Below, in pieces: positions 1-64,000 of a DNA stretch of 64,000 nt (positions are counted from its first letter, which is position 1; each line of letters opens with the position of its first letter). The translations under genes were made by a program, and so were the position numbers. The notes beneath the pieces were generated by a model, which did not search any database, was not told the DNA's origin, and saw only the letters and a program-made list of their open reading frames with translations. The stretch is taken from the NCBI GenBank assembly GCA_021838785.1, contig JAKCCV010000014.1, positions 1 through 64,000 of the forward strand, given 5' to 3'. Source of the DNA: Acidobacteriota bacterium (lineage in GTDB: Bacteria > Acidobacteriota > Terriglobia > UBA7540).

Positions 1-22
1 CCGCAAGATGGAGACTTTCTCT

Positions 23-517
23 TCAGCCGTGCGTGGCTTGGGCTTCCGTTCCGGTTCGCTCATGTGTCCCCTCCGTTGTAGCTATCTTAACGGCAGGACA
101 CTCCATTTTCAGCTGAGGCAGGACAGGCCTGCCCTCCCACTTCCAAATCTCGGTCGTGGTGTTGTGATAGTTGCCATCGCTTTCGATCGCCGCGTTATTT
201 ATCAAGATCGAGCTGTCCCAATACTCCGGGCCCGCGCGCGACCCATGTTTGAAAACGAGCCTGACTCCGCCCTGCCCAACGTGAAAGACCTCGACCACGG
301 GTCGGTCGCCACCGACCCATTCCGTGACCAGATTGCCATCCAACTGGAAGAACATATCGTTCAAGAGATAGGGAACCCTGAACGCCTGGACCCTGCACGG
401 CGAGCCCGGCCATCCGGCGATGAAGTCAACTTCTGCGCCGAACACCGCGCCCCCGCGCACGAAATTCTGTTTAACCACAACCCGGTCAGGCGCTGTCCCC
501 GCAACCGCCCCAAGCAT
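23..517 (-). CDS. Hypothetical protein, probably truncated by the adjacent IS
   Basis: An open frame of 164 codons from an ATG at 517 runs to a stop near the window edge. The frame stays open upstream of that ATG to the IS end at 533. If the IS is removed in thought, it continues about 45 nt beyond the other IS end (below about 2575) until a stop, with no obvious start codon. The protein has a beta-rich look, with many Val, Gly and Trp and the stretch FFQLDGNLVTEW, and no motif I recognise. The reading is that this is the 3' part of a gene damaged by IS insertion; a genuine short protein starting at 517 is also possible. An opposite-strand frame at 8-568 is equally long but has more Arg/Pro-biased composition, so I prefer this strand. 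Confidence 0.4.
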   Translation of the reverse strand: MLGAVAGTAPDRVVVKQNFVRGGAVFGAEVDFIAGWPGSPCRVQAFRVPYLLNDMFFQLDGNLVTEWVGGDRPVVEVFHVGQGGVRLVFKHGSRAGPEYWDSSILINNAAIESDGNYHNTTTEIWKWEGRPVLPQLKMECPAVKIATTEGTHERTGTEAQATHG

Positions 518-532
518 TTGGCAGGCGACGGT

Positions 533-554
533 CCTAACCCAAGTTCGTCACGGG
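533..554 (+). repeat. Left terminal inverted repeat of the IS
   Basis: Begins CCTAACCCAAGTTCGTCACG and is the exact reverse complement of 2508-2529. This is a perfect 22-bp match, which fixes the left boundary of the element. Confidence 0.93.
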
Positions 555-690
555 ATGCCTGGTTTTGATTATTTGTTCGCCTCGTGATGGGGTAGGTTGT
601 TTGTTTTCAAGCTGACCTGTCTGAGGAGCCGTTGTCGTGCAGACCTACCGCCTTGAAAGCCGTCGCGCCTCATGACAGCATCTTCGCGGC

Positions 691-2471
691 ATGTTGCTGC
701 GACGCCACGCGCCATCGAAGGACGGGAAAGATCACACCGACTGGTCGCTGGTCGAAACGGTGCGCACGCCGGACGGTCCGCGACAACGGACGCTGTGTTA
801 TCTGGGCGAGCTGAACAACTCGGCGCGGGCGCGCTGGCTGAAGACCATCGAGGTTTTCAACGAGCAGGGCGAAAGCCACCCACTGAAATTGTTTCCTTCC
901 GACGTCGAGCCGCCCGAAGATGACGCGACGGTGGCGCAGGTGCGGCTCGACAAAGTGCGGCTGGAGCGGTCGCGGCGGTTCGGGGACTGCTTTCTGGGTC
1001 TGGAGTTATGGAAGCGGTTAGAGATGGATCGTTTCTGGGCATCGCTCCTGGATCGGCCCGACGATCCCGCCGACGTTGCCTGGTCACGCAGCGCGGCGCT
1101 TTTGGCGATCAACCGGCTGTGTGCGCCGGGAACGAACTGGCGATTGAAGAGCGTTGGTATCCCTCGACGGCGCTTGACGACCTATGGGGAATCGGCGAAG
1201 GCAAGATCAACGACACGCGTCTGTACCGATGCCTGGACCGTCTGCTGCCGCACAAAACAAAACTGGAGCGGCATCTCACCGCGCGTTAGGGCGAGTTGTT
1301 CGGAGCCGAGTTCGAGGGGCTCCTTTACGATTGGACCAGCAGCGATGTGGAGGGCGCGGCGGAGAAAGACCCGATGATGCAGCGCGGCTCCTCACGCGAC
1401 CATCGGCCCGACTCGAAGCAAGTTGTCATTGCACTGATCGTGAACGACGAAGGCTTCCCGCTCAGCTATGAGACGTTCGACGGCAACCGGAGCGAGGTGA
1501 CGACGCTGGAGGCGGGGCTGCGCATGGTGGAGCGGAAATACGGGCGAGCGCGGCGCCTCTGGGTGTTCGACCGCGGCATTGTCAGCGAAGAGAACTTGGC
1601 GGCGCTGCGAAAACGCGGCGGGCAGTATCTGGTGGGCCCGCCGCGCGCGAAGCTGAAGCCATTGGAGAAGCCGTTGCTCGAAGGCGGCTGGGAGCGGGTG
1701 CGACCCGAGGTCGAGGTGAAGCTGGTGCTGACGCCTGAGGGTGAAGAGACTTACCTCTTGTGTTGCTCGACGGCGCGGCAGGCCAAGGAACCGGCGATCC
1801 GCCGCCGCTTCTCAACCCGCATGGAGAAGGCGCTGGCGGCGCTTGAGAAACGCGTGGCCGAGGGCCAGCTGAGGGATCGCAACAAAATCGAGCGGAGCGT
1901 GGGCAACATTCAGGCTCGCCCTCCTCAGGTCGCGGACCTGTACGAAATGAAAGTCGTCGAGGCCCACGGCGCGCTTTCGCTCCAATGGCAAGCCCTCCCG
2001 GACCGGAAGAGTTGGCAGCACGCTCGGGAAGGCGCTTACCGGCTGCGCACCAACCTGCCGCCGGGTGAGCCCGCTCAGTTCTGGAAGAACTACATCCAAC
2101 TCACCGAGGCCGAGGCGGCGTTTCGCGCCTTGAAGAGTGAACTTTCGATCCGGCCCATTTTTCATCAACTGGAGCGCCGCGCCAAGGCCCATATCCTGGT
2201 GGCATTCCTGGGCTACGCACCGTGGGTGACACTCAAACACTTGTTGATTCGGAAAGGTTCGGCCTTCTCCCCGGCCAAAGCCTTGGACTTGCTGGGCACC
2301 TTGGTCAGCGCGGATATCGTCCTACCCACTACCGACGGCCGCGAAATTCGATTGCGGCGCGTCACCACGCCTGCCATCCAACAGAAAAAGTTGCTGTCCG
2401 ACCTCGCCATCACGATCCCGGATCGGCTCGGTTTTGATCAAGAACGTAGTGCAGACCCAGAGGTAGCCTGA
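691..2471 (+). pseudogene. IS1634-family DDE transposase, frameshifted and with an internal stop
   Basis: The first part (691 to about 1130) gives the family-like N terminus, which starts MLLRRHAPSKDGKDH. At about 1129-1131 the frame shifts: LLAINRLCAPG continues as NELAIEERWYPSTALDDL only in the next frame, which fits loss of one base. That frame then meets a TAG at 1287-1289 and continues to 2471. The catalytic triad is readable: D in YDWTS (about 1330), D in WVFDRG (about 1568) and E in ALKSEL (about 2140). Two independent lesions in one gene argue for decay and against programmed frameshifting. Restored, the protein would be about 590 residues, normal for the family. Confidence 0.9.
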
Positions 2472-2507
2472 ACTGATTCAACAGCACTTACCCTCCTTTC
2501 GACCCTT

Positions 2508-2529
2508 CCCGTGACGAACTTGGGTTAGG
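2508..2529 (-). repeat. Right terminal inverted repeat of the IS
   Basis: Ends GTGACGAACTTGGGTTAGG and is the exact reverse complement of 533-554, fixing the right boundary. It lies 37 bp after the transposase stop. Confidence 0.93.
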
Positions 2530-2989
2530 CGAAATGAACCCAGTTGAGCCTGCTTGGGATCCCCCGTATTTTCAGGGGGTTGGGTCTTTCTGCAATCAGC
2601 CTCTTATGTTGCTTGGCGGATGCGACTTGCCGTTGGCCTTGAACGCGAAGCAACATGAGGGATGGGGCGGGGCGGTAGGCGGATTCTCCCCGGTCGCGGC
2701 TGGGTAGCGGGCGATGCGCGAGGCGGGTGAGGGGAAGCGTGGCTGCGGACCGCTTGGCCGGCGTTTATCCCGCCCGCGCTTCGATCCCGAGCGCGCGAGC
2801 CGCCGGGTGACGCTCGGCGACGGCGTAAGGTTCGGCAAGTCCCGCCCGCGCTTTGATGCCGCGCGAGCCGCCGGTGCGGCGATGGTCAAAACGCCCGACC
2901 GGAGCGAGCCCGTCCCCTCCCTGCCGGGGGTTCGCCGTCGCCTCGAGAAATCGTCGGCACCAAGGCGCGCCCTGTCTCCTCAGGTTCCT
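2530..2989. other. Non-coding stretch with an imperfect direct repeat
   Basis: No credible gene lies between the IS and the next coding region. A small hairpin, CCCCC then nine bases then GGGGG, sits at about 2561-2579 and lacks a T-run. A GC-rich sequence occurs twice: 2768-2806 and 2840-2874 share TCCCGCCCGCGCTT and GCGCGAGCCGCCGG, with a 4-base gap difference between copies. Open frames here on both strands are Arg/Pro-rich and look like composition artefacts. Confidence 0.5.
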
Positions 2990-4120
2990 TCACTGATACA
3001 GAATGTAGCTTGGTTGCGGCGAGAGGCGCAAAATTTCCTGGGGCGTCATGAGGCGACCGCCGAGTTTCACGTCATTTTTGTAGAAGAGTTTGAATCCGGT
3101 GAACTGCACGGGCTGGGTGGCAATGAAATCCTTGTAAGTGGAGACCTTGAGCGGCTGCGCGCCGAAGCCGTCCATATCCATCACAATCTCGACCTGGGGC
3201 AGCGGCCGGATAGCGCGGTAGTCGGTGACCATGCGTTGGGTAAAGCGATGGACGACCAGAATTTTCGGCGGCAGATGGTTTTGGCGCACGATTTGGGCGA
3301 GGAAGCGGGCCGCAAAGTTGATGTCGGCGGCGCTCAAGGTGCCTCGCCAGACGCCGGGCCGTTTACCGCTCGGCAAGGCGAACTCCGGGTCGAGCGCCAA
3401 CTCCACGTTCGGCAGCTCAAGATACTTCGCCAGCCGCGGCACCTCCGTTTCGACCGTGCTCCAGCCGGGCTGGACGTCGAGAAACAACAGCCCGTGAATC
3501 TGGTTCGCCATGCCGAGGGCTTTTTCAATTTGGCTGGCCGGCATGCGCATTCGATATTGGCCGTCGGGCCCCGGCACGTCCTGCGCGGCCACCGCGATGT
3601 AATCAATCGCCGGCACGACGGGCGTGGAAGGGTCGGCCTTGGCCCAGGCGGCGGCTGTTGCCTGGAGCCTTGCGAGCACCTCGGCGGGCGGATACTCGCC
3701 CAAGACGCCCATGCGCGGCGAATAGAAATTGCCGTAGTAGGCGACGATGCGCTTGAAGGGCAACAAAGCTCCCGCGTCAGGGATGACGGTGTGCACCGGC
3801 CAGAGCGCCGGCGGGCAGGCCGGCAAGACTGGCTTTGGGAGCGTCAACGTCGCCTCCACGCGTCGGACCTTGGGGCGCGCGGCATGGGACTGGAGGCGAG
3901 CGGGCGGGGCGCACGGCGGCACGTTGGCGAGCGCGCGCATCTTGGCGTTGTACGCGGCGACGTTGAGCGTCGGGGCGGGCGGGCGAGGCGCCACGGCCGC
4001 GCGCGCCACCAGCGGTCGGTGGGCACGGCTGCTCCACAGCAGAGCCGTGGCGGCGATGGCGATGGCGACGCCCACGCCCGCGAGGGCGGCGGCGATGTGC
4101 TGCGGTCTCATAGATTCCAT
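2990..4120 (-). CDS. Membrane-anchored hypothetical protein
   Basis: This is a 376-residue protein whose N terminus has a single hydrophobic segment (about residues 8-28, AALAGVGVAIAIAATALLW) followed by a Pro/Ala-rich linker to about residue 110. That suggests an anchored domain outside the cytoplasm. The folded part begins near PFKRIVAYYGNFYSPRMG and includes GLLFLDVQPGWSTVE, NVELALDPEF and VEIVMDMDGFG. The spaced acidic beta-strand ends are reminiscent of a TIM-barrel glycosidase-like fold, but I recognise no family signature. A second ATG (MRPQHI, 4111) is an equally possible start. It is followed on the same strand by nothing before the IS, and lies 103 bp downstream of the dacF-like gene. 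Confidence 0.75.
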   Translation of the reverse strand: MESMRPQHIAAALAGVGVAIAIAATALLWSSRAHRPLVARAAVAPRPPAPTLNVAAYNAKMRALANVPPCAPPARLQSHAARPKVRRVEATLTLPKPVLPACPPALWPVHTVIPDAGALLPFKRIVAYYGNFYSPRMGVLGEYPPAEVLARLQATAAAWAKADPSTPVVPAIDYIAVAAQDVPGPDGQYRMRMPASQIEKALGMANQIHGLLFLDVQPGWSTVETEVPRLAKYLELPNVELALDPEFALPSGKRPGVWRGTLSAADINFAARFLAQIVRQNHLPPKILVVHRFTQRMVTDYRAIRPLPQVEIVMDMDGFGAQPLKVSTYKDFIATQPVQFTGFKLFYKNDVKLGGRLMTPQEILRLSPQPSYILYQ

Positions 4121-4223
4121 TTTATACGGCGTCGCCCGAAGCCGCGATGCTCGACGGATGGTCGTGGCGCGGACTCTCGGGAAATAAAGGATGGAGAATG
4201 GTTCTTGCTCCCACGCAAGCCGG

Positions 4224-5450
4224 TCACTCTGCCGACGGGTCGCGCATGATTCTGCAAGTATATCTCCGGTCGCGGAGCACTTGGCAGGTGACTTGCGCCT
4301 GCGCTTCCGTCAGGTTGGCAAATCTTGCCAGATAGCCTCCGCGGCTCAACTTCACCACCACGGGCCGGGCTTTTTTCAGGTTGGCAGGAGCCGTGCGCAC
4401 GGCGCTCTGGAGCACACTCCAGACCTGGTACGGACTGTGGAAATAGGCGCCGAGTTGGACCAGCCAATCCAAAAGAGGGCGCGGCGCCGGATTCTCTTGG
4501 TCGGCCACGTCGGAGACCTCGACTGACGGTGCCGCCCGGTGAACGGTTCCGGGCTTTTCCTGCGCTTCCGCGCTGAGGACCCGCGTTTGACCCAACGTGA
4601 AGCCTTGATTGAGAAGCGCCATCATCAGCCGGTCGCGCGAATACGCCGTCGAGCCGCCCATGACCACGCCCAGCAACCGCCGACCGTCACGAACCGCCGA
4701 AGTCACCAGATTGTAGCCGGAGGCGTAGGTGTATCCCGTTTTCATTCCATCGGCGCCCGGGTATTCGTCCAACAGATAATCGAAGCCGTGGATGATTCTG
4801 CCGCGAAAGTCAAAGGTGTTGACATCAAAATAGTGGTAGTACTGGGGATATTGATGAAGGATGGCCAGGGCCAAGGTGGCCATGTCGCGCGCCGTGGTTT
4901 TTTGCCAGGGATTCGGCAGGCCGGAGGCGTTGCGGAAGGTTGTGCGCGTCATGCCCAGGCGCTCGGCAGTTTGATTCATCAGGGCCGCGAATTGGGTTTC
5001 GGTTCCGGCAATGGCCTCGGCCAGCACCACCGCCGCGTCATTGGCGGACTGCACCGTGATGCCGAGAATGGCGGAGCGGACCGAAAGGGTATCGCCGGGA
5101 CGCAGATACAATTTGGTGGGAGGTTGCACCGCCGCGTGATAGGAAATCGGCAGCCGCTCGCTCAAGGTCATTTGACCCGTGGCGAGGCGGTGAAAGGTGA
5201 TATACAGCGTCATCAGCTTGGCGAGCGACGCCGGGTAAGTGCGGACATCGGCGTTGTGCGCTTCGAGAACCGCGCCGGTTTGGGCGTCTTCAACGATGTA
5301 GGAATGAACTCTTGCGCTCGCCGCGGGCGGCCAGGCGCCCGTCACGACGGCCGCGAGGAGAAAACTTGCCGCTACCAGCGCGGCGCGCCTCGGGCGGAAA
5401 GAATCGAACCGACGATGAACCGCATCACCATTGTTCCTGAACCTCACCAT
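4224..5450 (-). CDS. D-alanyl-D-alanine carboxypeptidase (peptidase S11), DacF/PBP5-like with C-terminal SPOR-like domain
   Basis: It trims the terminal D-Ala from peptidoglycan pentapeptides in the periplasm. The three penicillin-binding motifs are present: SLAK (residues 75-78 from MVRF), SAN within SAND (135-137) and KTG (237-239). The N terminus carries a basic region, a hydrophobic signal segment (AALVAASFLLAAVV) and an ASA-R type cleavage site. The last 70 residues (VKLSRGGYLARFANLTEAQ to the end) resemble a SPOR peptidoglycan-binding domain, an arrangement known in several proteobacterial DacF-like proteins. I chose ATG 5450, behind GGAGGGG; GTG 5447 has better spacing, and a GTG at 5486 also opens the frame. 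Confidence 0.92.
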   Translation of the reverse strand: MVRFRNNGDAVHRRFDSFRPRRAALVAASFLLAAVVTGAWPPAASARVHSYIVEDAQTGAVLEAHNADVRTYPASLAKLMTLYITFHRLATGQMTLSERLPISYHAAVQPPTKLYLRPGDTLSVRSAILGITVQSANDAAVVLAEAIAGTETQFAALMNQTAERLGMTRTTFRNASGLPNPWQKTTARDMATLALAILHQYPQYYHYFDVNTFDFRGRIIHGFDYLLDEYPGADGMKTGYTYASGYNLVTSAVRDGRRLLGVVMGGSTAYSRDRLMMALLNQGFTLGQTRVLSAEAQEKPGTVHRAAPSVEVSDVADQENPAPRPLLDWLVQLGAYFHSPYQVWSVLQSAVRTAPANLKKARPVVVKLSRGGYLARFANLTEAQAQVTCQVLRDRRYTCRIMRDPSAE

Positions 5451-5601
5451 GCCCCTCCGTTCACCAACCTCGCTTCCGTTCAGCACGCCCCGCGAAGAAA
5501 TCGTCGCGCCTCACGGCATCGGAAAGCCACGCGCTTCGGGCCGGTGGCTTTTCTCGACCAAGCTCTTGCGTTTTCCGGCTCGGCCGCCGATGCATCGCGT
5601 G

Positions 5602-5645
5602 GCCGCCGCGCCTTTCCGCCCTATCCTAACTCAATTGGCCGTCGG
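5602..5645 (+). repeat. 44-bp direct repeat, left copy flanking the toxin-antitoxin pair
   Basis: Identical over 44 bp to 6632-6675 (core CCCTATCCTAACTCAATTGG), and about 15 of the next 21 bases also match. On the minus strand this copy reads ...EIFARQPTAN-stop, similar to the C terminus ...EQICTGRPTAN-stop of the TPR gene that contains the other copy. It therefore looks like a remnant or duplicate of a gene end. It lies in the upstream region of the carboxypeptidase gene. Confidence 0.9.
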
Positions 5646-5799
5646 CTGGCGAGCAAAAATTTCTTCTTCAAACTCCGGGACGCATGGGCGCCCCGACCGC
5701 GCGTAACGGCTGCGCGTTTAGAAGGTTGCTGAAAATATGCTGTCGGCGATGAAGAACCCCAACGAAGCAATATTGTTTGCAGAAAAAGGCAAAATTGGT

Positions 5800-5828
5800 A
5801 GCCACGGGATGATTTAGGTCCCGTGGCT
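5800..5828. promoter_or_regulatory. Perfect 10-bp inverted repeat upstream of the toxin-antitoxin genes
   Basis: AGCCACGGGA (5800-5809), a 9-base loop and TCCCGTGGCT (5819-5828) form a perfect stem about 100 bp before the antitoxin start. No T-run follows, so a terminator is unlikely. It may be an operator bound by the toxin-antitoxin complex, since such modules are usually autoregulated, or a transcript hairpin. The function is inferred only. Confidence 0.45.
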
Positions 5829-5856
5829 TCGTGAATTGAAATAATCATCCAAAGGC

Positions 5857-5881
5857 CCACGACGCGAAAGCCTTGTCGTGG
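5857..5881. promoter_or_regulatory. Second inverted repeat upstream of the toxin-antitoxin genes
   Basis: CCACGAC (5857-5863), 11 bases, then GTCGTGG (5875-5881). It shares the CCACG/CGTGG core with the 5800-5828 palindrome, is centred about 55 bp further downstream, and ends 48 bp before the antitoxin ATG. Two related palindromes in a row are compatible with paired operator sites. Confidence 0.35.
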
Positions 5882-5929
5882 CTTGCGCCGCGGGCGGCCG
5901 CATAGTAATCTTAAAGAAGGAAGGTGAGC

Positions 5930-6154
5930 ATGACGCGAACGACGGAAGCTATTTACAGCCACGGCGTTCTGAAGCCTGTGGAGGGTCTGAATCTGCGCGA
6001 GCAGCAGCGGGTGCGCGTCATCGTTGAACCTATTGACGACCAGCCCCTCGACCGAGATGCGGCCCTGGCACGATTGAAGGCGGGGATCGCGAACATGCAG
6101 TTCTTCTCGAACGGGCCGATGCCCAAGCGAGAGGACCTCCATGATCGCCCTTGA
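5930..6154 (+). CDS. Antitoxin, AF2212-like (DUF104) family
   Basis: This 74-residue protein starts MTRTTEAIYSHGVLKP, the typical DUF104 opening (xxVEAIYexGvlrPl), and continues with a REQQRVRVIVEP strand. The family pairs with PIN-domain toxins and is thought to bind them and repress the operon. The start at ATG 5930 has a strong ribosome site (GAAGGAAGG) 4-5 bases upstream. Its last 14 bases overlap the toxin gene, indicating translational coupling. The C-terminal half (LDRDAALARLKAGIANMQFF) probably wraps the toxin, by analogy. Confidence 0.88.
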   Translation: MTRTTEAIYSHGVLKPVEGLNLREQQRVRVIVEPIDDQPLDRDAALARLKAGIANMQFFSNGPMPKREDLHDRP

Positions 6155-6542
6155 CACCAACATCCTGCTTTACGCCTGCGATCGCGCGGACCCCAAACGC
6201 CAGCAAATCGCCATGGAGCTTATTGCGAACAGCCGGGATGGCGTGCTGCTGTGGCAAGTGGCCTGCGAGTTTGTGGCGGCTTCCCGCAAGCTGGGCGCGC
6301 GGGGCTTTACTGCATCGGACGCCTGGAACCGGCTCGGAGAATTTCTTAACCTCTTTCCTCTGTCCCTTCCCACGGCCGGCGTGCTTGCGCGCGCCGAGCA
6401 GTTACACGCCACCTACGGCGTGTCGTTTTGGGATGCCCTGATTCTCGCTGCCTGTACCGAGGCCGGCGTGACACTGTTTTACTCGGAAGACGTTCCGGGC
6501 CATCCGTCCATCGGCGCACTCCGGATTGTCAATCCGTTCTAA
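6141..6542 (+). CDS. PIN-domain ribonuclease toxin (VapC-like)
   Basis: This 133-residue protein has the acidic residues of PIN nucleases in order: D in IALDTN (residue 5), E in ACEFVAAS, D in SFWDALI and D in FYSED. Such proteins cut RNA, often tRNA or rRNA, with Mg2+ when freed from their antitoxin. The gene overlaps the antitoxin by 14 bp and is complete with no lesions. The pair lies between two 44-bp direct repeats, which suggests that it arrived or was duplicated as a unit. The RNA target cannot be read from the sequence. Confidence 0.92.
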   Translation: MIALDTNILLYACDRADPKRQQIAMELIANSRDGVLLWQVACEFVAASRKLGARGFTASDAWNRLGEFLNLFPLSLPTAGVLARAEQLHATYGVSFWDALILAACTEAGVTLFYSEDVPGHPSIGALRIVNPF

Positions 6543-6631
6543 TAGGCGACTGACCGGGTAATGCGCCCGCATCCGGCAGGAGTGGTCGTTTTCTTTGCGA
6601 TGGAGGGAAGCGCAAGCGATGGTTAAAACGC

Positions 6632-6675
6632 GCCGCCGCGCCTTTCCGCCCTATCCTAACTCAATTGGCCGTCGG
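6632..6675 (+). repeat. 44-bp direct repeat, right copy
   Basis: Matches 5602-5645 exactly and lies 1,030 bp downstream of it. This copy covers the last codons, stop codon (6661-6663) and 3' flank of the minus-strand TPR gene. Confidence 0.9.
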
Positions 6676-7617
6676 TCGGCCAGTACAAATTTGTTCGGGC
6701 CTGAGCCAGCCATGCCGTGCCGCGCCCGCGCCATCGGCCCGCGAGGAGTCGGCGGACTGAGCCGAGGGAGCGTCCGTTTTTTGCGCGAATCGCTTGGCCA
6801 ACAAGGCGCGGGCTTTCGCTTGGTTCTGTAGCTGTTCCGGGCCGTAATTGGGATTGGGGCAAAGGCGGAGAATCGCTTGCAGTTCGCTTTGGGCGGCCGC
6901 GGATTGCCCCACGGCGAGCAAGCCTTCCGCCAAATAAAGCATGGTCAGCGAATCGTGGGGATATTTTTTGAGACAATCTTGGAGCAATTGGATGGCGCGT
7001 TGTTGGTTGCCCCCGGCGAAAAATGGCAAGCGCTCATCCACGCGCGCCAAGGTTCGTTGAGCGCCGCATTGTTGGTAGCTCGGGTCGAGCTTTTCGACAA
7101 GGCGCATTTGGCGGCGAATGCGGCCCACCAGGCGCAAGCCGAGCAGCAAGTTTTCCCGCTCGGCATACAGACCGTAGGCGATGCCGAGCCAGAAATGGCC
7201 TTCCGGTCGAGTTGGCGCAAGCGCCGTCGCTCGCTTGGCGGCGGCGATGGCTTGGAGAAGAATTTTGGGGTTGGCGGGGTTGTGGCGGGCGCGAACCCAA
7301 TAGCAGTCAAACTCCGCGATGCGCCACCAAGCCTCATAGTCGCGCGGGCGGGCGAGCGTTTCCTGGCGGAGCAGAGCAAGCCCTTTTTCGACGTTGGCGA
7401 TTCGCCAGCGGCCCAAATAATAATCGTCGGCCTCGCGAACTAAAGGTGAAAGGCTGCCCGGCGCGCTCGGCTGCGCCGTCTTGCCCGAAGCGACCAGAAG
7501 AAGCGTCAGCAAGCCTGCCGAGGCAGGAAGGAATCGCCGAACTGTGCGCGGCCGCCGCGGGAGGCGGCTGAGGATGGGGCGTGTTCGTTGCGTCCAGCTT
7601 TCGCTTCGCTTCCGCAT
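6661..7617 (-). CDS. Exported tetratricopeptide-repeat protein (TatT-like)
   Basis: This is a 318-residue protein with a basic N terminus and one hydrophobic segment (FLPASAGLLTLLLVASG), then helical repeats from about residue 60. Recognisable repeats include RPRDYEAWWRIAEFDCYW, RPEGHFWLGIAYGLYAE and YPHDSLTMLYLAEGLLAVGQ. The middle resembles the TatT family, small TPR proteins first described next to TRAP transporters; no transporter lies nearby here, so only a scaffold role can be proposed. The final codons are shared with the 44-bp repeat. Its start is 30 bp from that of the divergent urocanase-like gene, so the two probably share a regulatory region. Confidence 0.8.
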   Translation of the reverse strand: MRKRSESWTQRTRPILSRLPRRPRTVRRFLPASAGLLTLLLVASGKTAQPSAPGSLSPLVREADDYYLGRWRIANVEKGLALLRQETLARPRDYEAWWRIAEFDCYWVRARHNPANPKILLQAIAAAKRATALAPTRPEGHFWLGIAYGLYAERENLLLGLRLVGRIRRQMRLVEKLDPSYQQCGAQRTLARVDERLPFFAGGNQQRAIQLLQDCLKKYPHDSLTMLYLAEGLLAVGQSAAAQSELQAILRLCPNPNYGPEQLQNQAKARALLAKRFAQKTDAPSAQSADSSRADGAGAARHGWLRPEQICTGRPTAN

Positions 7618-7647
7618 GGTCTAAGATTCCAGTGGAGGTTGCTCAAC

Positions 7648-9267
7648 ATGGCGCCATCCTCCAGTTCGTCCGCGCGCGGCAGTCTGGCGACGCAAACCGT
7701 TCGCGCCCCGCGCGGGAGCAAACTTTCCTGCCGAGGCTGGCCGCAAGAAGCTGCGCTTCGGATGCTCATGAACAGCCTGGATGAAGAGGTGGCCGAGCAG
7801 CCGCGCAACTTGCTCGTTGATGGTAGCACAGGACGGGCCGCGCACGATTGGCCATCCTACCACGCTATTGTCGGCGCGCTGCGCGAGCTGCAGGACGATG
7901 AAACTTTGGTCGTGCAATCCGGGAAGCCGACGGGCATCGTGAAGACCTCGGAGCTGGCGCCGCGCGTATTGATAATCGGCTCGAGTCAGCCGAGAGAGAC
8001 GGCCGAGCGGAGTCCGCGGCCCCTGCCCACATCGCCCGGGCATTGGAGGGCGGTCGAGTGGGCCGCCATCGGCCAACAAGCGGCGCTCGCCACCCTTTAT
8101 GAAACTTTTGCGGCGGTGGCTCGCCGGCACTTTCATGGAGAGCTTGCGGGGCGCTGGGTGGTGGCCGGAGGGATGGGCGGCACCGGCGGCGCTCAAGGTC
8201 TTGCGGCAACGCTCCACGGCGCGGTCTTCCTGGGCATCGAGGCGGATGGCGAACGGATTCGCCGGCGGGTTCGGTCCGGCTATTGTGATATTGGCGTGAA
8301 CAGCCTGGAGGAAGCCCTGCGGTTGATAAAAAACGCGGTGCGGCAGAAGCGCGCGGTCTCGGTTGGCCTGGTGGGAAATTGCGCGGAAGTTTTGCCGGAA
8401 TTGGCTCGCCGCGGCGCCGTGCCCGACGTCTTGACCGACCTCACGGGAGCGGACGATCCGCTCGGCGGTTACCTCCCGGCGGGCGTGAACGCGGATGAGG
8501 CGGCGACCCTCCGCGAGAGGAATCCGGAGGATTATCGGAAGCGCTCGCTCGAATCGCTGGCGCGCCACGCGAACGCCGTGCTGGAGCTTAAGGGCTTGGG
8601 CGCCGTGGCGTTTGATCTGGGCAATCATCTTGGATGGAGGGCGAGCGTCGAAGCCGGCGTCCGAGACGCAGAGAGCTTGCCGAACTATATGACAGAGTAT
8701 CTTCAGCCACTTCTCGATGAAGGGCGGCGACCTTTGCGGTGGGTGGCGCTTTCGGGCGAGCGATCAGATATTCGTCGAGTGGACGCGCTGGCGGCCGAAT
8801 TGTTGGGCGACGACCGAGCGCTGAATCATTGGATTCAGCTTGCGCAACGCCGCGTGAGATTCCAAGGTCTGCCGGCGCGCGCGGCATGGTTAACTCAGGA
8901 GCAGCGGGTGCAATGGGGAGTTCGAATCCATCAGCTTGTCCAAGAGGGACAGTTGAAGGCCCCGTTCGTCTTGGCGCCGGAACAGCTTGATGGCGGGAGC
9001 CGCGGGGCCGCCGGCGAGCGCTCGGATGCCGCCGAGGGGCCGAAGGTGGAAGCTTTCCTCTCATGGGGCTGCGGAGCAAGCTGGGTTTCGTTTGAACGCG
9101 AGGAAGGCCGCGAACGCGCCGGGCTAGCCGTGGTCGCCGACGGCTCTCGCGCGGGAGCAGAGCGCCTCGAGCGGGCACTTCGCCTCGATGGGCCGCCGGG
9201 TGCTCTTATCAGCGCGGAAGAGCGGCAAGGACACCCGAAGGTGCTGTCCAGAATGCCGAAGGCGTAG
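7648..9267 (+). CDS. Urocanate hydratase-like protein, divergent
   Basis: Over 539 residues the protein follows the HutU fold: LLVDGSTGRAAHDW, the DDETLLVQSGKP-like segment, a Gly-rich NAD+ segment (GGMGGTGGAQ), DVLTDLTGADDPLGGYLP and PLRWVALSGE. HutU converts urocanate to imidazolonepropionate using NAD+ as an electrophile. Several residues that I recall as conserved in the family differ. The FCxGxGPFRW motif with the active-site Cys reads LLDEGRRPLRW, TSAHDP reads TGADDP, and the C-terminal GGGVGxGxSxHxG loop is missing. No other hut genes are nearby. I started at ATG 7648, 10 bases after GGAGG. It may be inactive as a urocanase or use another substrate. Confidence 0.8.
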   Translation: MAPSSSSSARGSLATQTVRAPRGSKLSCRGWPQEAALRMLMNSLDEEVAEQPRNLLVDGSTGRAAHDWPSYHAIVGALRELQDDETLVVQSGKPTGIVKTSELAPRVLIIGSSQPRETAERSPRPLPTSPGHWRAVEWAAIGQQAALATLYETFAAVARRHFHGELAGRWVVAGGMGGTGGAQGLAATLHGAVFLGIEADGERIRRRVRSGYCDIGVNSLEEALRLIKNAVRQKRAVSVGLVGNCAEVLPELARRGAVPDVLTDLTGADDPLGGYLPAGVNADEAATLRERNPEDYRKRSLESLARHANAVLELKGLGAVAFDLGNHLGWRASVEAGVRDAESLPNYMTEYLQPLLDEGRRPLRWVALSGERSDIRRVDALAAELLGDDRALNHWIQLAQRRVRFQGLPARAAWLTQEQRVQWGVRIHQLVQEGQLKAPFVLAPEQLDGGSRGAAGERSDAAEGPKVEAFLSWGCGASWVSFEREEGRERAGLAVVADGSRAGAERLERALRLDGPPGALISAEERQGHPKVLSRMPKA

Positions 9268-9343
9268 GCCGTCCGGGGGTTGAAATCAACTGGCCGCACG
9301 ATATTGACCAGAATGACTCGCCTGTGGTACACACTGGCTTCCG

Positions 9344-9682
9344 ATGCCATTCTGTACAGCCTGGGAGCGCGACATCCACTTTGCGAAGCACGGCCACAAA
9401 TTTGGCGTGACGGATGCAACCCAGTACGAGCGCATGGCCGACGATTTCACGTTCGGGCCGCGAGGGGCCGGGACTCAGGAGTGCCTTCGGCCAGGAGGCC
9501 GCGATCGCGTGAGGTTCGCGGATATGACACGTTGGCTCGCCGTATCGCGAGTGCTGCCAGCGCCGGAATGCCTAAGAACCTTTTATCGGGTGAGGCAGGC
9601 TACCGTTGCCAGGCACGGCGGGTCGGCGAATTATTTCGCTTACGAATGCGGTAGAATAATGGACGGAGGCGGTCGGCGGTGA
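9344..9682 (+). CDS. Small toxin-like protein (HFAKHGxxFG domain)
   Basis: This 112-residue protein contains IHFAKHGHKFGVTDATQYERMADDF, a conserved His near RFADMTRWLAVS, and ends SANYFAYECGRIM. That pattern is what I recall from a small domain found alone or at the C termini of polymorphic toxins, thought to have a barnase/EndoU/RelE-like RNase fold; the assignment is from memory of the pattern. No signal peptide or secretion domain is present. The stop overlaps the next gene's GTG by 4 bp (GTGA, 9679-9682), so the two are co-translated, as expected of a toxin/immunity or toxin/antitoxin pair. No clear ribosome site precedes ATG 9344, so the start is uncertain. Confidence 0.65.
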   Translation: MPFCTAWERDIHFAKHGHKFGVTDATQYERMADDFTFGPRGAGTQECLRPGGRDRVRFADMTRWLAVSRVLPAPECLRTFYRVRQATVARHGGSANYFAYECGRIMDGGGRR

Positions 9683-10005
9683 GATATCGTTGCCCAGTGT
9701 GCATGTATGACAGTCTGCCTTACCCCCCCGCTGATTACCACGTTTGCCCCTGCTGCGGGACCGAATTCGGTAATGACGACGCCGAGTACAGCTTGGAACA
9801 GCTAAGGGAGATGTGGGTGGCTGGCGGGGCAAACTGGTTTTTCGGGAAGCCTCCGACGGGATGGAACCCGTGGCGACAACTGATTGATGCGGGGCAGGCT
9901 GCGTATGTACCAAAGTACGAAACCAGGCTCCTGGCAAACGCGGGTCTGGCGGTTGGACCGCCCATCAACCTAACCGGAACGCCTTGGGCTGTTCCACTGG
10001 GCTAA
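9679..10005 (+). CDS. CPCC-type zinc-ribbon protein
   Basis: This 108-residue protein begins RYRCPVCMYDSLPYPP and continues HVCPCCGTEFGNDD, so two CPxC knuckles make a rubredoxin-like zinc ribbon (Cys-rich CPCC domain). The rest (LREMWVAGGANWFFGKPPTGWNPWRQL) is Trp-rich. CPCC-domain proteins are often found next to polymorphic-toxin genes and have been proposed as immunity proteins. Here the GTG start overlaps the toxin-like gene by 4 bp. A partner or immunity role is therefore inferred from position. Confidence 0.75.
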   Translation: MRYRCPVCMYDSLPYPPADYHVCPCCGTEFGNDDAEYSLEQLREMWVAGGANWFFGKPPTGWNPWRQLIDAGQAAYVPKYETRLLANAGLAVGPPINLTGTPWAVPLG

Positions 10006-10007
10006 TC

Positions 10008-10487
10008 GTGCCAGAATTGTATATCTTCGCGGTCTGCAGTGATGTCATCATTGACAAATCTGAGACGGCCTCGCTCATCTCATTGTTCGGCGAAATCAAG
10101 GCATTCCTGCCTCCAGAGGCCGGTCCGGTTCCACGCGATGCAGTAGCGCCCAAGGAGTGGGCCGTCTTCACTTCCTGGAGGCAGCGGCCGGAAGATGGCG
10201 GAAGACAGTATCGGCAAAAGATTCAGATTCTCTACCCGGACGGTACGCCATTTGGGGCGGTGACGGAGGTTGACTTCGCGTTCCAGGCGGGAAAGAGCCA
10301 TCACCAGCTCACGACGAAGTGGAACGGGTTCCCCATCGGGCAAACCGGCATGTACTCCGTCAAAATGTGGCTGGAGGGCGATGGCTCTACGGTCTTTGGT
10401 CCCGTCTCCATTGGCGTCAACGTTCAGCACGAACGCACCAACTCGCCTCCGGGACAACCGCTTCCCCTTGCTTCACCTTCGGCGTAA
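10008..10487 (+). CDS. Conserved small protein, DUF6941-like
   Basis: This 159-residue protein starts at a GTG only 2 bases after the previous stop, making it the third gene of the 9344-10487 unit. It opens PELYIFAVCSDVIIDKSETASLISLFGEIK, a recognisable conserved opening of small bacterial proteins of unknown function, then has a beta-sandwich-like body (YRQKIQILYPDGTPFG; FPIGQTGMYSVKMWL). No catalytic motif is visible. It may belong with the toxin-like pair or only be carried with it. Confidence 0.72.
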   Translation: MPELYIFAVCSDVIIDKSETASLISLFGEIKAFLPPEAGPVPRDAVAPKEWAVFTSWRQRPEDGGRQYRQKIQILYPDGTPFGAVTEVDFAFQAGKSHHQLTTKWNGFPIGQTGMYSVKMWLEGDGSTVFGPVSIGVNVQHERTNSPPGQPLPLASPSA

Positions 10488-10589
10488 CCGGGTGTTTCTT
10501 TCGGCTGTTCCCCAAGCGCCTATCCTGGATGTGACGCAGGATCCTTGCGCAGCTCATCCGACACCTACAGGGGACAAGGCTGGCGCGTA

Positions 10590-11297
10590 TTATCCCAGCA
10601 CGGGGAGCACGGCGCTGCGGAGGGCGCGCGCTGGCTCGCTCAACAAGAAGTGAATGACGCGGGCCACGTCCTCCACTTTGACCCAGTGGGAAACGTCGGC
10701 GTTCGGCATGGCGGCGCGATTCGCCGGAGTGTCCATGGTGCCTGGCATCACGCAGTGAACGTGAATGTTGTAGGCTTTGAGTTCCTGAGCCAGAATTTCG
10801 CTCAGTTGGCGGACGGCGCCCTTGGAGACGGCATAGGCGGCGATGCCCGCTCCGCCGCCGTCCAGGATGGCGCCGCTGGACACGGTGACGATTCGGCCAA
10901 AATTTTGCTGAATCATCTGCGGCACCACGGCCCGCAGGGCGGAAACGACCGAGCGGAGGTTCATGCTCCACATGCGGTCCCATGCTTCGGCGCTCGACTG
11001 ATAGCTCAGGCCGGGCGCGAATCCTCCCGCGCACGCCACCAAAAAGTCGAGGCGACCGAAGCGGGCGATGGTCTGGCGAGCAAATTGCGCCGTTTGCTCG
11101 AAGTCGGAGAGCTCGACGGAAGCTCCACTTAGCCGGTTTTCGGGGGCGCCCACGCGCTCGCGCAAGCGCTTCCACGCCTCCTCGGAGCGGAAAGGCGCGG
11201 CCACCACGGCCCCGCCCGCCAACAGATCGGCCACCACGGCGCTTCCGAGCGCGCCGGTGCCGCCAGTTACCAAGGCAACGCGATGCTCAAATTCCAA
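10590..11297 (-). CDS. SDR-family NAD(P)-dependent oxidoreductase
   Basis: This is a short-chain dehydrogenase of about 235 residues. It has the Rossmann glycine motif TGGTGALG near the N terminus, NAG-equivalent ACAGG, a catalytic Ser in TVSSGA, YAVSK (the YxxxK pair) and PGTMDTP. The start is set by a strong ribosome site: GGAGGGAG (11309-11302) lies 4 bases before TTG 11297. An ATG at 11327 lies upstream of this site and has none of its own. The substrate cannot be predicted. The gene is convergent with the 10008 gene and stands alone. Confidence 0.88.
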   Translation of the reverse strand: MEFEHRVALVTGGTGALGSAVVADLLAGGAVVAAPFRSEEAWKRLRERVGAPENRLSGASVELSDFEQTAQFARQTIARFGRLDFLVACAGGFAPGLSYQSSAEAWDRMWSMNLRSVVSALRAVVPQMIQQNFGRIVTVSSGAILDGGGAGIAAYAVSKGAVRQLSEILAQELKAYNIHVHCVMPGTMDTPANRAAMPNADVSHWVKVEDVARVIHFLLSEPARALRSAVLPVLG

Positions 11298-11600
11298 AAG
11301 TCTCCCTCCGCAACTTGGAGGTTCCATCTTATCAGATAGCGGCGCGGGCTGAGTCGTTTTAGGCTATCCCAGTTGCCAACCCGCCAGTTTTGCTGCGAGA
11401 ATAAACGGGTCTGTTGTTGTGGGGCTAATGTCCTGGGTCGGGAGTTCGATGAACGACTAATAGGCTGTTTCACGCCAAGGCGCAAAGATCGCCAACGGTC
11501 GGCGGGTTTGGCAACCCGACGGAGGAGCGCCCACGAGTGGTTCAAGGTAGCTGTAACATTTGGAACGGTTGGCGCGTCTTACAAAAAAGGGGTTTTGAGG
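11298..11600. other. Intergenic region between divergent SDR and RND-efflux genes
   Basis: About 300 bp carrying the regulatory sequences of both divergent units. I see no convincing TTGACA/TATAAT pair and no known operator. A frame open upstream of the efflux adaptor from 11373 is Cys/Arg-rich and does not look like protein. Confidence 0.4.
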
Positions 11601-12752
11601 TTGAATCCAAAAATTCGATTACGAAAATCCGAAACGCTGTTGGCGGTTCTCATGGGGGCTTTGCTTTTCACCGCGGCGTGCGGCACCCAGAGCAACCAGG
11701 CCAAGCCGTCCATGATGTTGGGGCCCGTTCCCGTGACGGTGGCGCAGGTTGGGCAAGAAACGGTGCCCAATGAGGTTCACGCCATCGGCACCGGCGAAGC
11801 CTACTCGACCGTGACGGTGATGTCGCAGGTGGACGGCGTCATCCAAAAAGTGGGCTTTGTGGAAGGGCAAAACGTCAAGGCCGGCGATCTCCTGTTTACG
11901 ATTGACCCTGCGCCGTTTGAAGCGAGCTTGCGCCAGGCGGAAGCGAACTTGGCCCGCGACCAAGCCCAAGCCAAGTACGCGGAGGCGCAACTCAAGCGCA
12001 ACCAAAAACTCTACCAATCGGGCATCATTTCCGTGGACCAGTATGACCAATTTCAAAGCAATGCCCAAGCCTTAGAGGCCGCCGTGCGGGCCGATGAGGC
12101 CGCCATCCAGAACGCGCGAATTCAGCTCAGCTATTGCACCATTCGCTCGCCCATCAGCGGCCGGACGGGCAGCCTGCTGGTTCATCCGGGAAATCTGATC
12201 AAGAACAACTCCACCAGCTTGGTAGTTATCAATCAAGTTTCGCCCATTTACGTGGACTTTTACGTGCCGGAGCAATATTTGGATCCCATCCGCGCGGGTC
12301 TGGCGGCCGGCCGCCGCATGACGGTGACGGCGCGGATTGCTGGCCAAGCGAGTCCTGAAGTCGGCTACCTGAGTTTTGTCAATAACACGGTGGATAGCAG
12401 CACCGGAACCGTCCTGCTGAAGGGGACGTTCCCCAATCCGCGTCACCGCTTGTGGCCGGGGCAATTTGTCAATGTGGACTTGGTTCTGAGCGCGCAACCG
12501 AACGCCGTGGTGGTGCCCTCGCAAGCCGTTCAGACGGGACCGCACGGCCAGTACGTTTATGTGGTCAAAGCCGACCATACCGTGGCGTTGCAGCCTGTCG
12601 AGGTAGGAACCACTTATCAGGGCTCCACGGTCATCGCCCAAGGGCTGACACCCGGTGAAACCGTGGTGACCGATGGACAACTCCGGCTTTATCCCGGCGC
12701 CAAAATCCTGGTCAAGAGTAGTCCCAGCAGCGCCGCCGAAGGTCAGTCATGA
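11601..12752 (+). CDS. RND efflux periplasmic adaptor (MdtA-like membrane fusion lipoprotein)
   Basis: It links an inner-membrane RND pump to the outer membrane. A lipobox (ALLFTAAC) follows a short hydrophobic stretch, so it should be a lipoprotein. Then come the lipoyl/barrel-sandwich halves (QVDGVIQKVGFVEGQNVKAGDLLFTIDP and YCTIRSPISGRTGSLLVHPGNLI), a coiled-coil hairpin between them (EANLARDQAQAKYAEAQLKRNQ) and beta-barrel and membrane-proximal domains. TTG 11601 lies 8 bases after GGGG; TTG 11595 is an alternative. The stop overlaps the pump gene by 4 bp (ATGA), so the two are coupled. There is no outer-membrane factor gene adjacent. Confidence 0.93.
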   Translation: MNPKIRLRKSETLLAVLMGALLFTAACGTQSNQAKPSMMLGPVPVTVAQVGQETVPNEVHAIGTGEAYSTVTVMSQVDGVIQKVGFVEGQNVKAGDLLFTIDPAPFEASLRQAEANLARDQAQAKYAEAQLKRNQKLYQSGIISVDQYDQFQSNAQALEAAVRADEAAIQNARIQLSYCTIRSPISGRTGSLLVHPGNLIKNNSTSLVVINQVSPIYVDFYVPEQYLDPIRAGLAAGRRMTVTARIAGQASPEVGYLSFVNNTVDSSTGTVLLKGTFPNPRHRLWPGQFVNVDLVLSAQPNAVVVPSQAVQTGPHGQYVYVVKADHTVALQPVEVGTTYQGSTVIAQGLTPGETVVTDGQLRLYPGAKILVKSSPSSAAEGQS

Positions 12753-15700
12753 ATCTTGCCGAAATTTTTATCCGCCGACCGGTGATGACCACCCTGCTGA
12801 TGCTGGGCATATTGCTCTTTGGCATCATGGCCTACCGCAGCTTGCCGGTCAGCGATTTGCCGAACGTGGCTTATCCCACCATTCAAGTGAGCGCCAGCCT
12901 GCCCGGAGCCAGCCCGGAGACCATGGCCTCCGCCGTGGCCACGCCGCTCGAGCGGCAGTTCTCCACCATTCCAGGCCTCGATTCCATGATTTCGACCAAC
13001 ACCCAGGGTGGCACGCAGATTACGCTTCAGTTCAGCCTGAGCCGCAACATTGACGCTGCCGCCCAGGACGTGGAGGCCATGATTGCGCAGGCCGAGGGCC
13101 AGCTTCCCGCCGGCATGCCGAGCCCTCCCTCCTACCAGAAGGTCAATCCTTCTAACACGCCGATCCTTTTCTTGGCGGTCTATTCCAACACGCTTCCGCT
13201 TTCCACCGTGGATCATTATGCGGACACGCTGATGGCCGAGCGGATCTCCATGGTCAGCGGGGTGGCCCAAGTTTCGATCTACGGCGAGCAAAAGTACGCC
13301 GTCCGCATTGAACTCAATCCCAAGGCGCTCGCGGCCCGCAACCTGGGCATTGACCAAGTGACGCAGGCCATTCAGAACGCCAACGTCAACTTGCCCACCG
13401 GGACGCTTTACGGAACGCATAAGTCGTTCACGGTGCAGGCCACCGGCCAATTGAGCGACGCGGCGGCCTACCGTCCGCTGATTGTCGCCTACCGCAACGG
13501 TTCCCCGGTGCGACTGGACGAACTCGGCAACGTGATTGACAGCGTGCAGAATGACAAAGCGTCCGCCTGGTTCGACGGCCAGCGGGCGGAAGTGCTGGCC
13601 ATTCAGCGGCAGCCCGGCACCAACACGATTCAGGTGGTGGACAATGTGCGCAAGCTGTTGCCGGTGTTTGAACAAGAAATCCCGGCGTCCATTCATCTGA
13701 GCATCCTTCACGACCGCTCGCAGATGATCCGCGATTCGGTGAACGACGTGAAGTTCACCCTCTACCTGACGTTGTGCCTGGTGGTCTTGGTCATTTTCAT
13801 CTTTCTGCGGAATGTTTCCGCGACGCTCATTCCGAGCTTGGCGCTGCCTATGTCCATCGTGGGCACCTTCGCCGTGATGTACCTGCTGGGCTACACGGTG
13901 GACAACCTTTCGTTGATGGCGCTCGTGCTGGCGGTGGGCTTTGTGGTGGATGACGCCATTGTCATGCTGGAGAACATTGTCCGGCACATGGAGAGGGGCG
14001 AAGGCGTGTTTGAGGCCGCCCTCAACGGCTCGCGCGAAATCAGCTTCACCATTCTCTCGATGACGTTGTCCCTGGCCGCCGTGTTTATTCCGGTTCTTTT
14101 CATGCGCGGGATTATTGGGCGCTTGCTGCACGAATTTTCGGTGGTCATTATTTCCGCCGTGCTGGTCTCGGGCCTGGTGTCATTGACGCTGACGCCGATG
14201 CTGTGCAGCCGCTTCCTGCGGCATCAGCCCAAGGAGAAGCATGGCAAGCTGTTCCAGGCTTCCGAACGCGGCTTTGACGCCCTCTACCGCGCCTACGAGT
14301 GGACGCTCGCCAAGGCTTTGAAGCATCGCTTCGCCACCTTCGTATTTTCGCTCTTGCTGTTGGGCGCGACCGCCTATCTGTTCATCAAGATTCCGACGGG
14401 CTTTCTGCCTTCCGAAGACAGCGGGTTGATTTTCGGCGTCACCATGGCGCAGCAGGGCATTTCCTATGACGCGATGGTGAAACATCAGAAAGAAGTGACG
14501 GCCATTGTGATGAAGGATCCCAACGTCGCCAACAGCATGTCCTTTGCGGGCGCCGGCGGGCCGGGCGGCGGCGGAAATTCGGGATTCTTTTTCTGCGCGC
14601 TCAAGCCGCATCCTCCCTCTTCCCAGATTTTGTGGAACGATATTCGCCGTTTTCTCCATCTCCCCGTGCCACCGCCGAATCCCAAGTATCGTTACTTGAC
14701 CACCGATCAGGTGATTGCCGAGTTGAGGCCGAAGCTGGCTGCCATTCCCGGCATTTTGGCCTTCATGCAAAACCCGCCGCCCATTCAAATCGGCGCGCGC
14801 CTGGCCAAAGGGGCCTATCAATACACGCTCGAAGGGCCGAACACCAGCGAGCTTTACAGCGTCTCCAACAAATTGCTGGGCAAGATGATGAAGCTGCCCG
14901 GATTGCAAGATGTCAACACCGACCTCCAAATCGCCAATCCCCAGGTCAACGTGGTGATTGACCGCGACAAAGCGCAGGCGCTCGGCGTGAGCGCCTTTCA
15001 GATTGAAAGCGCGCTGGCCGCCGCCTACGGTGAGGAACGGGTTTCCACCATCTACGCCCCCAACGATGAATACTGGGTGATTGAGCAATTGGAGCCGAAA
15101 TATCAGCTCGACCCGGCGGCGCTTTCCATGCTGTACATCAGCTCTTCCTCCGGGCAACTGGTCCCGCTCGACGCGGTGACGAAGACAACCGAGAGCCTGG
15201 GGCCACTTTCCGTCAACCATACGGGGCAACTTCCTTCGGTGACCATCTCGTTCAACCTCAAGCCGGGCGTGCCGCTCAGCCAGGCGGTCAGTGAAGTGGA
15301 TCGCGTGGCGCGGCAAGTGGTGCCGGGCGACATTGCCGCCATGTTCCAAGGCACCGCGCAACAATATCAGCAATCGCTGGTCGGCCTCGGGATTCTGCTG
15401 GCGGTGACGGTGCTGGTCATCTATCTGGTGTTGGGAATCCTTTACGAAAGCTTCATTCATCCGCTGACGATTCTTTCCGGACTGCCTTCCGCCGCGTTTG
15501 GGGCCTTGCTCACCCTGACGCTGTTTCACATGGAACTGGACCTCTACGGTTTTGTCGGCATCATCATGCTCATCGGCATTGTCAAGAAGAACGCCATCAT
15601 GATGATTGACTTCGCGCTCGACGCCGAGCGCAACGGCGGGAAATCGAGCGAAGAGGCCATTTACCAGGGCGCGCTGGTGCGCTTTCGCCCCATCATGATG

Positions 15701-15973
15701 ACGACATTCGCCGCTCTGATGGGAATTGCGCCCATCGCGCTCGGCGTGGGCGCGGGAGCGGATTCCCGCCGACCCCTGGGCATGGCCGTGGTGGGCGGGT
15801 TGATCTTCTCCCAGGTGGTTACCCTCTATATCACGCCCGTCTATTACGTGTACTTGGACCATTTCCAGCATTGGCTGGGTCGCCTCTTCCGAAAGGCCGA
15901 AGTCGCCGGCGCGCCCGAAGCCCTGCCGTCCGAGCCGCTGCTTGCCGACCCGCCCCAGACCACGGCGCGATGA
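12749..15973 (+). CDS. RND efflux transporter permease (HAE1/MdtB-like)
   Basis: This 1,074-residue inner-membrane proton/drug antiporter has the usual two repeats of six transmembrane helices and periplasmic domains. The N terminus (IFIRRPVMTTLLMLGILLFG) is standard. The proton-relay Asp pair in TM4 is in FVVDDAIVMLENIV, and the TM10-11 region reads GIVKKNAIMMIDFALDAER and FRPIMMTTFAALMG. The length is typical of the family. It is translated with the preceding adaptor. Substrates cannot be inferred, but the MdtABC/MuxABC type usually exports small amphiphilic compounds. Confidence 0.97.
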   Translation: MNLAEIFIRRPVMTTLLMLGILLFGIMAYRSLPVSDLPNVAYPTIQVSASLPGASPETMASAVATPLERQFSTIPGLDSMISTNTQGGTQITLQFSLSRNIDAAAQDVEAMIAQAEGQLPAGMPSPPSYQKVNPSNTPILFLAVYSNTLPLSTVDHYADTLMAERISMVSGVAQVSIYGEQKYAVRIELNPKALAARNLGIDQVTQAIQNANVNLPTGTLYGTHKSFTVQATGQLSDAAAYRPLIVAYRNGSPVRLDELGNVIDSVQNDKASAWFDGQRAEVLAIQRQPGTNTIQVVDNVRKLLPVFEQEIPASIHLSILHDRSQMIRDSVNDVKFTLYLTLCLVVLVIFIFLRNVSATLIPSLALPMSIVGTFAVMYLLGYTVDNLSLMALVLAVGFVVDDAIVMLENIVRHMERGEGVFEAALNGSREISFTILSMTLSLAAVFIPVLFMRGIIGRLLHEFSVVIISAVLVSGLVSLTLTPMLCSRFLRHQPKEKHGKLFQASERGFDALYRAYEWTLAKALKHRFATFVFSLLLLGATAYLFIKIPTGFLPSEDSGLIFGVTMAQQGISYDAMVKHQKEVTAIVMKDPNVANSMSFAGAGGPGGGGNSGFFFCALKPHPPSSQILWNDIRRFLHLPVPPPNPKYRYLTTDQVIAELRPKLAAIPGILAFMQNPPPIQIGARLAKGAYQYTLEGPNTSELYSVSNKLLGKMMKLPGLQDVNTDLQIANPQVNVVIDRDKAQALGVSAFQIESALAAAYGEERVSTIYAPNDEYWVIEQLEPKYQLDPAALSMLYISSSSGQLVPLDAVTKTTESLGPLSVNHTGQLPSVTISFNLKPGVPLSQAVSEVDRVARQVVPGDIAAMFQGTAQQYQQSLVGLGILLAVTVLVIYLVLGILYESFIHPLTILSGLPSAAFGALLTLTLFHMELDLYGFVGIIMLIGIVKKNAIMMIDFALDAERNGGKSSEEAIYQGALVRFRPIMMTTFAALMGIAPIALGVGAGADSRRPLGMAVVGGLIFSQVVTLYITPVYYVYLDHFQHWLGRLFRKAEVAGAPEALPSEPLLADPPQTTAR

Positions 15974-16128
15974 GGCTTCGCCCGCCAGCGTGGGTGCGAG
16001 AAATGATGGAACCTCATTGAGACGCCTTGGGGACACGAGCTCGCGCATCGTCGGCGAGGGTTAAGGAAGCGTTAGCGTGGCGCGTCGAACTCTCCTTTAC
16101 AATGCCCGGCGTGGCGCGGGCCGAGGAG

Positions 16129-16147
16129 CACGGCCAAGATGGCCGTG
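16129..16147. promoter_or_regulatory. Palindrome upstream of the molybdenum-hydroxylase promoter
   Basis: CACGGCC (16129-16135), loop AAGAT, GGCCGTG (16141-16147). It lies about 35 bp upstream of the -35 box of the operon that follows and 156 bp after the RND pump stop. Without a T-run it is a poor terminator, so an operator is possible. Confidence 0.3.
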
Positions 16148-16181
16148 GCACCAGCTTTAAGCCTATTTCCGACGCGCCGCG

Positions 16182-16209
16182 TTAGCAAAGCTGAAAGCGG
16201 TGCTATAAT
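16182..16209 (+). promoter_or_regulatory. Probable sigma70 promoter of the molybdenum-hydroxylase operon
   Basis: A perfect -10 box TATAAT (16204-16209) has a 16-bp spacer to a weaker -35 TTAGCA (16182-16187). The predicted transcript start is about 16216, leaving an untranslated leader of about 78 nt before the first gene. Confidence 0.6.
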
Positions 16210-16293
16210 CTCAGTTTCTCGGGGCAAGGGCCGCTCAATCGGCCGGGCATCGCTTGCCGGAGCGGCCTTGGCAGAACGGTGAAGGAGCTTTCC

Positions 16294-16932
16294 ATGAGGA
16301 AAAAAAGAAAGCTGAAGTCCGAGGCAGGGGCGCTAACGCGCCGCGATTTTTTGAAGGGCGCCGGGGTGACGGTATCGGGCGGGCTTTTGGCCACGGGCGC
16401 GGTGACGACGGCGCAGGCTGCGGCGCAGGAAGGCGTGGTGGGCCCGGGACCGGTTCCCATCACGCTGCGCATCAATGGCCGCGTCCATCGGCTGAGCCTC
16501 GAGCCCCGCATCACGCTCCTGGACGCGCTGCGCGACCATCTGAACATTACCGGTTCCAAGAAGGTTTGCGACCGCGCCACCTGCGGCGCTTGCACCATGC
16601 TCATGGATAAAAAGCCGGTCTATGCGTGTACGGTGCTGGCTATTGAGGCGGAAGGTCACGATATTACCACCATCGAGAGCCTGACCGAGAACGGGCGGCT
16701 CAGCCCCGTCATGGAGGCTTTCTGGAAGAACGACGCGCAGCAGTGCGGGTTCTGCACGCCCGGGTTTGTGATGGCCTGCACGGCTTTCCTCGAAAAGAAT
16801 CCCAACCCCACGCTCGAACAGATTGAGAAGGGCCTGGGCGGCAACCTGTGCCGTTGCGGAACGTATGCGGGCATTCGACGGGCCGTCCTCGAAGCGGCCA
16901 AGGCCATGAAGGGAGGACAGGCAAATGGCTAG
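16294..16932 (+). CDS. Tat-exported [2Fe-2S] subunit of a molybdenum hydroxylase (xanthine dehydrogenase/aldehyde oxidase family)
   Basis: A twin-arginine signal (TRRDFLKGAG, residues 15-24) precedes a ferredoxin domain with Cys 92, 97, 100 and 112 (CDRATCGAC...C) and a second cluster domain with CGFC (151/154) and CRC (186/188). It passes electrons between the molybdenum cofactor and FAD. The start ATG 16294 is fixed by AAGGAG seven bases upstream. The large subunit has no signal, so the complex is probably exported folded on this subunit's Tat signal, as in the periplasmic PaoABC aldehyde oxidoreductase. It overlaps the next gene by 8 bp. The substrate is unknown. Confidence 0.95.
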   Translation: MRKKRKLKSEAGALTRRDFLKGAGVTVSGGLLATGAVTTAQAAAQEGVVGPGPVPITLRINGRVHRLSLEPRITLLDALRDHLNITGSKKVCDRATCGACTMLMDKKPVYACTVLAIEAEGHDITTIESLTENGRLSPVMEAFWKNDAQQCGFCTPGFVMACTAFLEKNPNPTLEQIEKGLGGNLCRCGTYAGIRRAVLEAAKAMKGGQANG

Positions 16933-19093
16933 CTGCAAATATGACTGGCCGGCGGCGGGCCAGCGGGATGCCATCGGCAAATCCACCGACCGGATTGACG
17001 GGCCGGCGAAGGTCAGTGGCCGGGCCAAATACACTTATGACATCAATCGCCCCGGCATGTTGTTCGGCAAAATGCTGACCTGCCCTCATGCCCACGCCAA
17101 AATCAAATCCATTGATGTGAGCCCCGCGCTGAAGCATCCGGGCGTGAAAGCGGCGCTGGTGATTCAGGACGTTGGCTCGGAGATTCAATGGGCCGGAGAT
17201 GAAATCGCCGCCGTCGCCGCCGTGGATGAGGCCACGGCGGAAGACGCCGTTCGATTGATTCGGGTTGAATACGACGTGCTTCCCCATCTGGTCCGTGAAG
17301 AAAACCTGAGCAAGGACGGCGATCGCGCCAAGCCGGCCGGCGAACAGAAGGTCGGCGATCCTGATAAGGCCTTTGCCGACCCCGAGGCGGTCATCTCGGA
17401 AGGCTTTTACGGCATTCCCGTCATCACGCATTGTTGTCTTGAGACGCACGGCAACGTGGTCGAATGGCGAGGCGCGGATTCGATTCTCACGCATTCTTCG
17501 ACCCAGAATGTCTCCGGCATTCCGAGCCAACTGGGAGCGGCGCTGCGCGCCAAGAAGATCAACGTTCAGGACAGCAACATCGAAACGATTTGCCAATACA
17601 TCGGCGGGGGCTTTGGAAGCAAATTCTCGATTGACCGCTGGGGCGTGGTGGCGGCGGAGCTTTCCAAGCAGGCGGGCGGCAAGCCCGTGAAGCTGATGCT
17701 GGACCGGGACGAGGACCTGGAAGTGGCGGGCGCGCGGCCGTCTTACTTCGGCCACGTCAAGGTTGCTGCCTCGAAAGACGGCACCCTCACCGCCTGGTCC
17801 TCGGAAACTTGGGGAACCGGCGGGCCGGGGCCGAGCGGCGTGCCGCCGGTGCCCTACATCCTGACGAACATTCCCAATATCTACAAAAAGCACACTTCGG
17901 TTTCAACAAATATCGGTCCCGCGCGAGCCTGGCGGGCGCCGAATCACCCGCAGGCCTGTTTGATGACCTTGGCGGCGCTCGACGATTTGGCGGCCAAGCT
18001 CGCTATGGACGCGATGGAATTTCTCCAAAAGAACATCCATCTGGCGCCGAGCTATTTGGTCAACACTTACCAACAAGAACTGAGCAAGGCGGCCGAACTT
18101 TCCGAATGGAGCAAGTACTGGCATCCGCGCGGCGACAAGACGCCGGGGCACCTCAAGCGCGGCTTGGGCGTCAGTTTGCACACCTGGGGCGGGCGCGGCC
18201 ACGCGGGTTCTTGCAACGTCATTGTGCGCCCCGACGGCTCCGTCACCGTCCAATCGGGAACGCAAGACCTCGGCACCGGCACGCGGACGGTTATCGCTGT
18301 GGTCGCAGCCTCCACTTTTGGTCTTCCCGTGGATGCCATTCAGGTGGAAATTGGCGACAGCCGCTATCCGTTCGACGGCGCCTCGGGCGGCAGCACCACC
18401 GTGGGCGCCGCTTCCGCCTGGACAAGACGCGGCAGCGTGGACGCGCTGAATGAACTGTTTGCCGCCGTAGCTCCCTCGCTGGGCGTTCAGGCGAACCAAC
18501 TCGAGGCGCGCGACGGGCGGATTCAAGTTCAAGGGAATCCCTCCAAAAGCCTTTCTTGGAAAGACGCCTGCGCCAAGCTGGGCGCCAAGACCATTCACAC
18601 CGTCGGCAAGAACCCCGGGCCGTGCAATCTCGGCTCGGTCGGGGTGGGGGGCGTGCAGGTTGCCGACGTGACCGTGGATACGGAAACGGGGAAGGTCAAA
18701 ATCAACCGCTTGGTGGCCGTGCAAGACTGCGGCCTGATTATTGACAAGTTGACCGCGGAAAGCCAAGTTTACGGTGGACTGATTATGGGGGTGTGTTACT
18801 CGCTGTTTGAAGAGAAGGTCATGGATCAAACGATTGGCCGAATGCTCAACGCCAACATGGAATTTTACAAGCTGGCCGGCATTGGTGATATTGGCGGCGA
18901 ACTCATCGTCCACATGATGACGGGCCCCGGCTACGACGAGCGCGGGGTCATCGGCTTGGGCGAACCGCCCGTCATATCGCCTGGGGCGGCCATCTCGAAC
19001 GCCGTGGCCAACGCCATCGGGGTGCGGGTTTCCCAACTGCCCTTGACGCCCCGGCGAGTGCTTGCCGCCCTCGCGAAAGGAGGGATAGCCTAA
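16925..19093 (+). CDS. Molybdopterin-binding large subunit of a molybdenum hydroxylase
   Basis: This 722-residue subunit carries the molybdopterin active site that hydroxylates aldehydes or N-heterocycles. It begins with the a/b-hammerhead region (VSGRAKYTYDINRPGMLFGKMLTCPHAHAKI), has the YIGGGFGSKF loop that contacts the cofactor, and near the C terminus GLGEPPVISPG, whose Glu is the catalytic base in the family. The length fits PaoC/YagR-type subunits. No signal peptide is present. It overlaps the iron-sulfur subunit upstream by 8 bp and the FAD subunit downstream by 1 bp (TAATG). Confidence 0.96.
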   Translation: MASCKYDWPAAGQRDAIGKSTDRIDGPAKVSGRAKYTYDINRPGMLFGKMLTCPHAHAKIKSIDVSPALKHPGVKAALVIQDVGSEIQWAGDEIAAVAAVDEATAEDAVRLIRVEYDVLPHLVREENLSKDGDRAKPAGEQKVGDPDKAFADPEAVISEGFYGIPVITHCCLETHGNVVEWRGADSILTHSSTQNVSGIPSQLGAALRAKKINVQDSNIETICQYIGGGFGSKFSIDRWGVVAAELSKQAGGKPVKLMLDRDEDLEVAGARPSYFGHVKVAASKDGTLTAWSSETWGTGGPGPSGVPPVPYILTNIPNIYKKHTSVSTNIGPARAWRAPNHPQACLMTLAALDDLAAKLAMDAMEFLQKNIHLAPSYLVNTYQQELSKAAELSEWSKYWHPRGDKTPGHLKRGLGVSLHTWGGRGHAGSCNVIVRPDGSVTVQSGTQDLGTGTRTVIAVVAASTFGLPVDAIQVEIGDSRYPFDGASGGSTTVGAASAWTRRGSVDALNELFAAVAPSLGVQANQLEARDGRIQVQGNPSKSLSWKDACAKLGAKTIHTVGKNPGPCNLGSVGVGGVQVADVTVDTETGKVKINRLVAVQDCGLIIDKLTAESQVYGGLIMGVCYSLFEEKVMDQTIGRMLNANMEFYKLAGIGDIGGELIVHMMTGPGYDERGVIGLGEPPVISPGAAISNAVANAIGVRVSQLPLTPRRVLAALAKGGIA

Positions 19094-20079
19094 TGCAAGC
19101 CTTTGAATACGCGAGCCCGCGGAGCCTCCAGGAAGCCATCCGCCTTTTGCCGGCCCAGTGGGGCCCGACGGACGTCCTGGCCGGCGGCACGGACCTGGTG
19201 AGCGCCATGAAGGACGGCATTTCAACCCCTCAGCGCCTGGTCAACATCAAGCAGATTGCGGAACTGCACCGGATGACGTTCAGCCCGCGAGCCGGACTTC
19301 ACATCGGGGCGACCGTCACGCTGCGCGAGTTGCTCGATGACGGCGCCGTGCAGCAACACTATCCGGGCTTGATTCAAGCGGCCGAGGCCGCGCGCAGCGA
19401 GCAACTGCTGAACATGGGCACGGTCGGCGGCGAACTCCTGCAGCGGCCCCGTTGCTGGTATTACCGCAACGGTTACGGCCTGCTCGCCCTGCGGGACGGG
19501 AAGTCGCTGGTGCCGGAGGGTGAAAATCAGTATCACGCCATTCTCGGCAACGCCGGGCCAGCCTACTTTGTCAGTCCTTCCTTCCTTGCGCCCATCCTGA
19601 TAGCGCTCGGCGCCACCGTGCAGCTTCACGGTCCGCGCGGAGCGCGGAGTTTGCCGGTTCAAAAGCTGTTTGTCACGCCCACTCGCGTGGGGCAGCGGGA
19701 GCATGACCTTGCGCCCAATGAAATCCTGACGGAAATCCGAGTTCCCTATCGCCCCGGCGTGAGGACGGCCGTTTACGAAATACGTGAAAAAGAGGCTCTC
19801 GATTGGCCGCTCGCCATGGCAGCCGTGGCCTTGCGGCAGGAGGGCGGCGTGCTTCGCGACCCGCGCGTCGTTCTGGGGCAAGTCGCGCCCGTGCCTTGGC
19901 CGTCGCCGGAAGCGGAACGGACGTTGACCGGCAAAAAGCCTTCCGAGGACTTGGCCGACGCGGCCGGACGCGCCGCCGTCGCCCAGGCCACCCCACTCAG
20001 CAAAAACGGCTACAAAGTTCAACTCGCGCGCATCGCCGTGAAGCGCGCCATCTTGAGCGCCGTCCAACAAGGAGGTTAG
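19093..20079 (+). CDS. FAD-binding medium subunit of the molybdenum hydroxylase
   Basis: This 328-residue protein carries the FAD of the three-subunit enzyme. It has DVLAGGTDLVSAMKD and EQLLNMGTVGGELLQRPRCWYYRNG, the usual FAD-binding signature loops of the CO dehydrogenase flavoprotein family. PaoB-type subunits carry extra Cys for a [4Fe-4S] cluster after the RCWYFR motif. Here that stretch has only the first Cys (RCWYYRNGYGLLALRDGKSL), so the extra cluster is probably absent. The ATG overlaps the preceding stop by one base. Gene order small-large-medium matches periplasmic aldehyde oxidoreductases. Confidence 0.94.
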   Translation: MQAFEYASPRSLQEAIRLLPAQWGPTDVLAGGTDLVSAMKDGISTPQRLVNIKQIAELHRMTFSPRAGLHIGATVTLRELLDDGAVQQHYPGLIQAAEAARSEQLLNMGTVGGELLQRPRCWYYRNGYGLLALRDGKSLVPEGENQYHAILGNAGPAYFVSPSFLAPILIALGATVQLHGPRGARSLPVQKLFVTPTRVGQREHDLAPNEILTEIRVPYRPGVRTAVYEIREKEALDWPLAMAAVALRQEGGVLRDPRVVLGQVAPVPWPSPEAERTLTGKKPSEDLADAAGRAAVAQATPLSKNGYKVQLARIAVKRAILSAVQQGG

Positions 20080-20081
20080 TC

Positions 20082-20294
20082 ATGCCGGAGCTTTCCGTCG
20101 TGGGCCGCGCCGTCTGCCGCCACATGCGCTCGAAAGAAATGTTTTATGAGTTTGAGGGCCAGCCCGACCCCATCCACGCTTCGGGCAGCGGCATCTACTG
20201 GTGCGTCTATACTCAGAATTGCCTCGGGCCGGACGGCAAAGTCGCCGAACCGAACGCCTGCCAGCCCGGCCGCCACTGCTTTGAGCCTCGCTGA
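20082..20294 (+). CDS. Small Cys-rich protein at the end of the molybdenum-hydroxylase operon
   Basis: This 70-residue protein starts at ATG 20082 behind a strong GGAGG and two bases after the FAD-subunit stop, so it is clearly translated as the fourth operon gene. It has CRHMRSKEMFYEFEG and a C-terminal part, GIYWCVYTQNCLGPD followed by CQPGRHCF, giving five Cys in 70 residues. It has no signal peptide or membrane segment. A metal-binding or redox role, or help in assembling the hydroxylase, is possible from position only. I do not recognise a named family. Confidence 0.75.
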   Translation: MPELSVVGRAVCRHMRSKEMFYEFEGQPDPIHASGSGIYWCVYTQNCLGPDGKVAEPNACQPGRHCFEPR

Positions 20295-20430
20295 GGCATC
20301 GCCGTGGCCGTTCCTTGGCCTTGCCTTCACCCAAAAGGCCCCTCGGGAGCTCGCTCGACTCCAGCAACCACGCCGCTGGCCGGCCAGCGGCTCCGCCATA
20401 TCCTAAGATGGCGACCGAAGGAGAGACACC

Positions 20431-21114
20431 ATGAGCATCGAATCATCGCTACCGGCGAAAGAAATTCTGGAGCGCCAGCGCGGGCATTGGGACGAGAACT
20501 TTTCACAAAGGCCCGAGATGTTTGGCGCGGAACCCAGCGATCCGGCTTTGAAGGCGGCGGAGCTGTTCCGACGGGAGGGTAAGACCAGTCTGCTAGAACT
20601 CGGCGGAGGACAGGGCCGGGACACGCTGTTCTTCGCCCGCGAAGGTTTTCAGGTAACAGTTTTGGATTATTCTCAAGCCGCGATGGAGGCCATCAGCGCG
20701 AAGGCGGAAGCGGCGGGCCTGGCGGGCCTGATTACGGCAATTCGTCACGACGTGAGAGAGCCGCTTCCTTTTGACAACGAGGTCTTCGATGGCTGTTACT
20801 CGCACATGTTGTTCTGCATGGCCTTGACCACAGCAGAGCTTGAGCGCCTTTCCGACGAGGTCCGCCGGGTCCTGAAACCGGGCGGCCTGCACGTTTATAC
20901 GGTGCGGCATACGAAGGATCCTCATTACGGAACAGGCGCGCATCGGGGAGAGGATATGTACGAGGTGGGCGGATTCATCGTCCACTTCTTCACGTCTGAG
21001 AAGGCGCGACAGCTTGCCCGAGGGTGCGAGGTCGTGAGCCTGGATGAATTTGAAGAGGGTGGTCTGCCGCGAAAACTTTTTCGCGTCACCCTGCGAAAGA
21101 AGAGAGAGGGCTAA
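20431..21114 (+). CDS. Class I SAM-dependent methyltransferase
   Basis: This 227-residue protein has the SAM-binding motif LLELGGGQGRDTLFFAREG, an acidic motif II (VTVLDYS) and a motif IV region (DGCYSHMLFCMALTTAEL), followed by LKPGGLHVYTVRH. The N terminus reads ERQRGHWDENF, common in UbiE/TehB-like methyltransferases. A good ribosome site (AAGGAGAGACACC) precedes ATG 20431. The frequent polar residues and 'GQGRD' motif resemble thiopurine/tellurite-type enzymes, but the substrate cannot be set. It is monocistronic. Confidence 0.88.
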   Translation: MSIESSLPAKEILERQRGHWDENFSQRPEMFGAEPSDPALKAAELFRREGKTSLLELGGGQGRDTLFFAREGFQVTVLDYSQAAMEAISAKAEAAGLAGLITAIRHDVREPLPFDNEVFDGCYSHMLFCMALTTAELERLSDEVRRVLKPGGLHVYTVRHTKDPHYGTGAHRGEDMYEVGGFIVHFFTSEKARQLARGCEVVSLDEFEEGGLPRKLFRVTLRKKREG

Positions 21115-21215
21115 AAGCTCCACCACAAAATAGCGGCGAAGGTTAGGCCAGCGCGCGGCCCGGAACGGCGGGCTGAGCCCCGCCGGGCACCTTCCACGAC
21201 GTGCAGTCGCCGCGG

Positions 21216-21593
21216 CTACCACCCTTCCGGCGTTCGACGGCGGAAGCGAACGACGTAAATTCCCATAATGAAACCGCAAACCGGGACGGCAGTCCAGGTG
21301 ATGAGGGTTTGAGAGACGTTGGGGTAAACCAGTTCGCTCAAAAAATGGATGAGGAAGGTTTGGCGAAAGGGTGTGAGGCCGGCGCGACGCTCACACCAAT
21401 CTTCGGCCAGCGTCAGCGGGCAGGGAAAGGGAAAACTTTCCACCAGGATGCTGTAGATGAGCGACAAAATGTGCAGCGCGCGCAGCCAGGGTCGGCGCCG
21501 GGTGAACAGCCAGCCCAAAATCACCCACAAAATCCACAGCAAGTGGACCGCCACGACCACCGTCGCCAAGCTGCGATAATCCGCGGGCGACAT
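21216..21593 (-). CDS. DUF2784 family membrane protein
   Basis: This protein of about 125 residues has three or four membrane segments. It contains the conserved opening AVHLLWILWVILGW, LRALHILSLIYSILVESF, the pair PCPLTLAEDWCERRAG and YPNVSQTLITWTAVPVCGF, which match DUF2784 as I know it. The function is unknown. The start ATG 21593 follows GAGGTGACG; a GTG two codons upstream is possible. It ends facing the convergent methyltransferase gene. Confidence 0.85.
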   Translation of the reverse strand: MSPADYRSLATVVVAVHLLWILWVILGWLFTRRRPWLRALHILSLIYSILVESFPFPCPLTLAEDWCERRAGLTPFRQTFLIHFLSELVYPNVSQTLITWTAVPVCGFIMGIYVVRFRRRTPEGW

Positions 21594-21749
21594 CGTCACC
21601 TCGAGGGATTTGGGCCCTCACTCAGGATACCGCCAAAGGCGCTCGCCTCGACGGAGGTTCGACGGGCGCTCGTTGGCAGGGCGGAGGTGGCCGCTATCGT
21701 CGGGCACCGCGAGCTGCACGATGGAAACCGTTGAAGCGATGGGGAGCCG

Positions 21750-22139
21750 TCAAGCGACCGCGACAGCCTCAATTTCCACCAGCATTTCCGGATCAACCAG
21801 CCGCACAACCTGAACCAAGGCGGTGGCAGGACGCACCTCACCCAAGAGTTCGGCATGAGCTTTGGCCACTTCTTCCCAGCGGTTCATGTCCGTCACATAG
21901 ATGCGGGTTTGAACCACGTGCTCCAGGCCCAATCCCAGGCGAGTGAGTGCGCTTTTGATGTTGTTAATGGCTTGGACCGTCTGCGCATAGGCATCGCCGG
22001 GCGCCATCACTTTGCCGGAGGGATCCGTCCCCGTGGTGCCGGAAACGTAAACCACGTCCCCCACCATCACGGCGCGTGAGTAGCCCACTTTGGGTTCCCA
22101 CGGTGTCCCCGAAAATATTTTGGTGCGTTTATTTTTCAT
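21750..22139 (-). CDS. RidA (YjgF/YER057c/UK114) family protein
   Basis: This 129-residue protein has the RidA features: YSRAVMVGDVVYVSGTTG, the helix QTVQAINNIKSALTRLG, THVVQTRIYVTDM-like VVQTRIYVTDMNRWEEV, and RPATALVQVVRLVDPEMLVEIEA with the Arg that binds the carboxylate of reactive enamine/imine intermediates. Family members deaminate 2-aminoacrylate-type products and protect PLP enzymes. The ATG overlaps the upstream thioesterase stop by 4 bp (ATGA) with its own GAGGGGAGC ribosome site, so the two genes are coupled. Confidence 0.93.
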   Translation of the reverse strand: MKNKRTKIFSGTPWEPKVGYSRAVMVGDVVYVSGTTGTDPSGKVMAPGDAYAQTVQAINNIKSALTRLGLGLEHVVQTRIYVTDMNRWEEVAKAHAELLGEVRPATALVQVVRLVDPEMLVEIEAVAVA

Positions 22140-22678
22140 GCTCCCCTCGCTTCACGGATGGAAGATGGTGACTTCTTCCCTGCCTGAAAATAAAGCCGGT
22201 GAGCGCGCGCCGCCGCAGCCAGGCGAAGCCGCCGGCGAACGCCTGCCTCCCGAAATTCCCGCTTCTCTTCGGCGGTTCGCGGCAGCACGGGCGGAACTCG
22301 TTGGGGGTGCCCTTGCTCGTCCAACGCAACGTAGGTGACGAAGGCGGAGCTTGTCTGGCGACGTTCCCCCGTGCGCAAATCTTCCCGAAAAACCTTGACC
22401 GCCACCTCCAGCGAGGTGTGAAAAGCGCGCGTGACCGCAGCCTGAAGAATAATCAATTGACCCACGCGGATGGGGTGGACAAAATCCAAATTGTCCACCG
22501 AAACCGTGACCACGGTACTGCGCGTGTGGCGGTGGGCGGCAATGGCTCCGGCAATGTCTATCAAGTGCATCACTTTTCCGCCCAAAATGTTGCCGAGCAA
22601 ATTGGCGTCATTCGGCAACACCACCTCCACCATCTCCACCCGCGAAGCCGCAACCGTTTTCCCTTTCAGTTTCGCCAT
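22136..22678 (-). CDS. Acyl-CoA thioesterase, hotdog fold (YciA/BACH-like)
   Basis: This protein of about 180 residues has LPNDANLLGNILGGKVMHLIDIAGAIAAHRHT, which holds the Asn and Asp used by this hotdog thioesterase group, then VTVSVDNLDFVHPIRVGQLIILQA and ERRQTSSAFVTYVALDE. It hydrolyses acyl-CoA to the free acid and CoA in the cytoplasm. I start at ATG 22678 (MAKLKGK); a TTG six codons earlier is possible. The C terminus is Arg/Ala-rich and variable. The stop overlaps ridA. Confidence 0.9.
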   Translation of the reverse strand: MAKLKGKTVAASRVEMVEVVLPNDANLLGNILGGKVMHLIDIAGAIAAHRHTRSTVVTVSVDNLDFVHPIRVGQLIILQAAVTRAFHTSLEVAVKVFREDLRTGERRQTSSAFVTYVALDEQGHPQRVPPVLPRTAEEKREFREAGVRRRLRLAAAARAHRLYFQAGKKSPSSIREARGA

Positions 22679-22783
22679 TTGGGCACGGCACTTCAACCGA
22701 ATCTGGCATCTTACCCTGCCCGGCCAAAACCGGCAAGCCGCCCGGCTTCCTGGAAATCACGAATCCACCGTTATGGCACGGAG

Positions 22784-22789
22784 TATAAT
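22784..22789 (+). promoter_or_regulatory. Probable -10 box for the 22832 gene
   Basis: A perfect TATAAT. No convincing -35 lies 16-18 bp upstream. The predicted start at about 22796 leaves a leader of about 36 nt that contains the GGAGGT ribosome site, which fits the gene start at 22832. Confidence 0.4.
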
Positions 22790-22831
22790 TCAAGGATGAA
22801 GGATGACAACCCTGCGTGGAGGTCGTGCGAG

Positions 22832-23254
22832 ATGAAACGTGGGAATGACCGATTCACGTTACGTTCATACCGCGCCCAGCAAGCGTGCGTGGTCGTGGTG
22901 GCGGTGATGGCGTTGCTGGGCTGGCCGCGGAAGGTCGAAGCTCGCTCGCCGAGTTTAGGGACCCTCATCGTCCACGTGGTGGACGCTCGAACCGGCCGCC
23001 CCATCTTCCAGGCCAGCCTGACGCTCCAGTTTCGCAAGCCCGGCAGCCCCTGGAAGCTGAAGCGCGGCAAGATGATCAGCTACAGCGCCAAAACCGACGA
23101 GAAAGGTTTTTGCAAGTTTCCCTACGTCAACGAAGGGACGGTCGAACTGATGGTGACCGCACCTGAGCACGAAGCGTTTGGCAGGACCTATCAATTTACC
23201 AAGAACGACCAAGTCGTTGAGGTCAAGCTTCGGAAACCGCACTCTCAGCTTTAG
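22832..23254 (+). CDS. Exported small protein with a carboxypeptidase-regulatory-like beta-sandwich
   Basis: From MKRGNDRF the 140-residue protein has a basic N terminus, a hydrophobic signal (ACVVVVAVMALLGW) and a VEARS cleavage region. The mature part reads GTLIVHVVDARTGRPIFQASLTLQF, KTDEKGFCKFPYVNEGTVELMVTAPEHEAFG and VVEVKLRKP. This is the seven-strand pattern of CarboxypepD_reg-like or transthyretin-like domains common in acidobacterial surface proteins. ATG 22832 follows GGAGGT at 9 bases; an ATG at 22796 is in frame upstream but has a poorer site. The gene is monocistronic and divergent from the thioesterase/ridA pair. Confidence 0.8.
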   Translation: MKRGNDRFTLRSYRAQQACVVVVAVMALLGWPRKVEARSPSLGTLIVHVVDARTGRPIFQASLTLQFRKPGSPWKLKRGKMISYSAKTDEKGFCKFPYVNEGTVELMVTAPEHEAFGRTYQFTKNDQVVEVKLRKPHSQL

Positions 23255-23699
23255 CGGCCGCTTAAAGTCGCTAAGTCGCCCTGCGTGGAATCTATCGTGA
23301 CGCAATATAATTCTCTCTGAAGCGAGGTTGACTCGGCAGCCAACCGAGGCGGCACCCGAGAATTCATCGGCTGTGAGCCGCGGCTCGACGCGCCTTAAAC
23401 CGCCTCATGGAATTCGAGAAAACCCGCATGAAATGCAGGGATCGGCGCACCGACTGCTCCAAAATTGTGCAAAACTCGCGGCCTTTCGAGTGCCTGCGCT
23501 TAGGGATTTGAGGCTGGGCGGGAGGGGTTGGTTGAGCGCACGCATCCGCTGTAAGTTATTGAAACCAAGAGGGAAATGTTATCCAGTGTGAGCGGCGCCG
23601 CATTTTTAGCGGCTGCCACGCGAGTCGGGCGCGGCGAAGAAGATTAAAAGTTTTCCACATTTTTTTCCACAACCTTACTCCCTGCCTCTGTCGCGCCTT
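23255..23699. other. Intergenic region, no gene recognised
   Basis: About 445 bp between a plus-strand gene and the 3' end of hflX. There is a TATAAT at 23306-23311 with no good -35 partner and an 87-codon frame at 23328-23591 with no recognisable protein character. A T-rich stretch with two CCACA motifs (about 23644-23672) lies just beyond hflX. I see no RNA gene or clear terminator hairpin. Confidence 0.4.
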
Positions 23700-24995
23700 T
23701 CAGCGAGGTGGGGCAATTTTTTCCGTCTTGAGGGCGGCAGCAACAATGCGTTCGTGGACCGACTTGGGAAGGCTGGCTCGAAGTATCAGGCGAGTGCCGT
23801 CCATGTGCTGAGAAATAATCTTTCCCTGACGGTGAAGCAAGGCCAGCAGGTAGCCGTCTTCGGCAGGAACCTGCAATTCCGCTTCAATGAGCGGGTCGTT
23901 GACCAAGGCGCGGTCAATATGCTCCTTCAGTTCCGGCAACCCCTCGCCGGTGACGGCGGAAACGCCGAGCGCGGAAGAATGGTTTGCCAGGAGTTTCCGC
24001 TGCGCGTCGGGCAATAAATCTATCTTATTCCAGACGCGCAGGCAGGGCGCGTTGGCCAAGCCCATAATTTCCAACAAATCCTCCACGGCCGCCTCTTTTT
24101 CGTCGCGGGCGGAGTCGGAAGCGTCCATCACGTGGAGGAGAAGAGCGGCGTCTTCCAGTTCTTCGAGGGTGGCGCGGAAAGCGGCGATCAAGTGAGGCGG
24201 AAGCTTGCGGATGAAACCCACGGTATCCGACAGCAAAACTCTTCGCCGCGAGGGCAGGCGCAGCAGCCGCACCGTGGGGTCAAGGGTTGCAAACAGCCGG
24301 GCGGAGACCACCGCCTGAGCCGCCGTGAGGGCGTTAAAGAGGGTGGATTTGCCGGCATTGGTGTAGCCGACCAGGGCGGCGGTGAGATATTGCTGTTTGC
24401 GGCGGCGGGCTCGGTGCAAGGCGCGCTCGGTGCGAACTCGTTCGATGGCTTGGCGAAGGTTTTGAATCCGTTTTCGGATGCGGCGCCGGTCGGATTCCAG
24501 TTGTTGTTCACCGGGGCCGCGCGTGCCGATGCCGCCGCCCAAGCGCGACAACACATTGCCGCGCCCTCCCAAGCGCGGCAACAAGTAGGTCAATTGAGCC
24601 AGTTCAACCTGGAGCTGGCCTTCGCGGCTTCTGGCCCGCCGCGCGAAGATATCCAGGATGAGCTGAGTGCGGTCGAGCACTCTCAGGCCGAGCGATTGTT
24701 CAAGGTTGCGCAGTTGCGTGGGCGTGAGGTCTTGGTCGAAAATCACCACTTGCGCGCGGCCCGAGCGGGCGGCGGCGCGAACCTCATGCACCTTGCCTTT
24801 GCCGACCAGCGTGGCCGGGTCGGGCTCGGGCGAGTGCTGGAGAACTTCACCGACGATTTCCGCTCCGGCGCTCGAAGCCAGGTCGCGCAGCTCGCGCAAG
24901 CTTTCTTCCGCATCGGGGGGCGCGGGCATGCCGGGCCGATGGCTCGGTCCCCAACCCGCCAGGAAGACTCGCTCTCCAGATTTTGCGGCAAGAAT
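23700..24995 (-). CDS. hflX: Ribosome-associated GTPase HflX
   Basis: HflX splits or rescues stalled ribosomes. The protein has the HflX-specific N domain (LVGKGKVHEVRAAARSGRAQVVIFDQDLTPTQLRNLEQ), the conserved linker ending GGIGTRGPGEQQLESDRR, then the G domain: G1 GYTNAGKST, G3 DTVGFI and G4 NKIDL. No ATG, GTG or TTG stands at a sensible place: the frame upstream is open only because it runs through hfq in another frame. A strong ribosome site (GGAGGG, 25009-25004) overlaps the hfq end and lies exactly 8 bases before an in-frame ATT (24995), giving 431 residues, normal for HflX. I annotate that ATT start; an ATG at about 24929 would remove part of the N domain. It is the last gene of miaA-hfq-hflX. 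Confidence 0.93.
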   Translation of the reverse strand: MLAAKSGERVFLAGWGPSHRPGMPAPPDAEESLRELRDLASSAGAEIVGEVLQHSPEPDPATLVGKGKVHEVRAAARSGRAQVVIFDQDLTPTQLRNLEQSLGLRVLDRTQLILDIFARRARSREGQLQVELAQLTYLLPRLGGRGNVLSRLGGGIGTRGPGEQQLESDRRRIRKRIQNLRQAIERVRTERALHRARRRKQQYLTAALVGYTNAGKSTLFNALTAAQAVVSARLFATLDPTVRLLRLPSRRRVLLSDTVGFIRKLPPHLIAAFRATLEELEDAALLLHVMDASDSARDEKEAAVEDLLEIMGLANAPCLRVWNKIDLLPDAQRKLLANHSSALGVSAVTGEGLPELKEHIDRALVNDPLIEAELQVPAEDGYLLALLHRQGKIISQHMDGTRLILRASLPKSVHERIVAAALKTEKIAPPR

Positions 24996-24999
24996 GCTT

Positions 25000-25293
25000 T
25001 TAACCCTCCGACGGCGTCGGCGAGGAGCCGGGCGATGGTGAGGAAGAGGAAGAAGCGGCAGCGGCGGCGCTGGCGCGCGGCAGCACCACCGTTGAAATGG
25101 CGTGCTTGAAGATGAGTTGCTCCTGACCGTTGCTCTCCAAGATGACGGCATAGCGGTCGAAGCTGCGGATGCGCCCACTCAGTTTGACGCCGCTGACCAA
25201 AAACACGGTGACCACCGTCTTTTCTTTTCGCGCCGAATTCAGAAATCCGTCCTGAATGTTCTGCTGCTTTTCCATGGTCGGCTTGGGTAGCAT
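25000..25293 (-). CDS. hfq: RNA chaperone Hfq
   Basis: This Sm-like hexameric protein helps small RNAs pair with mRNA. The core is [43 protein letters not shown], and the Sm2 motif is FKHAISTVV (KHAIST carries the uridine-binding residues). The C-terminal tail is Ala/Ser/Pro-rich and probably disordered. The start is ATG 25293, 4 bases after the miaA stop and probably read by re-initiation; ATG 25275 (MEKQQN) is an alternative. Neither has a clear ribosome site. The order miaA-hfq-hflX matches that in Escherichia coli. Confidence 0.96.
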
Positions 25294-25297
25294 GTTT

Positions 25298-26305
25298 TTA
25301 CGTGAGTTCGGCCCGCTCGATCTCGCGGTCCGCCGAAGCTCTCTGCCTCACCTTTCCCAGATTTTCTGTTAGCCACTCCAAAACCTTGCTCTGCGTGGAG
25401 AGGTCATCGGCGAAGCCGTCGAACCATTGCACGTCCGTCTCGCGCCGGAACCACGTCATTTGCCGCTTGGCGTAGTGTCGCGTGGCCTTTTGCGTCGCAC
25501 GAAGGGCATCGCTCAGGCTGATTTCGCCCAACAGGGCGGCTCGCGCTTGTCGGTAGCCTAGAGCGCTCAGGGGCTTGAGCCGGTCGGCGTTGGGATGGGC
25601 GAGCATGCGCCGCGTTTCCTCCAATAAGCCGCTCGAGAACATGGTTTCGGTCCGCCGGTTGATGCGCTCGTAGAGTTGGGCGCGGTCCGGGTTGAATCCA
25701 ATTTTCAATGCGCGAAATCCTTCAAGGCCCCGTCGCCCCATCGCGTGGAGTTCCGAAATCGGTTGGCGGAGCAGCACGGAAACTTCGATGGCTCGCACCA
25801 CTTTGGGCAGATCGCGCCGGCCAATGCGAGCCGCCGCCACCGGATCAATGCGCCGAAGCAGGCGGTGCACAAACTCGCGCCCGCGGCGCTCGGCCATCGC
25901 CTGGAGCCTCGCTCGAAGTCGCTTCGAGCGCGGAGGCGCATCGAAAAGACCTTGGAGGAGAGCCCGAAGGTATAAACCCGTTCCGCCGACGAGAATCGGC
26001 AACCGTCCGCGGCGGCGGATGTCCTCCAGGCAGCGGGTCGCCTCGCGGCGATAATCGCCCGCCGTAAAAACCTCCTCCACCTCCACGAGATCCAAAAGGT
26101 GGTGAGGAATTCTTCTCCGCTCTAAGGGGCCGACTTTCGCCGAGCCGATGTCCAGCCCTCGATAAACCTGCACCGAGTCGTAGTTGACAATTTCCCCGCC
26201 GAACTCTTCCGCCAACCTCAGCGCCAAGGCGCTCTTTCCGCAGGCGGTCGGCCCGACAATCGCCACCAACGGCCAAGCCGCGTTTATCGAATCCGCAAAA
26301 GCCAA
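25298..26305 (-). CDS. miaA: tRNA dimethylallyltransferase MiaA
   Basis: MiaA adds a dimethylallyl group to A37 of tRNAs that read codons starting with U. It has the P-loop [31 protein letters not shown], the [13 protein letters not shown] segment and the C-terminal [14 protein letters not shown]. The frame is open far upstream, but the extra part overlaps tonB-like sequence and is not protein-like. The true start is close to [18 protein letters not shown] 26305 is annotated; TTG 26269 and GTG 26266 also fit. None has a good ribosome site, so translation may depend on the small frame just upstream. Confidence 0.92.
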
Positions 26306-26418
26306 CGAGCGTAGCGGAAGAGCAGAAAGCTCAGCGCCATCGCCAGCAGAAGCAGTCCGCCGAGAACCTGAGCCTTGGAGGGATGAGACACGTTGAACAG
26401 CGAAGGACGGAGGGCCAA
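26284..26418 (-). CDS. Possible small membrane protein upstream of miaA
   Basis: A short frame reads ALRPSLFNVSHPSKAQVLGG then [23 protein letters not shown]-stop. It is one transmembrane helix followed by a basic tail, about 44 residues from TTG 26418 or 35 from GTG 26391. The stop overlaps the start region of miaA, so coupling is possible. Ribosome sites are weak. It is listed because the composition is unlike the shadow frames around it and the gap between the TonB-like gene and miaA would otherwise be unexplained. Confidence 0.35.
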   Translation of the reverse strand: MALRPSLFNVSHPSKAQVLGGLLLLAMALSFLLFRYARWLLRIR

Positions 26419-26520
26419 TATGGTTTCCGCTCGGGGAACGATGCCCTTCAGGACCTCGCATCACATCGCTTCGGATTGGACTCCCCACATAAGGAATTCT
26501 AACCGACCCGGCATAGGGCT

Positions 26521-27543
26521 TCAATAGTTCAAGTTCATGTTGTAAAGGTAAATAAACTCCAAAACCAGCCGCTTGCCCGTAAACTCGCTCGGCAAGGGCG
26601 GAAAAGGATTCGAGGCTTTGATCGAAGCCAGCGCTGCCAGGTCGAGTGGCTGCGAGCCGGAGGAGGCCACCAGCCGAAGCTGGTTTACCGAACCATTCTT
26701 CATAATCTCGAAGACCAAGGCGACCCGCCCCTTTTCCCCCAATTGCGCGGCTTCCGGGATGACGGCGTACCAATTCCTTCGGACGATATACACGACGCGC
26801 GCCAAGTAGGGGCCAAAATTCACGCCGCGAGTGTTGGAAAGGATAATCGGCCCCGAGGTGGAAAAATTAGGGTTGAGATTCTGAAGCTGGTCAGGCGAAT
26901 CACCGGGTCCCGCGCCGGCGCCCATGCCTTGGTCACGAACGGCAGCCTCCAGCGATTGGCGAATGGCCTCACCCGGCGTGCTGGCAAACGGCGGCTGAAT
27001 CACCGGTTTGCCTCCCGCCGGCCGCGCCGGAACATTCAGCAGGCGCAACTGAGCCTCCTTGGGCGGCTTCGGCGGCGTGGGAGCCGGCGGCTTGGGCGCC
27101 GGATGAACCGCCGCTTGCGCGGCCGGCGTCGGAGGCGGAGCAGCGGGTCGCGGCGCCGGATGCGGATGTCCTCCGCCCGCCAGTTCCGGCAGCTTGGTAT
27201 TGCCTTTAAGATAAGGCGCCACGAGGCCCTTCGGATTCACCTTGGGCGCCGGGCCTTGGGCCAGACGATTCTTATCGGAAAGAATATGGGTTGGCGGCGG
27301 CTTCCTCAATTTCTGCGCCAGGCCCGAAGGGAAAAACAGCATGGTCGGCTTGGGGCGGGGTTGGAGCCGGGCGTTCACCGCCTCCATCGAGTTGGCGAAA
27401 TGGAACCAATGCGGCGAGAACGCTAAAAAGATCGCCACAAAAATTTGGACGACGATGGCCAGCAGAAAAGTGGCGCGTCGGCGCCAGCGCGCGGCTTCGC
27501 CTTCCCACTCCAGCAACAGCCTTAATTCAGGCTCATTTCCCAT
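26521..27543 (-). CDS. TonB-family energy-transducer-like protein
   Basis: This 340-residue protein has a cytoplasmic N terminus, one membrane helix (ATFLLAIVVQIFVAIFLAF), a long Pro/Ala-rich periplasmic spacer (about residues 120-170, rich in PAPKPPAPTPPKPPK) and a C-terminal TonB-like domain: YLARVVYIVRRNWYAVIPEAA, GRVALVFEIMKNGSVNQLRLVASSGSQPLDLAALASI. It could couple proton-motive force to outer-membrane transporters or serve an envelope role. The partner proteins ExbB/ExbD are not nearby. It follows the lipid A genes on the same strand, 36 bp after the oxidoreductase. Confidence 0.88.
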   Translation of the reverse strand: MGNEPELRLLLEWEGEAARWRRRATFLLAIVVQIFVAIFLAFSPHWFHFANSMEAVNARLQPRPKPTMLFFPSGLAQKLRKPPPTHILSDKNRLAQGPAPKVNPKGLVAPYLKGNTKLPELAGGGHPHPAPRPAAPPPTPAAQAAVHPAPKPPAPTPPKPPKEAQLRLLNVPARPAGGKPVIQPPFASTPGEAIRQSLEAAVRDQGMGAGAGPGDSPDQLQNLNPNFSTSGPIILSNTRGVNFGPYLARVVYIVRRNWYAVIPEAAQLGEKGRVALVFEIMKNGSVNQLRLVASSGSQPLDLAALASIKASNPFPPLPSEFTGKRLVLEFIYLYNMNLNY

Positions 27544-27579
27544 AGGTTCCGTCTGCTGACCCCAGAAACCCGCGCTCGC

Positions 27580-28575
27580 TTACCCTTCGTCTCTGTGACC
27601 CGCCGGTCCGATTTCGGAGAGATGAACGCGGGCCGCATGTTCTTGGATGCAAGTCATTACCGTCACGGCTAGGGCCAAGGCGGCCCTGGCCTCCGCGCCA
27701 CCCACCAGGGGCGGCCGGCGCGTCCGCACGCACTCGATAAAGGATTCGAGTTCGGCCTGGAGCGGCTCGCGGGGCGGCGCTTCCAGTTTGCGAAAGTTGA
27801 TTCGCGGCGTGGCGCTTTGCCGATCCACGCTCAGCAGCAAGGCGTCGCGGCGTGAGAAGTCAATGGAGATGTATTCGTGCGGTTGGAAAAAGCGGAACTT
27901 CCGAACCTTCTCCGTGCTCACGCGGCTGGCCGTGAAATTGGCCACCGCGCCATTTTTGAATTCCACTCGCGCGTTGGCGATGTCCACTTTGTCCGAAAGC
28001 ACCGCAAGGCCCACGGCGCGCACCTCCGCCACCGGCGCGGGGACCAGCCAAAGGGCAAGGTCGAGGTCATGAATCATCAGGTCAAAGACCACGTCCACAT
28101 CGAGGCTGCGGGGGCTAAAGACCCCCAGTCGGTGCACTTCCAGGAACAGCGGATGGCGCGTGACCGCCCGAGCCGCGATGACGCCGGGATTAAACCGCTC
28201 CACATGCCCCACTTGTAGGATACGCCCCGAACGTTCGGCAAGCTGAATTAAATGGTCGGCTTCTTCCAGGGTGCGGGTGATGGGCTTTTCAACCAACACA
28301 TCCAGACCGTGCTCAAGCGCGCGGCCGGCCACCGCGGCATGGTCGCTCGTGGGGATGACGACGGAGGCGGCGCGGGCGGCGTCCAGCGCCTCGTCGAGAC
28401 TCTGAAAGGCGCGCACGCCCAATTCGCCGGCAATCTCCTGCGCTCGCTCAAGCCGCTGGTCGTAGATTCCCATCACCTCGGCGGCGGGAATCTGGCGGAG
28501 CAGTCGCGCGTGGCGCTTGCCGTGCTCGCCAGCGCCAATCACTACGACCGGAATTTTCTCATTCGAGGAGTTCAT
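27580..28575 (-). CDS. Gfo/Idh/MocA oxidoreductase, GnnA-like, in the lipid A cluster
   Basis: This NAD(P)-dependent sugar oxidoreductase of about 331 residues has the Rossmann motif VVIGAGEHGKRHARLL, the EKP motif (LVEKPITRTLEEAD), HVERFNPGV and a catalytic-region HDLDLALWL. The family oxidises sugar nucleotides or free sugars. In some bacteria a related enzyme, GnnA, oxidises UDP-GlcNAc at C3 next to lpxA, and the aminotransferase GnnB then gives amide-linked lipid A. Here the gene follows lpxI, but no GnnB-like aminotransferase is in the window. The lipid A role is inferred from position. Confidence 0.85.
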   Translation of the reverse strand: MNSSNEKIPVVVIGAGEHGKRHARLLRQIPAAEVMGIYDQRLERAQEIAGELGVRAFQSLDEALDAARAASVVIPTSDHAAVAGRALEHGLDVLVEKPITRTLEEADHLIQLAERSGRILQVGHVERFNPGVIAARAVTRHPLFLEVHRLGVFSPRSLDVDVVFDLMIHDLDLALWLVPAPVAEVRAVGLAVLSDKVDIANARVEFKNGAVANFTASRVSTEKVRKFRFFQPHEYISIDFSRRDALLLSVDRQSATPRINFRKLEAPPREPLQAELESFIECVRTRRPPLVGGAEARAALALAVTVMTCIQEHAARVHLSEIGPAGHRDEG

Positions 28576-28683
28576 CACAAGGCGAGCCCTGGAGCTTGGT
28601 CTCGTGAGATGGTCGGCGCTCGGTCGCGCGGGCCATCGGTCGTCATGCCCGTGCCGCGCGAACGGATTCGGCGGGCCGCCGGT

Positions 28684-29526
28684 TCAATCCTGCATTCCGA
28701 CGATGGCGATGCCGGCGCGGTTGGCCTCATCAATCATGCGCTGGCGATCGAACAGGAGCGTTTTGCCCGCGTCGAGCGCCAGCACGCTGGCCTTGGAACG
28801 GCTCATCACCTGAATCGTTTTTAGCCCCACCACCGGCACATCAAAGCGCATATCCTGATGGGGCTTGCTCGCCTTGACCACAATCAGCCGCCGGCCATTG
28901 GAAATGGCCGCGGCGCGCTCGATGGTGGCATCAGTTCCCTCCATCGCCTCCACGGCCACGCAAGCACGGTCGGCTACGACCACCGTTTGACCCACGTCGA
29001 GGCCGGCAATTTTTTTAGCAATTTCCCGGCCGTACTGGACATCCTCCATTTCACTCGCGTCGGGGCGACGCTCGGTCAAAGCGCCGGCTTCGGCCAACAG
29101 CGGCTTGAGGAACAACGTGGAATCCACCACGCGAATGTTCCGGCTTTCCAGCAACCGGACGAACGCTCCAATCAGAGCGTCGGTGTTTCTGCGATGCAGC
29201 CCTTGCAAGACCCGGCGAACCAAACCGTCCGGTGGGATGGAGCTAAAGATTTGAGCGTGCTTCACCTGACCGGCCAGCAGAACCTCGCCCACCCCCTCCT
29301 GCTTGAGAAGTGGCACCAACTTGCCCGCTTCTCCAAGGCTCAGCCAGCGAATGGCCGGCGCCACCTGCTCGAGTTGCGGAGACGCCTCTTCCTTGATGGC
29401 GATCACGAGCGGCTGAATGCCTTGCTCGCGTGCTGCTTCCAAAACCAAAAAGGGGAAATGGCCGTTGCCGGCAATGACGGCCAGCTTGAAGGAGGCTCGA
29501 GCATCGTTCACTGGGGCACGCGCCAT
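28684..29526 (-). CDS. lpxI: UDP-2,3-diacylglucosamine pyrophosphatase LpxI
   Basis: LpxI (DUF1009) cleaves UDP-2,3-diacylglucosamine to lipid X and UMP, replacing LpxH in many bacteria. The protein has KLAVIAGNGHFPFLVLEAAREQG, VLLAGQVKHAQIF, the central GALTERRPDASEMEDVQYGREIAKKIAGLDVGQTVVV with the key acidic residues, and RFDVPVVGLKTIQVM near the C terminus. ATG 29526 follows AAGGA at 7 bases and gives 280 residues, the usual size; the frame is open upstream to 29658. It lies directly after lpxA on the same strand. Confidence 0.94.
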   Translation of the reverse strand: MARAPVNDARASFKLAVIAGNGHFPFLVLEAAREQGIQPLVIAIKEEASPQLEQVAPAIRWLSLGEAGKLVPLLKQEGVGEVLLAGQVKHAQIFSSIPPDGLVRRVLQGLHRRNTDALIGAFVRLLESRNIRVVDSTLFLKPLLAEAGALTERRPDASEMEDVQYGREIAKKIAGLDVGQTVVVADRACVAVEAMEGTDATIERAAAISNGRRLIVVKASKPHQDMRFDVPVVGLKTIQVMSRSKASVLALDAGKTLLFDRQRMIDEANRAGIAIVGMQD

Positions 29527-29668
29527 CAGCGCATCCTTTTCGGCTAGCGGGAGCCTTCCGACTTCAGATCTCGCGGGAGCCGCCAGGGCGCCATCCTCTT
29601 CCCCCCTCGTCCGAAGCGGCGCGGCTGTGCCATCCATTTCATTTCTGACGCAGCCCAAGGCGCCCGCG

Positions 29669-30445
29669 TTACTTCGCCACTCCCCGTTCCGATTGCCGGA
29701 TGAAATCCACCAGGGTCTTCACGTGTTCGGAGCGGAAGCCTCGCTGCTCGATGGCCTCGAGCGCTTGGGAGGTATTCAGCTTGGATCGGCAGAGCAGCTT
29801 ATAAGCCGCCTCCAGCTCCCGGATGGCTTCCGGGTCAAGGCCGTCCCGCTCCAGGCCAATGCGGTTCGGGCCGAGAACCGTTATGGGGCGTTCGGTGGTG
29901 GTTTTCATAAACGGCAAAATGTCTTTGTTGACCACGGTATAGGCGCCCAAAAAGCTGTAGGCTCCAATGCGCGTGAACTGATGAATTCCGCAAAAGGCGC
30001 CGATAATGGCGTGGTCGCCAATTTCCACATGGCCCGCCAGGGAAGCTCCGTTGGCCATCACAATATAATTCCCCAACTGGCAATCGTGGGCAATGTGAAC
30101 GTAGGCCATCAGCAGGTTATGGTTTCCAATGCGCGTCACGCCGCCGGCCTGGACCGTGCCGCGGTGAATCGTGACCGCTTCGCGGATGGTGTTGCCGTCT
30201 CCAATTTCGAGACGGGTCGGTTCGCCGCGGTATTTCATGTCTTGGGGAGGCTGACCGAGGGAGGCGAAGGGAAAAATTCGGTTGCCTTTGCCGATCTTGG
30301 TCGGGCCAGCAAGGACGGCGTGGGGCATCACTTCGGTGTCCTCTCCCACCTCCACACCCTCGCCAATGACCGCGTAGGGGCCGACGACGGCGCTACAGGC
30401 AATTTCCGCTTGGGGATGAATGACGGCTGTGGGATGAGCTTTCAT
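29669..30445 (-). CDS. lpxA: UDP-N-acetylglucosamine acyltransferase LpxA
   Basis: This is the first enzyme of lipid A synthesis, moving 3-hydroxyacyl groups from ACP to UDP-GlcNAc. The protein is 258 residues of left-handed beta-helix hexapeptides (HPQAEIACSAVVGPYAVIGE and so on) with the catalytic His in AYVHIAHDCQLGN, the LAGHVEIGDHAIIGAF turn and HQFTRIG. The C-terminal helical domain reads LEAAYKLLCRSKLNTSQALEAI. The ATG overlaps the fabZ stop by 4 bp (ATGA). Whether it prefers UDP-GlcNAc or the 3-amino analogue is open, given the GnnA-like gene nearby. Confidence 0.97.
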   Translation of the reverse strand: MKAHPTAVIHPQAEIACSAVVGPYAVIGEGVEVGEDTEVMPHAVLAGPTKIGKGNRIFPFASLGQPPQDMKYRGEPTRLEIGDGNTIREAVTIHRGTVQAGGVTRIGNHNLLMAYVHIAHDCQLGNYIVMANGASLAGHVEIGDHAIIGAFCGIHQFTRIGAYSFLGAYTVVNKDILPFMKTTTERPITVLGPNRIGLERDGLDPEAIRELEAAYKLLCRSKLNTSQALEAIEQRGFRSEHVKTLVDFIRQSERGVAK

Positions 30446-30942
30446 TTCTCGGGCCGTTCCACAATCGCAAAGAGCACGACGGCTTCGGCGGCGAGTTTTC
30501 CATCCACGGTCGCGCGGCCTTGCATCTTGCCGAAATTGTTCCTTCGGCTCAGGCATTCCATTTCAATGCGCAGTTGATCGCCGGGCACCACCGGGGAGCG
30601 GAAGCGAGCGTTTTCGATGCCCGTGAAATAGATGAGCTTCTTCTCCTTGTCCGGCAGGTCGCGGTAAATCAGCACGCCGGCAACTTGCGCCATGCTCTCG
30701 ATAATCAGGACGCCGGGCATCACCGGAGCGCCCGGGAAATGTCCCTGGAAGAACTGTTCGTTGATGGTGACGTTCTTGATCCCGACGATGCGCTTGTCAG
30801 GCTCGAGCTCCAAGATGCGGTCCACCAGCAGAAAGGGATAACGGTGCGGCAAAAGCCGCATGATCTCCTGAACGCCATAAATCACGTTGCGCCCTCTTTC
30901 GGCGGGTTTCTCTGTCACCGAGGTTGTGGATTCCTCACCCAT
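30442..30942 (-). CDS. fabZ: 3-hydroxyacyl-ACP dehydratase FabZ
   Basis: FabZ dehydrates 3-hydroxyacyl-ACP in fatty-acid synthesis. The 166-residue hotdog protein has LPHRYPFLLVDRI and the active-site stretch GHFPGAPVMPGVLIIESMAQ, with catalytic His68 and Glu82. It has an extra N terminus of about 20 residues before VIYGVQEI. It is the first gene of fabZ-lpxA-lpxI and competes with LpxA for the same acyl-ACP pool, so co-transcription makes sense. Confidence 0.97.
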   Translation of the reverse strand: MGEESTTSVTEKPAERGRNVIYGVQEIMRLLPHRYPFLLVDRILELEPDKRIVGIKNVTINEQFFQGHFPGAPVMPGVLIIESMAQVAGVLIYRDLPDKEKKLIYFTGIENARFRSPVVPGDQLRIEMECLSRRNNFGKMQGRATVDGKLAAEAVVLFAIVERPEK

Positions 30943-31186
30943 AGGTTTAACTCCGAAGCACGTCCCTTCCGCGTCGCGGCGCCGTCGAAGACGGCGGAGT
31001 CTCGCTTGAACCCCGCATTACGGCGCGATTATAAACCAACCGACGAACGCCCTCCAAGCCGACCCACGCGCGAACGCCTGTCGTGAAAAATCCACGGCTC
31101 GCGGGACGCGCTGCGGCGTCATGCGCAAAAGGCAGAGCGAGCGTGCCTTGCAAGCCGTTGGCCCGAGCGAAGCGGCATCCCGCCCT

Positions 31187-32398
31187 TCAGTCGTTCACCA
31201 TCACCGACGAGGGCCGCGCCGACGCCTTTTCCTCGGCATCCACGGGGCTGCCATCCCATCGCACTTTGGGCAGAATGATATCCCGTTTAATCCGATTTCG
31301 ATGTTCCATGACCCTGCGCAACATGCTGTCCAAAAGGACGTCGGAAAGTCGATGCGGAACCAATCCTAAATCCATCAATTTCTGGTGACGCGCGTGGTAG
31401 TAATGGTTTTCGGCCTCCACGCGCGGGTTATCGAGGTGATGAATCTCCACACTGAGCCCGAGGCGCTCGGCCTGGCTTTTGACCAGCTTGGCCAGGTCGA
31501 GAACGCTGAACGTCTCGGTAAACTGGTTGAACACGCGGTATTCGCCGGCGGCGGGCGGATTCAAGATGGCCAGCTCGACGCACCGCAGCGTGTCCCGCAC
31601 GTTAAGAAATCCCCGCAACTGCCCGCCGGCCCCATAGACCGTGAGGGGAATTCCGGCGACTGCCTGCACCACAAATCGGTTCAGGGCCGTCCCGAAGACG
31701 TCGTCGTAATGGAAGCTGGTGGATAAACGCGCATCGAGGGCCGTTTCATCCGTCTCGATGCCGTACACAATGCCCTGATTCAAATCGGTCGAGCGCAGCT
31801 TCCAAGTGCGGCATGCAAAGAGAATATTGTGGCTGTCATGCACTTTGGACAGATGATAGATGGACCCCGGCTGTTTCGGGTACGGAAGGACGTCCTTGCG
31901 CCCCTTATATTCAATTTCGAGAAACCCTTCCTCGATATCAATGTTCGGCGTGCCGTATTCGCCCATCGTTCCCAGCTTAACCAGGTGGCAGTGCGGCGCG
32001 AACTCCCGCAGGACCCACAACAGGTTGAGCGTGCCGACGATATTGTTGGTCTGAGTAAAAACGGCCCGGTTGTGGTCCATCATGGAATAAGGCGCGGAAG
32101 GCTGCTCGCCGTAATGGACAATCGCTTCCGGCTCAAAGGAACGGATAACACTTTTGACCATTTCGTAGTTGCGCAGGTCGGCGATGAACAGCTCCAGGGT
32201 TTTCCCGGAAACCTTGCGCCAGAGCTTGACCCGGTCGTGCAAGGTCAGAATGGGGATCAGCGGCTCGACGTTCAGTTCCATCTCCCAGCGCCGCTTGGCA
32301 AAATTGTCCAGCACCGCGACTTGGTGGCCGCGCTGAGATAGATAAAGAGCCGTGGGCCAACCGAGGTACCCGTCGCCCCCTAAAATGAGAATCTTCAA
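31187..32398 (-). CDS. sqdB: UDP-sulfoquinovose synthase
   Basis: It adds sulfite to UDP-glucose to make UDP-sulfoquinovose, the head-group donor for sulfolipid or sulfated glycans. This is an extended SDR of about 403 residues: GGDGYLGWPTALYLSQRGH (NAD site), VHYGEQPSAPYSMMD, the catalytic Thr in KLGTMGEYG, YHLSK (YxxxK) and NPRVEAENHYYHARHQKL. These are SQD1/Agl3 hallmarks, so the call is strong. Start TTG 32398 follows AGGAG at 9 bases. No sulfolipid synthase (SqdX-like glycosyltransferase) is next to it, so the final product is open. It is separated from fabZ by about 245 bp. Confidence 0.95.
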   Translation of the reverse strand: MKILILGGDGYLGWPTALYLSQRGHQVAVLDNFAKRRWEMELNVEPLIPILTLHDRVKLWRKVSGKTLELFIADLRNYEMVKSVIRSFEPEAIVHYGEQPSAPYSMMDHNRAVFTQTNNIVGTLNLLWVLREFAPHCHLVKLGTMGEYGTPNIDIEEGFLEIEYKGRKDVLPYPKQPGSIYHLSKVHDSHNILFACRTWKLRSTDLNQGIVYGIETDETALDARLSTSFHYDDVFGTALNRFVVQAVAGIPLTVYGAGGQLRGFLNVRDTLRCVELAILNPPAAGEYRVFNQFTETFSVLDLAKLVKSQAERLGLSVEIHHLDNPRVEAENHYYHARHQKLMDLGLVPHRLSDVLLDSMLRRVMEHRNRIKRDIILPKVRWDGSPVDAEEKASARPSSVMVND

Positions 32399-32674
32399 TG
32401 TGATTTTCTCCTGGCTTGAGAGTTTCCTATCGGATGACGGCTGGCGCGAGGGAATGCAACTTGTGGCTGGTCGCTCGTCCCGCCTCCAAGGTTGTTGAAG
32501 AAATTCCAAGTGATGCTGCGAAGCGAATCACGGTTAGATTTGGCCTGACCATCCATGCCGAAAGCTTTCGCCGAGCTTACTCTATGCCTCATGGAGAGAG
32601 CCTTGGCTTGGTTGGCTCGGGATGAGCGTGAAGAGCATGGCATGGTCGGCCTCGAAGCTGTTTCCCCTCGCCGG

Positions 32675-33631
32675 TTAAACCAAGACGAGGTCAGGATGAT
32701 ATATGTTCCCCGACACGTGGCGCGCGACGGCAATCAGCCGGCGCTCGTGGTTCAAAATTTTCAGCAGCCGGATGGGCGGACTGTCCGCAACGCCCGCTTT
32801 GCGCCACGGGCCTTGGACGAACTCGAACTTCTGCCCGTGCCGAACTTGATTTTCCTCCCGCCGGCCCACCATCAACTCCGGACAATCGGGAAGCAGCGCC
32901 TCCAGCGGAACCATCGGCCAAGCCGCGCCGTCCTTTTCGGCCATGGCCTCCAGCTCCTCCAGCTTGACGGCGCGCTCCAGCCGAAACTCGGCCACGGCCA
33001 GCCGGCGTAAATCCACAAGGTGCGCGCCGCATCCGATCTTTTGTCCCACGTCGTGCGCGAGCGAGCGCACATAGGTGCCGCCGGAGCATTCCACGGCAAA
33101 GCGGGCCCGCTCGCCGTCAAAATCCAAAAGCTCCAAAGCGTAGATTTCCACCTCCACGGGCTTCAGTTCGACGGGCTTCTGCTGCCGCGCCAACTCATAC
33201 GCGCGCACGCCGCCCACGCGCTTGGCGGAGAAGGGCGGCGGAACTTGCCGGGTCCGTCCCATGAAGGCGTGGAGAACGGCTTCAAGCTGTGGCCGCTCCA
33301 CCCGAACCGGAACGGCTTCACCCACCGGTCGGCCCGTGGCATCGTAGGTATCCGTGGCCCAGCCGAGGCGCAGGGTTCCTTCGTAAGCCTTGCGAGACTT
33401 CAGATAAAACTGAGCGAAGCGCGTTGCCTTGCCGACCGAGAGCGGCAAAACGCCGGTGGCCAAAGGATCGAGCGTGCCAAAGTGGCCGATCTGCCGGATG
33501 CGCAGCGTTCGCCGCACCCGCCCCACCACGTCGTGGGAGGTCATGCCGGCGGGTTTGTCAATAATCAACACACCGGAGATTCCCGTCGGCGTTGCCGGCC
33601 GCGTTGAAGTTGCCGCCACAGAGACCGTCAC
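32675..33631 (-). CDS. truB: tRNA pseudouridine(55) synthase TruB
   Basis: TruB makes pseudouridine 55 in tRNA. The protein of about 318 residues has GVLIIDKPAGMTSHDVV, the catalytic GHFGTLDPLATGVLP (Asp), AYEGTLRLGWATDTYDATG, RQVPPPFSAKRVGG and CSGGTYVRSLAHDVG; the PUA-like C terminus follows. The start GTG 33631 overlaps the rbfA stop by 4 bp (GTGA); the longer open frame upstream is rbfA in another frame. It is the last gene of the translation operon. Confidence 0.96.
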   Translation of the reverse strand: MTVSVAATSTRPATPTGISGVLIIDKPAGMTSHDVVGRVRRTLRIRQIGHFGTLDPLATGVLPLSVGKATRFAQFYLKSRKAYEGTLRLGWATDTYDATGRPVGEAVPVRVERPQLEAVLHAFMGRTRQVPPPFSAKRVGGVRAYELARQQKPVELKPVEVEIYALELLDFDGERARFAVECSGGTYVRSLAHDVGQKIGCGAHLVDLRRLAVAEFRLERAVKLEELEAMAEKDGAAWPMVPLEALLPDCPELMVGRREENQVRHGQKFEFVQGPWRKAGVADSPPIRLLKILNHERRLIAVARHVSGNIYHPDLVLV

Positions 33632-34011
33632 TTGTCGTTCACCAGGTCGGGCGCGTCGCCGTCTTGGCGATGGAGGTCTTCCAGCAAGTGCTCCAGCCGT
33701 TCGGAGGCCTCGGCGCCGCGGTCCTCTCGAAAGGTAATTTCCGGGCACCGCCGCAATCGCAACCGCTGACCGATTTCGTAGCGCAGATAGCCTCTCGCCG
33801 AGGCCAAACCCGCCAAGGTCGCCTCGCGTTGTTCCGCGCTGCCCATCACGCTCACCCAGATGCGCGCTTCCCGCAGGTCGCCCGTGAGCTCCACGCGCGT
33901 GACGGTCACAAAACCGATCCGGGGGTCTTTCAAACCCGTGGTGATAATTTCTGCGGCTTCGGCGCGGACCTGATCGGCCAAACGTGCCTGCCGGCGTCCC
34001 GGAATCCTCAT
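33628..34011 (-). CDS. rbfA: 30S ribosome-binding factor RbfA
   Basis: RbfA helps 16S rRNA maturation and cold adaptation. This KH-fold protein of about 127 residues has QARLADQVRAEAAEIITTGLKDPRIGFVTVTRVELTGDLREARIWVSVMG and LRYEIGQRLRLRRCPEITFRED. The start ATG 34011 has GGAG 9-10 bases upstream; ATG 34029 is also in frame. It sits between the DUF503 gene and truB, 32 bp after the former. Confidence 0.94.
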   Translation of the reverse strand: MRIPGRRQARLADQVRAEAAEIITTGLKDPRIGFVTVTRVELTGDLREARIWVSVMGSAEQREATLAGLASARGYLRYEIGQRLRLRRCPEITFREDRGAEASERLEHLLEDLHRQDGDAPDLVNDK

Positions 34012-34043
34012 GGCCACGTTCTCCGTCATGCGGGCGGCGAAGG

Positions 34044-34325
34044 CTACAGGTAATCGAAGGTGTAACTCGCCACGTCGTCGCCCAGGAGTTTTTCCGATTC
34101 CCGCAAAACTTCCTGGAGCAATGCTTCGAGCAGCGGCTGGCTGTCGGAGATGGAGACCACCCCCAAGGTGGCAGATTGCCAAACATCCCGCGCGTCGAGT
34201 TCGGCTACCGCCACGTTGAACCGTGCGCGGAGCCGATCCCGCATCTTGCGCAGGACCGCGCGTCGTTCCTTCAAGGAATGGGAATACGGAAGGCGAATTT
34301 CCAACCTCAGCACGCCGACCCGCAT
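34044..34325 (-). CDS. DUF503 protein (YlxP-like)
   Basis: This 93-residue protein opens MRVGVLRLEIRLPYSHSLKERRAVLRKMRDRLRARFNVAVAELD and continues DVWQSATLGVVSISD, a clear DUF503 match. The family sits between infB and rbfA in many bacteria and is thought to act in ribosome biogenesis. It lies 17 bp after infB, so it is in the same operon. Confidence 0.92.
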   Translation of the reverse strand: MRVGVLRLEIRLPYSHSLKERRAVLRKMRDRLRARFNVAVAELDARDVWQSATLGVVSISDSQPLLEALLQEVLRESEKLLGDDVASYTFDYL

Positions 34326-34342
34326 CTTGACGCCGCGGCCCT

Positions 34343-36943
34343 TCAGGCGACGGCCGGCTCCATCACGCGTTCGGTGACAAAGGCCTCCAGCACATCGCCC
34401 ATCTTAATGTCGCTGAAGTTCTCCAGCGTGATGCCGCACTCCATGCCGGAAGTGACCTCGCTCACGTCCTCTTTGAACCGCCGCACGGAACGCACTTTGC
34501 CTTCGTACACCACCACGTTGTCGCGCAACAGCCGAATCTTGGAATCCCGCGTAATCTTGCCCTCTTGGACGTAGCATCCAGCGACCGTTCCCACTTTGGC
34601 AATGCGGAAGGTTTCGCGCACTTCCGCCCGGCCCAAGGTTGTTTCCTTGTAAACCGCCGCCAACAGGCCGTGCATGGCTTTTTTGATCTCTTCCGTCACG
34701 TTGTAGATGACGGTGTGCAGCCGAATGTCCACCGACTCCAGTTGCGCCAATTCTGCTGCCTTCCGCTCCGCCCGCACATTGAAGCCCACAATCACCGCGT
34801 TGGACGCCGAAGCCAGCAAAACATCGGTCTCGGTGATGGCGCCCACGCCGGCGTGAATGACCTTCACCTTCACCTTGTCATGGCTCAGCTTGTTGAGCGT
34901 GTCCGCCAGGACCTCGACGGAACCTTGCACATCCGCCTTGATAATGAGCGGCAGTTCCTTCACCTCGCCCGCCGCCATCTGTTCGTGGAGCTGTTCGAGG
35001 GTTAAGCGCGCCGACTTGGCCAGCGCCGTTTCCCGCAGTTTGGCCTGGCGGTGCAAGGCAATCTGCCGCGCCTTCATGGTGTCCTCAATCCCCTGCAGGC
35101 GGTCGCCGGCTTGTGGCACATCTTCCAGCCCCAGCACTTCAACCGGCGTGGCGGGTCCGGCGTGCTGCACGGGCCGACCGCGGTCGTCAAACATGGCGCG
35201 AACCTTGCCGTAAATCGCTCCCACAATAAAGGGATCGCCCACGCGCAGCGTTCCGTTACCCACCAAGACGGTGGCCACGGGGCCTCGGCCTCGGTCAAGT
35301 TTGGCTTCGAGCACCGTCCCCGTCGCCAGCCGCTTCGGGTTGGCCTTGAGCTGTTGCAGGTCGGCCGTCAAAAGAATCATCTCGAGCAGCAGGTCGAGGT
35401 TCTTTTTCTGCTTGGCGGAAACCTCCACCGTGACCGTGTCGCCGCCCCATTCCTCCGGCAGCAGACCGTGGTCGGCGAGTTGTTTTTTCACCCGCTCCGG
35501 CTGCGCTTCAGGTTTATCAATCTTGTTAATCGCCACGACGATCGGCACCTTGGCGGCGCGGGCATGGTTGATGGCCTCGAGCGTCTGAGGCATCACGCCA
35601 TCGTCGGCCGCCACCACCAGCACCACCACGTCGGTCACTTTGGCGCCGCGCGCCCGCATCAAGGTGAACGCCTCGTGGCCGGGCGTGTCCAAAAATACGA
35701 CTTTCCGCCCCTGGGCTTCCACTTCATAAGCGCCAATGTGTTGCGTAATGCCGCCTGCCTCGCCTGCCGCCACGCGCGTTTCGCGGATGGCATCGAGCAG
35801 CGACGTTTTGCCGTGGTCCACATGGCCCATCACCGTCACCACGGGCGCACGGGGCTGCAAGTCTTCCGGCTTGTCGTTTTCCTGAACCTCCTGCAGGACT
35901 TCCTCTTCAAACGTGATGACTTCCGTCTCCGCTCCCATCAGGCGGGCGATTTCGGAGGCCGTTTGGCTGTCCAAGGTTTGATTGATGGTCGCAAAGATGC
36001 CCTTGTCGAGAAGCTTTTTCAGGACTTCCTTGGCGCGCACGCCGAGCTTTTCCGACAATTCCTTCACGCTGATGCCTTCGCTGATGACAATCTTGCGCGT
36101 GATGGGAACCTCTTCAGGCGTGACCGGGCGCGCGGGGGCGGGCATGGGGCGCGGCGCCACCGGGGCGCGGGGCACAGTGACCCGAGCCGACGCTGCCGCT
36201 CCGCCCGGCTGGCGGGTTGCTGTCGGATGCATGGGACGCGGCTCGCCGGGCCTCCGCACCGGATGGACGCGCCCGGGAAGCGTCTTGGGCAGCCCGGTCG
36301 TCGGGTAAATCGGTTGCTTGGAAGGCGGAAGTTCAACCAGCGGCCGCTTGGCGGCGGGAACGGCACTCGCCGCGGGCTTCGCCGCTACGGGCGACGAAGG
36401 AGGCGCGATGGGCTTGGTGGATGCCGGCTCCGGGCGCAGGGCCGCAGGGTGGAGCGCGCCAGCGCCCGCAGGTGCGGGGGGCCGCGCCGGCGTGACGCCG
36501 GCATGAACCTTGGGGGCGACCGCCGCGGGCGCCGTCGGGCGAACTCCGCTCGGCGCCGGCGCCGCCGGCTTTTCCGCGCTCGGCGCTGGACGCGGTGGAG
36601 TAACGCTTTTCCGCACCGCCGCGGCAATCTCGGCTATCGAGCGAGTCAACGCAGGGGCCGCGGGAGCCGGTGCCGGTGTTTCTTCAACCTTCTTGGGTTC
36701 CACCGCGGGCTTGGGCGGGGTCGTTGCTTTTTTCACCGGTGCCGGAGGCTCAACCGAGGCCGCGGTCTCCTGCGGCGCTTTCTCGGCGCGAAAATGGGCG
36801 CGAACTTTCTCCGCGACTTCGTCATCCACCGAGCTCGAGTGCGATTTCTTGTCCTCGACTCCGATCTCTTCCAGATAGTCGAGGACGGCTCGGCTCTTGA
36901 CCTCAAGTTCCCGCGCTAGCTCATTGATTCGGATACTTCCCAT
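34343..36943 (-). CDS. infB: Translation initiation factor IF-2
   Basis: IF-2 places initiator tRNA on the 30S subunit with GTP. The 866-residue protein has an IF2N-type N terminus ([25 protein letters not shown]), an unusually long Ala/Pro-rich linker (about residues 55-285), a second N domain ([26 protein letters not shown]) and the G domain with [24 protein letters not shown] and NKIDKPEA. Domains II-IV follow ([37 protein letters not shown]). A 622-codon frame on the opposite strand is a shadow of the linker composition. Confidence 0.98.
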
Positions 36944-37002
36944 TCAACTTCCTTTCCCTCGCTGCACAAGTGCTCCCAGCCGCCGCGCTTCGGCTCGATG
37001 CG

Positions 37003-38418
<1,416 letters not shown>

Positions 38419-38546
38419 GCTAAGCTAACCTCCGCCCTTTCGAGAGCCTTCCGGTCACCGCGAGCGCGCCCTCTTGGTGCGCGGTCTCTTCGCCGCTTGC
38501 CGATAGCCCGTCCCTCTGAAGCTGGGGCCTGGGGTCGTCGGCGACT

Positions 38547-39005
38547 CTAGCGTTCCACCACAAGCTGTGCTCTAGAAATCTGCGATAACTCAAACTCCGC
38601 CAGCCGATCGCTCTCCAGGCTCAGGCGGACTCGCCCGGCTTCAAAACCCGCCAGGCGACCTTCAAAAACCTTCTGTCCTTCGACCGGTTCGCGCAACACC
38701 AATCGCGCCCGACGCCCGGCAAAATGCTTGAACTCGAGCGGCTTCGTGAGCTTCCGTTCCAGCCCCGGCGAGGAAACCTCCAATAGATAGCTCCCTGGAA
38801 ATGGGTCTTCCACGTCCAGCAAGGCGCTCATCTGCTCGCTCACCCGCTGGCAGTCGTCGTGCGTGACCCCACCCGGCTTGTCAATCGTCACTCGCAACAG
38901 CGGATTCGCTCGCCCTCCTTTGATCTCCACGTCAATCAGCGCAAGCCCTTCGGAACGCACGACCCGCTCGGCCATCGCCCAAATCTTTTCGGTTTCGACG
39001 ACCAT
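38547..39005 (-). CDS. rimP: Ribosome maturation factor RimP
   Basis: RimP is needed for 30S maturation. The protein of about 152 residues has AERVVRSEGLALIDVEIKGGRANPLLRVTIDKPGGVTHDDCQRVSEQMSALLD and SYLLEVSSPGLERKLTKPLEFKHFAGRRARL, both diagnostic. ATG 39005 (MVVETEKIW) is chosen over the in-frame start at 39041 because homologues begin here; GGATGGAGCC lies upstream. It is the first gene of the translation operon. Confidence 0.95.
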   Translation of the reverse strand: MVVETEKIWAMAERVVRSEGLALIDVEIKGGRANPLLRVTIDKPGGVTHDDCQRVSEQMSALLDVEDPFPGSYLLEVSSPGLERKLTKPLEFKHFAGRRARLVLREPVEGQKVFEGRLAGFEAGRVRLSLESDRLAEFELSQISRAQLVVER

Positions 39006-39104
39006 CGTTTCGGCTCCATCCTGCCAACGACGCCCGCTCAATCTTTTATTCCATCACCAGGCCGACGGGTGAGCCCCGAGTCGGCAACCTCAGTCTGCGC
39101 CAAC

Positions 39105-39127
39105 AAAAAAGTGGGCTTTCGCCCACC
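39105..39127 (-). terminator. Intrinsic terminator in the rimP leader, likely attenuator
   Basis: On the minus strand GTGGGC, loop GAAA and GCCCAC form a 6-bp GC stem followed directly by TTTTTT. It begins about 12 nt downstream of the predicted rimP transcript start and about 100 nt before the gene. Its position inside the leader suggests conditional termination; it would also stop read-through from the 39331-41452 operon. Confidence 0.75.
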
Positions 39128-39145
39128 GGATGCGTCGCCAGTTAT

Positions 39146-39175
39146 AGTATAGACCCCTGCCTCGACAGATTGCAA
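39146..39175 (-). promoter_or_regulatory. Probable sigma70 promoter of the rimP-nusA-infB operon
   Basis: Minus-strand -35 TTGCAA (39175-39170), an 18-bp spacer and -10 TATACT (39151-39146, one mismatch to TATAAT). The predicted start is near 39139. The intrinsic terminator follows almost immediately. Confidence 0.6.
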
Positions 39176-39330
39176 GGATTCAACAACTTGAGGGGTGCCA
39201 CCCGTTTTTGGAAGCACCTCGATAAATGCCGACCTACTTCGTAAAAAAGCGGAACCCGGGCCGGTTGCCTTTTGGCTGGTCTCTGGTGAAGAAGGCGCGC
39301 ACGGTAAAGAGGGGCGAAAAGTAGTCGCGG

Positions 39331-40086
39331 CTAATTTTCACTAAGTGGACGCAGCGACTCGGCTACTGAGCTTTCCAGATTGACGACGCGCGGAAACAAC
39401 AGGTTGCTCTCAAGGAAAAAATGCGACGCAAGGTCGTCCTGTAACATATCGAGGATGGAGCGCAGGTCGTGGCAGTATCGCGCATGGCTTTTCTCGAAGT
39501 GATAGCAGGTGATGGCCGCTTGAATGCGGCGCAACAATCTTGTCGAGGCATCATGGTCGAGTAAAATCATGCGCACGGGCCTGCGAACGGTGAGGAAAGG
39601 CGCGCTCGGAAAAGCGCCGCTTCCGTGGGCAGCTTGTTCGAGAGCCACGACGTAGGGAAAGAGGGTCTGCTCTTCATAATTCATCTGCTGTTCCAACTTC
39701 TGACGGAAGGCGGTAAAGCCCTTCTGAAGGCGCTTCCAATCGCGGCGTCGCCGACTTTTTGTCGTTGCCGCTTCTTCAAAGAGCACGGTCAGGCGGCCCA
39801 ATTCGCGCCAACTCAGCGTGTGGTGGCGGCGCACGATATGGGCGATAAGGTCTGCAAGAGAGCGGTCCGACCATTCTCCAAAGACCTGGCTTCGGTCGCG
39901 TCCCGGGTCAGCAGCCTCGAGGCGCGTCAGCACGCCTTCAAGGGCCAGGCCACGCTCTGCGCATACCGTAACCAGCGGATGGCGAGCCGGTTGGCAGTAA
40001 TCCAATCCACAACTTTCCAGCACCGCTACCGCCCCTGGCACTTCGGCGGCAATTTCCTGGAGCGATTTATTGGGATCCGTTCTCAT
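39331..40086 (-). CDS. Iron-sulfur cluster repair di-iron protein, Ric (YtfE/ScdA)-like
   Basis: Ric proteins repair iron-sulfur clusters damaged by nitric oxide or peroxide using a di-iron centre. The 251-residue protein has the N-terminal DUF542/ScdA_N domain (LQEIAAEVPGAVAVLESCGLDYCQ), where the usual two CC pairs are reduced to CGLDYC. A hemerythrin-like domain follows, with HIVRRHHTLSW, NYEEQTLFPYV, LLDHDAST and FFLESNLLFPRV supplying His and Glu ligands. ATG 40086 has AAGGAG upstream and overlaps the previous stop by 4 bp. Co-expression with a universal stress protein supports a stress role. Confidence 0.85.
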   Translation of the reverse strand: MRTDPNKSLQEIAAEVPGAVAVLESCGLDYCQPARHPLVTVCAERGLALEGVLTRLEAADPGRDRSQVFGEWSDRSLADLIAHIVRRHHTLSWRELGRLTVLFEEAATTKSRRRRDWKRLQKGFTAFRQKLEQQMNYEEQTLFPYVVALEQAAHGSGAFPSAPFLTVRRPVRMILLDHDASTRLLRRIQAAITCYHFEKSHARYCHDLRSILDMLQDDLASHFFLESNLLFPRVVNLESSVAESLRPLSEN

Positions 40087-40490
40087 CGGCGCTCCTTGTC
40101 GTTCTGTGATTCGCTTTCGGGCGGAAGGTTGGCCTCTTCCGCCAGTTTTCGGATGGTTTCTTTCAGCCATTGTTTGACCTTTTCCTCAAGCTCCTGCTGG
40201 TCGGCCCAGCCTTCCACGGAATGGACGGTATCGCCCTGCGGGGTTAAGGGAATGTAGTGGCAGGGAATCGGTTCGTGCGAATGCTGCGGAGGAACAAAAG
40301 CCATCAGATGACATCCGGCGCAAGGACGGGGAGGTCGGGCAGGGTTGCCGTTCAGGCACAGAGGCGAATCCAAGAAGAATGAAGGAGGCCTCCAGGAGCG
40401 CCTACCCGAACGCGCGTAACCGCCCTGCTCGATAAATTTCAATTCTCGTTCCAGCATAGCCATCAGTTCACGATGGGATTTGGCGGGCAT
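40083..40490 (-). CDS. Hypothetical Cys-containing protein between usp and ric
   Basis: This 135-residue protein starts at ATG 40490 (GAGG upstream), 74 bp after the usp gene; the frame is open further upstream only as an overlap with usp. It has RPPRPCAGCHLMAFVPPQHSHEPIPCHYIPLTPQG, a CxxCH motif and a His/Cys-rich stretch suggestive of metal or haem binding, though it has no signal peptide for a periplasmic cytochrome. The C terminus is a charged helix (QELEEKVKQWLKETIRKLAEEA). It is coupled to ric by a 4-bp overlap. I recognise no named family. Confidence 0.7.
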   Translation of the reverse strand: MPAKSHRELMAMLERELKFIEQGGYARSGRRSWRPPSFFLDSPLCLNGNPARPPRPCAGCHLMAFVPPQHSHEPIPCHYIPLTPQGDTVHSVEGWADQQELEEKVKQWLKETIRKLAEEANLPPESESQNDKERR

Positions 40491-40564
40491 AGGAAACCTC
40501 AGACGCGCGTCGGGCATTAGTTCCGAGTTCTGGAGTTCCGCTGGCCGCTCCCTTCCCGCCAAGG

Positions 40565-41452
40565 TCAGGGGACGCGAACCGCCAAGACGGGACAGGGGCC
40601 AAGCTGAATGACTCGATGTGTCGTTGAGCCAAAGACCGCCAGATCGAGCGCGTTGCGCCCTTGCACACCCATGATGACCAAATCGGTCTCGCTCTCCAAG
40701 GCCAGTTGAATAATTTCCTGATAGGGCCGCCCGATCCGGACGATCGCTTTCAGCCGTAGCCACTCGCGCGTCTCGGCGGGAATGGGTTCCGTCAATTTGT
40801 TCTGAATCTCCTCGGTAAGCTCCTGAACCTCCTTGGACCCTGGAATCTCCTCCACCACGTGGAGAATTCTCAGCTCGGCGTCAAATTCCATCGCTAAGGA
40901 GATGGCGTATTCGAGCGCGCGGAGGGAGGGCTCTGAGAAATCCGAGCAAACCAGCACGCGTTCGAGCCGCACCGGATCCGCCGCGGGTTGGGTGGAAATG
41001 AAAGGGTGCGCCGGCTTGCGAACCACCAGGACGGGGCAGCGCGCCTTGCGAAGCACCTTCTCTGTGACCGAGCCCAACAACCAGCGGTCCATTCCCCGCC
41101 GTCCATGGGTGCCCATCACAATCAGATCCGCTGCTTGGCGTTCAGCCTCGGCCAGGATGGCGTCACTCGGCCGTCCTTCGCGCACCATCATTTCGAGGGA
41201 TAGAACGCGGGACGGATGAGCCTCCACCACCGCTTGGAGCCGTGCCTTGGCCTCGGCAGTCCGTCGAGAGCGAGCCTCGCTCCAGGCCTCGACAAATTCA
41301 TCATCAGGATAGGCAACCTCCATCGGCTCGAGGGCGTGCAAGACCAGAAGCTCGGCGGAATAGTGTTTGGCGAACGACTGCGCGTACTCCAAGGACAGAG
41401 GGGAAATCTCCGAGAAATCGAGCGGGCAAAGGATACGTTGAATCGGCAACAT
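40565..41452 (-). CDS. Tandem universal stress protein (UspA ×2)
   Basis: This 295-residue protein has two Usp domains. Each has its own nucleotide-binding motif: GTHGRRGMDRWLLGS (first) and GVQGRNALDLAVFGS (second), of the ATP-binding G-2x-G-9x-GS type. The beta-1 strands read ILCPLDFSEISPLSLEYAQ and VLVCSDFSEPSLRALEYAI. Such proteins respond to growth arrest, oxygen limitation and stress. AAAGGAG precedes ATG 41452. It heads the operon with the CxxCH protein and ric, downstream of two CRP-type sites. Confidence 0.93.
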   Translation of the reverse strand: MLPIQRILCPLDFSEISPLSLEYAQSFAKHYSAELLVLHALEPMEVAYPDDEFVEAWSEARSRRTAEAKARLQAVVEAHPSRVLSLEMMVREGRPSDAILAEAERQAADLIVMGTHGRRGMDRWLLGSVTEKVLRKARCPVLVVRKPAHPFISTQPAADPVRLERVLVCSDFSEPSLRALEYAISLAMEFDAELRILHVVEEIPGSKEVQELTEEIQNKLTEPIPAETREWLRLKAIVRIGRPYQEIIQLALESETDLVIMGVQGRNALDLAVFGSTTHRVIQLGPCPVLAVRVP

Positions 41453-41552
41453 ATCAAGCGCTCCTTTTCACAGCGTGCCGGGAGTCTTTGTTGCCGGCGC
41501 CGCTCGATTCCGGCCGCTGCGCGCCCTGGGGCGCCTCCGAGCGCTCGGCGCA

Positions 41553-41558
41553 ATCTTA
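41553..41558 (-). promoter_or_regulatory. Candidate -10 box of the usp-ric operon
   Basis: Minus-strand TAAGAT (4 of 6 consensus). A start at about 41546 would put the proximal CRP-type site at about -46, close to the class II activator position, so a poor -35 would be expected. Confidence 0.3.
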
Positions 41559-41584
41559 GAATGAAGCACTGGTTTCCCCGCCGC

Positions 41585-41600
41585 AGTGACAGGGATCACT
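41585..41600. promoter_or_regulatory. CRP/FNR-family binding-site-like palindrome (proximal to usp)
   Basis: AGTGACAGGGATCACT: GTGA, six bases, TCAC, symmetric over all 16 outer positions. It lies in the divergent usp/galT region and is centred 22 bp from a second, consensus-perfect site. Confidence 0.55.
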
Positions 41601-41606
41601 CTGCCG

Positions 41607-41622
41607 TGTGAACTGCGTCACA
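41607..41622. promoter_or_regulatory. CRP-consensus binding-site palindrome (distal to usp)
   Basis: TGTGAACTGCGTCACA matches the CRP consensus TGTGA-N6-TCACA at all ten fixed positions. It is spaced two helical turns (22 bp centre to centre) from the 41585-41600 site, so two dimers would bind the same face of the DNA. Confidence 0.6.
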
Positions 41623-41660
41623 ATGCGCAACGGCGGAACCATGGAGCCGAACGAGACTTC

Positions 41661-41690
41661 TTGACAAAAACTGGTGCCTTTGGATATAGA
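41661..41690 (+). promoter_or_regulatory. Probable sigma70 promoter of galT
   Basis: A perfect -35 TTGACA (41661-41666), an 18-bp spacer and -10 TATAGA (41685-41690). The predicted start is near 41697, giving a leader of about 120 nt. The CRP-type sites lie about 82 and 104 bp upstream of this start. Confidence 0.6.
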
Positions 41691-41819
41691 GATAACGGCT
41701 GGATCGAGGATTGTGATCCCCTTGGACTCTGCAAGGTGCCTCCAGGCGATGCCCGGCGCAGCGAAGATCACCTAAACCCAGCCTTCAAAATCATAGGCGA
41801 AGACGCGTAGAAAGGACCG

Positions 41820-42830
41820 ATGGAACTGCGGCGAGATCCCGTCAGCCTGCGTTGGGTGATCCAAGCGGATGCGTCGGCCAGCTTGTCGCGGACTCCTTGT
41901 CCGCTCTGCCCTGGTCAGGAGCACTTGACACCTCAGACCCTCTATGAGCGGCGCTCCGGTTCCGGCCAGTGGCTGCTCCGAGTAACTCCCCATCCGCGCC
42001 CTCGCTACCGCATTGAAGGCTTGCCGGAGCGTCGGGGCGAAGGTCTCTATGACAAAATGCGCAACCTGGGAGCGCACGAAATCGTCACCGAGAGTCCGGA
42101 GCATGATCGTTCGCTCGCCCAGTTGGGTGAAGAGCAGGTCGCCGAGGTGGTCCGAGCCATTGTGACTCGCATGGCCGATCTCAAAAAGGACCCTCGGTTC
42201 CGCTACGTCTCCGTTTTCCGTACGCACGGCTCAGGTGTGGAACTCGAACACCCGCATTCCCAAATTACCGCTTTACCCTTTGTTCCACGTCCGCTCGTGG
42301 AGGAGCTGCGCTCCGCCAAACGCCATTTCGAGGGAAAGGAGCGCTGCTTATTCTGCGACATGATTCAGCAGGAGATGGAACAACGCGTGCGCACCGTGGA
42401 CTGGAATGAAGCCTTTGTGGCTTTCTGCCCCTTCGCCTCGCGCGCCCCTTACGAAACCTGGATTTTTCCCGTGAAGCACCGCTGCTGTTTTGAGGAGGAC
42501 TTAACGGATTGGAACGGTCAACGACGGCTCGCTCGCATGCTCAAGTCGCTTGTGGCCCGCATCGAGAAAATCGCGCCCAGCTATCGCATGGTCTTACACA
42601 CGGCGCCCAATACGAAAGCTAAATTTGAAAAGCCGGACCATTGGACCTCGTTGGAGCACGATTTTCACTGGCACCTTGAAATCTTGCCGGAGGCTTTGCC
42701 TCGGCCTGCGTCTATCCTTCCCGAGGTTTATTACAACTCGGTTCCCCCGGAGGCGGCAGCTCTTCGCCTCCGCGAGTTGGCGGTGAGCGAAGAAGACAAA
42801 GCGCCGCCGCGGCCGGGTTCGTCGGCCTAG
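41820..42830 (+). CDS. galT: Galactose-1-phosphate uridylyltransferase family protein
   Basis: It belongs to the HIT-superfamily enzymes that exchange UMP between UDP-glucose and galactose-1-phosphate. The 336-residue protein has Cys pairs CPLC (27/30) and CLFC, the active-site EHPHSQI (His144-Pro-His146, the second His being the nucleotidyl acceptor) and a C-terminal EHDFHWHLEILP that supplies metal or phosphate contacts. ATG 41820 follows AAAGGA. No other Leloir gene is adjacent, so a related sugar-1-phosphate nucleotidyl transfer is possible. Confidence 0.87.
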   Translation: MELRRDPVSLRWVIQADASASLSRTPCPLCPGQEHLTPQTLYERRSGSGQWLLRVTPHPRPRYRIEGLPERRGEGLYDKMRNLGAHEIVTESPEHDRSLAQLGEEQVAEVVRAIVTRMADLKKDPRFRYVSVFRTHGSGVELEHPHSQITALPFVPRPLVEELRSAKRHFEGKERCLFCDMIQQEMEQRVRTVDWNEAFVAFCPFASRAPYETWIFPVKHRCCFEEDLTDWNGQRRLARMLKSLVARIEKIAPSYRMVLHTAPNTKAKFEKPDHWTSLEHDFHWHLEILPEALPRPASILPEVYYNSVPPEAAALRLRELAVSEEDKAPPRPGSSA

Positions 42831-43138
42831 GTTTGGCTTCCCTCTCTACGGAGCCCATGACGATCTAAGCCGCGGCGTGTGTCTTTTGAACGGAGAGAGC
42901 CGGAGATTGTTCATCAAGTTCCACCGCCATCCTGCCGAAACATAATTCTGGGGGTGATCTCGAGCTTGAGCGGTCGCAAGTTCCCATTGCGCCCAGGGTC
43001 GTTGAGTCTGCGGCGGGGCGGGGTCCCACCGCGTCAACGCACGTTTCTGAGGCAAGCCGGGCGGACTTGTGGACGGCGAGACCACGCGCCCCGGCCTGGA
43101 AGAATGAACCTCGATGAACCAACGACCTGACGGGAAGG
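42831..43138. other. Intergenic region before the signalling block
   Basis: About 308 bp between galT and the first sensor kinase. I see no clear promoter, RNA gene or terminator. A 9-codon frame at 43104-43130 ends 8 bases before the annotated kinase start and may be chance. Confidence 0.35.
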
Positions 43139-44800
43139 ATGAAGCAGGTCAAGCCGCAAGGTTCAAGTATCCAACCCGCTTCCATGCAGTGGAACCACCG
43201 CCATTCGCAACTTGACGATAAGATGATGGGCCATGAAGAAAAGCCGGCGTCGGAGGGCTCCCTCGTGCCCCGAGCGGCCGAGGGGTTGGTGCCCATCGCT
43301 TGGTTCAACCAGTCGGATCTCGCCGTGGCGTGGCTGGATAGCAAGATGGTCGTGCGCAAGGCCAGCCAAGGGCTTGCGGCCCTGTTGGCCACGAAGGTCA
43401 CCCTTCTTGAAGGGACGCCATGGACGACCTGGGTTGCGCCGCAGGACCGGGAGGCTGTTGAGGCCACCCTTGCCCAAGTCTTGGCGGATCACGGACAGTC
43501 ACGGGTTCTGGAATCCCGCTACACGGCGAAATCGGGCGACCTTCACTGGTGCTCGACATTAGCCCTGGCCGCGCGCGATGACGAAGGGCAGCCCGCCAAG
43601 GGGTTGCTTCTCATTCTCTTGGACGCCACGGGAAAGAAACAATTGGAGGAAGACTTCAAAGAGCTGGAGCAACAATTCCTCGCGGCCCAAAAGATGGGGA
43701 GCCTGGGACTGTTGGCGGGGGGCATGGCGCATGATTTCAATAATTTTCTCGAGGTCATTCTCGGCTTTGCCTCACTGGCCCGTTCGCGCGTGTCCAAAGG
43801 AAGTGAGCTTTACGAGCCTCTACAGATGATTGAGGAGTCGGCACGCCGCGCCTCCGAGTTGACGTCCCACCTTTTGAATCTGGTTCGGGAAAGCGGCGAG
43901 CCAGGCGATGCCGCTCATCCGGAAGAGGTTCTGCAAAGGGTGGTCAAGATTATTCGACGAACCTTTGACCGGAGCATCCAGATTGAAACTCGGTTGGAGC
44001 CCAAATTGCCTTGGGCACGCGGTGACGCCCGAAGTCTGGAACAAGCCGTCCTCAACCTGGCCCTCAATGCGCGAGATGCCATGCCGGAGGGCGGCATCCT
44101 GCGGATAGCGGCTGCCCGAACCACCTTGACCGGCCAGGAGATGCCACGCCGGCTCTCCCTTTCTCCCGGCGATTACGTTCGTCTGACGGTCGAGGACACC
44201 GGAACGGGAATGGGAAGCGCTGTTCTGAAGCGAATTTTTGATCCTTTGTTCACCACGAAACCCGCGGGCGAAGGGACCGGCCTGGGGCTTACCGTGGTCC
44301 AAAGAATCGTGCAGGGTTGTGGGGGCGCCATTCAGGTGGAGAGCATCCCTGGAAAGGGATCCTCATTTATCCTGTTCTTGCCCGTGGCCCCAGCGCCACA
44401 GCGTGCGGCAGCCCCGAAACGCACTGCAGCGCTGGTTCGAGGGCGCGGCACCGTGCTGGTGGTGGAGGACGAGCCCATGGTGTTGGCGTTTGTGGAAAAG
44501 GGACTCAAGCAGTTGGGCTACACGGTGCTGACGGCAACCTCGGGGAAAGAAGCGTGCGAGCTTTACGCTCGCCACGCCAATCAAATTGGCTGCGTGTTGC
44601 TGGATATGATTATGCCGGAAATGAGCGGCCTGGAAACTTATGCTCGGCTCAAAGCCATTCGACCCGACGTCAAAGTGATCATGTCTTCCGGTTATAGCCG
44701 GGAGCGCTTTCCGGAGGAGCTGGCCGAGGCTGATTTCTTGGGGAAACCCTACTCCCTTGAGGCGCTCTCCCGGGCCATTGAGAAAATACGCTCCCGATGA
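43139..44800 (+). CDS. PAS-containing hybrid histidine kinase with receiver domain
   Basis: This is a soluble sensor kinase of 553 residues with no membrane segment. A PAS-like domain (about 55-165) is followed by a helix and the phosphoacceptor H198 in GMAHDFNNFLEVILGFA. The HATPase has an N box LNLALNARDAMPEGG, G1 VEDTGTGM and G2 GEGTGLGLTVV. The C-terminal receiver (about 437-550) has its acceptor Asp489 (VLLDMIMPE) and Lys536. The AHDFNN type is common in NtrB-like and hybrid kinases. Which of several in-frame ATGs is the start is unclear, since the ribosome site at 43139 is too close. It overlaps the next gene by 4 bp. Confidence 0.92.
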   Translation: MKQVKPQGSSIQPASMQWNHRHSQLDDKMMGHEEKPASEGSLVPRAAEGLVPIAWFNQSDLAVAWLDSKMVVRKASQGLAALLATKVTLLEGTPWTTWVAPQDREAVEATLAQVLADHGQSRVLESRYTAKSGDLHWCSTLALAARDDEGQPAKGLLLILLDATGKKQLEEDFKELEQQFLAAQKMGSLGLLAGGMAHDFNNFLEVILGFASLARSRVSKGSELYEPLQMIEESARRASELTSHLLNLVRESGEPGDAAHPEEVLQRVVKIIRRTFDRSIQIETRLEPKLPWARGDARSLEQAVLNLALNARDAMPEGGILRIAAARTTLTGQEMPRRLSLSPGDYVRLTVEDTGTGMGSAVLKRIFDPLFTTKPAGEGTGLGLTVVQRIVQGCGGAIQVESIPGKGSSFILFLPVAPAPQRAAAPKRTAALVRGRGTVLVVEDEPMVLAFVEKGLKQLGYTVLTATSGKEACELYARHANQIGCVLLDMIMPEMSGLETYARLKAIRPDVKVIMSSGYSRERFPEELAEADFLGKPYSLEALSRAIEKIRSR

Positions 44801-45438
44801 AACGGGCCTCTACGACGGTTCAACCCGCCGATTTCTCGCGTCCGCTGCGGAAGGTTCTGGTGGCGGAAGATGACCCTGTCAGTCGGCGGCTGATTGAAGC
44901 GAGCCTGACACAATGGAGTTTGGAGCCGGTGGTGGCTGCGGATGGAGACGCCGCGTGGGCCATCCTTTCCAGGGCTGAGGCGCCCACGCTGGGTGTGATT
45001 GATTGGATGATGCCCGGGATTGATGGGCCGACGCTTTGCCGTCGGGCGCGTGAACGCCAGGGCACCCGCTCCGCCTACCTCATCCTGCTGACGGCGCGGG
45101 GCGGACCGGAAGATTTAGTGACCGGGCTGACCGCCGGGGCGGACGATTACATCACCAAGCCCTTCGATCGGGCGGAACTCCGGGCTCGGCTGGAGGTCGG
45201 AATCCGCGTCTTGGATTTGCAGGCTGAGTTGGCGCGTCGCATCGGCGAGCTCGAGCAAGCGTTGAAACAAGTAAAACGGTTGAAGGGTCTTCTGCCCATC
45301 TGCATGTATTGCAAAAGAATCCGAAATGACCACAACTATTGGCAACGGGTGGAATCTTATATCCGAGAGCATACTGAAGCCGATTTTACGCATGGCGTCT
45401 GCCCGGATTGCTATCAAAAGCTCGCGGAAGGCAAATAG
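44797..45438 (+). CDS. Response regulator with C-terminal zinc-ribbon-like domain
   Basis: This 213-residue protein has a complete receiver: acidic VAEDDP, phospho-acceptor Asp69 (GVIDWMMPG), Thr in LLTARG and Lys121 (YITKPFD). A coiled coil (about 138-165) leads to a small domain with CMYC (169/172) and CPDC (202/205), including KRIRNDHNYWQRVESYI. This C-terminal module recurs in bacterial receiver proteins and probably binds zinc; it is not a DNA-binding domain I know. The ATG overlaps the kinase stop (ATGA), so kinase and regulator are made together. Confidence 0.92.
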   Translation: MKRASTTVQPADFSRPLRKVLVAEDDPVSRRLIEASLTQWSLEPVVAADGDAAWAILSRAEAPTLGVIDWMMPGIDGPTLCRRARERQGTRSAYLILLTARGGPEDLVTGLTAGADDYITKPFDRAELRARLEVGIRVLDLQAELARRIGELEQALKQVKRLKGLLPICMYCKRIRNDHNYWQRVESYIREHTEADFTHGVCPDCYQKLAEGK

Positions 45439-45574
45439 GCGTGGTCGCAGGGGGCGCGGACCCCTTCCGCTGAGCGGCCTCCGACCTCGCCGCAGAATAT
45501 CCTTGGCTGCGGGCGCCATTGTGTTCCCGGTCTTTGTGCATCCGTTAGTCTTGGCGGAAAATTTAGGAGCAGCC

Positions 45575-48500
45575 ATGCCGGCCCGTCGTCAGGCCATGCC
45601 ATTCCGTATCTCTACCCTTGGCATGGTTTGTCTCTACCTCGTCTGGCCCCCCAAGGGAATGTCTCAGCTTGTCATGCTGTTGGCGTTTCTCGCCGTCGGG
45701 TTGACCCTCTGGGTCATTTATCTTCGACAGAAGGTCAGAGAGCAGCTTGCCCTGAGCCGCGAGTGGACGCGTCGAGAAGCTTCACTTAAGAAACAATACT
45801 ACGAGCTGTTTGAAAACGCCTACGACATCGTGTTTACAACCGACCTTCAGGGAAACTTTACCTCGCTCAATAAGGCCGCGGAGCGTGTCACCGGTATTGA
45901 CCGAGCTTCGGCGCTCGGACGCCCTGTTTTCGACATCATTGCGCCGGAATATCGGGAACTGGTGCAGCGAATGCGGGAAAGCAAGCTGCGGGGCGGTCCG
46001 CCCACCACCTATGAGCTGGAGATCCAATCGAACGACGGTCGTCGCATCCCGCTCGAAATTAGCAGTCGCGTGATTTATGAAGAAGGTCGGCCGATCGGCA
46101 TCCAAGGGATTGCCCGCGATATCTCGGAACGCAAGCGCGCCGAGCAGGCGTTGCGCGAGGAACGCAATCTGCTCCAGGCCTTTATGGACGCGCTGCCCGA
46201 CCACATCTACTTCAAGGATTGCGAAGGCCGATTTCTCCGCTCGAACAAAGCCCAGGCTGCGTCGTTCGGCTTAAGCGACCCCTCCCAACTGGTCGGTAAG
46301 ACCGACTTTGATTTCTTCACCCGGGAGCACGCCCGGCAGGCCTTCCAAGATGAGCAAGAGATTATTCGGACGGGCCGGCCGCTGCTGGTCAAAGTCGAAA
46401 AGACCGTTCACCCCGACGGTCGGGAGCGGTGGAAGCTGACCACCAAAATGCCGATGCGCGACGCCGCAGGTCAGATTGTGGGCACCTTTGGCATTTCGAG
46501 GGATATCACCGCGGAAAAGCAGATTGAGGAGGCCTTGCGGAAAAGCGAGGCGAGGTTTCGTCGGCTGGCGGAATCCAACATCATTGGGGTCACCATCGGC
46601 GACGAGACCGGGCGCATCGTGGAAGCCAATGACGCCTTCCTGAGCATCGTCGGTTACACTCGTCAAGACCTCGAAGCGGGCCACGTTCGCTGGGACACCA
46701 TGATGCCGCCGGACCAGAAGCACATCCTTCAGACGATGGGCGAAAGCCTGCGCACCCTCGGCGTGGTGACGCCCATTGAAACGGTTCACCTTCACAAGGC
46801 CGGCCATCGTGTCCCCGTCCTGCTCGGCTTGGCCACCATCGAGGGTCGGGAGGGCCAGGCCATCGGTTTTGTCGTGAACCTCACGGAGCGCAAGCGGATT
46901 GAGCAGGAACTCCAAAGAGCGCGTGACGCCGCGGAGACGGCCAATCGCGCCAAAAGCGAATTTCTGTCCAACATGAGCCATGAGCTTCGCACGCCGTTGA
47001 ACGGGATTATTGGCCTCACCGGCTTGGCGCTCGAAACCTCGCTCACCCAAGAACAGCGCGAATACCTCCGCCTGGTCAAATTCTCTGCGGAAAGCCTGCT
47101 TTCCGTGGTCAATGATGTTTTGGACTTTTCAAAGATCGAAGCGCGCCGCCTCGATTTGGTGGAAACCGAAACCGACTTGCGGGATCTGTTCGGAAACACC
47201 TTGCAGTCTCTGGCCTTCAGCGCCCACTCGAAAGGGCTTGAGTTGGCTTTGCGAGTGGACTGGGCGGTTCCCCAGCGCGTTTTGTGCGATGCGGACCGGT
47301 TACGCCAGGTCATCATCAACCTGGTCGGCAATGCCGTCAAGTTTACGGAGGCGGGGGAAGTGGTGCTTGCCATCGCTTCGCTTCGGCAAGGGGGCGGTCA
47401 GGCTGAACTCCGCTTTTCCGTCACGGACACGGGAATCGGCATTCCGCCCGACAAGCTCGCCGTAATCTTCGATCCGTTCGTTCAGGCCGACACCTCCGCC
47501 ACGCGCCGGCACGGCGGGGCCGGATTGGGGCTGGCCATTTCCTCGCGGATTATCGCGCGGATGGGTGGGCAAATTAAGGTTGAAAGCCAACTCGGGAAGG
47601 GAAGTCATTTTTACTTTGACCTGAAGATGCCCGTTGTGGCCGTCCCTGAAGCGGGTTCCATCACGAGCGACCTCCCATCGCTCGAGGGTGTGCGGGTCTT
47701 GATTGCGGATGATCATGCCACCTGCCGCAGCATTCTGGAAGAGGTTATCCGGCATTGGGGGATGCATCCGGTCACGGCGGCGGATGGCGCGACGGCCTGG
47801 CAGCTTTGGCAGGACGCGCAACGCGCGGGCCAGCCCTTTAAGCTCGTCATCACGGATATTCTGGTCCCACCCCAAGACGGCTTGGCGCTGGCGCGCAAGG
47901 TTTACGCAAGCGGGAAGAAGGGAGAATCCCCCGTCATCCTTCTGGTTCCTATCGGAAGGCGCAATAAGGCTTTCCGCCGGCTCAACCCGGCCGTGGCGGC
48001 GTTGCTGTGGAGGCCGACCAAGGAGGAGGAACTGCGGGCAGCCATTCGGCGCGTGCTGGGAGGGGCTGAAGCGAAGTCGTCTCGACCAGCCTCCGCAGCC
48101 CCGTCCCACCGATCTGGCCGCCCGCTTCGTATTCTGCTTGCCGAAGATAACTCGGTCAGCCGAACCTTTGCGGCGCGACTGCTTGAACGACAGGGCCATC
48201 AGGTGACGGCGGTGTCCAGCGGCCGTGAAGCTCTGCGCGCACTCGAAGATCAAGGCGAGCAAAATTTCGACGTGGTTCTGATGGACGTTCAGATGCCGGA
48301 CATGAACGGCCTTGAAGCAACCGCCGCGTTTCGGAAAAAAGCGCAAAGTTCCAAGCGGCACTTGCCGATCATTGCCTTGACGGCGGACATCCTGCCGGGT
48401 GATCCAGATCGCTTCCGGATTGCTGGAATGGACGGATACCTCTCGAAGCCTTTGGATCCAGAGAAGTTGGAGACCGCCTTGGAGTGGGTACGCGAGAAAG

Positions 48501-48889
48501 AGGAGCCGGGCGGCTTAGCCCAGGCGACGACGGCGGGTTCCGATCCGCCCTTCAATGAGGCTGAGCTATTGGCGCGTTTGGGCGGCGACAAGGAACTGCT
48601 GGCCGAACTGGCCGAAGTGTTTCTTGCCCAACTGCCGGACCACCTCAGAAACGTTCGCCGGGCGATCGAGCGGTGGGACGGTGCGGCCCTCGAGCAATCA
48701 GCGCACAAATTAAAGGGATCGCTCAGCCATTTTACAACCCGCTCGGCTTGGGTTGCGGTTGAGCGACTGGAGTTGATGGGACGGTCGGGGGATTTGGAAG
48801 GAGCACAGCAGGCGGCAAGCAACGCCGAAGAAGAACTCCATCGCCTGGCCGACCGCTTGGCGGATTTAACCCGCCCTCGAGCCCTCTAA
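45575..48889 (+). CDS. Membrane hybrid histidine kinase with three PAS, two receivers and HPt
   Basis: From ATG 45575 (AGGAG five bases upstream; the open frame before it is Arg-rich and rejected) the protein has 1,104 residues. It has one membrane helix (about 29-50) and PAS domains at about 75-185, 200-315 and 325-440. HisKA has H469 (MSHELRTPLNG) and the HATPase has N box NLVGNAVKF (about 582-590). Receiver 1 (about 706-828) has Asp761 but its conserved Lys position reads Arg813 (LLWRPTK). Receiver 2 (about 851-970) has Asp904 and Lys958. A C-terminal HPt has H1044 (AHKLKGS). It forms a complete phosphorelay in one chain. Confidence 0.93.
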   Translation: MPARRQAMPFRISTLGMVCLYLVWPPKGMSQLVMLLAFLAVGLTLWVIYLRQKVREQLALSREWTRREASLKKQYYELFENAYDIVFTTDLQGNFTSLNKAAERVTGIDRASALGRPVFDIIAPEYRELVQRMRESKLRGGPPTTYELEIQSNDGRRIPLEISSRVIYEEGRPIGIQGIARDISERKRAEQALREERNLLQAFMDALPDHIYFKDCEGRFLRSNKAQAASFGLSDPSQLVGKTDFDFFTREHARQAFQDEQEIIRTGRPLLVKVEKTVHPDGRERWKLTTKMPMRDAAGQIVGTFGISRDITAEKQIEEALRKSEARFRRLAESNIIGVTIGDETGRIVEANDAFLSIVGYTRQDLEAGHVRWDTMMPPDQKHILQTMGESLRTLGVVTPIETVHLHKAGHRVPVLLGLATIEGREGQAIGFVVNLTERKRIEQELQRARDAAETANRAKSEFLSNMSHELRTPLNGIIGLTGLALETSLTQEQREYLRLVKFSAESLLSVVNDVLDFSKIEARRLDLVETETDLRDLFGNTLQSLAFSAHSKGLELALRVDWAVPQRVLCDADRLRQVIINLVGNAVKFTEAGEVVLAIASLRQGGGQAELRFSVTDTGIGIPPDKLAVIFDPFVQADTSATRRHGGAGLGLAISSRIIARMGGQIKVESQLGKGSHFYFDLKMPVVAVPEAGSITSDLPSLEGVRVLIADDHATCRSILEEVIRHWGMHPVTAADGATAWQLWQDAQRAGQPFKLVITDILVPPQDGLALARKVYASGKKGESPVILLVPIGRRNKAFRRLNPAVAALLWRPTKEEELRAAIRRVLGGAEAKSSRPASAAPSHRSGRPLRILLAEDNSVSRTFAARLLERQGHQVTAVSSGREALRALEDQGEQNFDVVLMDVQMPDMNGLEATAAFRKKAQSSKRHLPIIALTADILPGDPDRFRIAGMDGYLSKPLDPEKLETALEWVREKEEPGGLAQATTAGSDPPFNEAELLARLGGDKELLAELAEVFLAQLPDHLRNVRRAIERWDGAALEQSAHKLKGSLSHFTTRSAWVAVERLELMGRSGDLEGAQQAASNAEEELHRLADRLADLTRPRAL

Positions 48890-48979
48890 CGGCTGAGGAT
48901 GGCGGGAGGCATTTTGCCAAGCAGCGGGAGCCGATATTTTTCCCGGAATGATGGCCCGGCGTGAGAGGGAGAAGCCCGC

Positions 48980-49891
48980 ATGAAGGTATTAGTGGCGGAA
49001 GACGATGCGGTGACGCGCCGGCTGCTGGAGGTGTCGCTCACGCGATGGAACTACGAGTCGGTCTCGACGGCTGATGGCAACGAGGCGTGGGAGATTCTCC
49101 AGCGGCCCGACGGTCCGCGCCTGGCCATCTTGGACTGGATGATGCCGGGAAAGAACGGCTTGGAGATTTGTCGCGCTCTGCGCCAGACTTCAAGCGAACG
49201 GTATATTTATGCTCTCATGCTGACGGCGCGGACCGAGCGAGCCGAGGTGCTGGAGGGGTTGGAAGCCGGGGCGAACGATTATCTGGTGAAGCCGCTCGAT
49301 CTGGCTGAGTTGCGGGCGCGGCTGCGCACCGGCCATCGCATTGTGGAGTTGCAAAGTCAACTTATCGAAGCGCGCGAGTCTCTGCGGCACGAAGCCACCC
49401 ACGACGCGCTGACCGGATTGTGGAACCGTGCGGCGCTTTTCGACATCCTTGAGCGGGAGTTGAACCGCGCTCGACGGCAAGCCCAGCCTCTGACCCTTAT
49501 CATGGCGGATTTGGACTTCTTTAAGCACATTAACGACCGGTACGGCCACTTGGCCGGCGACATCGTTTTGCGCGAGGCCGCCCTCCGCCTTCGCTCCGTT
49601 CTTCGACCGTACGATTCGGTGGGCCGTTACGGAGGCGAGGAGTTCATCGTGGTGGTGCCGGCTTGCGAGGGCTCGGGCTCGCTGGGCCTGGCGGAAAGAA
49701 TCCGCGGTGTGGTCGGTTCCACGCCGATCTCTACGCCCGACGGGGTGGTGGCGGTCACGCTCAGCGTGGGCGTCGCGGTGGCCAGGGGCGCGGAAATCCC
49801 CGCCGCGGACGCTTTGATTCGAGCCGCCGACATGGCTCTTTATCGAGCCAAGCAAGAGGGGCGAAATTGCTCGCGGATGGCGGAGAAGTGA
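48980..49891 (+). CDS. Response regulator diguanylate cyclase (REC-GGDEF)
   Basis: This 303-residue protein makes cyclic di-GMP when phosphorylated. The receiver has acidic VAEDDA, acceptor Asp52 (AILDWMMPG) and Lys104 (YLVKPLD). The GGDEF domain begins HDALTGLWNR, has metal-binding Asp in MADLDFFKHIND, active GGEEF (218-222) and an inhibitory I-site RPYD (209-212) at the usual five-residue distance. The architecture is the PleD/WspR type. It is followed 200 bp later by a collinear paralogue that has lost these residues. Confidence 0.95.
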   Translation: MKVLVAEDDAVTRRLLEVSLTRWNYESVSTADGNEAWEILQRPDGPRLAILDWMMPGKNGLEICRALRQTSSERYIYALMLTARTERAEVLEGLEAGANDYLVKPLDLAELRARLRTGHRIVELQSQLIEARESLRHEATHDALTGLWNRAALFDILERELNRARRQAQPLTLIMADLDFFKHINDRYGHLAGDIVLREAALRLRSVLRPYDSVGRYGGEEFIVVVPACEGSGSLGLAERIRGVVGSTPISTPDGVVAVTLSVGVAVARGAEIPAADALIRAADMALYRAKQEGRNCSRMAEK

Positions 49892-50091
49892 ACATCAGCC
49901 TCTTCCGCATCCCTGATGGCTCGGCAACCGAAGGCATGCTGACAGCGACAATTTATGAGATTTTTCAACCGCTTTATGAGAAACTACGGACACTGTCAAG
50001 AGGATGGCTGTCGCCGCAGAGTTGACGCGTCGCCTGGAGAGAACGGGAAAAAGGCTCGATGCTTCCTTTTGAGTCGCCGGGAGAGGGATAG

Positions 50092-51042
50092 ATGAAAATT
50101 TTGATTGCGGATGCAGACGCCACGTCACGGCAATCGCTCGAATCGTTGCTCACCCAATGGGGTTATCAGGTGATGGCGGCGACGGAAGGCCGAGAAGCTT
50201 TCCGGCAGCTCGTTCAGCCGGAGGCGCCGAAGCTCGCTATTTTGAGCGCTCATCTGACGGCGCTGGACGGAATCGAGGTTTGCCGCGAAGTGCGGAAGCG
50301 CGACGACCTTGATTACACCTACCTGATGGTGCTGCTGGGCCGCGGCGAGGACAGGACCCCACGACAAGCCGCCGAAGCCGGGGCCGATGATTACTTGCTT
50401 TCCCCAATCGTGGATGAGGAGTTGCGAGTGCGGCTGCGGGCGGCGCGACGGATTCTGGGGCTGCGTCATCAACTTCAGGAGGCCCAAGCCGCCCTCGGAT
50501 ATCAGGTTTCTCACGACCCACTGACCGGGCTGATGAACCGCGCTGCGACCTTGGATGTTTTGAGGCGTGAACTGGCACGGGTCCGGCGGGAGAAATCTCC
50601 CGTCGGGGTCATCAAGGTGGAACTGGATGATTTCCGGGCGATCAATCAAAAATACGGGAGCGCGGTGGGAGACAGCGTATTACGGGCAACCGCCCGCAAG
50701 CTGCGGGCTGCGGTACGGCCCTATGACGCCCTCGGGCGCTTTGGTGTGCAAGAATTCCTTATCGTCGCGCCGGGCAGTGATATTCGCGAGGCATTGGCCC
50801 AGGCTGAGCGCCTCCGCGTGGCCGTGGTCAGCGAAGCCGTAGAAATCAGCGAGTGGGGTCGCCATGTCCCGGAAGGTCAAGGACGACTCAACGTCACCGT
50901 GTGCTTGGGCGTGGCCGCGAGCAGTCAGGCTCCCGATCCCGACTCCTTGATTCGCGCTGCCGAAGCAGCTCTCCGGCGCGCCCGCGCCGCGGGTCCGAAC
51001 CGGGTTGAAATCGCCTCCCCGGAAGAACTGGCTGCCACGTAA
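50092..51042 (+). CDS. Degenerate REC-GGDEF paralogue, probably non-catalytic
   Basis: This 316-residue protein aligns without gaps to the preceding gene through residue 222, so the changes are unambiguous. The acceptor Asp52 is Ser (AILSAHLTA), Lys104 is Ser (YLLSPIV), an acidic-pocket Asp is Ala (IADADA), and GGEEF is GVQEF (218-222). The metal Asp of ADLDFF is changed (VELDDF). The RPYD I-site (209-212) is kept. It should neither be phosphorylated normally nor make c-di-GMP. It could bind c-di-GMP or pair with the active paralogue. A good reading frame with no stops argues against a pseudogene. Confidence 0.9.
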   Translation: MKILIADADATSRQSLESLLTQWGYQVMAATEGREAFRQLVQPEAPKLAILSAHLTALDGIEVCREVRKRDDLDYTYLMVLLGRGEDRTPRQAAEAGADDYLLSPIVDEELRVRLRAARRILGLRHQLQEAQAALGYQVSHDPLTGLMNRAATLDVLRRELARVRREKSPVGVIKVELDDFRAINQKYGSAVGDSVLRATARKLRAAVRPYDALGRFGVQEFLIVAPGSDIREALAQAERLRVAVVSEAVEISEWGRHVPEGQGRLNVTVCLGVAASSQAPDPDSLIRAAEAALRRARAAGPNRVEIASPEELAAT

Positions 51043-51177
51043 GCAGTCTCTCTCAGATTCCGAGGCCGACCCCGCCGCCCAGGGCTGCCGCTGATGGCGC
51101 TGAATCGCTCTCTTGATTCAGCGCGGCAGGCTCCTCACCCCTTGCTGACAGGCACCCAGCCTGGAAGCGCTTGGAGC

Positions 51178-51459
51178 TTACTTAAGAGCTTTGCGATTTG
51201 TTTTGGCCCAGGCGCTTTTGCTGCTGACGCCCTTCATCTCCGGCGAATGGGCGCCGCAGGCGCATTTGCCCTCTTTGGTTGCCATGGTCATGCAGGGGCA
51301 AGACTTTGTTTTCATGCAACTACACACATACACGGTCTTGTCCTTGGCGCCAGCCTTCGCAGCCGGGCGAGCGCTCAACAGTTGCGCTGCCCCCAGGGAG
51401 AACGCCAACGCCGCTCCGAGTAGAACAGCTTTGTGAATGGACTGCCACCTTTTCCTCAT
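51178..51459 (-). CDS. Exported Cys-rich small protein
   Basis: This 93-residue protein has a signal peptide (HKAVLLGAALAFSLGAAQLLSA). A short mature part contains VYVCSCMKTKSCPCMTMATKEGKCACG with six Cys in CxC and CxCG patterns, resembling a small metallothionein-like or zinc/copper-binding module. The length is ordinary for such proteins. No metal transporter or regulator is adjacent. Convergent with the 50092 gene, it stands alone. Confidence 0.75.
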   Translation of the reverse strand: MRKRWQSIHKAVLLGAALAFSLGAAQLLSARPAAKAGAKDKTVYVCSCMKTKSCPCMTMATKEGKCACGAHSPEMKGVSSKSAWAKTNRKALK

Positions 51460-51629
51460 CGTTCCTCCTCCTAGGTCTATGGTATGTAAAGAATGCTATC
51501 AGCCGGCTTGCGCCGCGTCAAGCGGAGTTTCGGGAGCGCACCCAGACGGGCCCATTGGCCCGCCGCGATGGGCCGCCGCTTGGCGGTTCGGCACGGACGG
51601 CGGTAATCTTGAGGAGATGGGAGGCAACG

Positions 51630-52340
51630 ATGAGCGAACTCAGCATTCAGACTGATCGAGTGGAGTTGAAAGTTTCTGACGGAAGCACGATGGCCGCTTA
51701 CGTAGCGCGGCCAAGCGGTGCGGCCAAGTGTCCCGGAATAATGATTTTTCAGGAAGCCTTTGGCGTGAACTCGCACATTCGTAACGTCACCGACCGTGTG
51801 GCTCGGGAGGGTTTTGTGGGCATTGCGCCGGAGCTGTTCCACCGCACCGCTCCCGGCTTCGAAGGAGACTACGCCAATTTCCAGCCCGCTATGCAACACA
51901 TTCGCGCCATGACGACGCAAGGGCTCGAAGCCGACCTCCGCGCGACCTTCGATTGGCTGGCCAACTTCCGCCAAGTCAACGCGGAGCTTATTCATGCCAT
52001 GGGCTTCTGCATGGGAGGGCGGGTCTCATTTTTAGCCAACAGCATTCTTCCTCTGAAGAGCGCCATTTCATACTACGGCGGCGGCATTGCTCCGGAGCTG
52101 TTGCCGCGCGCTTCCGCGCTTCACGCCCCCATGCTGTTTTTCTGGGGCGGCAAGGATCAGCACATCCCGCCGGCGCAGCGCCGCGCCGTGGTGGATGCGC
52201 TGTCTGCGGCCGGCAAACCGTATATCAATGTTGAATTTTCGGAGGCGGACCACGGCTTCCATTGCGACGAGCGGCCATCCTACCACGCCCGCTCCGCGCG
52301 GCTGGCTTGGGGCATGACGCTCGAGTTTGTGAGGTCGTAA
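51630..52340 (+). CDS. Dienelactone hydrolase family protein
   Basis: This alpha/beta hydrolase of about 236 residues has a catalytic Cys127 in GFCMGGR (Cys nucleophile typical of dienelactone hydrolases), Asp176 (WGGKDQHIP), His208 (EADHGFHCDE) and the Glu in IFQEAFGVN that activates the Cys. The ATG 51630 has GGGAGG upstream. Family members open lactones or act on small esters. No other aromatic-degradation genes are nearby. Confidence 0.92.
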   Translation: MSELSIQTDRVELKVSDGSTMAAYVARPSGAAKCPGIMIFQEAFGVNSHIRNVTDRVAREGFVGIAPELFHRTAPGFEGDYANFQPAMQHIRAMTTQGLEADLRATFDWLANFRQVNAELIHAMGFCMGGRVSFLANSILPLKSAISYYGGGIAPELLPRASALHAPMLFFWGGKDQHIPPAQRRAVVDALSAAGKPYINVEFSEADHGFHCDERPSYHARSARLAWGMTLEFVRS

Positions 52341-52400
52341 CGCGGTGCGTTCGGCTGGCAAGCTTGGGGTCGTTGGGACCTCGTGGGGTCGGGGGCTGGC

Positions 52401-53147
52401 TCACAGGCGGTTGATAACGCTGGCAAGATATCCCGCGCCGAAGCCGTTATCAATGTTCACCACGGCGATGTTGGAGGTGCAGCTATTGAGCATCCCCAAT
52501 AGCGCGGCAATGCCGCGAAAGCTTGCGCCGTAGCCGATGCTGGTGGGGACGGCGATGACGGGAACGGCCACCATGCCCGCCACCACGCTCGGCAACGCCC
52601 CTTCCATGCCCGCCACCACGATGACCACGCGCGCCTGGCGCAGCCGGCGGCTCTGGCTCAGGATGCGGTGAATGTTGGCGACGCCCGCGTCGTAAATCGC
52701 CTCGACGCGGTTGCCCATCACCTCCGCCGTGACCACCGCTTCTTCGGCCACGGGAATGTCGGAAGTTCCCGCGCTCACCACCACGATTTTCCCTTTACCG
52801 CGAAGCTTTTTGTCCCGCAGCAGGGCAATCGCTCCCGAAGCCGGATGAAATTGGACCGAAGGGTTAAGGCGGCGGAGCCGCTCGGCCACTTCCTGGTTGG
52901 AGCGTGTAATCAGGATGTTGTGCCGGTTGCGTAACATGCGCCGCACGATGCCCTCGATCTGTCGGGGCGTTTTGCCCCGCCCGAAGACCACTTCGGGAAA
53001 TCCCTGGCGCAGGGAACGGTGATGGTCAATGCGGGCGTAACCGATGTTTTCAAAAGGCAGGTTGCGCAGACGATCCACCGCTTCTTCGACCGGCAGTTGG
53101 CCAAGGCGAACCTTGCGTAGCATGGCCCGGATTTCTTCTGGGGTCAT
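52401..53147 (-). CDS. larB: Nickel-pincer cofactor biosynthesis protein LarB
   Basis: LarB carboxylates nicotinic acid adenine dinucleotide to P2CMN, the first step of the nickel-pincer nucleotide cofactor used by lactate racemase. The 248-residue protein has the N-terminal [24 protein letters not shown] and the AIR-carboxylase-like C part ([56 protein letters not shown]). GGAGGGA precedes ATG 53147. LarC and LarE partners are not in this window, so the pathway must be completed elsewhere or the family member has another role. Confidence 0.93.
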
Positions 53148-53290
53148 TAGGGAAATCCCTCCACTCTCGAGTCGCAGCGCTCGACCGGCGGAGTCGCTGC
53201 TCCCTGCTTAAATCATTGCGGCTTACCCACAGTATAGCAGCCTGCGCGTTCAAGAGGCTTTCTTGACTTGGCAGACGAGCGTAGCGGACA

Positions 53291-53950
53291 ATGCCTGCTA
53301 TGCGCAGAGGCGCGCCCCGCAATCTGAAAACCGTTGTTTTAGGTGTGACCGGAGCCAGCGGAGCAAGGTTTGCCCGATGCGCCTTACAGATGTTGGAGTC
53401 CGATGAGCGGGTTGGAAAGATTCACCTGGTCATTTCCGGGGCGGGGCTCAAGGTATTGCGCAGCGAACTCGATCTGACCGTCTCGCGCACCGAGACGCTG
53501 GCCACGGCGCTTGCGGCGCGGCCCGTCTCCAAAACAGAGCTTCTGCTCGATTCCGATATTGGCGCTTCCATTGCCAGCGGCTCCTACCACCATGACGGCA
53601 TGATTATCCTCCCGTGCAGCACCGGGTGCCTGGCACAGATTGCGCACGGCTTTTCACAGACCCTCATCGAGCGCGCGGCCGACGTTTGCTTGAAGGAGCG
53701 GCGCAAGCTGATTTTGGCGGTTCGCGATACGCCTTTGAGCCGCGTCCACCTGCAGAACATGCTGCTGGCACAGGAAGCGGGCGCAGAGATCTTCCCCATC
53801 ATGCCGTCGTACTACCATCAGCCGCGAACGATTGAGGATTTAGTCACGCAATTCTGCTGCCGCGTGCTGGCGCACCTTGGACTGGACCAAGCCGTCCAGT
53901 TTCGATGGGAGGGCGAAAAGCCAGCCCCAAAGACCAAAATCACCCGATGA
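53291..53950 (+). CDS. ubiX: UbiX-family flavin prenyltransferase
   Basis: This is a homo-oligomeric flavoprotein that makes prenylated FMN for UbiD-type decarboxylases. The 219-residue protein has VVLGVTGASGARFARCALQML (FMN-binding GxTGASG), the DIGASIASGSYHHDGMIILPCSTGCLAQIAHG segment and RDTPLSRVHLQNMLLAQEAGAEIFP. No UbiD is in the window. With the nearby MqnP-like prenyltransferase this fits futalosine-route menaquinone synthesis, which uses UbiX/UbiD-type decarboxylation; the link is by position only. It overlaps the next gene by 4 bp. Confidence 0.93.
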   Translation: MPAMRRGAPRNLKTVVLGVTGASGARFARCALQMLESDERVGKIHLVISGAGLKVLRSELDLTVSRTETLATALAARPVSKTELLLDSDIGASIASGSYHHDGMIILPCSTGCLAQIAHGFSQTLIERAADVCLKERRKLILAVRDTPLSRVHLQNMLLAQEAGAEIFPIMPSYYHQPRTIEDLVTQFCCRVLAHLGLDQAVQFRWEGEKPAPKTKITR

Positions 53951-54387
53951 TCATCCGAGCCGCTATCATCATGCTTTCGCTGGTCGGCTTGGGGGACGCC
54001 ATTTACTTTACCTTCGCTTATTATGGCCGGGTGCGCAAGGCGGCTTGGGTGCCGACGATTCTCTGCGCGCGGGAAGGCTCCAACTGCGTGACCGTGGTTC
54101 AGACGCCTTGGGCGCGGGTGTTCGGCGTGCCCAACTCGCTGCTCGGCATCGTCTATTATCTTACGCTGGCAGCTTGGGCGCTGATGGGCCCGCGAGTGGA
54201 CTTGCAGCTTGCGGGCGCGGTGGTTCCTCTGAGATGGTTTTTTCTGGCGGCCAGTGGGGTGACGGTTTTACTGGGTTCCTATTTGATTTATGCGCTCTTA
54301 AGGAAGCTTCACACGCACTGCCCGCTCTGCTATCTGGCGCACGGCATCAACGCCGTGTTGTTGGGGTTGTTGTTCTTGTTTCGTTGA
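53947..54387 (+). CDS. Vitamin K epoxide reductase (VKOR) family protein
   Basis: This membrane thiol oxidoreductase of about 146 residues with four helices has the redox pairs Cys40/Cys47 (LCAREGSNCVTV) and CPLC (125/128), plus VPNSLLGIVYYL. VKOR homologues regenerate disulfide-forming proteins in the periplasm by passing electrons to quinone. It overlaps ubiX by 4 bp (ATGA). The nearby menaquinone genes would supply its acceptor. Confidence 0.9.
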   Translation: MIIRAAIIMLSLVGLGDAIYFTFAYYGRVRKAAWVPTILCAREGSNCVTVVQTPWARVFGVPNSLLGIVYYLTLAAWALMGPRVDLQLAGAVVPLRWFFLAASGVTVLLGSYLIYALLRKLHTHCPLCYLAHGINAVLLGLLFLFR

Positions 54388-54514
54388 AAGTGGCGGCAAG
54401 ATTTGTCAGCCCGGCGCGTGCCGGACGATGGTCGGCCGAGTGGGGTGCGGCGGCTTATCAAGGCCGAGGAGCACGCTTTTGCGTGGCCCTCGATAGGTTG
54501 GCAGAGGAGGATGC

Positions 54515-56317
54515 GTGCTGAACAAGGCTTCATGCGGGAAAGCGCATAGGGCGGGCCGGCGAGATTTTCTCTCGACCTGCACGCGCGGAATGGCCTGGTC
54601 GGGCTTGGCGGCTCTTGGGCTTAACGGGCCAATTGAGATGGCGGTGGCCACAACGGAGCCCCGAACGGTCGGGCCCATCTCCTCAACTCGCGGTTCGGCG
54701 AACGCCGTCCCGGCAACGTCGTTGCAACTCCTCGGCCTGATGGCGGATGCCGCCCGCGTGCCGGAGGATATATCCTATTATCGTCGCTTGATAGATTTCT
54801 GCCGAGACTGGAAGCTGAACGCCCTGCTGCTCTCCCTCACGGATGACCAGGGTTGCGCGCTACGGTTTAAGAGCCACCCGGAGCTGCTCACTCATGCCCA
54901 TGCGCTCACACCGCGCGAGGCGCGGGAGTTGGCTGAATACGGCGAGCGGCGCGGCGTCGAGCTCATTCCGATTATCGAGTCCTTTGGCCACACGCGCTAC
55001 ATTACGGGGGTGCCGCGATGGGCCCACTTAGCCGACCAGCCGCCGGACGAAAAAGGACACTTTGATGGCATCATTCCGGTGTCACCGGAAACGCTGCGCC
55101 TGATGACCGATCTCTATCGCGAGACGGCTGCGATCTTCCCGTCGCGCTATCTTCACGGCGGCTGCGACGAGGTGCATTGGGGCGGATCCAAACTGTCGCA
55201 GGAGGCGCTGCGAACCCGTTCGCGAGTGGAAATCTGGGCGGATTATCTCAATTCGCTCGATCAAGTGGCGCGCGGCTTCGGAAAGGATTTTGTTGTCTGG
55301 GGCGATTACGTTTTGCACAAAGAGCCGGGCATCCTACCGCGATTGCGCAAGGACATCATCGTCATGGACTGGCAGTATTACCAGGTGGATCCGCGGCCGC
55401 TCCAGGAGGCGGCGCGGAAAGTGATGGCAACGGGACTGCGAGCGATTGGAGCGCCGGCGGTCATCTCCTGCCGGTGGGGGCCACGGCCCGGCCTGAGCGC
55501 GCTCGAAAACATCGCCGCTTATGCGGAGGCTTATCGGAGCCTCCATCACCCCGGAGCTCTGGGCGTGATTGTCACCAACTGGATTCCCTGCCGTTATCTC
55601 CAAAACTCCATTTGGGACAGCTTTGCCTACGCCGCTATCGCTCTGCGCGAAGGGGCTGCTCGGGCGCGAGCCGCGGCGTTCCCGGCATTCGTCGAAAAGC
55701 ATTACGGGGCACGTTGGAATGACCACTGGGCCGACATCTTCACCACGATTTATGAGCTGGCGCCCCCCAAGCCACCCTGCGCTCCGCCGTGGATGCAACC
55801 CACGCTGCCGATTCCCTGGCGAAACGTGGAGGAACTAAGAGCTGCGGCCAGCGCCGACCACGGCGTCGAACCCCCGTGGGGGCATTTGCTGGCACAGATC
55901 GTCATGGCAGAGGATTCGGTGCGGAAGAATTCGCGTGATTTTCGTTCTTTCCGTTTGACGGCGGAATACCTGGATTACGTGTTCTGGCGGCAAAGCGTGG
56001 TCGCCGACCTAGCTCGAAGACGCCCCGACGACGCTGCCGCGGCGCGGTTGATTCGGCTGATTGCCGAGCGCGACCGCCATCTTTTGAGTCGCCTGAGCGC
56101 CGACTGGAACGAAGGCCGGCCGCCCGACGCCGCCAGCAGGCTGAGGCCGGTGTTCGACTTCGGGCCGGGAGATCAATTGGTTTTCACGTTCAGCCAGGCC
56201 ACGGCGTTCTCGGCGCAACTTGCGAAACAGCCAGAGCAATTCACCCGCGCGCTGGTCGCCGCGCCGTCGTCCATGACGTTCGGGATGGCGCCGCGGGCGG
56301 TGGCAAATTCCGTCTGA
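54515..56317 (+). CDS. GH20-like beta-N-acetylhexosaminidase, Tat-exported
   Basis: This 600-residue protein has a twin-arginine signal (AHRAGRRDFLSTCTRGMAW). The catalytic domain has the GH20 TIM-barrel pattern (YYRRLIDFCRDWKLNALLLSLTDDQGC; IPIIESFGHTRYI) and the Asp-Glu pair of substrate-assisted catalysis in HGGCDEVHWGG (218/219). It probably removes beta-N-acetylglucosamine or galactosamine residues outside the cytoplasm; fungal or peptidoglycan glycans are possible. GTG 54515 lies 4 bases after GAGGAGG. The canonical GH20 N-terminal domain is short here. Confidence 0.85.
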   Translation: MLNKASCGKAHRAGRRDFLSTCTRGMAWSGLAALGLNGPIEMAVATTEPRTVGPISSTRGSANAVPATSLQLLGLMADAARVPEDISYYRRLIDFCRDWKLNALLLSLTDDQGCALRFKSHPELLTHAHALTPREARELAEYGERRGVELIPIIESFGHTRYITGVPRWAHLADQPPDEKGHFDGIIPVSPETLRLMTDLYRETAAIFPSRYLHGGCDEVHWGGSKLSQEALRTRSRVEIWADYLNSLDQVARGFGKDFVVWGDYVLHKEPGILPRLRKDIIVMDWQYYQVDPRPLQEAARKVMATGLRAIGAPAVISCRWGPRPGLSALENIAAYAEAYRSLHHPGALGVIVTNWIPCRYLQNSIWDSFAYAAIALREGAARARAAAFPAFVEKHYGARWNDHWADIFTTIYELAPPKPPCAPPWMQPTLPIPWRNVEELRAAASADHGVEPPWGHLLAQIVMAEDSVRKNSRDFRSFRLTAEYLDYVFWRQSVVADLARRRPDDAAAARLIRLIAERDRHLLSRLSADWNEGRPPDAASRLRPVFDFGPGDQLVFTFSQATAFSAQLAKQPEQFTRALVAAPSSMTFGMAPRAVANSV

Positions 56318-56337
56318 AGGAAAGGGCTCAACAAGCG

Positions 56338-57252
56338 ATGGAAGAAATCTTCTCAAATCCCAAACCGATGCCCGAGCCGAGAGGGTCTCTTGCTGCTTTG
56401 GGTCATAAAATCCGGGTGACGCTCGAGATGATAAAGTTCGAGCACTCGATTTTCGCTCTGCCGTTCGCATTGGTGGGCGCAATGCTGGCGGTTCATGGTT
56501 GGCCCACGTGGAGTCAGATTTTCTGGCTGATAGTCGCTATGGTCGCGGCGCGAAGCGCAGCCATGACGTTCAATCGCATCGTTGATCGTGACATGGATTC
56601 GCTCAACCCGCGCACGCGGATGAGAGCCTTGCCCGCCGGCCGGCTGAGCGTGCAATTCGCCGTGGCGTTTACCGTGGTTTCCTGCGCTGTCCTGGTCCTT
56701 TCGGCGTGGGAGCTGAATCCATTGGCGTTCAAATTATCTCCGGTGGCCTTGGCGATTTTGCTGCTCTATTCCTATGCCAAGCGTTTCACGTTGTTCACCC
56801 ACCTCATACTCGGCTTTGCCGACGGACTGTCCCCCGTGGCTGCCTGGATTGCGATGCGGGGCGACGTTAGCTGGAGCGCCATCTTGCTCGGGGCAGCGGT
56901 GGCGCTGTGGGTGACGGGTTTTGACCTGATTTATGCTTGCCAGGATGTGGAGTTTGACCGGTCTCACGGCATCTATTCGGTTCCGAGCCGCTTTGGGGTG
57001 GCCACGGCGCTCTACCTGTCCCTCTTCTTTCACTCGGGGATGTTGGTGCTGCTCGCGGAAGTGGCCCGTCGAGAGCACCTGGGAGTTTTTGCCTGGGTTG
57101 GTCTTGCCCTGGTGGGAATGCTCTTGGCTTACGAACATTGGCTCGTGCGACCCAAGGACCTTTCTCGCCTCAACGCGGCGTTTTTCACCGTCAACGGCTA
57201 CATCAGCATCCTTTTCTTCATTACCTGGGCCGCCGACCTGTGGGTCCATTGA
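56338..57252 (+). CDS. mqnP: UbiA-family prenyltransferase, MqnP-like
   Basis: This polytopic membrane protein of 304 residues attaches a polyprenyl chain to an aromatic quinone precursor. The two Asp-rich motifs are NRIVDRDMDSLNPRTRMRALP and DLIYACQDVEFDRSHGIYSVP. The N terminus (IKFEHSIFALPFALVGAMLA) and the ending are typical of the 4-hydroxybenzoate/1,4-dihydroxy-6-naphthoate subgroup. UbiX 3 kb upstream supports a menaquinone role. The symbol reflects subgroup resemblance, not proof. Confidence 0.85.
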   Translation: MEEIFSNPKPMPEPRGSLAALGHKIRVTLEMIKFEHSIFALPFALVGAMLAVHGWPTWSQIFWLIVAMVAARSAAMTFNRIVDRDMDSLNPRTRMRALPAGRLSVQFAVAFTVVSCAVLVLSAWELNPLAFKLSPVALAILLLYSYAKRFTLFTHLILGFADGLSPVAAWIAMRGDVSWSAILLGAAVALWVTGFDLIYACQDVEFDRSHGIYSVPSRFGVATALYLSLFFHSGMLVLLAEVARREHLGVFAWVGLALVGMLLAYEHWLVRPKDLSRLNAAFFTVNGYISILFFITWAADLWVH

Positions 57253-57313
57253 GTTTTCGGGCTGCGGACGATTGGCCAGACCGACAGCCGAACCGACGGA
57301 GCCCGCAATCTGC

Positions 57314-57580
57314 TTATTGGATTCGGTGAGGGGACTCGATTTCGCGGAAAACCAGGGAGTCAAAGATGGCCAGGACGTGCTTGCGGTAATTCAGCATGCG
57401 CTCGACCATGGGCTTTGACCACGGCTCGCGCAACGCCAGTTGTTGCCAGCGATGAAGAATGTGCGGAGGCACGTCAATATCGGCTCGAAGCTTCTCGAGC
57501 GGCTGGCCGCGTAGAAAGAGACCGTAAAAGAAGGCGGCTTCCTGTTGCGGTTCGGCGAGCGCGTTGTCGTAAATTTCCAT
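57314..57580 (-). CDS. Conserved small protein, likely helical
   Basis: This 88-residue protein has EAAFFYGLFLRGQPLEKLRADIDVPPHILHRWQQLA, a helix-turn-helix-like region, and ERMLNYRKHVLAIFDSLV. The pattern recurs, as I recall, in short acidobacterial proteins of unknown function. It could bind nucleic acid. It is monocistronic, between mqnP-like and GH42 genes. Confidence 0.65.
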   Translation of the reverse strand: MEIYDNALAEPQQEAAFFYGLFLRGQPLEKLRADIDVPPHILHRWQQLALREPWSKPMVERMLNYRKHVLAIFDSLVFREIESPHRIQ

Positions 57581-57679
57581 GCCCGTTCAACTTCCTCAAA
57601 AGCTCATTCTAATGCGAATTTCGCCCTCCGGCAAAACGTCCTTGCCGCCCCCCTGCGGCTAAAGCCCCATCTTACACCA

Positions 57680-57742
57680 ATTGTCAAGCCCCGCAGGCTG
57701 GTTGTCTTGGTGTTGACACGGGGCGCTTCCGGGGTTGACAAT
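57680..57742. promoter_or_regulatory. Inverted repeat upstream of the GH42 gene, possible operator
   Basis: ATTGTCAAGCCCC (57680-57692) and GGGGTTGACAAT (57731-57742) are inverted arms with one extra base. TTGACA occurs at 57713-57718 and again within the right arm (57735-57740), so the repeat could overlap a promoter for the gene starting at 57797. No clear -10 was identified. Confidence 0.35.
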
Positions 57743-57796
57743 CTGGAGCGCGTCAGCATCCGCTGAAGCGCAGTCATCACTTCCAGGAGGTCAACC

Positions 57797-59902
57797 ATGA
57801 GAGCTTGGAGGAAGACATGGGTCGCGGTCGTAAGCGTTTTCATTCTGGCGTCCCCTCTGCTCGGCGGGCCGCAGTCCTCTTCGCCCCGACCGTTCAACTT
57901 GATTCGATGGAATCACGGCAAATTCATTTTCGGCGTGGATTACTATCCCGAGGCCTGGCCGGAAAGCCAGTGGGAAAAAGATGCGGAGATGATGCAAGCC
58001 GCGGGCATCAATTTTGTCCGCATGGGGGAGTTTGACTGGGTGAAGATGGAGCCGGAGGAAGGTCACTTTGATTTCTCGTGGCTCGATCGCGCGTTAAAGA
58101 TTCTGAGCGCACACGGCATCCATGCCGTCCTGGGAACGCCAACCGCGGCCCCGCCCGCTTGGCTGTATGCCGAATATCCCGATATTGCCGCCGTGAATGC
58201 CGAGGGCATCCGCTATCGTTTCGGCTCGCGCCGAAATTATTGCCTCAACAACCCGCATTTCCTCCAAGCGACGCGGCAGATCGTCACGGCGCTGGCCGAG
58301 CATTACAAAAACAACCCCGCCGTCATCGGCTTCCAAATTGACAACGAACTGGGCAATCCGTACTGCTTTAACCGTTACTGCCTGGCCGCTTTCCAAAACT
58401 GGTGCCGCAACAAATATAAAACGCTTGATGCGCTCAACCGGGCCTGGGGAACCGTGTTCTGGGGGCAGACCTACACGGCATGGTCCCAAATTCCTCTGCC
58501 CTGGAACACGCTTTTTGGCGTCCACAATCCGAGCTTGGCGCTCGATTATGATCGCTTCTTCAATGATTCGACGAAAAGTTATTTGGAACTTCAGGCCAGG
58601 ATTTTGCGGCGCATTGCTCCGAACAAGGCCATCACGACCAACGAGATGGGGTTGTTCGACGCCATTGACTACTCGAAGCTCAACACGGCCCTCGATTTTG
58701 TCGCTTGGGACAATTACCCGATGTTCGACCAGAATCACTCCAACTACTTTGGGCCGGCGCTCGCCCACGATCTGATGCGAGGGTCGAAGAACAATCAGAA
58801 CTTTATGGTCATGGAAGAAGAGGCCGGCTTGCCCGGCTGGACGATGTTTTGGGGGCATCAGGCACCGGCGGCACTCTATCGCGTGTGGGCTTATCAGGCG
58901 GTAGCCCATGGCGCCGACGGGGTTTGTTTCTTCCGCTGGCGCACTTCCACTTACGGGACCGAGCAGTATTGGCAGGGCGTTCTTGATCAGGATAGCTATC
59001 CAAACGCGCGTTATCGCATCATCGCCCGCATGGGAAAGGAGATTCAGCGGCTGACGCCGGTTCTGGAAGGCTCGCACGTCGTTTCAAAGGTCGCCCTGTT
59101 GGTTTCCCCGGATAGCCGATGGGCGTTTCACATTCAACCGCTGACGAAAGGCTTCAATTACAACCGCCAGCTCTACCGTTACTACGACGCCTTTCGCCGT
59201 CGGGCCGTCAATGTGGATGTGGTGTTCCCGCAAGACAACTTTTCCGCCTACAAGGTCTTGGTAGCTCCTTCGCTTTTCGTGGTGAATGCGGAGCTGGTCC
59301 GCAAGCTGACGCAATTTGTCCGTGGCGGGGGCCTCCTGATCCTGACCTATCGTTCCGGCGTCAAGGACTCGCATAACGTTTATACCACGCTGACGCTGCC
59401 CGGCCGCCTGGCCCCGCTGGTCGGCATTGCCATTCACAATTACGATCCTGAAACCACCCAGCAACAGAAAATTGTCATGAGCAACGGCACCAGCTATCCG
59501 GCGGACGTCTGGTTTGACATCTTAACCCCGACAAGCGCGCGCGTGCTGGCAACTTACGGGGAGGATTTTTACGCCGGCAAGCCAGCGGTTACGATCAACC
59601 GCTATGGCCGCGGGGCGGTCATCTATGTGGGCACGGAGCCACGGTCGAGCAGATTCTACAGCGGGCTCGTCCAACTCGTCGCGCGGCGAACCGGATTGGC
59701 GCTCGGTCCCAAGCTGCCGAACGGGGTTGAAATGGCGACACGGCAAAAAGCCGGTGAGAAAATCATCTTCCTTCTCAACTACACGAGTCAGCCCCAGTCG
59801 GTGGACGTAGGTGCGGTCACTCGTAATGCGTTGACGGGTCAAGCTGAGAACGAAAGCGTCCCGATTCCTCCTTACGATGTTCGAGTGCTGACTCGGCGTT
59901 GA
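57797..59902 (+). CDS. Exported GH42 beta-galactosidase
   Basis: It hydrolyses terminal beta-galactosides. The 701-residue protein has a signal peptide (WVAVVSVFILASPLLGG), the GH42 barrel (FGVDYYPEAWPESQWEKDAEMM; VLGTPTAAPPAWLYAEYPDI), catalytic acid/base Glu184 in FQIDNELGN and nucleophile near Glu340 (FMVMEEEAG), a beta-galactosidase trimerisation domain (KVALLVSPDSRWAF; VLVAPSLFVV) and a C-terminal domain (FLLNYTSQPQSVDVG). AGGAGG precedes ATG 57797. With the GH20-like enzyme it suggests use of plant or microbial glycans. Confidence 0.94.
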   Translation: MRAWRKTWVAVVSVFILASPLLGGPQSSSPRPFNLIRWNHGKFIFGVDYYPEAWPESQWEKDAEMMQAAGINFVRMGEFDWVKMEPEEGHFDFSWLDRALKILSAHGIHAVLGTPTAAPPAWLYAEYPDIAAVNAEGIRYRFGSRRNYCLNNPHFLQATRQIVTALAEHYKNNPAVIGFQIDNELGNPYCFNRYCLAAFQNWCRNKYKTLDALNRAWGTVFWGQTYTAWSQIPLPWNTLFGVHNPSLALDYDRFFNDSTKSYLELQARILRRIAPNKAITTNEMGLFDAIDYSKLNTALDFVAWDNYPMFDQNHSNYFGPALAHDLMRGSKNNQNFMVMEEEAGLPGWTMFWGHQAPAALYRVWAYQAVAHGADGVCFFRWRTSTYGTEQYWQGVLDQDSYPNARYRIIARMGKEIQRLTPVLEGSHVVSKVALLVSPDSRWAFHIQPLTKGFNYNRQLYRYYDAFRRRAVNVDVVFPQDNFSAYKVLVAPSLFVVNAELVRKLTQFVRGGGLLILTYRSGVKDSHNVYTTLTLPGRLAPLVGIAIHNYDPETTQQQKIVMSNGTSYPADVWFDILTPTSARVLATYGEDFYAGKPAVTINRYGRGAVIYVGTEPRSSRFYSGLVQLVARRTGLALGPKLPNGVEMATRQKAGEKIIFLLNYTSQPQSVDVGAVTRNALTGQAENESVPIPPYDVRVLTRR

Positions 59903-60136
59903 GCGATGCGCGGCGATGTGGGCGAGCAAGAACCGCTAATTTCCAACGAATGGAGCGCGGACCGCATCGGAGGAATCGCAAAATACACGGAGGATGTTAT
60001 GCCTGGTCAACCGCGGGCGTCGAAGCCCACTGGCCATCGAGCGCCTTTCCGCTTTGGTTACTGTCGCCGGCTCATTCGGCGGCGCGGCGGCATCGCCTGA
60101 ACGAACGCCGGTGACGCTCCGCCTTCTCTAATCCCA

Positions 60137-63100
60137 TCATTTAGCTTTGCGGCTTTTCCTCATGCCGCCGGCCGAGGGAGCGTCGGCTGAAAATTGAGAG
60201 TTGTAGTCTGGGTACGGAGGATGTGGAACGATGTGGAACGGATGGGCCTTCAACTCCCGCATGGCGATTTGGACGGCGGTTTGCAACTGAGGGTCCTGTC
60301 CTTGACGCCAGAGTTCTGGATTCATTGACACTTTGACGTCTGGGGTGACGCCATGATTTTCCACGTCCCATTTCCCATTCGGGAAATAGATAGCTCCCTC
60401 GGGCGCGGTGACCATCGTGCCGTCCATGAGAACGGGATATCGGCCGATGCCAACCAGCCCTCCCCACGTGCGCGTGCCGACCAGCGTGCCCACATGTTCC
60501 TGCTTAAAGGTATAAGGCAGGTAATCGCCGCCGGAACCGGCAAAGTGATTGGCAATCATGACTTTGGGGCCAAAAATAGCAGCCGGAGTGACCTCAATAT
60601 GACCGTGGCGGGCAAGCCAGAAACTGAGCACCGGCTGCTGTAGCTTATCAATAACGTAGTTGGCCAGCAGACCACCGTGGTTGAATCGCTCATCCACGAT
60701 CACGCCCTTTTTACCGATTTGTGAGAAAAAATAGCGGTTGAAATAGGTCCAGCCTCCCTCATACGTATCCGGCAGGTACACGTAGGCCAGTTGGCCGTGG
60801 CTGAGCTGTTTCACCAACATGCGGTTGTGATGAACCCAGGCGCGCTTCCGCAAGGCCAACTCACTGGCAACAGGCACGACGGTGACTTGCCGCGAGTCCG
60901 TCCCGTCGGGATTGGGACCAACGGTCAGCACCACTTGCTTGCCCGCCGTTTGTTGGAAAAAGGAATAGATATTTTCGGTGCCGTAAACCGGTCGGCCATT
61001 GACGGCGAGCAAATAATCACCCACTTTCACGTTGATGCCGGGTTGAGTGAGCGGAGCGTGCAGTCCGGGATTCCAATTTTCGCCACTGTAGATGCGCGAA
61101 AAGCGATAGCGGTTATGGTCAATCGTGTAATCGGCGCCCAACAACCCGACAGGCGTCGGATGCGGCGCGCTGAGGGGTGCGCCTTCCAAGAAAAGGTGGG
61201 AGACCGTGAGATTGCCCAGCATGTCATGGAACAGGTAGCCCAAATCAGCGCGGGTTTCGACTCCGGGAAGAAAACGCGCATAGTAGCGCTCGGCGGCCGA
61301 GAGGTTGAGGCCATTAAACTGGGGCGAATAGAAGTAGGATTGCTCGATGCGCCAGACCTCATAGTACATTTGGCGCCATTGTTTCAGCGGGTTGACGCGC
61401 ACCTTGAGGTGGGCGGTGCGCAGGACGCGGGCGCCGTGGGTCACGTGGAGAGTCGCGGGGACGATCTTCCACTCATGGCCCTGCTCGATCAGCATGTGCT
61501 TGCCATCGGCGGACAGAACGAATTGCTTGATGACGGGGAGCACCAACTTCGCTTTCCGGCTCTTTACGGTGAACCGATAGAGGGAAAGCGCCGGATGGTC
61601 AGGGCGGCTTTCGGCCACCACGGGCCCGGCGGTGAGCCACAGAACTCCGGGCCCGGAAACCTCCAGGTCCTTGTAGTCGCGGGGTGGCATGGGAAGGGCA
61701 AGAATGCGCTGGCTCAGGCCCGCAAAATCAATGGTTACTTTGGCGGGTTTGACCGGCGCGGTTTTTTTCTCACCCGCTTTGGCTGGGGCCTTTGGGGGCG
61801 CGGTCTTTTCCTCGCCGGGCCGCGGCGCCAGCGGCGAGGGAATGTTCGAGCGGAGCACCGCCAGGTAGGGGCTGTAAACCGTGGGATGGTCAATGGCAGA
61901 AAGATCGCCGACCTCGCCGCCCGTGTCCGGGTTGGTGCTGGCCAAGAAGTACAGATATTTGCCGCTTGGATCGAAGCGCGGGATTTCCGCGTCGCTCATT
62001 CCGTCAGTGATTTGCGTGGATTTGCCGGAAGCGAGCGAATAGACGAAGATGGCATGAATCTCGTTCGGCAGAATGTTCGTATAGGCGAGCCAACGACTGT
62101 CGGCGGACCAGGCGGCGTAGAAGGGGCGGCCCGATTCGTCGTAGTAGCGCGTGGCCACGAGCGTAAGCTGGTTGGTCTTTACGTTCACTATCCACAAATG
62201 CTGGGCGATGTCGTTCAACGCGATGTAGCGGCTGTTGGGCGACCAGACCGGATGGTAAAAATACGTGGGATGGGAGCCAAGAGGAATTTTGTGGATCGGG
62301 CCAATGCCGTTTTGCGGGCTGATGTAAAGCTGGTATTGTCCCGAGGCATCGGAAAAGTAGGCAATCCATTTGCCGTCGGGCGACCAAGCCGGATAGCGTT
62401 CGCAGGCGCCGGTCGTTCGGGTGATGTCTTGGGCGTTGCCGTGCTTTGCAGGAACCGTCAAAATATCACAATGCGCCTGAAAGACGGCGCGGACGCCGTG
62501 GGGGGAAATGCCGGGATGAACGAGCGCATGGGCGACGTTATCCCAGTGGGGCTGCGCGGAGGGGAAATCGGCGCGCAGCGTGACGTGGACACGCCGAATC
62601 TTCCCTGACTTCACATCCAGCAGGAACAGCTTGCCCATTTCCGCGTAAACGATGGCCGGACGCGAGGTGTCGAGCGCTCCCGCGCTGGCGGAGAGAATGT
62701 CGTGGCCGTCGTCGGGAGAAACCGGCTGCACGCTTTTCGATGCCAATCGGTAGCGGTAGAGACGAAAATGACCCCCCGTGCGGTCCGACAAAAAGTAGAT
62801 GGCATGGCCGACCCACATCGGGTCCATGTTGTTGCTGTTGCCTCGCGGCAGCGTCACCACGCTCGAATTCCTCAGCAAAGCGATGCGGATGCGCGCTTCC
62901 ATGCCGCCGCGATAATGTTTCCAGGTTTCAAACAGCGTATGATTGCGGAAAGGGACGTAGGCCAGGCGCTGCCCGTGCGGAGAATAGGAACCCTGCGTGG
63001 CCCACGGCAACGGCAGCGGGGTGGGAAGGCCGCCGTGAATCGAAACCGTGAACAGTTGGAAGTAGAGCGGGTCCACGCTGTACCGGTTGGAACGAAACAG

Positions 63101-63475
63101 GACGCGCCGGCCGTCGTTCGTCCAACCGACCGTGATATCCGGGGCCGGGTGCCAGGTGAGCCGACGGGCCGGGCCGCCCTCCGCCGGCATGACATAAACA
63201 TCCAGATTGCCGCTATCGTTGCGGGTGAATGCCAGCCATTGACCGTTCGGAGAAAAGACAGGCCAATTGTCCTGCCCCTCGCCGGAGGTGAGCCGCACGG
63301 CCACGCCGCCTTTGCGGCTGACCGACCACAAGCTGCCGGCGTAAGAAAAAACGATGCGCGTGGCGCTAACGGTGGGATGTTGAAAAAGAATGGGTCCCGT
63401 CTGCGCGAAGAGCGCGCCGCACGCGCCCAGCATCCACACAAGCTCGATAAGCCATCGAACAAAAGAATTTCGAAT
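60137..63475 (-). CDS. Tricorn-like protease: beta-propellers, PDZ and S41 domain
   Basis: This is a large exported peptidase of about 1,112 residues. From the chosen start a signal peptide follows (RNSFVRWLIELVWMLGACGALFAQ). The N half holds TolB/WD40-like propeller repeats (VFSPNGQWLAFTRNDSGNLDVYVMPAEGG; YPAWSPDGKWIAYFSD). A PDZ domain (VKVGDYLLAVNGRPV) leads to the S41 core with GSGGDYL (likely nucleophile Ser) and TRTWGGLVGIG. No ATG fits the signal peptide. GGGAGG (63489-63484) lies 8 bases before ATT 63475, and that ATT gives a normal signal peptide. ATG 63523 would add 16 odd residues and falls at the predicted transcript start. Confidence 0.9.
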   Translation of the reverse strand: MRNSFVRWLIELVWMLGACGALFAQTGPILFQHPTVSATRIVFSYAGSLWSVSRKGGVAVRLTSGEGQDNWPVFSPNGQWLAFTRNDSGNLDVYVMPAEGGPARRLTWHPAPDITVGWTNDGRRVLFRSNRYSVDPLYFQLFTVSIHGGLPTPLPLPWATQGSYSPHGQRLAYVPFRNHTLFETWKHYRGGMEARIRIALLRNSSVVTLPRGNSNNMDPMWVGHAIYFLSDRTGGHFRLYRYRLASKSVQPVSPDDGHDILSASAGALDTSRPAIVYAEMGKLFLLDVKSGKIRRVHVTLRADFPSAQPHWDNVAHALVHPGISPHGVRAVFQAHCDILTVPAKHGNAQDITRTTGACERYPAWSPDGKWIAYFSDASGQYQLYISPQNGIGPIHKIPLGSHPTYFYHPVWSPNSRYIALNDIAQHLWIVNVKTNQLTLVATRYYDESGRPFYAAWSADSRWLAYTNILPNEIHAIFVYSLASGKSTQITDGMSDAEIPRFDPSGKYLYFLASTNPDTGGEVGDLSAIDHPTVYSPYLAVLRSNIPSPLAPRPGEEKTAPPKAPAKAGEKKTAPVKPAKVTIDFAGLSQRILALPMPPRDYKDLEVSGPGVLWLTAGPVVAESRPDHPALSLYRFTVKSRKAKLVLPVIKQFVLSADGKHMLIEQGHEWKIVPATLHVTHGARVLRTAHLKVRVNPLKQWRQMYYEVWRIEQSYFYSPQFNGLNLSAAERYYARFLPGVETRADLGYLFHDMLGNLTVSHLFLEGAPLSAPHPTPVGLLGADYTIDHNRYRFSRIYSGENWNPGLHAPLTQPGINVKVGDYLLAVNGRPVYGTENIYSFFQQTAGKQVVLTVGPNPDGTDSRQVTVVPVASELALRKRAWVHHNRMLVKQLSHGQLAYVYLPDTYEGGWTYFNRYFFSQIGKKGVIVDERFNHGGLLANYVIDKLQQPVLSFWLARHGHIEVTPAAIFGPKVMIANHFAGSGGDYLPYTFKQEHVGTLVGTRTWGGLVGIGRYPVLMDGTMVTAPEGAIYFPNGKWDVENHGVTPDVKVSMNPELWRQGQDPQLQTAVQIAMRELKAHPFHIVPHPPYPDYNSQFSADAPSAGGMRKSRKAK

Positions 63476-63526
63476 GATATTAACCTCCCAAAGCAAGAAT
63501 GAGGATCCGACGCCCTTGGGCATGTT

Positions 63527-63532
63527 AGCATA
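63527..63532 (-). promoter_or_regulatory. Candidate -10 box of the tricorn-like gene
   Basis: Minus-strand TATGCT (4 of 6) with a weak TTGTGG about 18 bp upstream. A start near 63520 would make ATG 63523 untranscribed or leaderless and supports use of the downstream ATT. Confidence 0.3.
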
Positions 63533-63672
63533 AAGCGTCGGCCAACAAACCCACAAGGCGCTCTTCGTTCGCCGCACCCTTGAAGGCGGGGCAACTTCCC
63601 TGCTCAGTGGCGGCTTGCGGGTGCGGAGAACCGACGGCGCGCCGGCGGGTAGATATTCTAAAAGGCGCTGCC

Positions 63673-63678
63673 TATAAT
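63673..63678 (+). promoter_or_regulatory. -10 box of selD, near-leaderless transcript
   Basis: A perfect TATAAT only 10 bases before the selD ATG (63688). The predicted transcript start (about 63684) gives a leader of a few bases at most. No strong -35 is visible. If real, selD is read from a leaderless or almost leaderless mRNA, and no ribosome site is present to contradict this. Confidence 0.45.
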
Positions 63679-63687
63679 CAAGTTGTC

Positions 63688-64000
63688 ATGGATGAGCGAA
63701 GGCGATTGACCGCCATGGTGAAAGCGGCGGGTTGAGCGGCGAAGTTGAGTCCAAGGATTTTGGACTCCGTGCTCGCTAGGCTGCCGAAACAGAACGACCC
63801 GAACGTTCTCGTGGGCTTTGATCGGGCCGACGACGCAGGAGTGTATCGTCTTTCGGAGGACTTGGCGCTGGTGGAAACGGTGGACTTTTTTACGCCCATC
63901 GTGGACGATCCTCGCACGTTTGGCCAGATCGCCGCCGCGAATTCACTGAGCGATATTTACGCGATGGGCGGGCAGCCGCGAGTGGCCCTCTCGATTGTCG
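63688..64000 (+). CDS. selD: Selenide, water dikinase SelD, selenoprotein (partial, runs off the window)
   Basis: SelD makes selenophosphate, the Se donor for selenocysteine and 2-selenouridine. Translation from ATG 63688 reads [15 protein letters not shown], then UGA (63733-63735), then [82 protein letters not shown] to the window end. This matches SelD over the whole stretch, including RLT and the active-site AG(C/U)AAK. Here UGA stands at the position of the catalytic Cys/Sec, so it should encode selenocysteine. A hairpin follows at SECIS distance. The remaining about 240 residues lie beyond the window. Confidence 0.92.
63747..63767 (+). other. SECIS-like hairpin directly after the selD UGA
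   Basis: GAGTCCAA (63747-63754), loop GGATT, TTGGACTC (63760-63767): a perfect 8-bp stem with a 5-base loop that starts GG, 19 bases after the UGA. Bacterial SECIS elements lie in the coding region just downstream of UGA, with an apical-loop GG at about this distance that SelB recognises. The reading is inferred, but position, loop and stem all fit. Confidence 0.7.

Follow-up and report, generated by a model that had tools for sequence, protein, structure and literature searches.

Why would a bacterium carry, immediately behind a gene for a diguanylate cyclase, a second gene of the same build in which active-site and phospho-acceptor residues have changed? The question is raised by an Acidobacteriota contig, JAKCCV010000014.1, of which positions 1 to 64,000 were analysed; this whole stretch of 64,000 nucleotides is referred to as the window, and features lie on its + strand unless stated otherwise. 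The ORF list, Pfam and an alignment place a 303-aa REC-GGDEF diguanylate cyclase (DGC) at 48980..49891, whose receiver and cyclase residues look intact at the sequence level. It is followed at 50092..51042 by an intact ORF for a 316-aa protein which, from this ORF and the clade trees described below, we call a pseudo-REC/pseudo-GGDEF protein (PSD).

Three signalling genes precede the cyclase: a PAS histidine kinase with a receiver (43139..44800) and a response regulator with a Cys-rich C-terminus (44797..45438), both from the ORF list and Pfam, and a hybrid histidine kinase with PAS, HisKA, HATPase, two receivers and Hpt (45500..48889; Pfam), the start of which is inferred in a frame open from 45326. 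The C-terminal segment of the response regulator, of the form CxxC...CxxC, has the appearance of a metal-binding output, and a homologue occupies the same place in many relatives. Directly after the PSD gene, on the opposite strand, lies a small Cys-rich ORF of 93 aa (51178-51459, - strand) that is possibly exported and is also found in genome G002.

Sequence and predicted structure of PSD

The ORF has exactly the coordinates and strand originally predicted, and the predicted collinearity with the 48980 protein also holds: this is the closest PSD paralogue in the genome, and the two align end to end, with 42% identity over residues 1-309 (E 3e-69). Pfam recognises both domains above cut-off, a Response_reg domain at residues 3-115 (50098..50436; also seen in the alignment) and a GGDEF domain at residues 140-304 (50509..51003), the latter scoring 106.7 bits against PF00990 (cut-off 23.8).

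Within these domains the functional residues have diverged. A phosphorylatable receiver carries an Asp acceptor, a T/S and a Lys; the aligned residues of PSD are Ser52 (codon 50245-50247), Leu (T82L) and Ser104. An active diguanylate cyclase has D327 (PleD numbering) and GG(D/E)EF intact; PSD has Glu177 in place of the metal Asp (D177E; 50620..50622) and, in translation and alignment, GVQEF in place of GGEEF at residues 218-222 (50743..50757). Further losses are D8A, K182R and the equivalents of K442 and R446. The claim that every catalytic or acceptor residue had changed is thus accurate for D52S, K104S and GGEEF to GVQEF, but too strong as worded, because D9, N185 (PleD N335), D194 (PleD D344) and E221, the second Glu of the motif, are retained. 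Nor are the changes due to chance, since the two proteins can be aligned along their whole length and relatives show these changes again.

The PleD-type inhibitory site is kept. It comprises Arg163, equivalent to PleD R313 in the alignment (50578..50580), the RxxD motif RPYD at residues 209-212 (50716..50727), whose retention had been read correctly, and Arg240, the equivalent of PleD R390 (50809..50811). PSD therefore shows the pattern that defines a degenerate receptor, a lost catalytic site with a kept inhibitory site. It also carries a clade-specific insert of nine residues, WGRHVPEGQ (residues 255-263; 50854..50880), which falls in a gap of the PleD alignment.

An AlphaFold2 model of PSD built from 26 rows has a mean pLDDT of 94.6; in the block where the insert starts, a low-confidence loop, the average falls to 62. 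The best Foldseek matches of the model are WspR, PleD and DgcR. VIA-align also ranks PleD best (Z 27.7), with an rmsd of 13.0 over 303 residues; as several single GGDEF domains fit the model at 1.4-2 A, the high value probably reflects a different domain arrangement in the model.

Phylogeny and residue conservation

Relatives were searched in 61 genomes and then, with a clade profile, in 39 genomes of the acidobacterial family. In this family the profile gave 12 top matches, spread over 11 genomes and all scoring 421 bits or more, and the next match scored at most 381 bits. Surveys of the class (399 genomes) and the phylum (396 genomes), scoring the best 5 candidates per genome, found no further match of at least 421 bits outside the family. 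The best matches there among these candidates, at 370-389 bits in the class survey, are six genes at five loci in four other families; they were considered as clade members and set aside as intact-looking cyclases. The clade is thus restricted to one acidobacterial family among the genomes searched. Viral contigs yielded no more than remote receiver or GGDEF fragments, which served to add depth to the structure model. One cluster (L164, genome G085), from a different family of the class, holds two intact-looking REC-GGDEF cyclases, at 4111-4998 and 8487-9374.

In a tree of 41 rows, which has no outgroup root, the clade forms one side of a branch separating 12 from 29 rows with support 100/98. 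Clustering by convergent shared losses was rejected as an explanation: the same split is recovered (97/86) when the catalytic, inhibitory-site and insert columns are removed. Inside the cyclase clade, separate losses of the GGDEF motif (GGGQF, SGGQF, ESEKF) are seen at L058, L068, L071 and L062, where the receiver is intact and RxYD retained.

Residues were counted in PleD numbering over 12 clade rows, which probably represent 11 genes because one gene appears split across two contig ends, and over 31 cyclase rows. The four inhibitory-site residues were matched to PleD through the alignment; the other catalytic positions, located with the help of a constant offset or a motif, are those we take to be K332, N335, E370, K442, R446 and so on. 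Asp at D327 occurs in none of the 12 clade rows (nine have Glu) and in 31/31 cyclase rows; R446 is found in 0/10 against 25/29, and E370 is Glu in 6/11 clade rows. Losses in the receiver are less complete, with D52 kept in 4/11 clade rows, the T/S in 2/12 and K104 in 5/12, against 29/29, 30/30 and 30/30 in cyclases, respectively. By contrast, R313 is invariant (12/12), as are R359, D362 and R390 (11/11 each). R390 is present in 22/29 cyclases, and the Pro of RPYD, found in 11/11 clade rows, in only 4/31. The guanine-contact positions N335 (11/12) and D344 (11/11) are conserved too. The insert, which follows residue 254, bears a W-G-[KR] motif (Trp 10/11, Gly 11/11) and is filled by no cyclase row.

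Two motifs singled out by the original prediction fared differently. RPYD is present in all 11 clade rows that cover it. GVQEF, whose conservation among relatives was to be checked, is not conserved and was discarded as a clade motif: the genus has G[VAT]QEF, with GVQEF itself only in the window protein and its G002 copy, and elsewhere in the clade the position reads GGEEF, GGEEY, TGEEF, ASEEF, DTDQF, GGEAF or GGGVF, three members still having GGEEF or GGEEY.

Among positions at least 90% conserved in cyclases, the clade retains 48/84 overall and 27/43 in the GGDEF domain; by category, 3/3 qualifying inhibitory-site, 3/8 catalytic and 0/4 receiver phosphorylation positions are retained, a contrast that goes the way a receptor would predict. 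Against the background of 27/43, three out of three would arise by chance about one time in four, so the inhibitory-site count is not by itself significant, and no significance was drawn from that conservation alone. Stronger points in the alignment are R390 and the Pro of RPYD, which vary less within the clade than among the cyclases, together with the conserved insert that is new to the clade. Losses across the family are graded, from nearly intact to fully degenerate proteins, with the inhibitory site fixed throughout.

Selection and gene integrity

A protein that has lost so many functional residues might be the product of a decaying pseudogene. No in-frame stop was reported in the 12 clade hits, in line with the expectation of intact frames in relatives. 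Nei-Gojobori dN/dS for the whole PSD gene is about 0.1 (0.110, 0.102 and 0.148 for three genus pairs), as expected of purifying selection. Within the genus the GGDEF part gives 0.063-0.095 and the receiver, which evolves faster, 0.15-0.31, the one observation that favours decay. For the cyclase, comparison of the window with G001 gives 0.079 and with G002 0.176. These ratios are rough because dS is near saturation, at 1.3-1.6 for whole-gene PSD pairs and 2.3 for the cyclase pair with G001. The PSD gene shows neither frame decay nor relaxed selection; it is maintained under strong purifying selection and is not decaying. With open frames throughout the clade genes, this selection, and invariant sites and insert, the pseudogene reading was ruled out, and we regard it as extremely improbable.

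The PSD gene of G002 is identical in DNA to that of the window. Between the window and the G002 locus L047 not one of 8210 bases differs from 49791 up to where the comparison stops (49791-58000), but before 49791 they diverge by several percent. The sharp switch, which lies inside the cyclase gene, suggests recent recombination or a mixed assembly.

Gene context

The order kinase, regulator, hybrid kinase and cyclase recurs within the family. The PSD gene directly follows the cyclase in G000, G001, G002 and G010, and a contig of G003 starts in the C-terminus of a cyclase and runs into the PSD gene; the cyclase adjoins it in all four genus genomes and in G010. In G014 the PSD gene directly follows the hybrid kinase, and in G020 a kinase, with no cyclase between; in G006 and G011 the two genes lie on different contigs.

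In the gap between the cyclase and PSD genes, tandem TTTATGAGA-type boxes (49952..49985) are kept in three species of the genus. The two boxes, spaced 20 bases, lie 5' of the PSD gene, with matching pairs in G001 and G003 and weaker pairs in G010, G011 and G006; they are possibly the promoter of the PSD gene or a site for a regulator. For one of the boxes, a 15-base pattern was no rarer in the window than in shuffles, and a scan of 48800-51700 for sigma-70 promoters and terminators returned none on the coding strand. A structured RNA or riboswitch in the gap was also considered and dropped, with no Rfam match within the window; the 9 sources gave a single Rfam match, to a cobalamin riboswitch lying at the edge of L051.

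Downstream of the PSD gene, nitrogen genes recur. The genes amt, glnK (P-II) and glnD lie 3' of it in G003, G006, G011 (contig C288), G014, G020 and G022; Pfam supports Amt, P-II and GlnD in G006, G011 and G014, Amt and GlnD in G020 and G022, and Amt in G003, the remaining assignments coming from tblastn. The set lies 0.4-2.8 kb downstream in six of the nine clade genes that have at least 1.5 kb assembled on that side. The other three are those of G000 and its near-copy G002 and the second copy in G011. The window genome's own set is on contig C24, separate from the PSD gene; the link to nitrogen genes is therefore a family trait lost in the window's lineage. Family cyclases are followed by at least one of amt, glnK and glnD at seven loci (L055, L056, L058, L068, L069, L071 and L118), six of which have at least 1.5 kb downstream, while most cyclase loci examined are not followed by these genes.

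Discussion

In this study we asked what a degenerate copy of a response-regulator diguanylate cyclase does beside its intact-looking paralogue. PSD is an ancient, maintained pseudoenzyme derived from a REC-GGDEF diguanylate cyclase, probably acting as a c-di-GMP receptor through its kept inhibitory site with an output to a partner. Most likely it has lost the ability to make c-di-GMP and, in this genus, to accept phosphate. In PleD and DgcR, dimeric c-di-GMP forms a crosslink between subunits, joining the RxxD of one to an Arg on its partner (PMC7288161, PMC8041772). In PSD, dimeric c-di-GMP would most likely bind R209xxD212 and R240 together with R163 of the second subunit; once bound it would either lock the dimer or uncover a surface, for instance the loop of the W-G-[KR] insert, and PSD would thereby relay the c-di-GMP level to a partner. 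One natural source of ligand would be the 48980 cyclase next to it. As PSD has all four PleD residues but neither an active site that looks functional nor a phospho-acceptor, a ligand-gated, c-di-GMP-reading dimer is the simplest reading. Anatomy, clade, purifying selection, residue conservation and synteny are results of the analysis, and the loss of catalysis, ligand binding, the partner and the pathway are inferred. The receptor idea put forward in the original prediction thus gains support from the alignment, in which every residue of the PleD-type inhibitory site is invariant but catalytic and receiver positions have drifted. On the other side, RxxD could be retained for structural reasons, the guanine contacts are mostly kept as well, and the window genome has its amt operon on another contig.

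The prediction had also offered PSD as a dominant partner of the adjacent enzyme, its REC and GGDEF surfaces pairing with those of the cyclase so that the dead subunit lowers or gates activity. The two proteins are collinear paralogues, their genes adjoin in all four genus genomes and in G010, and the E. coli degenerate GGDEF protein CdgI forms heteromers with other GGDEF domains through strong contacts (PMC5635695). Like PSD, CdgI is catalytically degenerate beside active cyclases in one cell, but it has a different N-terminal domain and is not a response regulator paired with a paralogue. Such pairing may occur; as the main or general role it is unlikely, because G014 and G020 have no cyclase next to the PSD gene and no close cyclase paralogue at E 1e-40 (other GGDEF proteins exist in both), and the separate contigs of G006 and G011 also count against it. 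If instead the degenerate site still bound GTP or another guanine nucleotide, as is described for the GTP-sensing degenerate GGDEF domain of Caulobacter CC3396 (PMC7288161), PSD would be a nucleotide sensor. The conserved guanine contacts agree with this, but PSD differs at both metal ligands, D327 and E370, as well as at K442 and R446, R446 being lost in every clade row covering it, and we consider such a role improbable. That PSD still works as a diguanylate cyclase, with weak or altered activity, is very improbable in our view: an enzyme with AGDEF is reported to be active (PMC3974145), CbrR with SAEKI has low activity in E. coli (PMC8779298) and three clade members still have GGEEF or GGEEY, but several catalytic positions have changed together and the metal Asp is lost throughout the clade.

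For the receptor reading, the amt-glnK-glnD genes that recur nearby suggest that PSD has its output in ammonium or PII signalling. Such an output is plausible because the PII protein GlnZ of Azospirillum binds a putative cyclase and a phosphodiesterase (PMC7646526), and because solved chains named 'Ammonium transporter' (8qj3, 8qpf) match the GGDEF profile. These are direct PII or Amt links to GGDEF proteins, although the GlnZ partners are a putative cyclase and phosphodiesterase and 8qj3/8qpf a fusion, whereas PSD is a separate pseudoenzyme. More specifically, and only as a doubtful proposal, PSD might be a dedicated adaptor from c-di-GMP to Amt-GlnK-GlnD, its W-G-[KR] loop contacting GlnK, GlnD or the tail of Amt once the inhibitory site is occupied by c-di-GMP. 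A search of the literature, with subscription papers largely outside its coverage, returned no report of a degenerate GGDEF protein linked to amt-glnK-glnD.

Among known systems, PleD, WspR and DgcR share the fold and domain order of PSD, and PleD its inhibitory-site residues, but they are active enzymes with phospho-acceptor and GGEEF intact. PopA of Caulobacter, with a receiver part and a degenerate GGDEF domain that keeps the inhibitory site, is a c-di-GMP receptor and not an enzyme, as PSD may be from its sequence. PopA has two receivers where Pfam finds a single one in PSD, and we know of no tie of PopA to amt-glnK-glnD. CbrR, and PopA as mentioned in the same paper (PMC8779298), set a precedent for degenerate response-regulator GGDEF proteins that serve as receptors. 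CbrR of Campylobacter jejuni, also a response-regulator GGDEF protein with a divergent active site, is described there as binding c-di-GMP in experiments, the binding being lost on a change in the inhibitory site; it differs from PSD in having two receivers, KGRD instead of RPYD, a motility context and low residual activity. PSD may work like PopA and CbrR but, having one receiver, is not filed among them; judging from sequence and gene order, it is probably a c-di-GMP receptor of their type, possibly tied to nitrogen status.

Degenerate GGDEF receptors are already known; this acidobacterial family allows the enzyme to be set directly against its pseudoenzyme in one genome after another, and the graded losses with a fixed inhibitory site make the order of events from enzyme to receptor testable. 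The repeated position before amt-glnK-glnD points to a candidate link between c-di-GMP and nitrogen sensing in acidobacteria.
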